From Punctularia strigosozonata HHB-11173 SS5 (taxonomy: Eukaryota; Basidiomycota; Agaricomycetes; Corticiales; Punctulariaceae), in assembly GCF_000264995.1 (NCBI RefSeq), contig NW_006767451.1:242502-306501 (forward strand): a stretch of DNA of 64,000 nt, in the 5' to 3' direction. Made by a program: the position numbers and the translations under genes. The stretch's first letter is position 1. Every line of letters begins with the position of its first letter. The notes under the pieces were generated by a model. The model did not search any database, was not told the origin of the DNA, and was given only the letters and a program-made list of their open reading frames with translations. This document shows positions 1-64,000 of this stretch, piece by piece.

Positions 1-638
1 GGAGCCATAATAGAGCTGCTCCCGCAGACGACGCTTGTATTGAGGGCGGAAACGGGATCACGGCGGAGACGCTGCTAAAGCTGCTTCCACAGACGAATAT
101 CCTGCACCTCGCGTGCCATGGCCATCAAGATCTGGAGAATCCGTTGCAGAGCGGATTCATTCTGCGTGACGAGAAACTCACGATCGAACGACTGATGCCT
201 GTACCCCTCCCTCGCGCGTCCATGGCATTCTTGAGTGCTTGCGAAACAGCCAAAGGTGACTTCGTGAGTACCAATACCAGTCGAGATCATGGTGCCACTG
301 AACAACGTGCCCATGCAGAATCAGCCTGATCAGGTGGTCCATCTCGCCGCCGCCATGTTCTTCGCGGGATTCAAAAGCGTCATCGCTACGCTCTGGTCAG
401 TCCCGGTTTGCAGCTTCGCACTTCTATGATGCCGACTTACAATCGACTGTAAAGGTCCATGGCGGACGCGGACGGGCCAGAGATAGCTCGGTCTATATAT
501 CAGAACATATTCAGCAGCGAATCAGATCACATCGATCCCGATGATATCGCGTATGCCCTCGACGAGGCCGTCACGAAACTGCGAACCGTCCAGCCTGAGC
601 CGCTCCGATGGGCACCGTATATACACCTAGGGATTTGA
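1..638 (+). CDS. CHAT-domain (caspase-like) protein, C-terminal part
   Basis: The gene enters from the left edge. The frame is open from base 3. Three exons join well: to 263, 319-395 and 455-638, with GT-AG introns of 55 and 59 nt. The peptide is a CHAT protease-like domain. LHLACHGHQ carries the family's catalytic His and AFLSACETAKGD carries the Cys. AAAMFFAGFKSVIATLWSM and the ending RWAPYIHLGI are typical of the many fungal TPR-CHAT proteins. CHAT domains are caspase-like peptidases that often act in prokaryotic and fungal immune or cell-death signalling; the role here is unknown. The TPR or sensor part would lie outside the window. The gene ends 71 bp from the convergent end of the BAG remnant. 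Both catalytic residues are present, so this part looks intact. Confidence 0.82.
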
Positions 639-709
639 GCATGCGCCAATATATGTCATTGGCACGACAGAGACCCCGTTCGCGTATGCTCGTAATGAAT
701 GACTGGGAT

Positions 710-1023
710 TCATAACCGAGCCTCCACATCCGACCAACCATCCGACTCATCACCCCGAATGATTGTTGTTCACTTCATCCGCGGGAGGCACCTCGACGTG
801 CTCGATCACTACCGAGAATCGTCGCCTTCGACATCGAACGAGGGAAAGGACATGACAGAGACGTCCGAATCCACCGGTGAGGGGGACAGGACATCTTCGT
901 TGATGGCTGCAGTGTCGTGCGGTGCCGGGCTGAGAGCCGATGCTGAAGTGGACGTATCTGCTGGATCGACTTGAGATTGGGACGTAGGCGTATGGATCTC
1001 ATTGTCAACAGACGGTTGTAGAG
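710..1023 (-). pseudogene. BAG-domain gene remnant, 3' part (cut off by the LINE)
   Basis: The minus strand here carries the C-terminal tail of the gene whose 5' part lies at 7371-8080; the LINE sits between. The frame passing the insertion point reads an Asp/Ser/Pro-rich stretch including DVLSPSPVDSDVSVMSFPS. It is followed by shifted-frame pieces (IEHVEVPPADEVNNNH, then GDESDGWSDVEARL and a stop at 710). Acidic Ser-rich tails of this kind are common in basidiomycete BAG proteins. The frame changes and the interruption show the gene is dead. The link to the BAG half rests on the exact target duplication at the LINE ends. Confidence 0.55.
1009..1023. repeat. LINE target-site duplication, left copy
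   Basis: CAGACGGTTGTAGAG is repeated exactly at 7371-7385. It may be 1-2 bp longer, but those bases are A and cannot be told from the poly(A) tail. Confidence 0.93.
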
Positions 1024-1164
1024 GGACTTCTTCTCAGGCGACCACGACCACCGACGCTTCGGTCTTTAACGGCGCTAGTAGAATACACATACTCTTGCTC
1101 TACTTTGGCATAAACGCCTGCGAATCAAATAACTAGAACGATATTAGAGTGAACAAGGATCCAT

Positions 1165-2982
1165 ATGGGTCCGAATCCACCGGGATCGACAGCGAGCAAC
1201 GCGAGTGGGGGAAGACGCAATGTTACGCCCGCCGCCCAGACGACCAAGGAACCCCTCACCAGAGACGAATTAGCTAGCCTACCATCGCCAGTTACAAACA
1301 TTAATGAAGCACGAGCATACCTAGCCGGCACCGGACACTTAATCGACACGGAAGGACCACTTAATATCGACAAGTTCGTGATAGCAATGTTACAGGCGGC
1401 TCAGGACAAGGATCGGAGATTAGCAGGGAACCTCCGGGCCTTCGCATTCATACTGGAGACCTACAGGGAGGGGACGGGCAGGGCAGTTGACAAGGTCGAG
1501 GGAAGGATGGAGGAGATGGGAGCAAAACTGAAAGCCATGGAAGAACAGATCGCGGCACTCGGCGAGCAGACGAATAAGGTTCAACGTATCACGGAGAAGC
1601 TGGGGGCGATAGAAGAAGACACGCTAGAGATGGTGGGGGAAAGGGTCAACGAGGTCAGAGACGCCGCGCAGAGCGCTTTCGAAATCCTGCAACACGCGAT
1701 CGAGAGAGGGTCAGCACAGACAACGGGAAAGACAGGAAACATCGAAGACTACGACTACGGAGTCACGGACGACTACAACTTACCGGCCACGAGGACGGCA
1801 GTTACCCCCGCACCAAAGACATACGCAAACACGACAAAGCAGACACCTCAGGCCCCTTATCAACAGATCGTCGAACAGAACGCGAAGAAGAACCGGAGGA
1901 TCATCATCGACGCGAAGGGACCGGACGTGCAGAGCCTTACGGAGGAACAACTCGTGGCGAAAGCGAATCTGGCAGTGGACATGATCAGCGGGGAAGAGGA
2001 GGGAAGACCTCAAGAAGTCCGCTTCACAAGCGTGAAGAGACTACGAAACGGAGGTATGGAGTTCGAACTGAATATGACACAGGCAGCCAGCTGGATCAAG
2101 AGCGGAGCTATCAAGCAGAAGATAATCAGCAACTTCGGCAACGAAGCGGAAATCAAGGAGCAAGGCTTCGCGGTACTCATCGAAAACGCCCCACTGTACT
2201 TCCGGCCGGAGGAAGAGGAGGACCGTATCGCAGTCGCGAGAGTCAACGGATAGAACGAGGACGACTTCCTGCGAGCCAGATGGATCAAGGCCCCGGAAAG
2301 AAGACGACAGGGACAGACAAGCGCCCACATTGCGGCGACTCTGAAGACGGAGAAGATCGCAAACGACGCGATTCGATGGGGAATTACGATACGAGGTAAG
2401 AGCTGCAGCGTACGCAGACTAACGAAAGAAGCGACCAGGTGCAACAAGTGCCAGCGATTCGGACGACACTTCGCGGCGCAATGCAGGGAGATACATGATA
2501 CGTGCGGAACATGCGGAAGTATCCAACACACCACGGAGAAATGTGAGTTCAAAGACAAGTACGAGAAACATTTCTGCGTCAATTGTAGGCAGGCCGGACA
2601 CGCATCGTGGAGCAGAGATTGCCCCATGCTCAAGGCAAAGAACTGAGAAGTGGACGAACGATTCCCTGAGAACACATGCAAATACTTCATTACGGACGAC
2701 CCGGGGACTTGGGAGCAAAACCGACGACAGAACGACAACGAGTGGACCACCGTACAGAACAAGAAACGAACGTTCCAACAACCGCCCATCGACCACGGCT
2801 GGGGCACGAGATACGGCTGGCACGGGGAGCCACTGCACGGCACGCAAAACGACACGCAGGCGACCAGGATCGGCACCCAGTCTACCCTTAATGAACACGG
2901 ATTCAACAGCGACAGTACCAGCAACCGGCGGACCATCGGAGAGATCAATGAGGACCCAATCCGTACATCAGCATGGGATTAG
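1165..2982 (+). pseudogene. LINE ORF1, gag-like protein with CCHC zinc knuckles
   Basis: One frame runs through the span with stops TAG at 2251-2253 and TGA at 2644-2646; it would be about 605 codons. Residues around 110-180 are a heptad-like coiled region (RMEEMGAKLKAMEEQIAAL). Between the stops lie zinc knuckles (CNKCQRFGRHFAAQC and CVNCRQAGHASWSRDC). After the second stop comes CKYFITDDPGTWE, a tail typical of fungal Tad-like ORF1. Such proteins bind element RNA. The second stop is what CGA to TGA decay at CpG would give. The frame ends at 2982, overlapping the ORF2 start by 10 nt. Confidence 0.85.
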
Positions 2983-5900
2983 ATTCGATGAACGACATCA
3001 ACAGAGGAGGAAGAACTACGAGGATAAACGAGCTGAGTTTCTGGTCTCAAAACTTATGTCGATCGAATGACGCACAACAGGACTGGCTGGTATCGCTAGG
3101 AAAGGCTAAGTATACAATAGGACTAGCACAAGAACCTTACATCGACGCGAGAGGAAACTCAAGAGCAAATCACACATGGAACTCGATATACCCAACGACG
3201 CACCGTAGACGACCACAAGAAACCCGCGCATACATGATCGTCAGCACGCAAGTATCGCCAGATGCATGGAGCCAAATCGAAGTCGACTCCCCGGACGTAA
3301 CAGCGATCAAAATCGCGGACGAACACGGCGATCTATTCATCTTTAACATGTATATTGACCAAGCTAACTCGGACGCTCTTTTTGAAGTAGAACGAAAGAC
3401 GAAGAAGGCACAAAACGAAGGATACCAGAAACGAAGGCCCACGCATTTCCTATGGATCGGCGACTTCAATCGACACTCCCCACTCTGGGACGAGGAACGC
3501 AATCACCACCTTTTCACGAGACGCAACACGGTAATGGCTCAAACCCTCATCGACATGCTGGCAACGTACGACCTCAAAATGGCGCTACCGCACGGACTCC
3601 CAACACTCGAAGCCATGGCAACCGGAAACCACACCCGACCGGACAACGTCTTCGTCTCCGACAGCTTACTGGACCGCATCGTGACATGTACAACGCTCCC
3701 CGAATGACGACCCCCGAAGACAGACCATTACCCGGTGATCGGCCGACTACGCCTCGAGTTGGATTACAGAGAACCGGTGAGAAGGCTTGACTGGGGATCA
3801 ACTGACTGGAGCGAATACAGAGACACACTACGCGGTAAACTCGACACCCCGCATCCGGAAGAGATCCAATCTAAGGAAGAGTTTGACGAACTCCTGGCTA
3901 CCCTCAACTGCGCTATACGGGAGACGACAGACGAACACGTGAAGCGACTCAACCTGACGCCATATACGAAACGTTGGTGGTCGAAAGAACTGATGCAACT
4001 TAGGAAAACGGCACACTACCTAGGGAAGAAAGCTCACGACGCGCGAGGCGACAGAGGGAACGTCATTCATGAAGAGTACCGCAAGGCAAGGAACAGATAT
4101 ACGAACAGCATCAAACTGGCGAAAGACAAATGCTGGGAGACATGGCTAAGCGCGGTGAGAAACAACGACATGTGGAAGACGAGCTCATACATCAGCAATC
4201 CGTCTACAGACGCAGCAAGAGCGAGAGTACCAGACCTCATCGTCAAAGGGCCCGACGGCGAAGATATAAAGGCGACTACAAACGAGCAAAAAACGGCACT
4301 CTTCAAGACAGAATTCTTCCCGACATCCCCCGAAGACATACAAATCGAGGGCGACGAACATGAGGACGAATACCCGCGACCAGCTTTCGATTTCGCCCCA
4401 ATAACGGACGAACGTATCAAGACGACCATCGCCAAACTACAACCGTACAAAGCCCCCGATACAGACGAGTTTTCGAATGCAATACTCACAAACTGCGCTG
4501 ACGTACTTATTGGCAGACTTGGACCCCTGTTCAGAGCGGTACACGACCTGAAGTACTGGCCGGAGGAGTGGAAGTTCGTCGGAATAGTGGTACTACGCAA
4601 ACCAGGGAAAGGCGACTATACAAAGCCCGGAAGCCATCGGCCGATATCGCTCATCAAGAAGATCGCAATGCTTTACTCGAAGTGCATCTCGGAGGAGCTA
4701 CAGTACCAAGCAGAGAAGCATCAACTCCTGACGCCCACGCAATTCGGATTTCGCGCAGGAAGAGCGACTACGGACGCGATACATTACGGGATAGCGAAGA
4801 TCAAAGACGCCTGGAGAAAAGGGAAGTGCGCTGCGTTATTACTACTGGACATAAAAGCTGCCTTTCCGCACATCGTCATTAGCGTCCTGATCCACAAAAT
4901 GCGAATGAAGGGCGTACCGAAGGAGTACACCGACTGGATACAATGGCGCTTCAAAGGACGAAAGACCAAACTCACCTTCGACGACTTCCAATCCGACGAA
5001 ATCACGATAGAAGATGGGCTCGATCAAGGCGACCCTTTCTCGACGACCGGTATGATTTTCTACATAGACGACCTCTTACGAGACGCCCCAGATAGAGACG
5101 ACGGAGAGGAGGCCCTCGGATTCGCAGACGACGTAGGGCTATTGGCGATAGGCGACGACCTAGAGGAGGCGGCCGGCAAAGCAGAAAGTTTCATGGTACA
5201 GGAAGGAGGAGCATTGGACTGGAGCGCCCTCACAAACTGCAAGTTCGGACTGGACAAGACACAATGTATCGGACTAACGCGCAGACGCGAAACGGACGCA
5301 CAAAAGCCAGGCAAGACGAAACCAATAGAGAGACCCAAGCTCAGCCTCAACGGCACAGAGGTCGCCATGTCAACGTCAGCTAAGTGGCTAGGGATCATAA
5401 TCGACCAGGAACTTCGTTTTCACGAGCACGCAGCGTACGCCCTCAAAAAGGGGACAGACTACATGCAACACTTCCGAAGACTAGCCAGGAACGCCACCGG
5501 AGTTCGACATCGATATCTACGACAATACTACAAGTCCATCGCCATGCCACGGATGTTATACGGCGCGGACATCTGGATCAAGCCACCCAAGATCAACAAA
5601 CGAGCGACACAGCGATTCCTAGGGAAGATGAACTCGGTACAACGACAGGCCGCCTTACATGCAACGGGAGCCTTGCGGACGACGCCGACAGACGTAGTTT
5701 ACGCGCACGCGGAACTGGTACCATTGGACATCGCGATACACCAGCAACTACACAGGAGCACGACGAGGATCGCGACACTACCAGATACAAACCCGCTCGC
5801 AGCAGTGGCCAGGAGGGCAGCGGGAAGGTACGTCAAGAGACACCGAGGACCACTTCACGACCTCTTTCAGGCATATCGCATCAAACCGAACAGACTAGAG

Positions 5901-6974
5901 AAGATCGCGGCAGTACGTAAAGGACCATGCTACACGCCGGCTTTCAAGACCAAGATTGCGCGTACCAAGGATGCGGCGAGGGACGATGCGGAACGCAACG
6001 AGGACAGATTCCGGATATTCACGGACGGATCGGAAATCAACGGAAAGGTAGGCGCAGCGGCGGTACTATACCAGGAAGACAAACCACCGGCGGTCTTGAG
6101 ATACCACCTGGGCAAAGCGACGGAATACGGCATCGCAGAGGCAGAACTGGTAGGGGAGGTAATGGCTGCACACATGCTGGAAAGAAGGGCTAACCAGGTC
6201 GATACGGCGACAATCGGGGCCGACAATACGTCAACGATACTGAACACAAGAAACCAGACACCGAGGAAGGCGCACTACCTCCTAGATCAGATCCACGACA
6301 TCCTCGACAAATGCAAAGCGAAGGGACCAAACGGCCAAGCCATCACAATAGCATGGACCCCAGGGCATATCGGCATAGAAGGGAACGAGCGAGCAGACGA
6401 GGAGGCAAAGAAAGCGGCGGAAGGCGATACAAGTCCAGCTAAGTACCTCCTGCGCATCCTCAGGAAAAGGCTACCAACGAGCAGTTCAGCAGCGAGGAAG
6501 ACCTACAAAGAGAACACCAAGAAGACGACGGAACGAAGAATGCGGACGTCAAGACACATGAAGAAGATATACGACCTCGATCCGAAATTCAAACCGAGCA
6601 AGTTCTCCCAAATCGCGAACGCACTCCCTAGAAGACACCTATCGCTACTTATTCAAATGCGGACTGGACACATCGCGCTCGCAAAGCATCTGTATAGGAT
6701 CAAGAAAGTCAACAGCCCCGTCTGCCCAGGATGCCGAACACATGGCGAGACAGTGTCGCACTATCTGATGCACTGCAGAAAATACGACACCGAACGCGGA
6801 GCACTACGAAGAGATCTGGGAATCCGGGGAAGTAACATCAAATTCTTATTGACAGACTCAAAGGCGTTTCCAGCTCTCTTTAGGTACATAGCAGCGACAG
6901 GGAGATTCGCAAAGAGCCACGGCGACCTACAATTCACAAGCACGGAATGGAAAGAACAGAACGAAGACGAATAG
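2973..6974 (+). pseudogene. LINE ORF2: endonuclease, reverse transcriptase, RNase H
   Basis: About 1334 codons in one frame, with a single TGA at 3705-3707. Domains in order: endonuclease (AQEPYID, FLWIGDFNRHSPLWD, TDHYP just after the stop), reverse transcriptase (KPGKGDYTKPGSHRPIS, LLLLDIKAAFPH, GLDQGDPFS, catalytic ALGFADDVGLLA), RNase H (FTDGSEINGK, EAELVGEVMAA, GADNTST, GNERADEEAK) and a C-terminal knuckle (CPGC...H....C). The enzyme nicks target DNA and copies element RNA in place. The stop lies before the conserved endonuclease DH motif and fits CGA to TGA decay. Start chosen at ATG 2973, which overlaps the ORF1 stop (ATGGGATTAG). Confidence 0.93.
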
Positions 6975-7334
6975 CAAACTATACGAGCGAAACAGAGCAG
7001 GGAGCGGAAGGAAAGGAGGAGACTAGACGAAACGGGCAGACGCAGACACTTTTCCCCCTTTTTTCCCTACGGGGTTTTGGGGGTTTTTAGGGCGTGCACA
7101 ACAGGAGACGGTGGAGGGAATGATGAAGACACGAGGAGACGGGAGGGGGACCCATCCCACCCCACATCACACCGCCTAACTTAAGGCGCCCCGGCCAAGC
7201 GGGTAGACACACCTCACCCGCCGAGGCAGTGGTACAGATCGGACACGTTAGTCGGGCTAGAGAGGCTCAGGGGATCAGGCAATAGTAGTTTAATGTCTAA
7301 CATACGGCTCGACCGCAACGGACAATAAACACGG

Positions 7335-7370
<36 letters not shown>
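6975..7370 (+). other. LINE 3' UTR and poly(A) tail
   Basis: Non-coding. It holds a pyrimidine/G-rich tract near 7050-7090, the tail and, at 7337-7370, 34 uninterrupted A. The poly(A) abuts the right target duplication, which fixes the 3' end. Confidence 0.88.
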
Positions 7371-7371
<1 letters not shown>

Positions 7372-8080
7372 AGACGGTTGTAGAGTCCTTGATTGAAGAA
7401 GAGTTCGATAAGGGCGCCTGCGAGTCGACGGCAGAAACAGGATTGAGGAGGCATCAACGTTGAGGCTTCGGAATGCACCGTCGACTTCTCTGGGCTCTCC
7501 AGCGAGGGCACCTCTTCGGTGACATGCCCGATCGGAGAAGGCATCGGCGTGTCAGGCTGGGCGGGATGAGCCAACGCGGAGGGATCTGCAGCGTCGTTGG
7601 AGAGAGCGTCGAAGGGTGCTGGTTCGCTGAGGTTAACGGAAACATCGTTCACCTCCATAGCATGAACGTCTTCAATAGCGGCTTCGTGTAAGTTCTCGTT
7701 GGCTGACTGGTCGGAAGTAGCTTGCGCCATTGTCTGTCAGGGAATCTCGGGGACAGCGACAGTTACTTACACCGTTGATGGAGGGTGGGCGCGGTCATCG
7801 ACGGTAGCTTCTTCAGCGGAGACAGGTTCGTCCACCTTCCCGTCCGCATCCTCCTTCGTCCCAGGTGACCCAGGCCGCTGCTTCTCCGCCTCCCTCTCGA
7901 CCCTCTCTGGCTCGCGCTCGCCGCATCCTTCCTGGCTTTCCTTACAGCATCATATCCATAGCTCTCCACTTCATCGAGCCTATCAAGGAGTAATCCGAGC
8001 GCGTGCATATATCGATGCAGAGATCGGTTGTTCGCCGTGTACGCGAAGGTGTCCTCGCCCGCTAATCACTCGACTATTCC
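7371..8080 (-). pseudogene. BAG-domain gene remnant, 5' part
   Basis: The minus strand reads MHALGLLLDRLDEVESYGYD then AVRKARKDAA, the end of a BAG-type helical bundle as in fungal BAG proteins, which are Hsp70 nucleotide-exchange cofactors. The following ER/EK-rich stretch (ERVEREAEKQRPG) is in another frame, so there is a frameshift near 7910-7935. A likely intron (donor GTAAGT about 7770, acceptor about 7733) leads to MAQATSDQSANENLHEAAIE. The frame then runs into the LINE at 7371. No convincing start is seen upstream of about 8080. Frameshift and insertion together mean a pseudogene; it was probably decaying before the LINE came, but the order is inferred. Confidence 0.6.
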
Positions 8081-9058
8081 AGGGCTGGCGAGGGACATCA
8101 AAACGGAGTAAGAGAGGGATTGAAGTCGAGGTGTTCCGTGAAAAGGAAATCGGACGAGAGCGAGTCGAGGCGCGGATGTTAGCCTGTTAGGCCTACATAA
8201 AACGGAAACCCTCACATGGACCCGGACCGTTCCAATGTCCATGATCGTCGTCCAAATCAGGAATGCGCCCCTTGTCGAGTTGCTCGGATTCACTCGACGC
8301 GACAGTTGGCCACGTGATCATTTCGCCGGTGTGGCTTTGTAGCCCGGCGACCCGGCCTCGACACGTGGTGTTGCCTCCGACGGTCGCCGGAGACCACATT
8401 CCTCTGTTGCTAGATATATGCCGCACATATCGCCTTAGCAAGCATTAAAAAATACTATCGTACTTATATAATGGCCTGAGATAACTTTTATGGGAGGATA
8501 AACACTATGAACGCCTACCGCTCCGGCGCAATATCCAAAACTGGCTGGCACACCGGTGGAATCATCACGTGGCAATGCCGGGTCGCCGAGCTACAGAGCT
8601 ACAGTACGAGCTTAAAACTCTGTAGCTCAGAATTGAACAGACCTACTTTCAGATTTCTCGAGAACGACGACCGCAACTTCAAGGCCGTCGGCCACCTCTC
8701 GTCTTCTCCTTCCCCAGCGACAACGTTTATGGGAATGAGCGCCATATGACACCGATCTTGCGGCATTCCAACTCACCGCAGCGACCTCAGCATTCGTCGG
8801 CCTCCCGCCGATCCCGCGTGGCGCTCGTGTCTCGCATCTCATGCAGGGTTGCTGGTCCACATATCTTCCTGACCGATCTATCTCTGGGAACTGGATGCTT
8901 TTGCGCACAAGAATAGGCAGTAGCTTCGACGGCTTGAACATGCCTAGATTCTGCAACACACCTTTCTGTACACGCGCGCACACCATATACAAAGGCGAAT
9001 ATAAGGTTGATACAATGACAGGTCTACCTTGAGTGATGGGCAACCGTTTACTCCAACG
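8081..9058. other. Intergenic stretch with a degenerate inverted repeat
   Basis: No gene recognised. A stretch at about 8335-8372 reads GTAGCCCGGCGACCCGGC and then CACGTGGTG. The complement of 8560-8600 matches it with a few changes, giving an imperfect inverted pair about 190 bp apart. A small hairpin (GAGCTACAGAG ... CTCTGTAGCTC) lies at 8588-8628. No clear transposon ends. Confidence 0.4.
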
Positions 9059-9446
9059 ATGCTCCGACTGATCTACCACTTGCTCTTTTTATTCGCCTTC
9101 CGTAGGCTCTCGTTTGCTCAGGCTGCGCCTACGGTCACGGTGAAGAACGGCACTCACGTCGGCATTGCTCTGCCGTCATTCAAACAGGAGCTCTTTCTGG
9201 GTCTACCGTATGCGCAGCAGCCCCTGCCTCCGGACCTGCGCCTACGTCCTCCCCTATCGCCCAACACATTGTGGACCGGAACGCGGCCCGCCAGAATATA
9301 GTCCGATATGTGTCGGATATCCGCAAGGAGCAACGGACGATGATTTGGGTCTTGATCTGGGCGAGGAGTGCTTGACGTTGAACGTCGTTCGTCCCCAGGG
9401 AGTTCAACAGGGCAGCAGCATACCCGTCGTGGTCTGGATCCCGTAA
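9059..9446 (+). pseudogene. Type-B carboxylesterase/lipase, N-terminal fragment
   Basis: A hydrophobic signal peptide (MLRLIYHLLFLFAFRRLSFA) is followed by FLGLPYAQQPLPPDLRLRPP, the N-terminal signature of secreted type-B carboxylesterases. The frame then shifts near 9295 to EYSPICVGYPQGATDDD, then EECLTLNVVRP and PVVVWIP, which in intact enzymes leads to HGGGF and the Ser-His-Glu catalytic core. Nothing of that core follows; about 170 bp further on the DUF6535 gene begins. Only about a quarter of a usual 530-580 residue enzyme remains, so no activity is expected. Confidence 0.75.
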
Positions 9447-11606
9447 GCCCTGCTAGCGGCATAGATCTTCGTGAGGCTGCGCACTTGCCAACACTATTGC
9501 CTCTTGCCGAAGACCAGAAAGCCGATGTACCAGAAGCGAGTTGTTTGACCCTGAATCGCTTAATGTGTGTATTTCTATCAACAACCTTGCTGAGCGTTCT
9601 GTGAACATGCAGTGCAGCAGTCTCCCTCGGCGGGGCGTCACGGTGATTCAGACGATCCTGGAGGATGGGAGACATGTCTCGAAGAGATGCTCAGGCATGA
9701 CACCAAGATGGTCGAAGACTGGAATGACGAGATCAATACTATACTGATTCTCGTAAGTGCGGACGATTTACATGTCTTCCCTTTGGCTTATGTCCGTCGG
9801 AAAGGCTGGTCTGTTCTCTGCGGTTCTAACAGCTTTCACCGTCGAGTCGTACCAACTTTTGCAGCAAGACCCAGAGCAGGAGTCGGCGGATACGCTATCC
9901 CAGATTTCACTGCAGCTCGAGAGCTTCTCCGTGAATCCTGCGTTTATCAATTCCACGCACGCGCCGGTCCTGAAGCTGGCCCCCATTTCGGATGCGGCGA
10001 TGCGTATCAATAGTCTCCGGTTCACCAGTCTTGTCTTGAGCCTGACATCGGCGTTGACGGCCATCTTCGCTCGTCAGTGGCTTCGAGAGTACGTGCCTTG
10101 GCAGTTATCTCTTCCCAAGGACAAGCAGCTGTCTTCGCCACGGGAGAGTGTTCGCCTCCGTCAGTTTCGCCACAACGGCCTCGTGCGCTGGCGTGTACCG
10201 GCTGTGATGAATGCCATCTCTATCTTGCTCCAGATGGCTGTTGTCCTATTTCTAGCGGGTCTTGTGGACTTCATCTGGACGCTCAACCGAATCGTGGCTA
10301 TCACTATCACGGTCTTCATTGCCGTACCTCTGGTTCTGCTGTTGAGCTCTGCGATAGTTCCGACATTCGCGCCAAATTGCCCTTACAAGTCGCCCCTCGC
10401 GTTCTTCTTCTACCGTGCCTCGGTCTCTGTCCTGTGGCTAGCTGGATGGATCGCTGGCTTGAGCCCAACAATTCCCATCCCGCAGTCTTTGCGTTCGAAC
10501 ATCGGCCGTCGCTTCGGCAATCTCCGTGGTCGAGCGTTGTTGGAATGGATGCCCTCTACATGGGTGCTACGTGATGTCTGGAACGTGTGACGCCGATCTT
10601 CGCAGGCGCTCGACAGCGACAGCGGTGCCTTAGACTGGATCCATGCATACACGTTCCACGAAGGAATGCGAGACAGCATCCTCATGGAATGTCTTTCTGA
10701 CATAGCGAGCGATAAGCGGGCTCGAGTGGCGGTCGAATTGGTCGCGAAAGCCTCCGGCTATTCATTTCATGATCTCATCCGTCTCCTGCGGTATGGTGGA
10801 TCCGCCCCTATGCTGTCCGAAATGAAGGCTCGGATCCATATGGAGCTTTTGCTAGCGGTCTATGTCTATAGCTGTCCATGTGAGGATCCGGAATGCGAGA
10901 AGGTATCCCAGAACGATCTCCACGTCTTAACTGAGCGTCTTTCCGCTTTCTCTCCCTCTACGCGTCAGAAATATTGGAGATTTCTGAAGAATCGGATCAT
11001 TGCGGGAGGACGTTTATCGTCAGCAGAAATAAACATTTTCGCTCTTGGAATAGACTCGGCACTCGACGAGTCGCTAGTTGTTCATAGGGAAGGTTGGTCC
11101 ATTGTAGTAAGCTTACTCGGAGTGAAATACTGACTCAAACCTACGAACTCAGACCTACGCACCGTGCTCCGATGGAGCGCCAAACTGCCTATTCCAGAAG
11201 CCAACGGCTCGGATCACAGCACGTTAGCGTCGACGGCATTTGATACAGCCATATCAGCCACCTTCCGCCTCTTGGGAGACATTGCACTGGACGATATATC
11301 GCATCTCACCGAGGAAGACCCGGACATGCTGGCCGACTTATTCAGCCACGTCAAGGACTATGTTCTTTATCGCGTAGCAAGCCGCACCTATGTCCAGGGG
11401 CAATGGCTATGCCCCGCTCACTGGATAATATTTGCGTTCTCTGTCCCGTTCGTGACGCGTGATTTCGCGCTCGCGGTCAGGAGCTTGGTGTTGCAGCAGA
11501 TGTATGAACCATCGGAGGACGTCCGGATGAAACAGGCTATCGACAAGGCATCTGTTCCACTGTACTTCTGGGACCAAGAGTTTCACAAACTTTCCGCGGG
11601 TGACGT

Positions 11607-11727
11607 TCTTGGGCGGGCTGCGGTCCTGCAGTCGCGAGCTGATGGCACGCTGGAAGAGCCACCGGGTAGGTGGTTTGGGTGAAGCGTGGCTTGGGTGTAG
11701 GCCGGGTGCGAGCGTAACGGCTCGCCC
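11607..11727. repeat. Split direct repeat, unit 1 (outer copy)
   Basis: 121 bp identical by eye to 12004-12124. A diverged relative occurs at 25636 in the solo unit. Confidence 0.9.
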
Positions 11728-11873
11728 CTGGCCTACACGGCCAGCTCTCCCGAGCGTGCCATGGACGTTCGAGATCTGCTTTCCTAAGCTTGAGCATAGG
11801 CTCTTCGTGGTCTATGGAGCAATTGTACAAGGATGAACCATGAAATCTACGAACAAGGGGGACGGTGGGTGGG

Positions 11874-12003
11874 TTGAAAATACGAAAACGTAGTAGCACG
11901 ACCTTCGCTGCCCTCGGGGACAGGAACAGAGGAGCCAGCGAGGCGACCTCCGCCGCCCAAGAACCGGCACCGCCGCACGTGACCTCCGCTCCGGTGCGCC
12001 CGC
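11874..12003. repeat. Split direct repeat, unit 2 (inner copy)
   Basis: 130 bp identical by eye to 17187-17316. It is joined directly to the inner copy of unit 1 at 12003/12004; this junction reproduces the element's circular end-to-end junction, as the PAT/Ngaro plan requires. Confidence 0.9.
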
Positions 12004-12124
12004 TCTTGGGCGGGCTGCGGTCCTGCAGTCGCGAGCTGATGGCACGCTGGAAGAGCCACCGGGTAGGTGGTTTGGGTGAAGCGTGGCTTGGGTGTAGGCC
12101 GGGTGCGAGCGTAACGGCTCGCCC
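12004..12124. repeat. Split direct repeat, unit 1 (inner copy)
   Basis: Same 121 bp as 11607-11727, next to the end of the recombinase gene. Confidence 0.9.
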
Positions 12125-12157
12125 AGACCGCGCCCCAGACGGAGCGCGAGCGCCCGG

Positions 12158-13315
12158 CTAACCCCCACCACGCGGTCGGGTCTTTTCCCGGGAGTTTTGT
12201 GCGACGCCCCGGGGGATGTGTTGCATGTGGGCGGGTAGGATACCTTCGACCACCCGCCAGTATCGAAGAAACGAGTCTGATGACCATCTTCCCGCTTTCT
12301 TGACGACATCGGGGGAAACTCCCGATATCAGCAGTTCCGTGGTGCCTCCGATGCGGAATGAGTGACCTGTAAGCCTCGGGAGGCCTGCTTCCGTCCAAAC
12401 CGAGTTGCATCTCTTCATGAAAAAACGCCGGGTGAGCGGGCGAGTACCGAAGGATGTCCGATAAGCAAAGAGGTGGTCCGAGTTGGCGGGATTGTTCCAG
12501 AACAAGTGATGGCGGAGAGCCCGAATGGGGTCCGATGATCCTCGCTGGCGAAGGATCACGACGTCTTCCCCCTGACTGAAGCGAATTTTGGTAGAGGGGA
12601 GGTGAATGATGTGGGATGTCGAGGCTGGGGAAGGAGGGGTGAGGTCCGAGCGAGATGGACTCCTCTTCGCGGCAGCCGGTGTCGTCGAAGGCGGAAGGAG
12701 CTCGCCAAGGCGGCATTGGCCCCAGAACGCCACGCATGCCGCAGCAAAGACGGCTATGTCCACGGGGTTCGAGAGGTCGAGTTTGGCCCTCAAGATGCGC
12801 AACAAATTGCGGGAGACCGGGAGGCGTGGCGGGCGGCGCGAAGAGAGTGGACGTCGATTCTCCACACCGTTCAGGACGTACTTCAGCCGCTTGCCTCCTT
12901 TCCACTCCGCATTTTGCGCTGCGTGCCATGCCTTAAGGCCGGCAATGGCGTTTCTGACCGTGCTGCCTGCGTGGCGGCCTTCGCTGGAAGCGGCGAACGC
13001 GCATAGGACCAGTTCGTCGGCTGGAAGCCAGAATCTTCGCTGGATCTTTTCTTTCCTGCAGAAACGGATGAACCTATTGACCGCGCTATTGTAACCTTGT
13101 AAGGTGGACGGCGCCCACCCGTGGTGTAGAGCCCTTGCCAGCTGAGCCTCGATGGCGCCCGAAAGTCTGATCCTGTTCGGGTTATGGAGCTTGGCTGTCC
13201 TTGACTTCCCGTGCGGTAAAGCAAAGTAATCGACGTGAGACGGGTCTCGAGAGGATAAGCGAGAATCCCGGTGTTTGTCGCGGGCTCGTGGTGACGGTGT
13301 CGACGAAGTGCGCAT
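12158..13315 (-). CDS. Tyrosine recombinase of the Ngaro/PAT-type element
   Basis: A 385-residue open frame. The N-terminal half has the helical core-binding part (HHGWAPSTLQGYNSAVNRFI, FAASSEGRHAGSTVRNAIAG). The C-terminal half has the catalytic fold, with CRLGELL for the first Arg, HSFRIGGTTELL for the His-x-x-Arg pair, and SFLRYWRV for the Tyr. Such enzymes integrate a circular DNA copy at a short identical site and leave no duplication. It is the last gene of the element in coding order, as in Ngaro and PAT. Confidence 0.85.
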   Translation of the reverse strand: MRTSSTPSPRARDKHRDSRLSSRDPSHVDYFALPHGKSRTAKLHNPNRIRLSGAIEAQLARALHHGWAPSTLQGYNSAVNRFIRFCRKEKIQRRFWLPADELVLCAFAASSEGRHAGSTVRNAIAGLKAWHAAQNAEWKGGKRLKYVLNGVENRRPLSSRRPPRLPVSRNLLRILRAKLDLSNPVDIAVFAAACVAFWGQCRLGELLPPSTTPAAAKRSPSRSDLTPPSPASTSHIIHLPSTKIRFSQGEDVVILRQRGSSDPIRALRHHLFWNNPANSDHLFAYRTSFGTRPLTRRFFMKRCNSVWTEAGLPRLTGHSFRIGGTTELLISGVSPDVVKKAGRWSSDSFLRYWRVVEGILPAHMQHIPRGVAQNSREKTRPRGGG

Positions 13316-13433
13316 GAGGAGAAGCGCGGCGCGCCGCCCAGGTCTCTAGTCAACTTCGGTCTGAGTCTCCTCGTTGACGCTCCACTTCCTCATCGTCTCC
13401 CTTTGATATCATGTACTCGAAAGAAACACTCGA

Positions 13434-14969
13434 CTATAGATTGACACAAGTTGTAGCCCTACTTATGAGGCCGGAGATGCAGAATGGGATCTTGACCAAA
13501 GTGTTCGACCGCGGCGAATCTCCTGGAGCTATACCTCTCGAAGGCTCGTCTGCTTTGTTCTGGATAGACGGAACGTACTGCGAGATAACCCACACGTTGG
13601 ATGTGCGCATGAGCGCGACGATCCTCTGTAGAACGCGATTCTGTTCCGTGTTCCTCGACTTACCGGCCTCGAGTGCGCCGATAACCCCTTGATTATCCGA
13701 TTTCATAACTAACCGCGTATCCGTTACGCCTCTTGCAATGGCGACTCTGAGGCCGAGCTCGACCGCCACCATTTCGCCCCAACCGATGTCTCGTCCATCG
13801 GATTTCCAACCCGGTTTGAGCTCCCAGGCGTCCCATGAACCGTCGATGACTATTCCGATGCCGAACGACGTGGATGCGTCGACCCAGAGGTCGCAGGTCG
13901 ATGTGATTGTCGGCACTCGGAGTGTGCTGCCGCATTCCGGTAGCCGCAATTGCGACCTCCAGAACTCGATGTCTTCGAAGACGCCGGCGTTCGGCTTTCT
14001 TCTAGAAAACGGCGAGGAGGCGTGGTGGAATGAGCTGACGAACTTTGAGAGGTGAACGAGTCTTGAGCGACCGTCCGGCAGGGCCATGCTGCAATGAACT
14101 AACGTCCCCAGGACCTGTTCCGCTTCCTTCCTCGTGAAGGACCTGCCGGGTATCCATGCGTCTAGCTTCGATAAGTACCTGCCCTTCTTTTCCTCCGGAA
14201 TGGACACTCGTTTCGACACCAGGTCCCATAAGAATCCGAGATACTTGAAGACCGGCGCGAAATCGCGGGTTTTCGATGGCTTCCACGGCCAGCCGAGGCC
14301 CTCCGCTAGCTCCATGATCTCTGCTAGACTGTACCGATATACCGGCGCCCCTTCTGCGCCGGCTTCGCTTGGGAATCGAAAAAACGCGAAGTCGTCTACC
14401 CACTTCTTCAGCGCATCCACCCCCCAAGCCAGGTAAATCGCCGCCATACTGTCTGCGACGCGGCCCCATACGCCCGGCGAACTGGCCGGGCCAAATGGGG
14501 CGTTGTGATCGATCCAATAGCGCCCCTTCCAGTGTACCACGAAGTGCCGTTGCTGCTCCGGACGGATCGGGATGCATCGGAACGCCGCATCGACGTCCAA
14601 CGTCGCGACTTGCGCGTTCGGCGGAGCCTCCATGACTAGGAGTGCCATTTCCGCGAACGAACCCCACTCACATTGGAAGCGATCGGTATCGATCTCGCTA
14701 TTGACGGATGCGTGTGAGTGGTCGTTCCGCGGGAATGAGAAATCCTGAATCATTCTCATCTCAGCTGTGCCCGCTTTCGGGACTGCCCCGAGCGGCGACG
14801 TCCTGAAGAAGCCTATGAGCGATTCGAGCTCCGTCCTCGCAAAGGGGCCCGAGTATCGGCCCGCCGATCTCTCTTTCTCGATATATGCGTCGATCGCGTC
14901 GCTGTTATCCAGCGCTGATCGATGATTAGGAGGGTCGTAAGTTTTCGTTAACGTGCTCGTTATACCCAT
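13434..14969 (-). CDS. Reverse transcriptase/RNase H of the Ngaro/PAT-type element
   Basis: A 511-residue open frame. RT motifs are ATLDVDAAFRCIPIRPEQQ, NAPFGPASSPGVW and the catalytic KKWVDDFAFFRF. RNase H follows with CDLWVDASTSFGIG, GWGEMVAVELGL and MKSDNQGVIGAL. This DIRS-order RT type is distinct from the LINE reverse transcriptase at 3735-6974. No protease or DDE integrase is seen, in keeping with a recombinase-based life cycle. Confidence 0.87.
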   Translation of the reverse strand: MGITSTLTKTYDPPNHRSALDNSDAIDAYIEKERSAGRYSGPFARTELESLIGFFRTSPLGAVPKAGTAEMRMIQDFSFPRNDHSHASVNSEIDTDRFQCEWGSFAEMALLVMEAPPNAQVATLDVDAAFRCIPIRPEQQRHFVVHWKGRYWIDHNAPFGPASSPGVWGRVADSMAAIYLAWGVDALKKWVDDFAFFRFPSEAGAEGAPVYRYSLAEIMELAEGLGWPWKPSKTRDFAPVFKYLGFLWDLVSKRVSIPEEKKGRYLSKLDAWIPGRSFTRKEAEQVLGTLVHCSMALPDGRSRLVHLSKFVSSFHHASSPFSRRKPNAGVFEDIEFWRSQLRLPECGSTLRVPTITSTCDLWVDASTSFGIGIVIDGSWDAWELKPGWKSDGRDIGWGEMVAVELGLRVAIARGVTDTRLVMKSDNQGVIGALEAGKSRNTEQNRVLQRIVALMRTSNVWVISQYVPSIQNKADEPSRGIAPGDSPRSNTLVKIPFCISGLISRATTCVNL

Positions 14970-15084
14970 GTCGAATCCGATCTCGATGTTCGGTGCTATA
15001 TCCGGAAACCTGTCCAGCAGGCCGAATTCGATGAGCGTCTCGTGCCATCGATGTGCGATGAGTGGAGTGACGATGGGGAACAGA

Positions 15085-17161
15085 TCAGCAGACGACGGTG
15101 CAGCTCTGCGCTCCGTGGTTTGCGCCGCCGCAGAGTGTGCACCTGTGGTCTCCTTTCTTGCAAGGCCCGTCCTCTTTCCTCGAGCACCCGCCGGCCATGT
15201 TGAAGAAGAAACAGTATTGCCGGCCTTTGGCGTCTTTGACGGTGCGGTCGTCGCCTCTGATGAGAAAGATTGGTTGTCCGTTGGTGAGCGTGTCGGCCTT
15301 GCACGATGAGGCCCTATGACCCTTGCCGCCGCACATGAAGCATCTCGCGTCGATGTGTTTGGGGACGGACAAATGTGGACGGCCGGTCGTCGAGCGCCCC
15401 CCTGGTTCTGCTCTCGAGCCTGCGCTCCGCGAAGTGGGTTGGGACCGAAAGGGCTGCAATGAGGCCATGACCTGTGCCTTGAGGTATGCGGGCTCCACCT
15501 TTTTCCAGATGTTCTTATGGAAAGTACCCGGGTCTATCCCTTCGAGGTGACAGCGGCGGCGAACTTCCGCGTCGTACGCCAGCCAAAGCCCCCAGTTCTC
15601 CGACGTGGCCCCGTCCGTGTGACATATGCGGTTGAAGTGCTTTTTCCACCGTTCGTAATCCCGTCGGAAATATGTCTTGATGAGCTGAAGCAGACGCTTC
15701 CAGGCCTGGTGCCATTCGCCAAAGGATAACTTAAGTTCGCCGGCCGACGGGAGGATCTTTTCCGCCTGGATCAACCCCCTGGCCGGATCGACGGCGTACA
15801 TGTCGGTGAGCAGGGAAGATGTATCACATCCGTATTCGGCGACAGCTTTATCCGTGAGGTAGTTGAGCGGAATGTGGGTCGTCCACCCTTCCTGAAACTT
15901 CTTCCTGATCGGATCCGGAATCGAATAGCAATCTGCTTTCGCCTGTTTCCCCCTGACCAGATGGGGGCGGCGCGGGCCTTTGGTCGTCTCCGGAATGCGA
16001 TGTACGCGCCCTTCTCTCCTCGCGTGACGCTTCCGTGTGCGGTCGCCGCGTGAGTTGCGACGATATGGTGACTCCACTCTCGAACGGTGGGCGCCTGATG
16101 GGGAATGCTCGGTGGACGAGCTCCTACTAGACCCCGGATACCCTGAGGACGACCCTGAACTCGAGGAACGGCCGCTTGACGACGACGAGTGTCTGTTGTG
16201 CCGCCTCTTGGGGCGACCACGGGCTCTCCCAGCCCCTTCGTCGTCGCTCTGTCCTTGGCCAGCAGACTCTGACGACGAATGACGGCGTCTTCTCTTCCTC
16301 GCTGGGGATGCGTTGCGAGAACGGTGATGCCTGGGGCGCGAGTGGTCCCGTCTCCGCTTACGCTGGTGACGTCCCGACGAGGATCTCCTCGGGCTGGACC
16401 AAGGTTCCGGGCTCCCGCTCTCTCGATGTCTCCCGATATGCCCCCGCGGGGTGGAAGCTTCGCGCCCGGATGGCGTTGGAGATGCAGGAGGGGTTGGGGG
16501 AGCTGAGCCACCTATGTGAGCGTCAGCCCTCTGCCAGCCAGCTCGCGATTTGGGAATGCCATATGGCAACCCGTTCAAGGCCCTATGGCCTGAACCGATT
16601 AGGCCAAACGGCCGGCGTCGTTGCATATGCAAGTCGGCGAAAGACTCGCCGGCGGCCCTATGGTCGGCTTACGGCGGTCCATAGGAAGCAGTCAGGAGCC
16701 TATGCTCCGACTTGCAAGGGGTGCGACAACTCACCCAAATCGTCGGACGGGGGAGGAGGGTGGTCCTCGCCTTCCTCCTCGTCTTCCTCCCGATCCGGGG
16801 AGTCATTCCCGACGCCCGTCTCTGGTTCCTGCTCCTCGTCTTCCTCGTCACCCCGGGTCTGAGACTCTTCGGAGGCAGCGTCTGATTCGTGCGGGACGCC
16901 TCGAAAGGTGGAGCCGGACGTGTTCGATGTTTCGTCGATGATGTCGGCGAGGTCTTGCCTGGTAAAGAGCGCCTTGAAATCCGGGTGATCCATGTAGAAC
17001 TTGATGTCCTCGAGGAGGGCGCGTCGGGTTCTAGCTTTAAGGACCGCTACCGTTCCTTCCTGTTCAAGTCCCAGGTGCGAGGCCAAGTCTTGTAGCTCTC
17101 TTTTGCACAGCGACGATAGCCGCTTGTTGAACAGCGGAGGTCGTTCGATCCACGGAGGCAT
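15085..17161 (-). CDS. Gag-like region of the Ngaro/PAT-type element
   Basis: The minus strand begins at 17161 with a Leu-rich, SAP-like stretch (LCKRELQDLASHLGL) and an acidic segment. It continues through a long Arg/Ser-rich region and a central helical part (WHQAWKRLLQLIKTYFRRDY). It ends with two zinc knuckles (CFMCGGKGHRASSC and CTLCGGANHGAQSC). The order fits a nucleic-acid-binding Gag-like protein at the 5' end of a DIRS-order element. The Arg/Ser-rich region is low complexity. Confidence 0.7.
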
Positions 17162-17186
17162 TTGTCAAAGTTTGTGATAGGATTGC

Positions 17187-17316
17187 TTGAAAATACGAAA
17201 ACGTAGTAGCACGACCTTCGCTGCCCTCGGGGACAGGAACAGAGGAGCCAGCGAGGCGACCTCCGCCGCCCAAGAACCGGCACCGCCGCACGTGACCTCC
17301 GCTCCGGTGCGCCCGC
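17187..17316. repeat. Split direct repeat, unit 2 (outer copy)
   Basis: Same 130 bp as 11874-12003. It marks the 5' end of the element in coding sense; DUF6535 sequence resumes immediately after. Confidence 0.9.
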
Positions 17317-19284
17317 TGTTCCGAATTCAGAAGGTGTGGGTCATGTGCTCGTCGCTTGCATCTCATGGGACTGATTTCAGGAAAACAGAGCCTCGTATCG
17401 CTCGAGATGATGTTACAGGAGAAGATATGATAATACCCGACAAACCGATATTCATGGATGCTATCGTGTCCGATTGGGCATCAACAGGTGAGACCGCCCA
17501 AATTATCGGCTGAGTTCTCTAAGGCAAGGCATGAACCACACGACAGTACGCGTAATGAGCCCTCGGTCTCGATATCAATCCCTGCCACCCGATCCAAACT
17601 TGATGGAAAATGCGTCAGAGCAACGCCCAATTTTAGAGCAAGCAAGGCTCACAGAATCCCCACGAATGCATACAGCTCATCCATCCATCGCTATTGCCTA
17701 TGCAGCCCTTCAACGTGGCGCCATGGTACCTATACCCGGGGTCGACTTCACGGATAACGTTGCCACCTCATCAATAGAGTTCGAGCAACGCGTTACCGAT
17801 TGCATGAATCACCTGCTTGATCTCGAGGTCGCTGACCTGCTTTTCCTACTCGAAGATGAACCGGATCTGCTGAAAGATTTCTTCGCTCGCATCGATTGCT
17901 ACATCAGATATCGCGTGCGCAAACACGTCTTTGCCCCGTACTTCACAGCTTGGCGTTGTCCAACGGATTGGATCCGATTCGTGATGACTGTCCCGGTTTT
18001 TCCAAAGGATTTTGCCTTCACCATGAAAGTAATGGTTGATCAACGCATGTTTGAGCGATCCGCGGTTATGGAGACGGTCTCCGGTGCCATCTCGAGGTCG
18101 CCAATTCCGCTTTACCTTTGGGATGTGGACCACGATCTATTCGAGCCGATATTCTCCGATCGTGACCCACATGAGGGTGGTGGCACTCGGGATTCAAATG
18201 ATGGTAATCCTCGTTATGGAGTATGCGGCACAGTGCGCTCATTTTCTGGGTAGACACGCAGATGATCTCGCAAGTCGACTCCGACACTGGCAACGACATG
18301 CTGATACCGGTAAAACCAACATATGTGGACGCCCTTGTATGTGATTGGAATTCAAAAGGTACGGCTTGAACTGACCTCGGCGCGTAATCACAACCATGAC
18401 CTCTCTTGTATACCCTCACAGTAAATTTTATGAGCCCTCGGTGGCAGCTACAGTCTACACCGCCTGACCCGGACGAGATCGAGAACGCATCATGGCCAGT
18501 GATTGCTGAGTCGGCGAATACATCCGGAGTCTCAATACCTTTTCACTATGACAACCTTGCACCAGATGACGCATGGAATGGAACACCTGCATCAGAACCC
18601 AGCAGACACGTGCGATTCGACGACAGACTACAGTTGCACTCCCCAGCATATGCATGTGACGACGATGAAAGCTTTTTGGCCATCACACCGGTTTCGCCCG
18701 CAAATGTGCCTCTTCCGCTTGCGGACGAAGACGAAGATCAGATCCTTGCGCGTGAGGATATCAACGGGGTATTCGATATGCATATATCGGGATCGGACAC
18801 ACCTTCAGGCTCACATGGGCATGCAAGGGACGAGATGGATCATGACCTTACCGCCGGATGTCGCAGTTCTTCGACGCACGAATCAAAATCGCCAACTCGT
18901 GTGGAGCTTCCAGTTGCAGATGAAAACGAACCTTGGCTCCTTTCCTACGAGTCCAGCGTTGACGTGGCCCTTTCGGAAACGAATTATACCATTCGTACTT
19001 TGCCAACCAATGGGCTCCAGGACGGCAATACGGATTATGCACTTCATTGGCATGAACAATCCGAACCTCAATCTTCCTTGCATGCACGTCCTGTGTCACT
19101 CAGCAGACCAGATGTGTATACCTCGAGTCCTGGCTTAGGTATCACCGTTGATGAGATGTTGGAGTCTGAAGATGTTCGACCGGAGGATGTATCGACCACT
19201 GAACCCGACCAGGTGTTTACAAGCACTTCAAGGAGTAATACACAAGATTCCTTGGCCCTATCTGGACTGTGCACGTTTGAATAA

Positions 19285-20318
19285 CGTCTTGTAATTAGTT
19301 TGTCATTTATCTGAACATGCATTCATCCTAGTAATACCGCGTATTTGTTCTACAAAGCTTCTTTAAAGTGCTTCAGAAAGGCAGAAACTGCACTACACCG
19401 ATTGTACCACACAGCTGCTGAATCGCGAAGGTTTCGCGGGTCGTCGCGCACTGTGTCCTCCTGTTTCAAAGCAGAATTGTGCACCCCACACAGCGTAATT
19501 GGGAGCTCGTGGTGGATGGCATTGGTCAGACGAAGTAGGCCTATAAAGATAAGTATCGTCGTCTCTGGGTGTAACCATAGGACCCAACGAGAACACTGTT
19601 TGGAAAACTTTTCCTCTCGCCTGTTTGAAATCTGGCAAGCTTTCGCTCGCTTTGAGCCATTATTTACTAGCAGAGTTTACTCAACTCACGTCACTTCGGT
19701 GTACGTAGATGAAGGACTTATCTGCGTACAAATTCTCGATATTGGGGGAGGTGCCTAACGGGGCCATCATTCCACGTGGCAGAACGTGTTCCTGAGCACC
19801 GCCACGCGGTCTGGTCCGCATGGGTGCGCATCGCCGCTCACCGTGTGGAGGGGCGACGAGCTCAAGTGCAGTTTCGTTCACCCTCCTCTATTCCTCTGTT
19901 CTCTCTGCGCCCTTACGTATCAGGCTGCTACTGAGCACAGTAATTCTGCCACTGCGAAAAGCTCTGTTCCCAATACAGGGGTTATAACATATCTTGCTCG
20001 ACGGAGAAATCCGATATTGCCTCAAGAAGAGTGAAGAGCTGCTCTGGAGTCTGGCGACACTGCAAACGCATCAAGAATTGCACACGTTCTTCAATACAGT
20101 CTCATCTGGAATACCCTGGGATAGACATATCTATGGTCGCTTCATCGCTCTGAACATCCATCTGTGACCTGGGTGTGTTACCTTGACCCAATAGCCGATG
20201 ATATAGTCTCTCTAATACAACTTCAGCATAGCACTGGCATCCTTTCGACACCCTACAGAATACTCCGAGTCTACTTACGACCATTAACATCCCTTCAAGA
20301 CCTCAACCACCTCCGATA
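19285..20318. other. Intergenic, upstream of the WD40 gene
   Basis: About 1 kb without a recognisable gene; only short ORFs with no motif. The last part is the promoter/leader of the WDR48-like gene. Confidence 0.5.
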
Positions 20319-23300
20319 ATGTCGCCCCCGCCGCGCTACCGCGTCTCCTACGTCATCCCCCCGCCGACCGAGCCCGTCCCCCGCCTTGAGCTCCCGCCCT
20401 ACGGCACCCCTCGCCATGGCCAAGTCCGCCCCCTCCTCATCCCCTCCCGCGCTCCCCCCACCCCACCCTCTCCGCCTCCATCCGCCCTCCTCAACCGCGC
20501 ACCGCACCCGCGCCACCGCCTCGGCATCTCCGCCCTCGCCCTCGACGCGTCGACGCAGCTCGTGGGGCGCGCCGCGCCCGAGGGCATGCTCTACACCGCC
20601 GGCCGGGACGGGATGGTCATCGCGTGGGACCTCGGCGTGCCCATGCGCCCGCGAGCCCCGGCCCCGCCCGATTTCAAGCCGAGGTGGGAGGCGATGACGG
20701 GCTGGGCGGACGAGGGCGCGGAGGAGGACGAGGCCGAGCTTGACGAGACGTTGGGGACGTCGGGGGACGTGCTTGGGGAGGTCACGGCGGGGTTGAGGAC
20801 GCGCAGGAGGCGGTTTAGCAGCGCGAGAGGGGAGGAACCGATGCCGGTTGAGGAGCGGTGGGAGGCGGACGTGGCTATGTATGAGACGATGGAGCCCTTG
20901 GAGAAGGTCGGTTCCATGATTCATCCTGAAGCGGGGAGATAGCTGACGTGCGCTAGCGAAGGTCGCGCAGTTCCGGCAGTCGGCGCAGATGCACGCGGAC
21001 TGGGTGAACGACGTTGCGCTGTGTAACATGAACCAGACCGGTAAGGCAAAACTCTTTTCAATCCTTATTTCATTATCCCACTTGACGCTCGCTCTGTAGT
21101 CCTCACTGCCTCATCCGACGGTACCGTCAAAGCGTGGAATCCGCACTCGCTAGCCTCCCCAGAACCCTCCACGATCGGCACCCACACTGACTATGTCCGC
21201 TGTCTTGCGCCCTGGTAAACAACCCTTACTCCCCTCACTTCTCGCCCTCAAACCCCACACTCATCTCGTCTGCATCTACCCAGCCGTGCGCAATCATGGG
21301 TCGCCTCCGGCTCGTTCGACCGCACCATCAAGCTCTGGGATCTTACGCGCCCCGCCTCCTCCTTCTCACAGTCGTCCTCAAGGCCGCTCACGACGCTCAA
21401 CCCGCCCGACGCAGCGGGCGCGAAGGCGTCCGTGTATGCGATCGCCGCTGATCCGTACGGGCACACGATCGCGTCCGGCTCACCCGAGCGCGTCGTGCGC
21501 ATATGGGACCCACGCTCGGGCAAGCGTGTCGCAAAGCTCGTAGGGCACACGGACAACATCCGCTCCATCCTCATCTCGGAGGATGCTCGATACGTAAGTC
21601 CCGAATAGTTCGCCGTTCATCAACTTGAGAGACTGACGCGAGATCGATCCTCACAGCTGCTCACAGGATCTAGCGATGGTCAGCACCTCCTTTTCACGAT
21701 TCCTCTGCACGTCCTAACATAACTCCTTCGCAGCCTCCATCAAGCTCTGGTCGCTCACCTCCCAACGCTGCCTGCACACCTTTACACACCACACCGAGTC
21801 CGTCTGGTCCTTGCACTCCTCTCACCCCACGCTCGAGGTCTTCTACTCCGGCGATCGGTCCGGGCTCGTCTGCAAGGTCGACGTCGAGCGTTGCGCGGAA
21901 GTCGCGGATGGCGAGGGCGTCCTCCTCTGCCAGGACCGCGGCGAGCAAGGCGGGTTCGAGGGCGTGCACGACCTCGTAGCGATGGACGACCACCTCCTAT
22001 GGACCGCGACCGGCGCGTCGAGCGTCAAAAAGTGGCGCGTGCCGCCACGCCGCTCCGCGCGGGACGTCGTCGACTCGCCCGGCGGCATGATGACGCTCGA
22101 ATCGCCCCGCGGGTGGGGTGCCCACCACCGCACCTCCATCAGCACAGACCACTCCCCCGCGCCGTCCGACCCCTTCCGGAGCGCGTCCCCCTCTCTCAAC
22201 CTCCGCGCGCAGCACCGCATGTCCGTCGCGGACTCGATCCTCTCCCACCGCGACACCGAGCACGAACACGACGAGCCGACCCTGCACGGCATCCCGCTCG
22301 AAAGCCTCGTCAAGCTCTCCTCGCCCAACGACCCGTTCGCGCTCGGCGCCTCCATCGCTCGCGGGCGCGACCCCGAGGTCGCCACGCTCTACTCGGCCGC
22401 GAGCATCATGTCCGTCCCGAAACAGCAGCGCGCCGCGCGCTCGCCGCTCGGCGCCATCTTCACCAACCACCCCACCACCGGCAACAACAACAACGGCAAC
22501 AACAACGGGATGCCGCTGGGTAGCCCGCGCCACGTGGACACATCGGCGCGGGCGGAGTACGAGGAGCGCGAGGTCGCGGCGGACGCGGTGCCGCTCCGGG
22601 ACGCGCCGGAGGAGGTGCTCGCCGGGGAACGCGGGCTCGTGCGCGCGGCGGTGCTGAACGACCGCATGCACGCGCTCACGGTCGACACCGCGGGCGAGGT
22701 CGCGGTGTGGGATCTGGTCCGGTGCGCGTGCGTCGGCCGGATCGCGCGCGAGGACGTCGCGGCCGCCAGTCCGGCCGGCTCGGAAGGCGGGAGCGGCGAC
22801 CGGGAACGGAGTCCGAGGGAGGCGCTCGAGACGGTGAGAGAGAGGATCGAGGGCGAGGCGGTGGTCGTGCCGTGGTCGACGCTGGACACGAAGACGGGCG
22901 TGTTGAGCGTGCATATGACCGAGCGATGCTTCGAAGCCGAGATATACGCGGACGAGAGCGGATACGGACCCGAACGTCACTTCAACGACGAGCTGAGATG
23001 TACGTGGTCATTTCCTTCTTTTTTCTTGGGGTTGTAAGGACCTGACTCTGGCCTGTTCCGCGCTGTGCACAGTGAGCATCGGGAAATGGATCCTCCGCAA
23101 CCTCTTCCTCGGTTTCATTCGCGAAGAGCAGCGCATCCACCGCCGACTGCGCGACGAGCAGCACGCTTTCAACGACGCCGCGAGCGGGCGGCGCAGCCTG
23201 CATCGCGGACACGCGCCGGCGCATATCGACTTTTCGCACCTCTCCCGCCGCGGTGGATCGGAGACGCCCGAGCCGGCGACGCCCACAACACCAGTCACGC

Positions 23301-24627
23301 CCGCGCGGCACTCGCCCGTCGCAAGCTCGACCGTGTTCACCGCCGCGCGGATGCTGCCCGCGGTCGCGCCCGCCTCGCCACCGTCGGCCGGCGTGCGTTC
23401 CTCGCCGCTCATCGCGCCCATGATCAGTCTCGCGAAGGACACCGGTGCCACGGTGCTCTCGCCGATCCCTCAATCTCCGAGCTCGGCCGTCGACGCGAAC
23501 GCGACGCCATCAGCGGCCGCGTCCCCACCGCGGGATGCGGACTACTTTGCGCCGAGGGCCCGCACGTCGGCGGGGAACGCGACGCCGGATGAGGCTGGCG
23601 CGGCTGGTCAGACGCCGAGTACGCCGAGCGCGGGCAAGTTGATGGGCCGTATCCGCGGATTCAGGTGGCCGAATAGCAGTCGACCGCCGAGCGAGTCGGG
23701 TCCACCCGGGATGCTGCTCCCTTCCGAAGCGCCCAACAACTCCGAACAGGTCAGCCGTTGCCCCCCTTCTCTCGTTTCTCAACAGCTGAACTCTCTTTGT
23801 AGCACGCAAGCGCGGAGGTGGCGCAGACACCTGTGCAGGCGCTGATGGCGGGCGCGCTGAGCCCGCCGTCAAGCGCTGACGGGCCGCCGCTTTCGCTCCC
23901 GCCGTCGACGATCGTGATGATCTCGGAGGAGGCACCGCCCGGCTGGCGGACGACGTACCGGGGCACGGTATCAAGCGTTGGGCTGGACGTGCCCGCGCTG
24001 GAGGCCGCTGCGCCGATGTGGCTGGCCGAATACCTGCTGCTGAACAAGGTGCCGCCGATCCCGGTCCTCAAGGTCGGATTTGTGCTGCTCCCGTACCAAA
24101 GCAGGGAGCCGGCAGAGCGCCTTCCGGAGTTGCTGAACGCGTGCGTTGTTGGTCTCCTTCTGATCGCGCGTTGAGATGACTCAAAAACGTTTCTCGCAGC
24201 GCGCAGTCTAAGCTTACTGCCAGTCGGTTCTTGCGAGTGCGCAAGCTGACGTACCACGTAAGATGCTGCATTGCGCTCGGTCCTTTGCCTGCTCTGACAA
24301 CGGCGCGCTCAGGTTCAAGATAAATTGGACAAGCTGACGGGCGGCAGCGCAGCCGTCTCGCGGGCCAACACGCCCCGCTCGTCTTTCGACGCCTCGAAGC
24401 GCAGCCCATCCTCCACATCTTTGGCGGGCCTGACCGTCTCCCGCCAGCAGGCGGAAGAAAACTTCGAAATTCTGTGCAACGATATCGTGCTGCCCCTGGA
24501 CATGACGCTCGCCGCGGTGCGACAATTTGTGTGGAAGTCGAGCGCGGAGCTCGTGATGCATTATAGGCGCAGGGTGCCGCCTCTGCCGGCAGGCGCGATG
24601 TTCACTCCGGGGAGCTCTCCTCGGTGA
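20319..24627 (+). CDS. WDR48/UAF1-like WD40 protein (S. pombe Bun107-like)
   Basis: Ten exons fit: 20319-20906, 20962-21040, 21100-21214, 21284-21593, 21657-21678 (22 nt), 21734-22999, 23073-23749, 23803-24140, 24200-24257, 24313-24627. The N-terminus [20 protein letters not shown] and repeats such as [29 protein letters not shown] and [19 protein letters not shown] make a WD40 propeller. [14 protein letters not shown] follows, and then a DUF3337 C-terminal domain ([39 protein letters not shown]). Orthologues bind and activate USP1/USP12/USP46-type deubiquitinases. Low-complexity inserts lie around 22.1-22.6 kb and 23.2-23.7 kb. It looks intact and ends 92 bp from the convergent F-box gene. 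Confidence 0.9.
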
Positions 24628-24719
24628 CAAGACTCTACTGTATAGATCTATTATTGTATGTATTTCGCAAGCTTTGTTGAACCGTGTTTGTTCTGGTCCG
24701 CCGGGCCAAGATAGTTCTC

Positions 24720-25562
24720 TCACGCCGCCCCATCGACCTGACCCGGGAGCTGCGACGGTCGGGTCGAGTTCCTTGTGAGGAACCCGTTGTCGTCCATCTC
24801 CTCGTACGTCCACGACCAAAAGTCGTCTGCCTCGTGGCGGTCGTACCAACCCGCCGACAACCATCCGTGTATCTGCCCCCGACACGGTCCCTCCAGCACC
24901 ATGAAGAACTCGCCAGTGCGCGCGCGATGCGGCTTGCCCGCCGGCACGATGAAGTACGGGGACAGCCGGAGGCAGCGGAGCGGCAGGCGCGTCCACACCT
25001 CGTTGTTTGCGCCCGCGGGCCAACCCGGCCAGTGCCGGTGCGCGAGGATGAAGCGCAGCGTCTGCGCGTTCTGCGCGGTGTCGAGGTCGCCGCCGTTCGG
25101 CGCGAGTGCGAATATTTCGTCCCGGAGGTTGACCTTGATGAAGAGCGCGCATTCCTTGGTATCCTGCTCCGCGCAGAAGCACGCGCCGTGTTCCGTAATG
25201 GCACGGTTGCACGAACAGAAGCCGTGTGCGAAGAAGCGGACGGCGTGCGGCCAGTGAGTGCCAGGCGGAGGGCGACGGCTGGGCCACTCGGTGAGAAGGG
25301 TACGATAGTCGTCCGGGATGGAGCAGCCGGCCTTGCGCTCGACACTATCGACATAGGCAAGACGAGAGGCAAGAGCGATCGGGTACGAACCGCTGTTCAA
25401 CTCGTGGAAGCAGAGGCGGAGGAGGCGTAGTCGCTGCGGGGAGGCGGCGTTGGGGACTGCGTCGCGCCATCTTTGGTTGACATGGTAGGCCGATAGAAGA
25501 TCGGGTAAGGGTAGGTAGTGGAGGATGTCTATCACCAATTCGGTGGGGAGGAGCGTCTCCAT
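24720..25562 (-). CDS. F-box protein
   Basis: Single-exon ORF of 280 residues. An F-box lies at residues 4-40 (LLPTELVIDILHYLPLPDLL, then VNQRWRDAV). F-boxes bind Skp1 and bring substrates to SCF ubiquitin ligases. The rest is a folded, Trp- and Cys-containing domain (FFAHGFCSCNRAI, CLRLSPYFIVPAGKPH, GEFFMVLEG) shared with many basidiomycete F-box proteins; its substrate is unknown. Start at ATG 25562, the only Met just upstream of the F-box. Convergent with the WDR48-like gene. Confidence 0.82.
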   Translation of the reverse strand: METLLPTELVIDILHYLPLPDLLSAYHVNQRWRDAVPNAASPQRLRLLRLCFHELNSGSYPIALASRLAYVDSVERKAGCSIPDDYRTLLTEWPSRRPPPGTHWPHAVRFFAHGFCSCNRAITEHGACFCAEQDTKECALFIKVNLRDEIFALAPNGGDLDTAQNAQTLRFILAHRHWPGWPAGANNEVWTRLPLRCLRLSPYFIVPAGKPHRARTGEFFMVLEGPCRGQIHGWLSAGWYDRHEADDFWSWTYEEMDDNGFLTRNSTRPSQLPGQVDGAA

Positions 25563-25635
25563 GGCATGTGCACGCGTTCTACAAGGGCCTGCGCGACGGG
25601 TGTGCGGTGGTGGCGGGGAGTACTAAGAAAGCACG

Positions 25636-26017
25636 TCTAGGGCGGACTGCGGTCCTGCAGTCTCTAGCGGTTAGCGCGCTGGGAGAGTCACCGGAATGTG
25701 TGGGTGAAGCTTGGCTTGGGTGTAGGCCGGGAGCGAGCGCAACGGCTCGCCCCCGGCCTACTCGGCCGACTCTCCGGAGCGTACTAAACGTTCGCGACCT
25801 ACTTCAACTAGTTACTAGTTCTTTAGTCGGGACTTGTATGGTAAATTCCTAGTAATATAACGTTTACGACCAGGGTGCGGTGGGTGGGACAAATAAAGAC
25901 GCAGGGGGAGGACCCCCTCGTAGCCTTCGGGAGCGGAAGCAAGGGGCCAGCGAGGCGACCTCCGCCGCCCAAGAACCGGCACCGCCGCACGTGACCTCCG
26001 CTCCGGTGCGCCCTCCC
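25636..26017. mobile_element. Solo repeat unit of a tyrosine-recombinase element (fossil)
   Basis: The stretch repeats, with many differences, the order unit 1, spacer, unit 2 seen at 11607-12003. Shared blocks are GGCTTGGGTGTAGGCCGGG, the inverted GAGCGAGC/GGCCTAC part near 25720-25770, and GAGGCGACCTCCGCCGCCC near 25945. No coding part is present. It is older than the whole copy, judging by divergence. It comparable to a solo LTR, probably left by recombination between repeats. Its right end was then hit by the KDZ transposon. Confidence 0.75.
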
Positions 26018-26052
26018 AGGACCCCGGAATAGGTAGGGGGAGGTCGGTGAAC
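26018..26052 (+). repeat. KDZ terminal inverted repeat, left
   Basis: Begins AGGACCCCGGAATAGG. All 35 bp match the complement of 32908-32942. Preceded by the duplication GCCCTCCC. Confidence 0.95.
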
Positions 26053-26762
26053 CCTCCCGGGAAAAATGGGCACCCGGGGAGCGAAAGGTCGGTGAAATGC
26101 TGGCTGTGGGTTCCGGGTATTGTTTAGGTGGCTCACCACTGGGTGGTGAAGAGATTCCGGGTAGATGGCCACGTAGGGGAGGCTAATCGGTGAAGCCTCC
26201 CGGGTAGCACTGCCGCCAGCCATGTGCTGCGGCCATCGCGTCGCGCTCACCGCTGTGGCATGCTCGTCAACGATCCAATCTTCAGGCACCTCACATCGTT
26301 CATCTTCCTGCTCAGTTCTTCCTCTATCTTATTCCTCAGGGTCATGTTCAAATCTCGCCGAAAGGAACTGTTCTTTCGCTCAAGAGGCAAACTTACGACC
26401 AGGTTTTTGTACCTATACTGGCTGAGAAGACGCTACTCCTCGCTGCGATCAAGAAGTTGGGCGCTAGGAGGTCCTCAAAAGAGGCCGACGACGACGAGGA
26501 GGACATCTAGTCTATTTTTTGCTGTATTTTATGTATTTGGACTCCGGTGAATGAGAACGTCGGAACGACTGGGAGAGTGTCCGGCGGATGTGTCCGGCGG
26601 ACGTTCGCCGGACTGGGTGGCACACTTGTCTGCAGATGATCACATGGATCTGCAGAACTAAGACAATCACGGGGTTCGTTCATCCGCGATTCAGATGAGC
26701 TTGTGTAGTATTACCTGCAATCCCCGACTGCTTGTACGGCAGACCGACGTTATAGCTAGAAT
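26053..26762. other. KDZ left subterminal non-coding region
   Basis: No gene. Repeated short words (TCGGTGAA, CCGGGTA) occur to about 26200 and may be transposase binding sites. The 23-nt repeat built on TCCGGCGGA lies at 26579-26601, followed by its inverted form TTCGCCGGAC. Confidence 0.55.
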
Positions 26763-29111
26763 ATGCTTCTACACGACATTCTCAAGATCTTGTCAAAGAG
26801 CACTGAATACACCGACAAGCCACTGTCGAAGCTTCTTACTCCTGAACAGGCGACAGCATTTTGTGACCTCATTCGCTGGCTGAAGCCCCGTATTGCCCTT
26901 GTTCAATCGTCGTATGTCAAGGAGCCCCCGCAAGCATTGCCTCGCGATGTCCATGATTTCTTGGTGGATGCCCTTGAGATAGACTACGAAGTGCTGAAGG
27001 TGGTGTGGATTCAGCTGCGCGAGATTGCTTGGCAATCCGGAGACACGGATGGGATTGAAAGGAAAGCTAAGGCACACATTATGAAGTTTCTGGATCATAA
27101 ATCGGGTCTTCGTGTTGGTGCGTACAACTCAGGAGAGACTATATGTGAATTTACTCTGAAACTGTCTAAGGGTTTTATAACCTCGTACCTCCTCAGCGCA
27201 CATGCAGCACCTGTATGCAGCGTGATCCTCACAAACATGGTGCAAGGCGTCCACAGGAGCTTGTTGAACCAAAGAGCTACGAGGCCGTTGTATACACGAA
27301 AGATATGGGCCCGCTTCCCGCTTGGTCGTACTCGTTGTACTGTCGTCGTACGTACGGTATACAATCTGTCAAGCTTCCTTACGACTCAAGCATCACTCAG
27401 GGTGTCACACCCGATATTACCACGACTACTACGTTCACGACAAGGCAACCGTCCGCACATACTACTCAGAACTCCCTGAGCTGTATCATACGGCCCAGCA
27501 TATATACTTCATGGCTGACCTCTGCGATTACTTCGCTAATCAGATGATGCTTGGCTGGTGCGTAATCGTTGCCAACCATTCTATGATGCCGTAGTTATAG
27601 CCGTAAACACCATAGGTTGTCCGGAACAAACTGCGCACGTATATATAATGAGTCTGGAGGCGATGCCAAGGTTCAGAAGAGGCTTCCCACATCGTCACAA
27701 GATTGGTCTTTATCTTTCCGTCTGGATGCGGAACGTGTTTGGGAGGCTGTCCTACTTGCAGCTGTGCGCGAGGATCATTTCCGGCGTGGTACCATTCTTG
27801 AGTTGGTCCATAACGCCCCTAGTCATGCAGACCGATTGCGACCGGCGCTCCGTGCCTGGAACCTCTTGATGGCCGGGATAGGATACGATGAATGGAACCA
27901 TGCATGCAACCTATGCTGCTGGTGCTATACAGATGAAGACGGTACTCAGCGTCAGTTTCATCCCTTCAAATCATCTCATGACAGCAACTGAAGGACAAAC
28001 ATACATCCAGGCATGGTGCGATCAATTGTAACAGACGGTATTGCCATCGGCCACCCATGTTGTGCTGTCTTCAACTGTAAGGAGCCCTTGCTGCTGAAGA
28101 AGGGTGCTCGGTTCTGTCAGATGCATGCCGCACTGGGATTTGATCGGCATTGTGTAGTCATGGGATGTCGCTCAGATTCTCCAGAGGGGCATAAAACATG
28201 CAATAATCCAGAACATCGAGCTATAGAGGAATACAAGAATACCGAGGGAAAGGCAATGTTTCAGCTCAAGAACCGGCTCGACCGTCTCAAAGTATCACAG
28301 CAAGCCGATACGTTCACTCACGTGGACTCTCAGGAGTTCTGGACTCCGAGTGGGACAGAAGGTGCTGGCGCTGGAGACGAAGATGTGGTTGAAGCTGCCA
28401 ATGGACGGTTTTCTATCACAAGATTCGATCCCACTGCTGATACAGAGGATTCTCAAACACCTAGCTGTGATGGGAAGCCAGAAACAGGGAACCGCACTCT
28501 CCGTGCACATTTTGGTCGTCGCCGTACCCATAATGAGGAAACCTGTGTTGCCTCGTGTGGAGTACTTATAGCTCGTGCAACTTTCTATCCATCAGAAGGC
28601 CCTAATACAGTCCGGGTACGAGACTTATCTAACACTATTTTTTATACTAACATGGAGTCAGGACTTCTGGATGCAAGCTTTCCCTACGAAAGCATCCCTT
28701 CCTCGAGTTCTCTGGCACGACAACAACTGCAAGTTGGTTGCGATGCTTCGCAATGACTCTGAGGAGCTCCAGTCATACTTTGAAGATGTTCTCCTTCCTG
28801 TGGACGTGTTCCATTTCAAGTGCAAACACAAAGAGAGCGATGTGTTCTGCGGAACTCACTGTAACCCATACTCATTCCCCGAACTTCGTACGCCAGAAGG
28901 CACATGGCGCTTCAATTCATTGGCGGCAGAGCAATCCAACGCATGGCTCGGTGGCTTTCAAGCTATGGTAAGGGAGATGGAGATGGAAAGATACAACTTC
29001 TTCCTCGATGAAATGATACAGCGTCGCAACAGATATACAATTGCAGAGCTTGAAAGGAAGGGTGTTCATCCTCGTAGTCTTCCTCGAGAAGTATTATTGT
29101 CAGGCGAGTAG
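26763..29111 (+). CDS. KDZ transposase with CxC5/CxC6 cysteine clusters
   Basis: Multi-exon gene. Exon 1 starts at 26763 (LLHDILKILSKSTEYTDKPL). The CxC5-like cluster follows (RTCSTCMQRDPHKHG, AWSYSLYCR, then CHTRYYHDYYVHDK after a short intron). An exon with SGTNCARIYNESGGDAK and CNLCCWCYTDEDG covers 27660-27960. The CxC6-like cluster is at 28013-28300 (IGHPCCAVFNCKEPLL, FCQMHAALGFDRHCVV, CNNPEHRAIEEY). The KDZ end is at 28350-29111 (CGVLIARATFYPSEGP, VLWHDNNCKL, VDVFHFKCKHKESDVFC, FNSLAAEQSNAWLGGFQ). KDZ transposases cut and paste these transposons. Exon borders around 27.1-27.2 kb are uncertain. No disabling change was seen in the parts read. Confidence 0.85.
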
Positions 29112-31584
29112 TGTATACATGGAACAGTAACTAGTATTATTGGGTGATGATTTACTGTGGCCAAACAATTTGCGACGGATCTGGCCATACATGTTAGCCC
29201 TGTGTGTCAGCATAGCAAAGTGCAAAAGCTTACCCCACATAGCGGTTGACGCAGTCTGATCAGGTAGTGTTGCAAAGACACGACTGCCACCTGTGAGCAA
29301 TCGTAGTTCTTGTCCAGACCAGTCAGCAGGGCCGTAGTTATGCCCTGGTGTGCCGGGCGTGTCCTCAACATCTGTCTCTCCTTCTGCATCGCGGTCTGTG
29401 AGCATCGATGACTGGGACCCGAAGGGAGAAGTCGTCTGATGTTGAAGTTCAAGCTGCTCTGGGTGCGGGAGCGCAGTTGCAATCTTCTGTGTCGGATCTG
29501 GCCGATGCATGTTAGCCTTGTGTGTCAATATCACAAGGTACAAAGCTTACCCCGCGTAGCCATCGACACAATCTGATTGGGTGGTATTGCAAAGCCGCAG
29601 CTGCCCTCTGTGAGCGGTTCTAGCTCAGGTTTGATCTCCTGTGCATTGTGACGTTAGAAGTTCGAGAACAAATAAATAAATACATACAATCGGCGATGAA
29701 TTCTGTCGAGAACAACGAGTAGCGGAAGACAAGCTCCCAGTCTTCTTCCACTTCTTGAAATCCTTGACGAAAGCACCCCATAGACCACTCTCCTGATGTT
29801 TGTATCCAATGAAACGCGCTTTTAGTTCTTCAGGGGCATTCAACCAGTATTTCACGTAGTTGTCGCTCCAAGTCGAGCTTGCCCATTTGTTAGCGGCATC
29901 GGGAAAGTGGTGTTCAAACACGATGGAACGTGCTTGCGAGGACGCCATGACCGACTCAAAGCCTCTGTGAAGTTCGTAAACATAATAGTCACCAGGGAAC
30001 CTACGCTTTTTGGTGGACTTCGATGGTGCCACCACCACCTCCTCGTCACTCGAAATCTCAATAACCTCCGCAGGCAAAGGACGAGGCAGCTGAGACGAAG
30101 TCCTTGGACGAAGGTACACCCTGGATGCCTGTGTACCTGACAGCCGATGTGTTGGTGACGGTGGCAAAGACGCGGGGTGAAGTGGCGGAGACGATCGTCT
30201 GGGCGCTGGTGACGAAGAGCTGCGGGCACTGAAGGGATCTGGTGAACGTGACTGCGAGCGCAGCCCGAGGCTACGCGATGACGACGACCGGGAGGACGAC
30301 GGAGAAGATGGTCCGCCCTTCTTTCTGGTAGATAAAATGCTTGTGGGATTGGGTCGTGCGTACTTTCTCCGGGGAGGTGAAACAATATCTGGACCGGATT
30401 TACGCTTGCGGCGTGGCGACGGCTGCTCCTGCAGCTCATCAGAGAGCCTGGGACAATCCAAGAGCTCCTCGTTGTTGGGACGCAATTTCATCAAGAACGT
30501 TGTCGTGCGATCATGCGTGAACGTCGTTTCGATGTCAACCGTCTGCCAGACTCCCTGCTCTGGGTTATATCGATCTATCCACGACGAGTTATCGAGTTTG
30601 AAACGCTTGATGATATCGTTGAATTGGGCAAGAGTAAATGAGGGGAATGAGCGGGCTTCTTGGATACGGCGCATTGGGGTGCATCCATTCTGTTATCACT
30701 TCATAAGCCTAAGCCATCATAACGGTAACAAAGTCACATACCTCATGCCATATAACCAGCTCGACTTCGTGCTTCCTCCGCGTGTCAATCGCCTGCTGCA
30801 GAGCCTTATGACTGAGTTGTATGTTCTCGGTGGTACCGCGTTCAAATTGCGAGGCTGTGATCCAATGCGGCGATATCCCGTCTGATAGATGCGGGCGACG
30901 TGACCGCCCGTTTGCACGGGAGGATCCTGCAGCTGGAGCTGATGATAGTGCAGCGGAAGGAGGAGGAGGAGGAGAGATGATTTCTTCAGATAATGTCGGA
31001 GGTACCATGGAATGCGCTAGAACGACAGGTTTAAGAACAGCAGGCGGCCCGGCGAGTCGCCCAGTGGATCCTGTGGTATTGTGGTCTGGACACGATTGGC
31101 GAGGCTGTCCGAGCCGTGCCGCATTTGAAGCTGCTGTGACGCAGCAGGATGAACAGAAGTGCGAGATGCATTTCTTCGCACCAGCTTTCCGCGTCTTCCG
31201 CTTTGTCAAGCAGCCATTCGCGCATAACATGGTCCCAGGGTCCGTCTCGGGAGGCAGAACATCTGGGCAGATGGCAAGCTTCAGTCCATCGAGGCTGCGC
31301 CACTGGACGAAGTATTCGACGAATTGTTTTGCATCCTCGTATAAAAACGGCTGTGTAAGTTTCGGCGTCCATGAGCAATGGCGATCTGAACACTACTGGA
31401 AATGTCAGAGCGCGTAATAAAACAAGCATCAAGCATCACATACCGTTTGGACCAGTCTTCCCCGGTCAATAGCTCCCCCTACACCCTTTCCTTTGTGAAC
31501 ACGAAGATTACCCATCGCGCCGCCGCATTTTTCGCACCTAGTATGCAGAGCAATCCTGAGGGAGGCAGCTTCAACCTGAGGCAT
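29100..31584 (-). CDS. KDZ companion gene, cysteine-rich protein of unknown function
   Basis: Convergent with the transposase and touching its end. Exon 1 starts near 31584 (or 31614) with CEKCGGAMGNLRVHKGKG; a short intron about 31450-31400 follows. Next come FVEYFVQWRSLDGLKLAICP and a zinc-cluster-like CANGCLTKRK then CISHFCSSCCVTAASNA. A Ser/Pro-rich low-complexity middle (30.2-30.5 kb) contains VIEISSDEEVVV, like a SUMO-interacting motif. Then YYVYELHRGFESVMASSQ, FEHHFPDAANKWASSTW and further short exons to 29100. Genes of this type accompany KDZ transposases in other basidiomycetes; the role is unknown, with DNA binding or regulation as guesses. A partial tandem duplication lies in the 3' end. 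The exon model is approximate. Confidence 0.6.
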
Positions 31585-31614
31585 GTTCAAGGAGAGGATC
31601 CCGCATCGTTCCAA

Positions 31615-32907
31615 CCATTCTCGAGGCTCATATAGAGCTCACCGATGCTAGTGCTTTGCAGACAGTGCATTGCAGGTCAGGCTTTGCAAGTCAAAGCCAA
31701 TGAAGAAGCCGGAAAACCACAAAAATCGAGCATAATCGTCGACAAGGCCCTCATACAAGACTCAAGTGGGTTGCATTCACGCGTTAAACCAGCAGTAGAT
31801 AGCATAAATGTGAGTATAATTGCGAGCTGGCGATGACGCGGCGACGACATCGCGTTGGCGAAGTGAAAAAGCGTCACGTGAATGCAAAGCAGTACAGTGA
31901 TCCACCGTTCCTCTGGACAGCACCACTCCCTTGGACACGGGCTAATTTCTCCACATCGCCTGACTCTTTCCTCTTGATTATTTATATATATATACATCCA
32001 ATGGATCCTCACCATCTCTTGTAGCCCGATGGACAATATGTAGTGTTTTACTCGAATGAAAAATCGGAAACACCATTGTGGCTGTGCTATTCAATCTTTA
32101 TGTGGGCTTTGAGGTGTTTGTGAGCTACTGTACCACAAATCAGTGTACATATTCAGACTCTACAGTGCTGAAAGCACTATCTGCAACTGAGCTCATGAGG
32201 GTACATGTATTAATGGGCCCAATATCGCTCCAGGTTTCTGCATGCTTCGGCGGAGCAGCAGCTAAGGCAGCCATGTGACTGTCGGTTAACCTCCGAAAGG
32301 TTTCCCGCGCTCACACCGGCAATACGGCAAAGTCACAAACGGTGTGGGAAAACCGCTGTCCAGAGGAACGGTAAAGTGGCTGTGAGGGGGTCACCCGTAT
32401 TATGGCTCTCAGAATTTTTCTAGGATACCTACTACTCCAAAAATATTTGGGTAGATGGGCAGGATGTACAGCTAACTAATGATGCTAATTTAAAGAAGAA
32501 CGAGAGCCCATGGGAGGAGCAATGCGCAGTACAATTTTTCCTGTCCAAGGGAACGGTGGATCACTGTACGGGCTTGGTCCTGAGCTTTCCCGATGACATC
32601 ATAAATGCTGAAGCCCAAGACCAAACCCTTGTGAAACTCGCACGGTCACAAGGGAACAACAACGCGATCACAAGGGCACAATGCAAAAAAGAAAAATCAA
32701 TTTACAAGGTACCGGTGGCCTTGTGGCCGGCGAAACGTCCGGCGGATGTGTCCGGCGGAGGCCTTCCTCGTGGATCCGACTTTCTGCGGTGAATGAAGTT
32801 CCGGGTAAATTTCGCCCCTAGTCAGGTCGGTGAAAAAAATCCGGGGAAACAAGGCTCTAGGAGCAGGTTTGGCGTCCCGGGCAAAATGCCGCGCGAGGCT
32901 TGAGCGC
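31615..32907. other. KDZ right subterminal non-coding region
   Basis: No gene recognised. It holds the MITE (31895-32566), the second copy of the 23-nt repeat (32737-32759) and another TCGGTGAA / CCGGG word pair near 32823. Confidence 0.55.
31895..32566. mobile_element. Tc1/mariner-like MITE inside the KDZ element
   Basis: 672 bp flanked by TA on both sides. The ends are inverted repeats starting CAGTGATCCACCGTTCC, matching for 24 of 26 bp. An 18-bp internal piece of the left end recurs inverted at 32355-32372. There is no coding capacity. A TA duplication with a CAGT-type start is typical of Tc1/mariner derivatives. Confidence 0.75.
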
Positions 32908-32942
32908 GTTCACCGACCTCCCCCTACCTATTCCGGGGTCCT
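32908..32942 (-). repeat. KDZ terminal inverted repeat, right
   Basis: Complement of the left end, 35 of 35 bp. Followed by GCCCTCCC at 32943-32950. Confidence 0.95.
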
Positions 32943-33137
32943 GCCCTCCCATGAGAAACCTACATCTCGCGTAGTGTCCTCCGTCTACTGTATCAGGATC
33001 GGACTCAAAACAGTTGCACGCGGACCATTCCAGTTGATCCACCTCGATATCAATGTGGATCGGGAGAAGGAGCCAGCGGCCACTCTCCCGTGCGTACGCA
33101 GTATATACAATACACGAGACGATACTCAGCACACCTC

Positions 33138-33694
33138 TCATTCTGCAGTACTCTTCTCTTGCCTCGCCGTGGAAGTGCTACTTCCGTTCGAAGCCAGCGT
33201 CTGCATTGTTGCTGCTGCCGCCGTCGCGGAGTCCGGTACCCCGGACGCAGCCTGCGCCAGTGAACCGCAGTCCAGACTCGCGATGTCGATGTCCGGATTG
33301 TGGCTCTTGCACAGGTCGGCGAGCGGGCCGAGCGCGAAGACTTGGATATCGGGGGCGTCGTCCGTGCTCGTCGCGGCGTCCTGCAACGTGTTTGGCGTCA
33401 TTTTGACATGCATCGCGATGGCAGGCGACATGGAAAGCTCACCGCGTCTCGGGGCCAGATGGGGACAGAGAATGCGCCGACGCCGGCGCGGGCAGCTGCT
33501 GCAATAGATATCGGTGAGCGGGAGCGAGCGGAGCTCGAGACGAGGCGGCGCTTACTGGAAGCTAGGACGTTCGCGTACGAGCCGAGATCCTCGAGTCGTA
33601 GCGGCGACGCGCGCGTGCATGAAAGCCATCCTGGGCTTGCTAGTGCAAGGACGACAACGGCCGCGAGGCGGCGTAGCTGTATGACTGTGAGCAT
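33138..33694 (-). CDS. Small secreted protein, unknown
   Basis: Three exons fit: 33694-33556, 33498-33443 and 33380-33138, with good borders (GTAAGC...TTGCAG; GTGAGC...TTGCAG) and matching phases, giving 145 residues. A signal peptide is clear (MLTVIQLRRLAAVVVLALAS, cleavage after a nearby small residue). The mature part has VFALGPLADLCKSHN and a Ser/Ala/Thr-rich C-terminus. No known domain. Two Cys remain in the mature part, enough for one disulphide. Start at 33694 rather than 33748 because only that gives an N-terminal signal peptide. The KDZ transposon lies about 190 bp past its stop. Confidence 0.6.
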
Positions 33695-34227
33695 CTCCGG
33701 GTGGTTTTTCTCTGGGTCGATGTATCTGGGTTGGATGAGAATTCGCAACGATCGGATCGCAAGTTGGATGAGGGTTCGTGCTGGACGATGCTAGTAATGT
33801 ATAGATGAAAGGGGTTAAAATGTGTAAATGGATAAAGAGGCTGGACAAGAAGAGGGAACGCGTGAGCAGATGCAGTGCAAGATCGAGCGAGGACGCGCTC
33901 ACCGATCCAGTCGCCGGGGGGTGAAATGCGCGTTGAAGGTGGGATAAAGCGCTCGCCACTGCTCGGCTGGAGGTATTTATTACCGCGGATCATGTTCAAG
34001 ATGCCCAAAGGTTTGGTTCGGATCTTGGATCTGGGCAGATGGCGCAACCTTGGTAGTCAGATGTCAACTATGACACCTCGGCGTCCCTTGACGTCGCGGA
34101 CTTGCGTGCCATCTCAGAGAACGTGCGGACGTATATGCTTGCAAGCTCGCAGCGCGTGAGTGAGAGGTGAGTTTGGATTGCAGCCTGCCAGCAATACTGC
34201 CGTGCTCTTTGCTACTGTGATCCACGC
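33695..34227. other. Intergenic
   Basis: Promoter of the minus-strand secreted-protein gene and the 3' flank of DUF1857 copy 1. No gene recognised. Confidence 0.5.
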
Positions 34228-34813
34228 CTACTTCGCCTTGATCGTACCGTCCACAACGAGCTCCCGGATGCGGTCGATCGAATGCTGGATACCGCCGGCA
34301 AGTTTCTTCGCGATCTCGCTGGAGGGCGTCGTGTCGTCGGCGGGCACCCCGGGGACGCCGTTCGAGAAGGTGAAAGTGAGCAGGAGCTCGCCGGACGGGC
34401 TATAGGAGACGATGTTCGTGATACGGTTGCCCAGCGAGAGCTCGAAGTAAACCTGGTACGTCCAACACTTCAGCCCAATCTGGAGAAGGGGGGAGCGAAA
34501 GAGCGATACGCACGATTGCGGGCTCGTGCAGCTCGATCTCTTCGGTTGCGAGCGGGGCGTCCTCGCCGAACTTAACTTTGCGCGTCACCTGCGGAAGAGC
34601 GTCCACCTCAGCGACCCCGTATGTGTGATTTGGAGAGGGCGAATGCACCTTGGTGGGGGTGTCGTAAGCGAGCTCAACGTGAGTGATGACCGGCACGAAG
34701 CTCTTCGGGTTACGCGCTTTGATCCCGAGGCCTTCCCAGACCTGCGCCTCGGACAGCACGGGCGTCGCGCCGGGCGGGTTCACGGGAACGGTCGCAGCAA
34801 CCGCACGGGCCAT
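34228..34813 (-). CDS. DUF1857 (AtaL-like) protein, copy 1
   Basis: Three exons: 34813-34649 (165 nt), 34588-34514 (75 nt), 34452-34228 (225 nt), making 154 residues. Exon 1 has ATVPVNPPGATPVLSEAQVW and GLGIKARNPKSF, exon 2 VKFGEDAPLATEEIELHEPA, exon 3 GNRITNIVSYSPSGELLLTF and the end RIRELVVDGTIKAK. This is the DUF1857 family, related to AtaL and with an expected SRPBCC-like small-molecule binding fold; no substrate is known. Copy 2 at 59383 has identical exon lengths. A TATATATA-like element lies about 230 bp upstream on the minus strand (near 35045). Confidence 0.87.
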
Positions 34814-35423
34814 GTTCCAATCGGTAAGTGTGGTTGAACGAGAGATGTGCGGATGGAAAGAGTCTGCGAGCGATGCTGGATCAGGCGATGGATGCGATGA
34901 TATCTCTCGCACGAAGAACACCCTCACGCACCTGGATATATACGACTCACTGCTGTACAGTCAAGTCACTCGATATGCTGCGATCGAGATACGGGAGATG
35001 CGAGTTTCCGCTGTTGGTTCTTCGTCGTTGAGGACATCCCTAGTATATATAGCGCGTCCCGGACAGCGGTGGGTCGCGTAAATCGCCCGGGTATGGCGTA
35101 TGGTGTAATCAAAATCGCCAAGATCATCGCCGACGTGAATGTTAGAAAGCTGCGGGATGCCAGCGGAACGCGGCTCTCTACGTAAGCAACGTCAAGGCAA
35201 TCCGTCAGCATGCAGTATGCGCAGTCAAGCCGTTTTCGAGCTTTGTTGAATGTGAGACTTACCTGGCGCTTCGGCATCGGGCCAGGAAGCAGTTCATGAG
35301 AATGACTTGGACAATAGAACTGAGAAGGGTGCGGGAGAACTCGTTGATCTTGGGCGACGTCGTCGGTCGGCATCGTTGCGACTCGCGAAGATGCTGAACG
35401 CGCGACACGGCTGAATTTGTAGG

Positions 35424-35486
35424 TAAGGTAGACCTCATGCGCGTCCGACCCCATAGCACGCGACACGCGTGACATTAGACGTAATA
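35424..35486 (+). repeat. Perfect inverted repeat, left arm
   Basis: 63 bp starting TAAGGTAGACCTCATGCGCG, identical to the complement of 36178-36240. The spacer is 691 bp. Similarity stops sharply on both sides. Confidence 0.92.
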
Positions 35487-36177
35487 CGAGCGAAAAGTTG
35501 ATTGTCTCCCGGTCTGAGTAGCTTTCGTTCGAGATGCAACTGGGGTTCTACGATAATGTACTGTGCCGAAGTTTGACTGCTGCTTTCGAAACACAAGAAT
35601 AAGATCCTCGGGAGGAGAGATGAAAACAAGACCGAGGCATGTGATAGACTGCCCTCAGTGCCAAGCCGTGCAACTTGGAGGTTTCTCCTTTCCGCCGCCG
35701 TCACAAAACCGGCTCCGCTGTATTGACTATCTGGCATCCATTGAGCTCTGTGGCACGTCGGGGATCACGACTTCACGTTATGCCCTACAAGAAGGGCCGT
35801 TTGCGCAAGTGTAACCTCGGCCAGTACGCACAACATTGTCGCCGCCACGTTGGAGCTATCAGCACGGAGGAGAACAGAAAATGTATGTCGCCAGCAGTAT
35901 ATCCATCTTACCGTACTCAGTATGATGTCTACTAGTTTCCATGCCTCCAGTTACCCAACTGTCTTGCAGCGGCAGCGCACCTCAATGAGGTTCAGGGATT
36001 GGTCACACTGCGTCACAGTCATGCCTCACACTCTCGCGCACCTTCTCTCCTTTCGCAGTTCGCACTCTCATCAGTAATTGTCAACGGTCATATCTATGTA
36101 CAGGAGACATCTGTAAAATGCCGGTAACACTTTCGGTGAGAGCTAGTCTAATTGAGAGTTATTTGAATTTTTGCACC

Positions 36178-36240
36178 TATTACGTCTAATGTCACGCGTG
36201 TCGCGTGCTATGGGGTCGGACGCGCATGAGGTCTACCTTA
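36178..36240 (-). repeat. Perfect inverted repeat, right arm
   Basis: Complement of 35424-35486, 63 of 63 bp by eye. Confidence 0.92.
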
Positions 36241-36479
36241 GTCTCCCCGGTCAGAATCTCGATGCGCAGTGAAGACAGCCGTTCACACGCATGAGAGGCG
36301 GGACCTTTGCTACATAAACGCTCCCCCAAAGCTCAAAACATGGCGCGCAATCCAAGACGACAGCGCCTACGAGCAATAGACTAGAGGTGCATAGATATGT
36401 GTACGTAATATACAGCCGATCAGCACCGAGAGCGCTTCACCATTCTCAGCGGAACGTCGCCTGAAGCCCTTGCAATGAG

Positions 36480-38976
36480 CTACGAGGACGAGGAACATGG
36501 ATTAGGGAAAGGCGCACCGGTCTTGAGCGTGACACCCATGGTCGGGTAAAGATGCTCAGCCCGCCAGTCTTGGAACGACGCGAAGCCCGACAGGTCGATC
36601 TCGACTCTCCAATCTCTCAGGAGATGCGTCAAGAAGCAAACGGCCTGGAACGAAAGGTGGTCAAGGGGTGTGCACAGATATGAAAGACACATTGAACGCA
36701 CTTCCACGAGCGCGAACTTGAAGTTGAGCACGTTAAGGTAAGAAAAGCTGACTGAGGAAGCAGTATCAATTGCGACGTTACCTTCTTGCCCAAGCATACC
36801 CGAGGGCCGAACTACACCATGCGATGTCAGCAATATGTGAACGACCGGCTCGAGAATGCACTGCTCACCGAGAACGGCAGTAGGTCATCCGTCGTTTTCC
36901 CGTCCCACCGCGAAGGTCTAGCATGCAGGTCAGCCGCGATCCCGGGATTCGGGAATGAGAGACAACTGACATGAACTCGTCGGGCTGCGGAAACATACGC
37001 GGGTTCCGATCTGCCGTACCGTCAGACAGATTTGTCTTGACAGAAAGTAGTGATGGAGCGCACTGAGGCCAACCTGGTCCATGCACATCATCGTTCCCTT
37101 CGCCACGAACACGTCATGCGTTATCTCCGGACGATCCACATCGTTATATTGTATCACGACGTCGGCCGTCGGCGAACGTATCTGCACGTACGCCGGCGCT
37201 ATCATAAGTACGTCACTCGTAAGTCACACATGAAGTAAGGATATGGGGGACTGACGGTACAGCCGCATCGCCTCGGAGAACGCGTGCAGGACCGGGTTGA
37301 GGTCGCTGAAGTCCTGGAAGGTGGGCTCCCTGTCCCCGACGACATCTGAGACATGTCGATATATCCGCTCCTGCTCTTCTGGGTGCACAGCGAGGAGCGC
37401 CAACGTAACGACAAGCGTGTGTGCCGTCGTCTCTGCGGACAGGCCATCATCGTGAATAATCCCTCGAGAAGGAAGGCCAGTGCGCTCACCATGCCCTTCG
37501 TCGCCCAACGAATTAGCGAGGATAACGAGAAGAGAACCAAGGAGACACACCAGCGAATAAGAAGATGAACAAATTGCCCATCAACTCGGACTCGTCCAGT
37601 CCCGCGCTGCCCTCTGCCTCACTCGCGGCGACCAGCCGCCCAAACACGTTCCTGTCCGTGCTCTCCGTCATGCCCCCAACTGCCTTGCGTTTCTGCACAT
37701 CTGCCCGCTTCGACGAGATTTCGGCAGTAAGGTATTGCCTCAAATCTGCATACGCGACCTTGATGGTGCGCATCCTACAATCTCATGTGAGCATGGATGA
37801 GGTGGAACGAGAGAGCAAGGATGCTTACGCGGCGCTAGGAATGGAGAGGACCCATTCGGGCGCGACGATGCGGATCAGGAGGTTGGACGAGACTGTTACG
37901 ATCACTTGATCGATCGTGCTGTGCAGACCGGGGTAAGACGGCGACTCTTCCCAGCCAATACGCATATCGACTGACAACGAGAAGCGTTAGAACGAGAGGT
38001 CACTGGAGGAAACGAAAGGATCGGCTCACATCCGCAGGCGGCAATGACAAGCAGGGCCATCTACGTTAGTGCTCCGTCAATATCGCCTTCAACGTTCAAA
38101 GCAGTGCATGCCTACCCTCGTAGTAAAACGATTGAACGCAGGGAAGTTGATCACATCTCCCGCTTTCCACGCCTCGCTGCTCTGCATCTGGTGGTACAGC
38201 GACGCTGTCACGTTCCATACGTCCGCGTACCTGTCGAACGTCGAGGCGTCAGATTCCCGCCTAGAGAGAAGATGCGCGAGGAAGGCGTGAGTGAGAAACA
38301 TACGTCTCCTGGTTGAACGCCGGCGCGGCAATCTTCCTGTGCTTCTTCCACATCGCGCCTGTGGACGTCACGACGTTTTGCCCAAAGAAGCTAGTACGAA
38401 AGCGTGAGCTCCCGTCTAAGGTGTCTTGCGAATGGAGCGCACGTACGTCAAGGTGACTGCGTCCGCCGGTTTGTCGATGTCCCCCACCGAGTCCTGGGCC
38501 ATCATTTGCTTGTACGCGTCAGGCGACGCGTTGTACATGTACCCGGTCCCGTAAAACAGTGGTACGAAGAGCAGCGCTTCGAAGGCCTTCTCGCGATATA
38601 CTACAGTGAACGTGGGTCAGCGTTCGTGGTACGCCATGACGGGATTGAAGGAGACGCGCCGGTGTTCCACGCGTCCCAAACGTACTGAGTCGCTGCGGTA
38701 TGGCTCAGCCTCTTGTCTCTGAGCTACTGTAGTGAAGACTCACAGGGGTTCCATCGACCATAAGGCAACAAGATCGCCACCGGCGTTAACGGTTGTATGA
38801 GTATGAATCGTACAGGAACACCCTTCACGGACTAGAATGACGCACGCATGGTCAGACGCGTGGACAGTGTCGGCACGTTCACGCACCTGAAGAGACCTCC
38901 ATATAACGTAAAGCCGTCGTGACACGTAGACTCCGAGGAGGAGGAGCGCGGAGTTCGCGTTCAAGAGAGACAACAT
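36480..38976 (-). CDS. Cytochrome P450, copy 1 (17 exons, two microexons)
   Basis: Seventeen exons with consistent phases give 535 residues: 38976-38887, 38831-38744, 38692-38633, 38600-38447, 38390-38304, 38230-38116, 38060-38030, 37970-37829, 37774-37551, 37495-37490 (6 nt), 37432-37256, 37198-37064, 37010-36971, 36917-36869, 36811-36782, 36716-36702 (15 nt), 36644-36480. An N-terminal membrane anchor (SALLLLGVYVSRRLYVIW) is followed by the C-helix WKKHRKIAAPAF, I-helix FIFLFAGHETTAHTL, ExxR in FSEAMRLYPPAYVQI, and the haem loop FGPRVCLGKK with Cys ligand. P450s are haem mono-oxygenases of the ER membrane using a reductase partner. The substrate is unknown. All key residues are present. Paralogue at 47767. 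Confidence 0.9.
37490..37495 (-). other. 6-nt microexon GGCATG in P450 copy 1
   Basis: Introns of 55 nt (37496-37550) and 57 nt (37433-37489) with GT-AG ends flank it. Joining gives GCT GGG CAT GAG ACG ACG, A-G-H-E-T-T of the I-helix. Without it the essential Gly-His would be missing. Confidence 0.88.
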
Positions 38977-40149
38977 CTTGCTCGAGGAAATTCCTCTCGA
39001 TCGCTATGCTTTTAAGGTCTTTCGGTCGTGCAGTAGTCGATCCATCTAGACCCACCCATCGGTCCGAGCTATCTTCTCAGCCGTTCAAGGGCGCGGTATG
39101 GGTGGCGTTGACAGTTGCGAGCGTACTCATATTTTCGTCTGTAAGTCATATTGCGGAAAGTACGCGATCGCGATGAAAGCGTGTTTGGTGTGAGACACGT
39201 CAATAGCTCTTCGACATGCAGTAATAGGTGCCTGGGTCGTTACCGCAGTTAGCTTTTGATGGCCGTCGAGAAAATCAGCATTCACCGTGCCTGAAACGCC
39301 GGCGTCACCGGGCGATATGGAAATGCTTTCGATGGTACACTGCAGAGTACGCAGCACGGTGATTCTGTTAGCATCGGTGCGATCAGTAGCCTCGCGTCTT
39401 GTATGAGCAGCAAAGCCAAGCGGAGGACCTGGACCAGGCGCGCGGAGACGACAAAGTGACCACATGGCTTCCACGTGCGGCGCTACATAGGGACTTTCCT
39501 GCTTTCGTCGCATGTTGTTTATCCTGCCGCCTAGCGACTCAGGGAAACGCAGATTACTCGAGAACTTATGTTATCTTCGCTACTACACACGCATACGCTG
39601 GAAAATCCACTGAAGCATGAAGATTTGGTCGCCACGGTCATGAGGCAGTCAGGTCACACACTTACCCCGCGGCGTTTCCCCTGCAGGTTCAGATCATTAT
39701 TGCGGTCAAAGTCCTGTGAAGGTACGTTCGTGCTATCGTATTCACTTGAACCGGACAAAGCACGATTCAATATCTCCTGTTGCAGATGTTTCCTTTTGAA
39801 TATCTTTACGTACAACCTGTGCTACGGTCCCACGAGATTATCGACATGCCAGCGCAGCGTTAACGTTTGAACGTGTACCTCCGCGTTCTATGGCTGTCAA
39901 CCTCTCGGATGGCGCGATGGCCTTCACTAGGGCATTAGGTTCAGGCGTAAACGTGCGTTCAATCATCTTCAAGTATGTCCTGAATACGCGAGCATGTGTC
40001 TCATACTCTGCATCGCACCTTAGCAGACGCAAGGAGATGCTCGCGGAATCAACACATGGTGGGCGGATCGTGGTCGGCTGGAAGTACGTGACCATGCTCC
40101 CTGTAGCATCATACTCGTCTAAAGTATCCTGTCAATACTATGATGTAGG
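38977..40149. other. Intergenic between divergent P450 copy 1 and DUF6535 copy B
   Basis: No gene recognised; presumably two promoters. The first exon of DUF6535 copy B may lie here but was not identified. Confidence 0.45.
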
Positions 40150-42837
40150 ATCTCCCCGCACCAAGCGGCGGCACCGATGACCGCTCCGATGGTCCCGGAG
40201 GATGGCCTTCCTGTCTTCAGCAGATGCTCAGACACGACAACGAAATGGTCGCAGGCTGGAACGACGAAATCGACACCATACTCATTTTTGTAAGCCATAT
40301 AAGATTCTTCACGCCCCCACATCCCCTGATGCAGTGCAAGGCGGGTCTTTTCTCCGCGATCCTGACAGCCTTCAGCGTTGAATCGTACAAGCTTCTCCAG
40401 CAAGACCCGGAGCAGACCTCGACCGATCTCCTCGCTCAAATCTCGCTGCAGCTGCAGAGCTTCTCACTCAATCCCGCTTTCGCCAATTCCACGCACACAC
40501 CGTCACTGAAACGGACACATATACCTGTGTCAGCTGTGCGCATCAACAGCCTCTGGTTCACGAGCCTGGTGCTTGGTCTGGTGTCAGCACTGACCGCCAT
40601 CTTTGCCCGCCAGTGGCTCCGCGAGTATGCCCATTGGCAGCTCTCTTCGTCCCGAGATAGCGTCCGCATCCGGCAATTCCGCCACGATGGACTCATGAGC
40701 TGGCGCGTGCCGACAGTAATGTATGCGATCTCCATCTTGCTGCAGATTGCGGTGGTCCTTTTCTTGGTTGGGCTCGTTGACTTCCTCTGGACGCTGAATC
40801 GCATCGTCGCTGGGACCGTCACTGCCTTCGTCGCCATCCCGCTGCTCCTCGCATTGGCATCTGCCATCATCCCAACGTTTGCTCCCAATTGTCCGTACAA
40901 GTCGCCACTGGCATTCTTTATATATCGTGCATCGGCGCTCACCATCTGGATGCTTGGGCAGCTCCGTGAATACCGCACGAAATATTTGATCATCAAAGGT
41001 GCTCCGGATGCAAACGTGGGTCCATCCTATGCCGAGCACCGTACGCGCCCTCTATCAGAAAGCATGCCGGCTACCTGGGTCCTTCGCGATGTAGGAAACG
41101 TTCAACGACAGCAGCCTAAGGCGCTCGATAGCGACAGTCACGCGCTAGATTGGATCCATGCATACACCTTCAATGAGAACGTGCGGGACACTATCCTTAC
41201 TGAATGTCTTCCTGACATTTCCAAAGCCAAACGAGCGCAGGTTGCGGTCGAATTAGTTGCTAAAGCCGCTGACTATCGGCTTGGCGATCTTGTACGGTAT
41301 ATCCGAGCTTTCGGGACGTCACCTCGGCTTTCCGAATTGAAGGCCAAGATACACATGAAGCTTCTGGTGGCGGTCTATGCCGATGCATGCCCCTGCTCAG
41401 ACTTGAGCTGCGTGAAGATCAACCGTACCGACATACATGCTTTGACTGAGCGACTGTCCACATTCTCACCTACCACGCAACACTCGTATTGGCAATTCTT
41501 GAAATACCGGATCATCCAGGGAAGCAAGCTGAGTGCATCCGAAATTCTGAGCTTCGCTCTCGGATTACAGGCAGCGGCGGAGAACTCATCAGGCGTTCAG
41601 GAAGAAGGTAGAGTCTCGTGTTGACGTACCCGTCGGTCGGAGTTTCATGTATACGCCCGCTTAGATGCCCGTTTGGTCCTTCAATGGGGCACCGGCTTGC
41701 CTTTCCCTGGTGATGGCTCGAAGGACAGTGGGGCTGCATCAGTCGCCTTCGATACAGCTATCACATCTGTCTTTTCCCTCTTGGAAAGTATGGCCTTCGC
41801 CGACATCCACGGTCTGCATCAAAAGCAGCCCGAATTGTTGGACAACTTCTTTGCGCACCTCAATCACTACATCCTTGCTCGCGTGCAAAGGCACAGTTGG
41901 CGTTGCCCGGCGGAGTGGATTATATTTATCTTTGGCGGCACTACATTGCCTATCCCACCTTACTTGACTGTCACGATGAGGGATTTAGCGCTTCAACGTA
42001 TGTTCGAACCTTCGGAAGAGCATGAAAGTGGACTGGGCGATGCTCTTATGCGTGCAACGGTCCCGCTTTATCTCTGGGATGTGGACCATGCACAGCTATT
42101 TCAAGGCATGACAGATGTTCGCAAGGCCAGCATTGGTGCATACCCTGTCTGCCTCTTATTAGAGGTATTTTGCTCATCATAGTGCCTGTCATCTAGCCCC
42201 GCAAATCGTTACCGATAACGGAGGAAATGAAATGCTAATACCGGATAAACCCGTGTTCTTGGATGCCATAATTCACGATTGGAACTCGATCGGTGATGTT
42301 TTTGCTATACTGCATGACCGGTTTCACTGATCTTGCTTTCGCGCAGCGCACGCCATGAGCCCATGGTATCAGAGTAATTTTTCCATGGCTACATTCCTTG
42401 AGCAAATGCCCTTTACGGAGTCTCCTCAGACATCCGCATCGCATTTGCCCAGCGTCGTACCTTCCGGTGCAGGTTTTGTCGCTGGGACAGCATCATTTCC
42501 ATTGTCCCGTGACAGCTCCTTGGGGAAAACTCAGCTCCATCCAACGACTGATTCCACCCTGCCGCAGACTGCGTTTGACTCCACCACTCGAGACGATCGT
42601 CGATCTACGGACGATACAAACACTGAGGCGGGACCTAGCAGACACGTGCGATTTAATGACGAAATGTCGTATCAATCCCTGGTCCACACATACAACAACT
42701 CGAACATTATTCCCTTCATCGCACCTACTTCTCCGGAAGAGGTGCCTTTACCCCCTTCCGACCGCGATGAAGAACATGACTTGGGGAGTGTACTTGACGA
42801 TACCACGTTATCCGAGCTACATCTGCCCTCGGACTAG
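40150..42837 (+). CDS. DUF6535 protein, copy B
   Basis: An exon near 40150-40290 (GGWPSCLQQMLRHDNEMV, WNDEIDTILIF) joins after a 45+ nt intron to AGLFSAILTAFSVESYKLLQ. The intron happens to be open in frame. FTSLVLGLVSALTAIFARQW and at least two further membrane segments (VVLFLVGLVDFLWTL, AFVAIPLLLALASAII) follow. A helical region with DWIHAYTFNENVRDTILTEC runs to 41608. One C-terminal module (41660-42120; AFDTAITSVFSLLESMAF, WRCPAEWIIFIFGG) precedes the linker MLIPDKPVFLDAIIHDW and a disordered tail with SRHVRFNDE and EVPLPPSDRDEE. Only one module, against two in copies A and C. Function unknown. The reading frame looks intact; the true start is uncertain. Confidence 0.8.
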
Positions 42838-44120
42838 AGGTCACGGTATAAAAAAGATGAACCTTCGATCCGGCAGTGTTCGCAACCTCCAACCAGTATC
42901 GACAGAGATGCATCATCATTTGAAACTTTAGCCACTGTTCAAGACCCGTTTTCCGCGACACCCTCTAATCCACTCCCGACATGAGCGTTAGCCAATAGTA
43001 TTGATGGTGTCATGAAGCATTCAGATGTGAAGATTGCCTCAGGGAGCACACGAAATGCCTCCGCATCCTCATCAAGTCGGAGCACATTCTGCGGGGAAGG
43101 GTTACGCTGTGAGGACGATAGTTCTACAACGAACCATACGAAGGGTCATCTCACAACAGCTTGTTTGCGGCGGCATCATAATTGACTATACCATGTAATA
43201 TACACACGGGTGATTCCTTGAATGTGCAGGTGCAAGGTTAATATGAACCCGCGCGAAACCTGGGGACGACCGTCTGGCGCACCTGCCCGTAAATGATAGT
43301 CAGATACTCGTGTCGACATTGAACACGTTGTGAGCGACCCTCTACCATTGCACGAGTTACTGACGCGGACGCGTTTCACAGTCCACGTTGGACTAGCCAT
43401 TGTACGGAATGAAGACACGTTGAATCCGTGTTATAGGCTGCTTAGCGATTCTTGAGACCAATCACTTCGTGAACTCGTGACATTACCTGATGCATGTATT
43501 CCCCAAATTGAGGGGGGGCCACAGCATGCTGCTTTTGATGTTCCAGTCTCCGACTACTACGGAGTACCGTAGTCTACGCGAGAACGTCATGCATCACGCC
43601 GTGATTGATGGCTGACTGCGACTTGTGCTGCACACTTTGTTGATGTCATTGCCGAAGAGCGCGAGCCGCCGATGGTTCAAGAATGCACAGTACATTCCGT
43701 TGAACTGCGTATCTCCGAATGACATTGACTCACGTTCAGTCTACAGCCATTATACCCGCCCCGAGACGAAGGCTAAAGCTTGAAGCCACAAGTGCCGTGC
43801 CAACTTCGAGTGTTCTGGGCGCTTTATCTGGGCCGATTACTCATTGTTGGCTAATCACCTGTAACGCTGTGAAGAGCAGAGATGCACGCATGGTCGATTG
43901 CGGTTATCAACGGACGCGGCCGCGGCATGGGTAGCGATCAGATAGCATCTTTAGGATTCTTGGTGTAGCTGCAGGGTAGCACATTAGTCTGAAGGGCAGT
44001 CATCCCGCGGTGCTGGAAGGCTGGAAGCCGTTTCAGGGGCTTCGTCAGGGCTGCCTACAACGGATTTTCCGAGCCTCCGGGTCGAAATGATCGCGGGGGA
44101 AGTCCGGTGGCGGTGCTACC
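42838..44120. other. Intergenic upstream of the CNNM-like gene
   Basis: About 1.3 kb with no recognisable gene or repeat. Confidence 0.45.
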
Positions 44121-47076
44121 ATGACGAAGCCGATCCTTGCCGAACCGCGCGCCGGGCCATATAGCGTGTCAGCACCGGACAGGGGCCCAGCAACTTCGCT
44201 CTTGCCACCACCTCGAATGGTACTAGCTTCCATCCATACCTCCAGATATACCACCAATCTGTTGGTAACATCTCTATCGCACATTCTATCCAAACATGTT
44301 CCCAACTTGCTCGGCTCGCTCGGTCTCCGCAACGTCGTCGATGGCGGCAGCGTCAGCGACCCGCACGTCCACACGTTCGCGAAGCGCCAGTCTCATGGCG
44401 AGTTTATCGCGTTCGCCTGTCTCATCCCCGTGTTGGTCTTGTTGTCGGGTCTGTTTGCCGGTCTGACGCTAGGGTACATGTCGCTCGACGAGACGCAGCT
44501 CAACGTGCTCTCTATCAGCGGCACACCGTGAGTCTCCGGTTTCGTTATCGTGCCGTGACGGCGCGCTCATCTAACCCGTCTGTCTCGTTCTTGCAGAAAG
44601 CAGCAGGCGTACGCCAATAAGATCAAACCTATCCGGAAGAACGGCCACTTGCTGCTGGTCACGTTGCTCCTCGCGAACATGATCGTGAACGAGACCCTGC
44701 CCGTTATTTCGGACCCTATCCTCGGCGGTGGCGTTCAAAGTGTCGTCGTCAGCACCGTCCTCATCGTCACCTTCTCCGAGATCATTCCCCAATCCGTTTG
44801 CACCCGCTATGGCCTCGCTATCGGCGCCACAATGGCCCCGTTCGTCAAAATCCTGATCTTTGCCCTGGGAATCGTCTCCTGGCCGATAGCCAAGGTGTTG
44901 CAGTTCATTCTCGGACCGCACCACGGGATCATCTACAGGCGCTCGGAACTGAAGGAGCTGATCAACATGCATTCCGCAACGGAAACGTACGGTGGCGACC
45001 TTAAGCGCGACACGGTGACGATTATCGGCGGCGCGCTCGACTTGCAGGAGAAGATGGTCAAAGACGTGAGTTCCGTGTCCCCAGAGCTTGCGACGGCCCA
45101 AAATTAGCCCGAAACGCTCCCGCTGTATGCCGTGACGCTCCCACACGGCTGGTGAACCGGCTGCCGTCGTGGGCTCTCTTTCTCCGGGTTCGCGGAAACA
45201 CGGCATGGCTAACGTCATTCTGCTTAGGCTATGACACCGATTGAGAAGGTGTTCATGTTGCCCATCGACGCGAAGCTCGACGAAGAGACCTTGCGGCGTA
45301 TATGCGCCACTGGCCACAGCCGCATACCCGTATACGAGGAGATCGATGTACCTGTCGGCGCTAGTGGTGTTATTGAAGGCAGGAAGATCAAGCCAAGCAT
45401 GCAAAAGGTCAAGAAGATCATCGGCATCCTTCTCGTTAAGCATGTGAGGGCCATCGTTTTCGAGTTGCCGACTATACTGACATATCGTTCTAGTGTGTTA
45501 TGCTCGACCCGAGCGATGCTGTACCTCTGCGGAAGATCCCCTTGAATCGTGTGACGTTCGTCCCTCAGAATGAGTCCCTCCTCGGTATCCTCGATAGGTT
45601 CCAGGAAGGTCGCTCGCATATGGCCATCGTCACACGGTTCAGCAAAGAGAAGGCTGCGAGCGTGAAGAAGGTGGTCAAGAAGAACTTGACTCAACGTTTG
45701 CGCGAGCGCGTCATGGGTGACTCAGACTCCAGCAGCGATGAGGAGCCAGATGAGAAAGAGGTACATAAGGGCGGTCGGGATGAGCCTCTCCACCCGAACG
45801 CTACGTTGCGTGGTGGCGAGTCCGGAAAGGAAGACGGTAAGCCTTTGTCGCCCGTTCGCACGAATTCGGGTCGAGGGCGGAGCAAGCGTCGTAATCCGGA
45901 CCTCGAGATGGGACTGGGGTTGGCGATGACGCCTATTGAGGATAAAGACAAAGAGCAGCAAGCGAAGAGTCGCAGGAGTAGCTTGCAGCTCTCCAGAGGT
46001 CCCGCGCTGGAGCAGAGTATGCCGGCCGATGCGGTTCTTACCCGCCAGGCCGCCCAGGATTTCTTGCAAGGCTTTGATCACGCCATCGCCCCTCTTGGCA
46101 TTATCACGCTGGAGGATGTTTTGGAAGGTTCGTAGCGCCTCATCTGAGTTTGTAGGCTTTCACTGATGAATATCGACGTTCAGAGCTCATCGGCGAGGAA
46201 ATCTACGACGAGTTCGACAAGGAAGGTCTGCACGCCGACCTCTACTCTGCCGCGCCGCCAGCAAAGGCACCGGCTCTCCAACGCAAGAATTCGGCACCGC
46301 AGCTCGGTCATGACGACAGCACGATCACGACTGGGTCCACCGTCGTTAGCGGGCCCACCGGCTTGAAGAACATCAGCACCATCGCACTGCCCGGATTCAA
46401 GAACCTGAACCCATTTTCGCGCTCGCGGAGCGCGCCGCCGACGCCGAGGAAGAAGGACAAGGTGCTCCCGATGGACGTGGTTGACGACGACGTCGTGCTC
46501 CCTCCCCCGGCCGTTGTAGTCAATCATCTGCCGCCTGCCGAACAGAACGAGCTAGAGCTACCGATTCCGGTTCCCCCGCGCATCGTCGTCCCCGAGGAAC
46601 CTTCTTCAAGTCACGGCGAGGCCTCGCCCATTACGGCCACCTTGGGTTACGGCGACGAGGGCCCGCGCATCGACGCGCCTCGCCCTGTCTCCGCTCTGCC
46701 TAGAACAGTTGTCGGCAGTTCGCTCATGCCGTCGCGTAGCACGAGCCCCGCGCCGAGTCTTGAGCTCTTCCTGCACGAGCGCCGGCGTAACAAGCGGGAC
46801 AACCCCGGCGCGGCGCAGCAGCCCCCGCCGCCCAGTCCTGTGCCGAGCCCACCGGGTACGGCCACAGGTTACGGCTCGTCGACGATCGCGAGAGCTGCGA
46901 GCGCGAAGGGCGGGAGGTTCAAGAGCAGTCCGTTGACGGGCGGGGATTTGACGGGGAGAGTCGTCGCTGAGCAGGTGAAGAGGGATTTGAGCGTGCCGAT
47001 GGACGCGGGGCGGAATCCGGGGCGTATCTCGGAGGCGAGGGAGGATGGAGACGAGCAGGAACATGAAGAGATGTAA
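44121..47076 (+). CDS. CNNM/Mam3-like transporter or regulator (DUF21 and CBS domains)
   Basis: Exons: 44121 (or 44217)-44527, 44597-45065, 45228-45443, 45494-46127, 46184-47076; the intron at 45066-45227 is long for this window. The DUF21/CNNM membrane domain is clear: LIPVLVLLSGLFAGLTLGYM, LLLVTLLLANMIVNETLPVI, VVVSTVLIVTFSEIIPQSVC. The CBS pair follows (AMTPIEKVFMLPID, TGHSRIPVYEE, then HMAIVTRFS and LGIITLEDVLEELIGEEIYD). Yeast Mam3 sits in the vacuole membrane and affects metal (Mn, Cu) sensitivity; animal CNNMs handle Mg. A charged insert divides the second CBS domain (45.7-46.0 kb), and a long Pro/Ser-rich tail (46.4-47.07 kb) is probably disordered. It is at the centre of the mirrored paralogue pairs. 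Start 44121 or Met33 at 44217 cannot be decided. Confidence 0.9.
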
Positions 47077-47766
47077 GATATTTTGAGGTGTTGAGGGGGT
47101 TCTGCTGGTCTTTTCATGGACGGAACTGCTGGAATGAGATCGGGGTAAGAGGATAGCGTACGTGTATCATTTTCGACCTTTTTTTCCCTTTTCTTTCCCT
47201 TCGCTTTTTCAACTAGCTTGCAATCGATTGCTCGTACATTGTAGATGCATTGGCTTCATCATTTTCGAGATACGTTGCGCGTTATGTATAGTATTGATAC
47301 TGACGGATGCCGGAGTGTTTTTTTGCCTTGAGCCGTGACCTGCCGCGACCTCCCCGCACGACCTTTGAATTCTTCGTCCTTCGTACCACCGTACGCGTTA
47401 CAGCACCGTGAAGCAATTTGGGCAGCGCTATGGTTGCGCACGATCGCATCCCTTTCGCTGCCACGTGGGCCCTTGCGCTATCTCACGCTGATAAACCTAC
47501 GATACCTATGAGCCCCCGCATCACACCACTTTAGAGGAATATATACTCGTGCTGAGGCCTCTCACGATTCCAGGTTCGCGAAACAGGACCCGCGTTCTCG
47601 ACTTCATGAAACAAGAAGATTGCGCGGCCTCACACTCGACATTCGGTGTGTTGTTATTGGCTGCCCAGTGCCTAAGGCAGTGATGCTGGTCGCAGGAGGC
47701 GGGTGTTCGCCACTCGGGAATGGGTTATAAAGTCGTAAACACGACGGAGGGTTCATCCCGAACGAT
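47077..47766. other. Intergenic, promoter of P450 copy 2
   Basis: No gene recognised. A TATA-like GAATATATACTC at about 47537 lies some 230 bp before the P450 start. Confidence 0.5.
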
Positions 47767-50246
47767 ATGCTGTCCGCCTCGAACGCATTGCTGCTATTCG
47801 CAGCGGCGTATGTGCTAGGTCGTATTTATGCTATATGGAAGATTCTACAGGTACGTGCTCTTATATGCTATGATGTCAAGATGGTTATAGTTTACTCCTC
47901 GTCTTCAGTCCGTGAAGGGTGTCCCTGTCCAGTTTGTTCTCATACAGCCACTGACGTCGCTCGCGATCCTCTTGCCACACGGCCGTTGGAACCCTGGTAA
48001 GCATCATGCGAACAGATGCACGCTTCCCCTTGAGATTCATCTATGCTGCAGGAACGCACTACGTCTGGGATGCCCGGAGCACTGGTACGAACAATGAACC
48101 TCATCTCATTTGCGTTCCCGTGATCACGTCTTGCCTATAGCATACAGCGAGAGGCGTTTCGAGGCCATACACTTCGTCCCGCTGTTATACGGGTCCGGCT
48201 ACTTATACAACGTGTCTCCGGAAGCTTACAAGCAGATTATGAGCCAAGATGGGATGGATATACAGAAACCGGTGGAGGGGCTCACACTCGAGTAAGGAAT
48301 ATTGACATCCCAAAGGTCCGTTGTGGCTGACTCGCATCATCCAGCTTCCTAGGGTCGAACGTGGTGGCCTCGAACGGCGACATGTGGAAAAGACACAGGA
48401 AGATTGCTGCACCTGCTTTCAATCAGGAAACGTGTGTCATCCACATCATGCCTCGGACATGGTCGCTTTGACACCGCAACGTAGCTATGCTGATGTATGG
48501 GAAGTCACGGCGAGGTTGTATCACGAAATGCTACAAAGCGAAGCATGGAAGGCTGGCGACTCCATTACATTCCCCGCCTTCAACCACTTCACGACACGGG
48601 TATGATCGAATAACGTCCCTGGTGGATTACTAGTGCTGAGCTGAATGACCTCCAGATTGCCCTCCTGGTCATTGCTGCCTGCGGCTGTGGGTCATGAACG
48701 TTTGCGAAATTAACCGAACTCATCGTTTCCCTAGTTGACATGCGCATTGGGTGGGATGAGTCTCCGTCGTATCCCGGCTTGCACAGTACAATTGACAGAA
48801 TGATCGTCACCGTTTCCTCCAATCTCCTGTTCCGCATTCTCGCTCCGGCGTGGATCCTATCTATACCCAGCGCAATGTAAGCTTTCTCTCCAGATCTGCC
48901 CACTTCGTTTCTGTACAAGGATAGTTACCTGACGTGAACCCAAGCATGCGCCGCATAAAGATTTCCTACGAGGACTTGCAACGGTACCTTCATGCCGAGA
49001 TCTCGAACAAGCGGGCAGATTTGCGGAAGCGAAAGGCCGTCGGAGGGGCGACGGAGACTACGGATCGAAATGTGTTCGGAAGGCTTGTGACAGCGAGCGA
49101 GTCTGAGGGAAGTCGAGGCTTAGATCTTTCGGAGCTCACTGGGAACTTGTTCATATTCCTCTTCGCCGGTGGGTTCTCGACATATATCGTAGTCACCATC
49201 GCTGAACCTCTCCATAGGACACGGTAAGAGCGGCGTTGCTGCTTCTGTTCAAAAATATTGAAGGAGACTTTCAGAAACAACTGCGCACACCCTCGTAGTG
49301 ACCCTCGCGCTTCTTGCTGTTCACATGGAGGAGCAGGAGAATATTTGCCGTCACATACAAGAAACGATTGGTAACAGGGATCCGGTAGGTTGTATCGTGA
49401 ACCACAAGTGGCACATTACTGAATGGTCCCCGTAGACCTTCCAGGATTATAGTGCTTTAGGGCCAGTCTTACACGCCTTTTATGAAGCATCCCGGCTATA
49501 TCGTGAGCCATCGTACTCAGCCTTATTTCTTCTTGTGCTGACGCTCGATGCGCCATCAAGCCGCCGGTTACGTGCAGATCCGGGAACCCCAATCCAACAT
49601 CGTCCTGAAGTTCCATGATACGGAACGTCCGGACGCACAACGCGATGTTTTTGTAGCAAAAGGCATTCTTTTGTGCATGGACCAGGTCGGCTTGAGTATG
49701 TAGTTTCGGTCTTGCATGTTCAGCACGGACTGACAAAGGAAGTGCAGATCGCAATCCTCGCACGTTCCCGCAACCTGAGGACTTCATGTGAGACCGCCTC
49801 CTCTATGCAGGAATTATATTAATTCCCTATTAGTCCTTCACGATGGAGAGACAAGTCCGCCGACGACCTAGTCGCCTTTTCTGTGAGTAATTTGATTACC
49901 CACCCATGCACTTAGGTGAGTGACGCTATGCCCCATAGTTTGGCCCTAGAGTATGCTTAGGAAAGAAGGTAATGTCGTGCTCTGTTCTCATCCTCGCCCG
50001 TATTTCACCATAACCGCATTGCGATCAGTTCGCTTTCGTCGAGGTACGTCATATCCAGCTTTACATCAAATTCTATACATGCCTCCGATAACATCACAGG
50101 CTGCGTGCTTCCTCACTCACCTCCTGCGGGACTGGAAAATCGAACTGGATCTGACCGGTTACTCATCATTCGAAGAATGGCAAGCGAAATACATGTATCC
50201 GCTTATGGGGATTACACTCAAGACTGGTGCGTCGTGTCTTCGTTGA
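47767..50246 (+). CDS. Cytochrome P450, copy 2 (same exon plan as copy 1)
   Basis: Exons read: 47767-47850, 47909-47996, 48052-48084, 48141-48291, 48345-48431, 48485-48599 and further to 49168, then a 6-nt microexon 49218-49223, 49275 on, and near the end 49939-49968 (haem loop), 50029-50043 (15 nt) and a last exon to 50246. Motifs: anchor NALLLFAAAYVLGRIYAIW, C-helix MWKRHRKIAAPAFNQET, I-helix FIFLFAGHETTAHTLVV, ExxR in FYEASRLY, haem loop FGPRVCLGKK. Most exon lengths equal copy 1, the third being 27 nt shorter. It first looks broken at the I-helix; the microexon resolves this. It lies opposite in orientation to copy 1. Substrate unknown. Confidence 0.86.
49218..49223 (+). other. 6-nt microexon GACACG in P450 copy 2
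   Basis: Flanked by introns of 49 nt (49169-49217) and 51 nt (49224-49274). Joining gives GCC GGA CAC GAA ACA ACT, A-G-H-E-T-T. Intron positions match copy 1 exactly. Confidence 0.88.
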
Positions 50247-50579
50247 AAGAGCTGCACATTCGGGTGCGCTGATTATGACATCGATGGTAGGGGATGTCCC
50301 GCTGAGGGTAGTGAAGCGGCCGTCTTGATGTGGCCATTAACCCTACTCTAGTCTGCCAGTTGTAGCTGCTCTTGGAATATTATGTCGTGAATTCTTTGAA
50401 GATACTGCGTCATGATGGATTTTGTCAATTTACCTGTACTCTAAAAAGTGATGTGCAGAGTGCTGTGGGCGACATCGCGCTCACAAATTTGGTGTTATGC
50501 ACCATATCACAAGCAATAACTTGCGTAGAGATCTTGAACGCATTGGGGTAACAAACGATAAAGAGCAGTGCGGATTGAA

Positions 50580-53500
50580 CTACCATACGGCGGGCATTGC
50601 ATAGACAAATATCGAGTACCACCGCGCTGGCTGATTTCCCTGATGGAAAGCGTGAACCTGACCGCCGTCCTCGGGTTCGAGGGTATTATTGACCTCTGCC
50701 CGGTGGCCATGTCCGATAGACAGAGCCTCAATTTCGGAATCATCCACGGGTGGAAGTGGAACATGAGTCGGTGAGATGGGCAAGGTACGGTCATCTAGGG
50801 AGAGTGTGTACCCCACCTCCCTCGAATTTCCAAGTGGATATGAAGATGCATTAGATGGTGTGATATCAATATCTGATATGTCGCTGCTGCCCTCAAGTGC
50901 AAGGGTCCGATACTCGTCCTCATCTTGAAACGGAAGGGGTACATCCGCGGGTGAAATAGGCGTGATGGTTAACGGGTCACCATCTTTGTCCTGGGTCGGG
51001 AGGTCGTTGAATTTCACGTGTCTGCTAGAACCCGGTCCGGGGGAGGAAGGAGGTGAATAGTCTGGTGGTCCGTTCCATACGTTTCTGGAATTGTCAGGCC
51101 CATTGTGCAGGGGAGCCAAAGGAGAAGATGGCAGAGACTCGGATGGATTCTCTGTTGCAGGCAAGAACCGGCTATCAGTCATGTTTGCGTCGGGTGATAT
51201 GGGCTGAGCTTGCGACCGTGGACTTATGCGATGCACTGAGCGACAAAGTACAGTGGGAGAGTCAAAATTGTTCATTTACTACTCACATTCAACCCGTATT
51301 CAGACGCACCTACTGAATTCCAATCGGATACGAGAGCGTCAACGTATGCGGGTCTTACGGGTATTAAGACTTCTTCGCCCGTGTCTTCGTCAATTTGGGA
51401 CATTATCTGCAAGCCTGTCCAAAAGTTAGACATATTCCTGAGTAACTTGGGTAGAGCACAAGTCACCATCTTTGTGATCTTCTTCAGGAAATATTTGTTC
51501 AAACATTTCATGATCCACGTCCCACATATAGAGCGGGACAGGTGGACCAAAAATGGTGCCGGTATCCGCCTCTGAGTCCATACTCTCGAACTGCTCGAAC
51601 ATCCGTTGATGTATTATCACCGATGTGGTGAATGAAAAGTCCATTGGCACGAACCGCATACCAATCACGAATCGCATCCACGCTGCTGGAAGGCGCCAAG
51701 TCGAAGAATCCGGGTCCAAGGCATGTTCCCGTAGACGGTATTTAAGGTAGCGATCGATACGAGCAAAGAATTCGTTCAAAAGGGAGGGGGCATCCTCTAT
51801 CCAGAGCAGCAAGTCTTCCGCCCGCAGTTCGAGCATGTAGTGCATGCCATCTGTTATGTGTCGCTCGAATTCGATGGACGAGGTAACTCCGTCATCCACG
51901 ACATCGACTCCAGGCACGGGTATCGTGACAATATGTTTGAGGGCTGCGTAAGCATTAGCGATGGTCGAATATATTGCATTTGTGGACGGAGATCCTGCTA
52001 GCCACCCTTCCTCAAACATCGGGCGCTGCTCTGACGCATTATCTGGCGCTTTCTCGATTAAATCAGGGTCGGGTGGCGTGGACTGGTACCGAGATCGAGG
52101 GCTCATTGCCTGTGCTATCGTATCATTTGTGGTTTGCATTAGCGCATTTTACATGCAAATTGTAGGATCTCACCTGTTGAAGTCCAGTCAGACACGATAG
52201 CATCCATGAATACCGGTTTGTCGGGTATTAACATTTCTTCGCCCGTAGTATTGTCTACATCGATACGGGGCTCTAGACCTGCGCTTATGTCACTACAATG
52301 AACACGCAAGCATTATGCACAGAGCACAGACCTTCAATACGTTGTGAAGCGTCAGTACCGTCAGCGCAAGTACCGTCAACGCGCGCGCGGAGAGCTCGTG
52401 GAACTCCTGATCCCACAGATACAACGGGACAGACGCCTTCTCGATAGCAAGTTTCATCCTGACGTCCTCCGATGGATCATATATCTGCATCAGTACCACG
52501 CTCCTGAACGTTAGCGCGAAGTAATGCGGCACGGATGGCACAGAGAGCGCGAATACAATCCATTGAGCGGGGCATCGCCAGGCGTCGTGACCAGAGATAC
52601 ACCTTTCCAGTCGGTCAAGAACATATACATTGACGTTATTGAAGAAATGAGTCTGCAGGTCCGGATTCTCCTTGGTCAGATGTGAATTATCGTCTGGGTT
52701 GATAGTCTCCAAGAGCCGAAACGTGGCTGATATGGCTGTATCAAAGGCCTTCGTCTCAATTGCACTGCGCTCCGTATCATTTATGAGGGGAGGAGATAAG
52801 CTAGCACTCCATCGAAGCACGATGCACATGTCTGAATCGTCCGTGATATTAGTTACGAGCTCTCAAAAAGCACACTATATGAAACCGACCTTCTCTGGGG
52901 ATGGGTAGTGATTCTTCCAGTGCCGCATCTATACCCAAAGCGAAGCTGCAAATTTCTGTGGGGGAAAGTAGCCCTCCGGAGATAATACGACTCTTGAGGA
53001 ACCGCCAATGTGCTCGGCGCGTTTCAGGAGAGGCGGGGGATAAGTGTTCAGTCAGGATATGTATGTCATTTCGGGATACCTTCCCGCACTTCGGATCTAC
53101 GCACGGGCAGCTGTCAGTATAGGCTGCCAGCAAGAGTTCCATGTGAATTCGAGCCTTCAACTCGGACAGCTGAGGCGCGGACCCAGTTAGTCGTATGTGA
53201 CGGAGGAGCTCGTCAAACCGGTATCCGGAAGCTGTTGCGACCAGTTTCACCACCACTCGCGCCCGTTTATCGCTCGGGATGTCCGAGAGGCATTCAGCCA
53301 GAATGCTGTCTCGCATGCCTTCATGGAAAGTGTACGCGTGGATCCAGTCTAAGGCACCGCTGTCGCTGTCGAGGTCCTCCGGAGATCGGTGTCGCACGTT
53401 CAGGACATCGCGCAGAACCCAGGTCGAGGGCATCCGCTCACGCAACGCTCGACCACGGAGATGTTCTAAGCGACGACGGATGGCGACTATTGTGTCGCCA

Positions 53501-54609
53501 CGCAGAGATTTTGGGAGAGGAATCGCCACGCTCAAACTCGCGATACGTCCGATGAGCCACAGAATAAGGACTGAAACACGGTAGATGAAGTACGCGAGCG
53601 GCGACTTATAGGGGCAACCTGGGGCGAACGTAGGGATTATCGCGGAGGCGAGCAGGAGGAATAGAGGAGCTGCGATGAAGACCGTAATGGTAATCGCGAC
53701 GATCCGGTTGAGCGTCCAAACGAACTCGGTGAGTCCTGCTAGAAAAAGGACAACAGCCATCTGGAGGAAGATGGAGATGGCGTTCATCACTGCCGGCACA
53801 CGCCAGCGAACCAGGCCATCGTGACGAAACTGCCGGAGGCGGACGGTTTCTCGTGGCGAGGAAAGGTGTTTCTCCTTGGGAATAGCTAGATGCCAAGGGA
53901 CGTACTCGCGAAGCCACTGACGAGCGAAGATAGCGGTCAATGCTGACGTCAAACTGAGGACGAGACTTGTGAACCAGAGGCTGTTGATACGTGTTGCGGC
54001 CTCTGCTATGGACGTGGTTCGGGGTGATGGAATATACGTAGAATTGATGAATGCAGGGTTGACCGAAAAACTTTCCAGCTGAAGCGAAATCTGTGACAGC
54101 GTAACCGCCGATGCTTGTTCTGGGTCCTGCTGCAGCATCTGGTACGACTCGACGGTGAAGGCTGTGAGAACTGCGGAGAAAAGACCAGCCTGTCTTTGCA
54201 TGAGGAGAGATAGCCAGGATACGTACGACCTATGAACTCACAAAAATAAGTATAGTGTTGATCTCATCGTTCCAGTCCTCGATCATCTTCTTATCGTATC
54301 TGAGCATTTCTTCAAGACAAGTCGCCCATCCACCCTCAATCTCCGAATCGCCGTCACGTCCTTTCGGTGCAGAATGCTGAATTGCGCATCAATCGAGCGG
54401 TGAAGGCGGGCAAGGACAGTAGATACCTTGAGTTGCGCAGGATCAACCCGCCATGATCCCACTTGCTGTCCCTCGCGTTCGTGGGCCACAGGGGTGGCCC
54501 GGGGTGGTAACAGCGATGGCGCGTACGACGCGTCGCGTAGCTCCATGCTGCCTCGTTCATGCATAGGATGGGCTTGAGCCATCGCAAGCTCGGTGCCGTG
54601 AGCGAGCAA
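50580..54609 (-). CDS. DUF6535 protein, copy C
   Basis: An upstream part near 54609-54300 (WRVDPAQLKVSTVLARLHRS; then GGWATCLEEMLRYDKK, WNDEINTILIF) joins to AGLFSAVLTAFTVESYQMLQ. The membrane segments follow (TSLVLSLTSALTAIFARQWL, AVVLFLAGLTEFVWTL), then SDSGALDWIHAYTFHEGM to 52849. Module 1 (52829-52400; AFDTAISATFRLLETI, WRCPAQWIVFALSVP), linker MLIPDKPVFMDAIVSDW, module 2 (52100-51480; ELRAEDLLLWIEDAPS, PLYMWDVDHEMFEQIF), linker VLIPVRPAYVDALVSDW and a disordered tail (51275-50580) with SRHVKFNDL and DVPLPFQDEDEY complete it. Closest to copy A in layout. Function unknown. No stop was found within the domains; the first exon is uncertain. Confidence 0.8.
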
Positions 54610-56398
54610 TGAATGAATGCGCAGGTGGGCATCTGTTAATCGATCCGCTGGCGACCCGGTATAGTTCCGATTCTTGTGGGTCCAACGACGCCGTGGAAGT
54701 TTGATGCAGACGCTAAGCAGGCAAACATTCGTATGGCCATATCATCGTGGATGCCGGCATGACCGTCGGCATCCCTCCTACCAAAGCATTGAGAAAGACG
54801 TGCCAAATACAGGTGAAGCTGCAGGAAGAGCAGTGTGAAAGGCGACAAGCAGGTCGTTGGTGGCGCAAGACAACAGTGGGAAGCGCGAGATAACGCTGGG
54901 AAGTCCGAAGAGCCAGGCGCTGTCGCATGCTCTTAACGATAGAAGAACTTCGCCCGCGGGATGAATATTTCACTGAAGTCTAGTCATTTCCACCATGAAG
55001 ATGAAACAAGATTGCGACCGCATCTGGGCCTACGGCACCGAGAACGCATTGTAGAGAGCACTGAGCTACTGAGCTACGTGTAAAGGTTGAAGTATGGGAG
55101 CATGGAGGAAAGGTTCGACTCGACGCACATCGACCACCCGGCACCACCGCCGATTTGTCCCGACTTGCTTCGGACTGAATTTGCATCTAGGATTCTACCT
55201 GAGGTCGTGCAACTGCCCGAAAGCGTCTTCTGACATCGTAGATCACTTCCATCGAATGCTGGGTCGATTCTACACGAGAACATAGGGGGGATATGTTCAT
55301 TGGGCACCCCTACTAAGAGGAACGGAAAGGGCACGTGCGCATAGTCAAACTTACTGTCCGCGAGCAAAGTGACGCCAGCAGGGTCATGGTGCGGTGCACC
55401 TTCGGTGAAACTACCCCCACATCGACGAGTCGGAGCCGAAACCGGATCATGCAGTCGAAATTGCATGATCTGAACGCAGTGGGTGATCGAGCTCGAGGCG
55501 CGGAGGGGTGACTGGAAAACCCTGCCCTGAGCGCTTCTCTCGACAAATCTGTGTAATGACGAATGCTACGAATTTGAAGATTGCAGCACCCATCTTACCT
55601 GTAAGAAAGTCGTGTTACGGGGAGCGTTGGCGTGGCGTTGCACCGGTACCTGTGCACATGTTACTCTGAGCCGGCTTGACGCGGGCCGCTCTGCCGAGGT
55701 GAACTGGCGCTTAACCTTACCGCAGCCCCCGCCTGCTCTCTTTTACCTTTTCCTCGATGCTTGCTCCCGTTCGACGACTTCCAACATCCCGCGACGTGCG
55801 AGACATTGCGGGGGAAACGCACACCTTCGGCGTCATCTTGAGGGTGCGCTCGATCTGTATGATCGCTCTCATAGAACACTGGGAAGAGAAGGTTGCAAGG
55901 AGAAGTAAATTCAGAGGTCGCTCTACTTCTTCGCCTAGAATGCGGGAGCAATTGACTCCTTTCTCCAACCCCGACTCCCGACCTCGCTCTTCACTACTGG
56001 CGTCACGCGCTGGATAATTGCGACATCGCGTTTTAAGCTAGCATTCTGAACGACTCGACCTGACTTCGGCTTTTCCACCATGCTGATGATTATAGCCTCT
56101 GCAAGCTCCTCGTCGAGTGTCTCGTCCAGATCGTAACTTAAGCGGGCCGGACCTCCCCTCTCTCGCTAACCTCCGCGCGCGCCAACGCGGGCTCGTCACC
56201 GGACGCGTTTTAGTCCCAGGGCAGCACGAGGTTCTCGCCGAAGATACACCGCACGCGTGGCGTCAGGGACACGCCGCCCTCCCCGAACCGACATTTATAA
56301 AGCTTCGCGGCGGGCTTCCCCATGGCACGGAGGACTTCGGCCCATTCACTTCCTGTCGTCGGCATCCCTCCTCGCGATCTACGATCTACGCCCCGGCC
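54610..56398. other. Intergenic between divergent DUF6535 copy C and MFS genes
   Basis: About 1.8 kb. Only short ORFs without motif. No repeat seen. Confidence 0.45.
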
Positions 56399-58454
56399 AT
56401 GTCTGAGTACGGAATGCACGAGGCGCCTGCGGACGTCGTCGTCGCGAACAATGACGAGCTCGTACGCAAGCTCGACGCGAACGTCATCGCCGATGCCGCG
56501 AAGGCGGACGCGCAGGAGCACAAGATGACCGTACGCGAAGCGTTTATCATCCATCGGAGGGCCATCTTCTGGAGCATGGCTCTTTCTGCCGCGTAAGTCG
56601 CTGCCATGTCCTCTCTGAGGGAACCCGTTCTTACAGTCTAGCAGCCTGATAATGGAAGGTTACGACGTTGTCGTGGTACGTCATAAACAGCTTCAGCTTG
56701 TGAAGGCGACATTCACTCACGATTCTTCTCTACAAGATCGCCTCCTTCTACGGTCAACGTGAGTCGAACTGAAGATTCTACATGCATTACTCGTACTCAC
56801 GTATGGCGCGCTCCCAGCCAACTTCCTCAAGCGCTTCGGCGTCCCCGCGCCCAACACCGACGCCGGTTACGTGATCCCGGCCGAATGGCAGTCCGCGCTT
56901 TCGAACGGTTCTTCCGCAGGCGGCATCATTGGCTTGCTGGTCAACGGTTGGGCTGCGGACCGCTTCGGGCCCAAGATCGTAATGATGTGTTCGATCGTCG
57001 CGCTCACAGGCTTCATCTTCATCATGGTCTTTGCCAAGTCGCTCACGATGCTCGTCATTGGCGAGGTCTTTTGTGGCATTCCATGGGGCGTCTTCCAAAC
57101 GCTGACGACCGCGTACGCGTCCGAAGTGTGCCCGATCCAGCTTCGTGGATACCTCACCACGTACGTGAACCTTTGCTGGGGCGTCGGCATCCTGCTCTCG
57201 TCTGGCGTCGTAAAGGCCACCCTCAACATCAACAGCGACTGGAGTGCGTACCCCCCTGTTCCCTCTTCGTTGAGGCGCTCGTATTGAACCAATGATCGCT
57301 TTCAGGTTGGCGCCTACCGTTCATCATCCAGTGGGTGTGGATCGTCCCACTCTTCCTCATCGTCTACTTCTGCCCACCCTCGCCGTGGTGGCTCGTACGT
57401 AAAGGCCGGCTCGACGAGGCCGAGCAATCGATCATGCGCCTCACAAACCCTGCCGTCTACACCTCTGATCAGGCGAAGAGCACCGTCGCAATGATGGTGC
57501 ACACGAACGAGCTCGAAAAGCAGGCAGCCGCAGGAACGACCTACTTCGACTGCTTCAAGGGCACGGACCGCAGGCGGACGGAGGTGGTGATGATGGTGTT
57601 CGCGATGCAGCTTCTGAGCGGAGAGAACCTGATCGGCCAGGGTGTGCAATTCTTGCAGACGGCGGGGATCTCGACCAGCTTGTCGTTCAGCTTGAACATG
57701 GTCCTCAACTCGATGTTCATCATCGGAACCATCATTTCTTGGGGCTGTGAGTCATCGATCGGCGTTTACGTCTTCATAGTGAGCTGATCCCCTCCGGCAG
57801 TGATCACCTGGTTCGGTCGACGCACGTTGTATACGGCCGGGATGGCGATCATGGCCGTCGTCCTCTTCATCATCGGCGGGCTCGGCTTTATCGGAACCAA
57901 CTCGTCGACGATGGCCATCGGCTCGCTGCTTATCGCGCTCAACTTCATTTACAACTCCACGCTAGGCCCGATCTGCTACACGCTCATCGGCGAGATCTCG
58001 TCCACGCGTCTGAGGCAGAAGTCGATCGTGCTGTCCAGGATATCGTACCAGATCATGAACATCGTGTGTGGGATCATCGTCCCGCGCATGCTTTCGCCAA
58101 CATCCTGGAACTGGGGACCCAAGTCCGGCTTCTTCTGGGCGGGCAGCGCCACGCTGTCGACGCTGTACTGTTTCCTCAGGTTACCGGAAACCAAGTGCGT
58201 TTTCATATGATGGACAGCTCACCGTGATATGTCTGACGTAACCATAGGGGGAGGAGTTATGGAGAGCTTGACCTGCTGTTCGAGAGCAAGACGCCGGCGT
58301 GGCGATTCAAGTCGACGAAGGTCGATCGTAAGCATCCTTCATTTCTTCCTCCCTTCTGCTGTGTCATTGAGTATGGCCTCCAACAGAATTTGGCACTCAC
58401 CACCATGGCTCGGTCCACCCGGATACCAAGGAGGAAATTCACCACTTGGAATGA
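56399..58454 (+). CDS. MFS sugar transporter, alpha-glucoside (maltose) permease type
   Basis: Eight exons fit: 56399-56592, 56646-56676, 56737-56758 (22 nt), 56818-57243, 57306-57746, 57801-58194, 58248-58327, 58387-58454. Family signatures: ALIMEGYDVVV and IASFYGQ in TM1, GYVIPAEWQSALSNGSSAGG, GWAADRFGPK between TM2 and TM3, PSPWWLVRKGRLDEAE, GQGVQFLQTAGIS, WFGRRTLYTAG, LPETKGRSYGELDLLFE. Twelve membrane segments are expected. Relatives are proton-coupled plasma-membrane importers of maltose and other alpha-glucosides; the exact sugar cannot be told. The C-terminus has GTHHHGS. Start at the Met just before SEYGMHEAP. It looks intact. Confidence 0.9.
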
Positions 58455-59382
58455 GCATAAAGCATCCCAGGTGCCCAGGTGCCGTGTGCCTGATCATTAA
58501 GCAATGTTAACTTTCGATTTTGTGCCTGTAATCTCACTGTATATGCCGGCTCACGACGTAATGCACTCTCTTGCTTGTATCATAGTCGGGTAATCGTAGC
58601 CATGATCTGTGTTGTCTCTCCGGATCCTGTACTGACGGCCATGCCACACATTCTGAGTGCTGTCATTATCCTAAGCGCAAAGCAGAGAGTACTCCCATCT
58701 TACGTGCTTGTAAGTCGACGCGTTGTTACATAAGTCGGAAAGAGTTGCGGAACTCCGCTTTTCCGCGTGAACTCCGACACGCTGGCTTTCACCGTCGCAT
58801 TCAACGTCGTAAGTACTTGTGCACGACCACTACCGACGACAACAGGATTTGGCCTCCGCGTTATCGTCCGACTCTCTGATACAAGCAAAGCAAGCTCTCA
58901 TGGCCATGCCGACGCGACGGGTAAACCCCCTCGCCCCGTGTATACGGGTCGAGCCCATAAGGCTTATCAGTGCACATTTGCTGACGGATACTTGCTTAGA
59001 TAGCATATACGTACTCATCTAGCTAGGTTTTTGTGCTGAGAGTGCTTTCCAACGATGTACACGATGGCCTTGGCAACTTCGATGTGCTTGGATGACCCAA
59101 GCCGACCCACCGCGTCCCGAATGGACGCGCGCATACTATATATACTCGGGATGACGCCAGCAGTGAGGAGCAAGCGGCGCATACACTCATCCAAGGCACT
59201 ACTACCGGCGACTTGACTGACAGCAGAGAACGGTATATATCCCGGTGCGTCGACGCGCCATTATGCCCCGATCTCACCTCTAACTCTCCCTTCTCGCTAC
59301 AGACTCTTCGCTCGCGCACCCCCCGAGTACGCCGAACGCCGAGTAATATCACCCCACGCCAACCGACCTAGTTTCGTATACC
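58455..59382. other. Intergenic upstream of DUF1857 copy 2
   Basis: No gene recognised. TATA-like GGTATATATCCCGG near 59230 lies about 150 bp before the DUF1857 start. Confidence 0.5.
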
Positions 59383-59979
59383 ATGGTCTCTGCCCTTGCT
59401 GCCACCGTTCCCGTGAACCCGCCCGGCGCGACGCCCGTCCTGTCCGAGGCGCAGGTCTGGGAAGGCCTCGGGATCAAAGCGCGCAACCCGAAGAGCTTCG
59501 TTGCCGCCATCACCCACTGCGAGCTTGTTTACGATAGCCCGAACAAGGTATCCAGTCCGTCCCGTCTTATCAGATACCTGATCTCTGACGTGGGTCGGCT
59601 ACTCCTCCGCAGGTGACGCGCAGAGTCAAGTTCGGCGAGGACGCCCCGCTCGCGACGGAAGAGATCGAGCTGCACGAGCCCGCGATCGTACGTAAATTTT
59701 CCCCTCCCCTCTTGGTTTCCCTCGGCAATGTCTTACCGATCGGGCGACGGGCAGGCTTACTTCGAGGTCTCGCTCGGCAACCGCATCACGAACATCGTCT
59801 CCTACAGCCCGTCCGGCGAGCTGCTGCTCACATTCAGCTTCGCGAACGGCATCCCCGGCGTGCCCACTGACGAGGCGACGCCTAACGTCCAGATCGCGAA
59901 GGGACTTGCAGGCGGTATCCAGCATTCGATTGACCGCATCCGGGAGCTCGTCGTGGACGGCACGATCAAGGCGAAGTAA
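59383..59979 (+). CDS. DUF1857 (AtaL-like) protein, copy 2
   Basis: Exons 59383-59547, 59613-59687, 59755-59979: 165, 75 and 225 nt, the same as copy 1, giving 154 residues. Most of exon 1 (PVNPPGATPVLSEAQVWEGL) and the C-terminal HSIDRIRELVVDGTIKAK are identical to copy 1. Differences cluster around ITHCELVYDSPNK and FANGIPGVPTDEATPNVQI. Likely a small-molecule-binding SRPBCC-like protein, role unknown. It lies opposite in orientation to copy 1 and about 25 kb away. Confidence 0.88.
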
Positions 59980-61342
59980 GGCTAGGGAAAGCACGAATCG
60001 CTCGCACTTCTACGCGTACTTATGTATCATCATCTGTTGAGTTGCAATCTGGATAAACCTCTTCAAGGCGTGTGCGTGCAGCCCTACGCTTGCCCGCCCC
60101 CTCTATCGTCTGCGGAAGTTCCCAACATCCAACACCGTGTAGAGAAGTACTGATGTGAAACATCCGTTTCACTTTTGTCCGCTCTCCTTCAATTCTTGCT
60201 ATAATATTTATTGGACTCACACATAGATAGCCATGTGCATGTTTAGTCATAGCCTGAAGCCATTAAGAGCACGGTGCAAAACTTATTCTTCCAGAGGGAT
60301 GCCGGTCAGAAATCTATTAATAAGCATTGTGTATCGGCCTGCTCGATTTGCGTAGACTGCTCCTTTCACTCAGATAATTTAATATCTCGGATATATTGAG
60401 ATGATACCCCTACTCTGATGTGTACAAAGTGTTGAATTATCAGAGGTGCTGTGGGATGCTTGAGGCGGGCAAGAAAGGTGTTTCACATCAGGTGAAAGTC
60501 GCCAAAACGGGTTCATATCAGGTGGGTCCATAGTAATGTCTCCCGGAGAAATAATACGAAGCTGTACTTTTCGAAGAGGCTGATGCATCCATCTCCAGGG
60601 AAAAAAAAGGTTCGCGATAGATCGGGCGAGGCGGAAAGTGGGAGGACTACGTACGTGGGGCGTCGATGAGCTCGGCAGGAAGCTGTGATTGGGTGTGGGT
60701 ACCCGCGCACCAGCCACAATACCACGGCTGTTGAATATGATCCACAGCTGGGCGAATCTTGCGATATGTTCTTGTCGTTCACTGCAGTCGGAACTTTCGT
60801 TCTCAAGTTTTGTTGAACAAACATTGTGGCGAGTGTGGCAGTAGATCTTCCGCATCTCGTATCAGAATTATCATCGTTTCATACGAGTTCAAACCAAAAT
60901 GATAATAAGAAAAATGCCCGCGAATGTACGTATGATGTTGTCAGTTGTCCGCTCAACGGAAATCTACGATCGCGATCGTCAATGCTCTCAGCATCCGGAC
61001 AACATCAGCTGCAGATTCCCCACCAAACCCATCGGAGGAGGCGCTTCTTTATGTCCGACAAGCAAAGTACATACTTCGTGCTGTTTCGTGAAGCCCAGGC
61101 CGTTGCGCTATCGAGCGAGCGGCGATCCACGATCCGGGCACGATCCGACTCACGCCGCGCTCCTGAACGCACCACACACATTTCGGGGGAACATACGTTT
61201 AATGTACATATCCGGGCCCATCCGCACTATCGTAGCACACACATCGGTAAAAGATTCTACGCGTCCTTCCTTCGATGCCTCGCGGGAAGAAAAAAAAACA
61301 CGCGTCGTTCGAGGCTTGAGACGTCAGTTGAGGGATACTTCT
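59980..61342. other. Intergenic between DUF1857 copy 2 and the BAR-protein gene
   Basis: 3' flanks of two convergent genes. No gene or transposon recognised. Confidence 0.45.
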
Positions 61343-62835
61343 TCAGTGCTCGCGGGTCTTCCTGGGCACGGAACGGAGAAGGAGGGCGTTAGCGAGGCAC
61401 GTTCCAGATGGGATGAATCGCGATCCAAAATCGTCACAGCACGGGGGATGAATGGACCCCGCAGGTAAAACGGAGGAGGAATCCGCGGAAACGGAGAAGA
61501 ACAAGGCTGTGGAGGCCCCGATTTTTTCCCGCGTGCCGTTCTTTTCTGCACGAAACCCATAGCGTTTTTTCTCACACCAAAGAACACGGGAGAAAAACAC
61601 GAAGAGATATGTGGGAGACGATGGGGGTGAAGGTGATCAGTGCTGACCTGTATTCGCCCTCGGCGGCGACGGCGAGCTCCTCGATTTCGCCCTGGACGCC
61701 GGAGAGCGCCTCGGCGGCGGCATTGTAGTAAAGGAGCTGGGCCTTGGTGAGCTCGTTCAGATTCTTGATCGGCTCGGGCTGTTTCCAATAACTCGATCAG
61801 TCACGGTCTCAGGGGCGATTATATATAAATATATATATGCAGGGATGCGCGTACGTTCTCGAGCACGGTCTTCATGAGCGTGATCGCGACCTCGGTCTTC
61901 TGCACGAGGTCGTCCTCCGCGTTCTCGACCTCGAGGCGGGCGTGCTCCTGCTTGGCCGGGCTGGCCGACTTGAGCACCTGCTTGGCGGCGTCGAGCTCGA
62001 GCCGGCTGGCGCGCACGGCCTGGCGGGCTTTGACGGCCATGTTGATGCTCGTGTTCAGCGTCTGCTGCCAGGGCGCGAGGAAGGCCTGCTGGATCGCGCC
62101 GTCCTGCTGCACGCGCGCGTCGGCGATCTTGTCCCACGCGCCGGCGTACGCCGCGAGCGCGCGCAGGAGGCGGTCGGATTCGGGGAGGGGGGAGACGGCT
62201 TGGAGGGCGGCGCCGGCTTGGGTGGCGGCGCGGCCGAGGGCGTGCGGGAGCGTCTTGTGCTGGTGCGCGGGAGGGGTGGTCGGGGCGGGCGCGGGGAGGT
62301 TGGTGCCTTTGAGGTTGGCGGCGGCGAAGTTGGTGAGGTTGGCGCCGATGGTGGTGGAGAGCTCGGCGAGGGACTCTTGGATCTGGGTCGGGTAGTCGTA
62401 GGACTCGAAGGCGTAGACGTTCGTGATTCTGGATGTGTTTTTTCGGGGGGCGTGGGCTCTCAGCGAACGGCTGGGATACGGAGACGGAGATAGGACTGAC
62501 TTTAGGAGGGCGACGTGCGCCTGGCGCAGCGCGTCCACGCGCGCCTCGAGGTCTTTGTACTCTGCGGCGCGAAAGGCGATGTGTTTCAGTCATTGCGAGG
62601 GCGGCGTATACGGTGATGAGAGTGCGACGAGACGAGGCGCGCGCGTACCTTGGGGAAGCTCGGTGATCTCGTCGGGCGCGACCTGGCCGAGACGCTCGCG
62701 CGTCGCCTGCACGCTGCTCTGGAAGCCCTTGCTGAGCTTGTTCGCGCTCTCGCCGAGGTTGAGGCCCTGGAGCGCCGTCGCCGCGTTCGTCCCGAGCCCG
62801 GTGAAGCTCGACTGCAGTTTTGTCCAGCCAGACAT
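61343..62835 (-). CDS. BAR-domain protein, Gvp36-like
   Basis: Five exons: 62835-62649, 62561-62501, 62428-61855, 61778-61648, 61361-61343, with matching phases. The N-terminus MSGWTKLQSSFTGLGTNAAT is followed by ITELPQEYKDLEARVDAL, ITNVYAFESYDYP, a long helical BAR region (KIADARVQQDGAIQQAFLAP, RLEVENAEDDLVQKTEVAIT) and NLNELTKAQLLYYNAAAEAL, ending KTREH. Yeast Gvp36 is a BAR protein of Golgi and endocytic membranes; it binds curved membranes as a dimer. An Ala/Pro-rich loop near 62.28-62.32 kb is an insertion relative to yeast. The last exon codes only the final six residues. Divergent from PUP1 with 354 bp between starts. Confidence 0.85.
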
Positions 62836-63189
62836 CGTGTTCGAAGATCGAGGATGGGTTGTTGTGGTGGAGGAGGACGAAGGAGGACGAGGAGGAGGAG
62901 AGGTCGCTGCGGTCGACGGTGACGACTGTCCGGGCTGCGCGATAAACGCGGTGCAGCGGGACCCCGGCGGGGCAGATGGTGGCGGTGTCACCCCCTTTCG
63001 GGGTCCTGGACGCGCGTCCGAAGGTATGTACGCGTCACTTGCGACGGGGCGAGCGTAGAGCATACATTCTGCCTTTGAGTCCTTTTGGTCTTTCCGATCG
63101 ACCGCCCCTCGTCGCCTGCGCCCTCTTCGACGCTTTACTACTCACAACGATCTCCATCTCAAACGACGGCGACGACGACGACGACGATC
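62836..63189. promoter_or_regulatory. Shared upstream region of the Gvp36-like gene and PUP1
   Basis: 354 bp between two divergent ATGs. Contains GA/CT-rich tracts on both flanks and (ACG)n before the PUP1 start. No proteasome-type element (GGTGGCAAA) was seen. Confidence 0.45.
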
Positions 63190-63910
63190 ATGGCGGCTTC
63201 CACCTCGCACTTCCGCGGCGCCGGCTTCGACTTTTCGAACAGCGTGCGGAACACGTACCTCGAGCAGAAGGGGATGCCGCTGCCCAAGGCGACGAGCACG
63301 GGTACGACCATCGTCGGCTGCGTGTTTAGGGACGGTATCGTCCTCGGCGCCGACACGCGCGCGACCGAGGGCCCCATCGTCGCCGACAAGAACTGCGAGA
63401 AGGTATCGGATTCGCCCTCCCCCCCCCCCTTCCTCGGTCGCTTTAGAGAGAGAAAAAGGAAGGCTGACGATTGGCTCACGCTCCTAGATCCACTACATCG
63501 CGGACCACATACGGTGCTGCGGCGCCGGCACCGCGGCCGACACCGAGTTCACGACGCAGCTCATCGCGTCCAACATCCAGCTGCACGCTCTCTCGACCGG
63601 GCGCAAGCCGCGGGTCGTGACCGCGATGACGATGCTCAAGCAGATGCTCTTCCGGTGCGTGCTTTCGTTTTTTGTCCCTCCGACACCTCCCACGCTCGGG
63701 CTGACGGACGGACGGCGGGACGTGGCACGAAACAGGTACCAAGGGCACGTCGGCGCCGCGCTCGTGCTCGGCGGCGTGGACGCGACGGGCGCGCACCTGT
63801 TCACGATCCACCCGCACGGCTCGACGGACAAGCTGCCGTACGTGACCATGGGCTCGGGCTCGCTCGCGGCCATGGCCGTGTTCGAGAGCGGCTGGAAGCC
63901 CGATATGAGC
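63190..63910 (+). CDS. PUP1: 20S proteasome subunit beta-2 (Pup1/PSMB7), 5' part
   Basis: Exons 63190-63402, 63488-63654 and 63736-63910; the next intron runs past the right edge. The propeptide ([20 protein letters not shown]) is followed by [20 protein letters not shown]. Cleavage after Gly38 would expose Thr39, the catalytic nucleophile of the trypsin-like site. [19 protein letters not shown] and [20 protein letters not shown] hold the Asp and Lys that complete the active site. [20 protein letters not shown] is also typical. Housekeeping gene, intact as far as seen; the C-terminal tail that reaches around beta-3 is outside the window. Confidence 0.95.
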
Positions 63911-64000
63911 GTGAGCGCCTCCCCCTTCCATCCTCCCCCCCCCTCCTCCTCCTCCTCCGCCTATTCCTCTTGCCCCCCGATCCGGACTGACACGTTGTGT

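What the first reader, a model, noticed from the sequence alone, without database searches (positions are those of the whole stretch)
37433..49274. Six-nucleotide microexon codes the Gly-His of the P450 I-helix motif in both paralogues
Seen: read without it, both genes would join ...FLFA to ETTA and lack the conserved Gly-His. In each intron region a 6-nt piece (37490-37495 minus, GGCATG; 49218-49223 plus, GACACG) is flanked by AG and GT, with introns of 55/57 and 49/51 nt. Inserting it gives A-G-H-E-T-T in both, with different codons. Established: AGxET is the oxygen-activation motif of P450s. Inference: the microexon predates the duplication and has been kept although the introns have diverged. 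Automatic gene models would probably miss it and call an in-frame loss or a pseudogene. Splicing of so short an exon may depend on strict intron signals.
Basis: partly seen in the sequence, partly recalled or inferred. Interest (0 to 1): 0.85.

Follow-up and report, generated by a model that had tools for sequence, protein, structure and literature searches.

The report
Six-base exon in fungal P450 genes
Two related fungal enzyme genes each seem to carry a six-letter exon that supplies two amino acids of the enzyme's oxygen-handling motif; it looks real and long preserved, but exons of this kind are already known in fungal P450 genes.

Summary
Two intact, intron-rich P450 genes lie at 38976-36420 (minus; 18 exons, 527 aa) and 47767-50328 (plus; 19 exons, 523 aa), 72% identical. 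Each has a 6-nt exon 10 (37495-37490 GGCATG; 49218-49223 GACACG) completing A-G-H-E-T-T. Among the frame-keeping, stop-free parses enumerated within set limits (7 and 8), it is the only one giving AGHETT. It adds 15.8 bits to the Pfam P450 score of both proteins. Shuffled introns give such a Gly-His exon at rates of 0.00037 and 0.00047. Length, phase and place are shared although synonymous sites are saturated, so it probably predates the duplication. Splice signals are not exceptional: donors somewhat above the median, acceptors middling, one weak. No transcripts or fungal genomes were available; splicing is inferred. The kind is published: P. chrysosporium P450 genes have exons down to 6 bp, and a 2026 paper names an 8-nt exon in the same AGHETT motif of CYP5141A1 and "multiple examples" in the I-helix. 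The difference is that 6 nt keeps the frame, so skipping would give a full-length enzyme lacking Gly-His. New member of a known kind; modest interest.

The parts
36420..38976 (-). P450 gene A, 18 coding exons, 527 aa: 38976-38887, 38831-38744, 38692-38660, 38600-38447, 38390-38304, 38230-38116, 38060-38030, 37970-37829, 37774-37551, 37495-37490, 37432-37256, 37198-37064, 37010-36971, 36917-36869, 36811-36782, 36716-36702, 36644-36518, 36460-36420
   Evidence: exon chaining guided by gene B, no internal stop; PF00067 206.8 bits
47767..50328 (+). P450 gene B, 19 coding exons, 523 aa: 47767-47850, 47909-47996, 48052-48084, 48141-48291, 48345-48431, 48485-48599, 48656-48686, 48735-48876, 48945-49168, 49218-49223, 49275-49384, 49436-49502, 49561-49695, 49748-49787, 49834-49882, 49939-49968, 50029-50043, 50100-50226, 50291-50328
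   Evidence: exon chaining, no internal stop; PF00067 179.6 bits
37490..37495 (-). 6-nt micro-exon (exon 10 of 18) of gene A, GG/CAT/G, completing Gly-His of AGHETT
   Evidence: only enumerated parse giving AGHETT; best Pfam score of the 5 A parses sent
49218..49223 (+). 6-nt micro-exon (exon 10 of 19) of gene B, GA/CAC/G, completing Gly-His of AGHETT
   Evidence: only enumerated parse giving AGHETT; best Pfam score of the 5 B parses sent
37496..37550 (-). intron 9 of gene A, 55 nt, GTGTGT...GACGAAG, CTAAT branch-like site
37433..37489 (-). intron 10 of gene A, 57 nt, GTGAGC...CCGCAG, a multiple of three and stop-free in frame
49169..49217 (+). intron 9 of gene B, 49 nt, GTGGGT...TCCATAG
49224..49274 (+). 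intron 10 of gene B, 51 nt, GTAAGA...CTTTCAG, in-frame stop if retained
36702..36716 (-). second micro-exon of gene A, 15 nt, FALVE just after the haem-binding FGPRVCLGKK
50029..50043 (+). second micro-exon of gene B, 15 nt, FAFVE just after the haem-binding FGPRVCLGKK
49385..49435 (+). intron 11 of gene B, 51 nt, with no counterpart in gene A (A exon 11 is 177 nt; B exons 11 and 12 are 110 + 67 nt)

Best explanation
Each gene encodes a P450, probably membrane-anchored by its hydrophobic N-terminus (read by eye, not tested), whose I-helix oxygen-activation motif is cut by two introns six bases apart. This leaves a constitutive, phase 1-1, 6-nt exon that supplies the last two bases of the Gly codon, the His codon and the first base of the Glu codon. 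Both flanking introns (49-57 nt) are of ordinary length for these genes. The spliceosome most likely recognises them by intron definition and removes them one after the other, because six bases leave little room for both splice sites to be bound at once (inferred; proposed for plants in PMC8831610). The exon was present before the two genes duplicated and has been kept because losing it removes Gly-His from the catalytic motif. Shown: sequence, frame, splice dinucleotides, presence in both paralogues, best fit to the P450 profile. Inferred: actual splicing, order of intron removal, constitutive inclusion, age.
For: Only enumerated parse giving AGHETT among 7 (A) and 8 (B). It gains 15.8 bits of PF00067 over the skipped form in both full-length proteins, 206.8 vs 191.0 and 179.6 vs 163.8. 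On C-terminal parts, A 152.1 vs at most 144.5 for 4 of the 6 other parses, B 120.8 vs at most 109.6 for 4 of the 7 others. A single intron would be 118 or 106 nt, while the 31 other introns run from 46 to 73 nt. AGHETT of B aligns with AGHETT and AGYETT in the two solved P450s whose alignments were shown. With B exons 11 and 12 added together, 15 of 18 exon lengths are equal in the paralogues; the others differ by 6, 3 and 3 nt. pS 0.81 (saturated) with pN 0.171: old duplication, protein conserved. A published 8-nt exon lies at the same motif in CYP5141A1 (PMC12940212).
Against: No transcript evidence. No homologue outside the window: 0 confirmed relatives in one scan each of viral and prokaryote contigs and 0 matches to the three-part DNA pattern in each, although these are not fungal collections. 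A's micro-exon acceptor is weak (2 of 31 leave-one-out scores lie below it). Only 1 of the 4 flanking introns has a CTNAY branch-like site anywhere, against 22 of the 31 others; within 10-40 nt of the 3' end 1 of 4 against 20 of 31; with looser patterns 2 of 4 against 27 of 31, and 3 of 4 against 22 of 31. Each gene also has other parses with a middle exon (1 in A, 4 in B), none giving AGHETT.
Confidence: 0.9

Rival explanations
1. The 6-nt exon is optional: regulated skipping gives a full-length P450 without Gly-His that folds but has impaired or altered oxygen activation, an on/off or activity-tuning switch.
For: 6 nt is frame-neutral and the skipped forms (525 and 521 aa) have no premature stop, so a premature stop would not mark them for decay (inference). 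A's micro-exon acceptor is weak and branch-like sites are scarce in the flanking introns. Splice variants of CYP63A1 in P. chrysosporium and an Xlr2 micro-exon switch in Trichoderma virens are reported (PMC1184071 passages; PMC11121469 start of abstract, and passages).
Against: A skipped intron would be 118 or 106 nt, far outside the 46-73 nt of the other introns. The micro-exon donors rank above 22 and 20 of 31 others, and B's micro-exon acceptor above 17 of 31. No RNA data were available to look for skipping.
Confidence: 0.08
2. No 6-nt exon: one long intron is removed, FLFA joins ETTA, and both enzymes truly lack Gly-His or are decaying pseudogenes.
For: The skip parse is open in both genes. 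Gene A has one GC-AG intron (donor GCGCGT, intron 3), which could be an early defect.
Against: Loss of 15.8 bits of P450 profile score in both, double-length intron, an in-frame Gly-His exon at the same phase in both genes at a chance rate of about 0.0004 each, and intact 527- and 523-aa reading frames with amino-acid conservation at saturated synonymous divergence.
Confidence: 0.01
3. Another junction is used, such as A's second donor with a later acceptor giving AGTT, or B's GGLSETT or GGRLSETT parses, so the motif differs from AGHETT.
For: These parses exist.
Against: None gives the same protein in the two genes, and the three non-skip alternatives sent per gene score 7.6 to 17.3 bits (A) or 11.2 to 12.4 bits (B) below the micro-exon form.
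Confidence: 0.01

Closest known systems
8-nt micro-exon gg/cac/gag in the AGHETT motif of Phanerochaete chrysosporium CYP5141A1 (PMC12940212, parts 1 and 2 of 3 of the text read)
   Same: A tiny exon inside the same I-helix motif of a basidiomycete P450, starting after the first base of the Gly codon; [quoted passage not shown]
   Different: Here 6 nt, ending after the first base of the Glu codon, so the downstream intron sits 2 nt further upstream and the exon is frame-neutral, whereas skipping 8 nt shifts the frame. The family of our genes is not established.
P. chrysosporium P450ome micro-exons of 2-10 aa, shortest exon 6 bp (PMC1184071, passages, section 11)
   Same: Multi-intron P450 genes with frequent small introns (45-55 bp) and exons as short as 6 bp.
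   Different: The text seen does not say where its 6-bp exon lies or print its sequence; Table 1 itself was not seen.
One-nucleotide exon of CYP621A in Fusarium (PMC12940212)
   Same: Ultra-small exon inside a conserved P450 motif, missed by gene models, backed there by RNA reads.
   Different: PKG motif, not the I-helix; ascomycete; 1 nt.
Conserved small micro-exons of plants, 1-15 nt (PMC8831610, passages including part of the abstract)
   Same: Old, coding micro-exons, often misannotated; the flanking introns are thought to be removed one after the other.
   Different: Plant genes; strong intronic signals reported there, whereas here donors are somewhat above the median, acceptors middling to weak and branch-like sites scarce.

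Membership tests
Cytochrome P450 superfamily (PF00067) | Profile match above the curated cut-off | tested here: met
   179.6 bits (B) and 206.8 bits (A) against a cut-off of 22.8
Cytochrome P450 superfamily (PF00067) | ExxR, haem-binding FxxGxRxCxG and I-helix AGxET(T) | tested here: met
   EAMR/EASR, FSFGPRVCLG and AGHETT in the spliced proteins; AGHETT only if the 6-nt exon is included
Cytochrome P450 superfamily (PF00067) | Haem-thiolate spectrum and monooxygenase activity | not testable with these tools
   needs expressed protein
Coding micro-exon of a fungal P450 I-helix motif | Exon of a few nt flanked by AG and GT that is needed to complete the motif | tested here: met
Coding micro-exon of a fungal P450 I-helix motif | Conserved in related genes | tested here: met
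   present in both P450 genes of the window, the only two found by tblastn; other fungal genomes were not available, so conservation beyond this pair is not tested
Coding micro-exon of a fungal P450 I-helix motif | Inclusion seen in transcripts | not testable with these tools
   no RNA data available
CYP5141 | Predominant motif pattern E-T(92%)-L(95%)-R and F-S(89%)-[AG]-G-[PA]-R(93%)-[AG]-C-[LI]-G (PMC3990721 table passage) | tested here: not met
   EXXR here is EAMR/EASR; the haem motif FSFGPRVCLG fits in part. The pattern is one of frequencies, so single members could depart from it. Not filed as CYP5141
CYP5141 | Sequence identity to named family members (the usual 40% rule, recalled) | not testable with these tools
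   no named fungal P450 sequences of this family were available
Regulated cassette micro-exon (Xlr2-type switch) | Both inclusion and skipping isoforms made under different conditions | not testable with these tools
   skip isoform is open, but no expression data

The most novel reading that the evidence does not exclude
The 6-nt exon is a frame-neutral catalytic switch kept through an old duplication: its skipping makes full-length P450s lacking only Gly-His of the oxygen-activation motif, so the fungus can tune the activity of both enzymes by splicing rather than by expression.
Probability: 0.07. Interest if true: 0.6.

Novelty: new member of a known kind. Interest (0 to 1): 0.27.

Why it matters
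It is a clean pair of examples, in paralogues with saturated synonymous sites, that a 6-nt exon in the catalytic core of an enzyme can apparently be preserved over long times with unexceptional splice sites. It also warns that fungal P450 gene models lacking Gly-His may be annotation errors rather than divergent enzymes. The kind itself is already in print, so the gain is mainly a careful further case, with a frame-neutral exon that makes skipping testable at protein level.

Tried and rejected
Own-genome search: not possible, no genome is held for the window. Homologue searches with the paralogue alignment gave 56 pattern stretches in viral contigs and 57 in prokaryote genome contigs, none confirmed as a relative; a three-part DNA pattern for the motif with both introns found 0 matches in each. 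These are not fungal collections, so the zeros say nothing about fungi. A third P450 or fragment in the window: tblastn at E up to 1 gave 4 matches outside the two genes, E 0.17 to 0.98, taken as chance. An 8-nt exon as in CYP5141A1: not among the parses. Recent gene conversion as the reason both genes share the exon: rejected because synonymous sites are saturated and 13 of 17 corresponding intron pairs align no better than shuffles (z 0.1-1.4; the other 4 have z 2.7-3.7, among them the intron downstream of the micro-exon at 2.9, 200 shuffles per pair, splice ends not held fixed, which inflates z). Assignment to a CYP family: motif patterns did not settle it, and NCBIfam gave 5 families for protein A, all below their cut-offs (B was not scanned). 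Passages of PMC3899305 on P450 gene structure gave nothing on micro-exons. A first comparison of splice-site scores used training introns scored with their own matrix; it made the flanking acceptors look worse than they are, and one search replaces it with leave-one-out scores. Structure prediction was not run.
Full report
WHAT WAS CHECKED. Both regions were read directly. I then built complete gene models from exon anchors, using each gene as a guide to the other. Gene A runs 38976-36420 on the minus strand, 18 exons, 527 aa. Gene B runs 47767-50328 on the plus strand, 19 exons, 523 aa. Neither has an internal stop. All 35 introns of the models end in AG and 34 of 35 begin with GT; intron 3 of A begins with GC. 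The proteins are 72% identical, and each matches PF00067 far above the cut-off. tblastn found no third P450 in the window; its 4 matches outside the two genes had E 0.17 to 0.98.

IS THE MICRO-EXON MORE THAN CHANCE. Between the fixed neighbouring exons I enumerated parses with GT donors, AG acceptors, one or two introns of at least 40 nt and a middle exon of up to 45 nt that keep frame and have no stop, with the outer sites confined to the neighbourhood of the known exon ends. There are 7 in A and 8 in B. One in each gives AGHETT, and it is the 6-nt exon in both. The only other protein common to both lists is the skip (A-E-T-T-A). On C-terminal parts, the micro-exon form scored best in both genes: A 152.1 bits against 136.3 (skip), 137.8, 134.8 and 144.5; B 120.8 against 105.0 (skip), 109.6, 108.5 and 108.4 (4 of the 6 alternative A parses and 4 of the 7 alternative B parses were sent). 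For full-length proteins the gain over the skip is 15.8 bits in each. Dinucleotide shuffles give a Gly-His 6-nt exon at 0.00037 and 0.00047 per gene, one starting with any Gly codon at 0.016 and 0.0135, any 6-nt exon at 0.044 and 0.068 (000 shuffles each). The skipped intron would be 118 or 106 nt, whereas the other 31 introns of the two genes span 46-73 nt.

AGE. With B exons 11 and 12 (110 + 67 nt) added together to match A exon 11 (177 nt), 15 of 18 exon lengths are equal; exon 1 (90 vs 84), exon 4 (154 vs 151) and the last exon (41 vs 38) differ. Synonymous differences are saturated (pS 0.81, beyond the correction) and pN is 0.171 over 522 aligned codons. Of 17 corresponding intron pairs, 13 align no better than shuffles (z 0.1-1.4) and 4 have z 2.7-3.7, one of them the intron downstream of the micro-exon (z 2.9; the one upstream 0.8). 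The two micro-exons use different codons (GGG CAT GAG; GGA CAC GAA). An exon older than the duplication and kept since is the simplest account; without outgroups this remains inference.

SPLICE SIGNALS. Against leave-one-out weight-matrix scores of the 31 other introns, the donors at the exon before the micro-exon and at the micro-exon itself rank above 22 and 22 of 31 (A) and 26 and 20 of 31 (B). The acceptors rank above 2 (at the micro-exon) and 17 of 31 (A), and above 17 (at the micro-exon) and 12 of 31 (B). CTNAY branch-like sites within 10-40 nt of the 3' end are in 1 of the 4 flanking introns and 20 of the 31 others; looser patterns give 2 of 4 against 27 of 31 and 3 of 4 against 22 of 31. 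So the donors are somewhat better than the median, the acceptors middling with one weak, and branch-like sites if anything scarce: no sign of unusually strict signals overall. The matrix is small and comes from the same two genes, so this is a modest test.

HOW IT MOST LIKELY WORKS. Short introns in fungi are generally thought to be recognised across the intron (general knowledge, no call). With only six bases between the sites, both introns can hardly be bound at once, and removal one after the other is the likely route; passages of PMC8831610 report this for plants, often with the downstream intron first. The exon is phase 1-1 and frame-neutral: skipping gives proteins of 525 and 521 aa without Gly-His. 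Intron 10 of A is a multiple of three and stop-free, so its retention would insert 19 residues; intron 10 of B has an in-frame stop. The two alignments shown with solved P450s place AGHETT of B on their AGHETT and AGYETT. That this is the I-helix oxygen-activation motif is established knowledge, also stated in PMC12940212.

WHAT IS KNOWN. Doddapaneni and co-workers (PMC1184071; passages, section 11) report that P. chrysosporium P450 genes carry micro-exons of 2-10 aa, shortest exon 6 bp, in nearly one third of the P450ome, and suggest a link to alternative splicing. Nelson and Syed (PMC12940212; parts 1 and 2 of 3) report a 1-nt exon in Fusarium CYP621A with RNA reads and mention an 8-nt exon gg/cac/gag in the AGHETT motif of CYP5141A1 of P. 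chrysosporium, with multiple examples of I-helix micro-exons on a web page that I could not see. Our exon begins at the same base of the Gly codon and ends 2 nt earlier. Whether a 6-nt form is on that page is unknown. In contrast, the abstract of PMC11121469 says that functional micro-exons had not been described in filamentous fungi before 2024. Seven text searches on micro-exons with P450, basidiomycete, fungi, mushroom, Phanerochaete, AGHETT or I-helix showed listings only: 2 of 2 papers, 20 of 132, 2 of 2, 12 of 14,198, 10 of 20, 10 of 16 and 1 of 1. In those rows I saw no other paper whose title or abstract describes a 6-nt Gly-His exon; the unlisted papers were not looked at, and most subscription journals are not in this library.

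VERDICT. It is a further member of a known kind, with one distinguishing feature (frame-neutral length) that makes a regulated skip conceivable but unproven.

Noticed in passing
36702-36716 (minus) and 50029-50043 (plus): A second micro-exon, 15 nt, coding FALVE/FAFVE directly after the haem-binding motif in both paralogues; 8 of 18 (A) and 8 of 19 (B) exons are 51 nt or shorter.
   Followed up: partly
38601-38659 (minus): Intron 3 of gene A is GC-AG (donor GCGCGT), where gene B has GTACGA: a GC-AG intron or an early splice defect.
   Followed up: partly
49385-49435: Intron 11 of gene B has no counterpart in gene A: an intron gain or loss since the duplication.
   Followed up: partly
9757-10590 (plus), 40149-41624 (plus), 52849-54237 (minus): Three ORFs with DUF6535 (PF20153), one of them between the two P450 genes: a repeated family in this stretch.
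   Followed up: no
3708-6974 (plus): Long ORF with reverse transcriptase and RNase H domains; LINE-like retroelement is my reading.
   Followed up: no
12158-13345 (minus), next to 13434-15533 (minus): ORF with a phage-integrase match just below the cut-off (26.2 vs 27.1 bits) beside a 699-aa ORF with no Pfam match; a tyrosine-recombinase retroelement is my guess.
   Followed up: no
44559-45107 (plus), 61819-62589 (minus), 56763-57287 (plus): CNNM transmembrane domain, BAR_2 domain and sugar-transporter domain in ORFs around the P450 genes.
   Followed up: no
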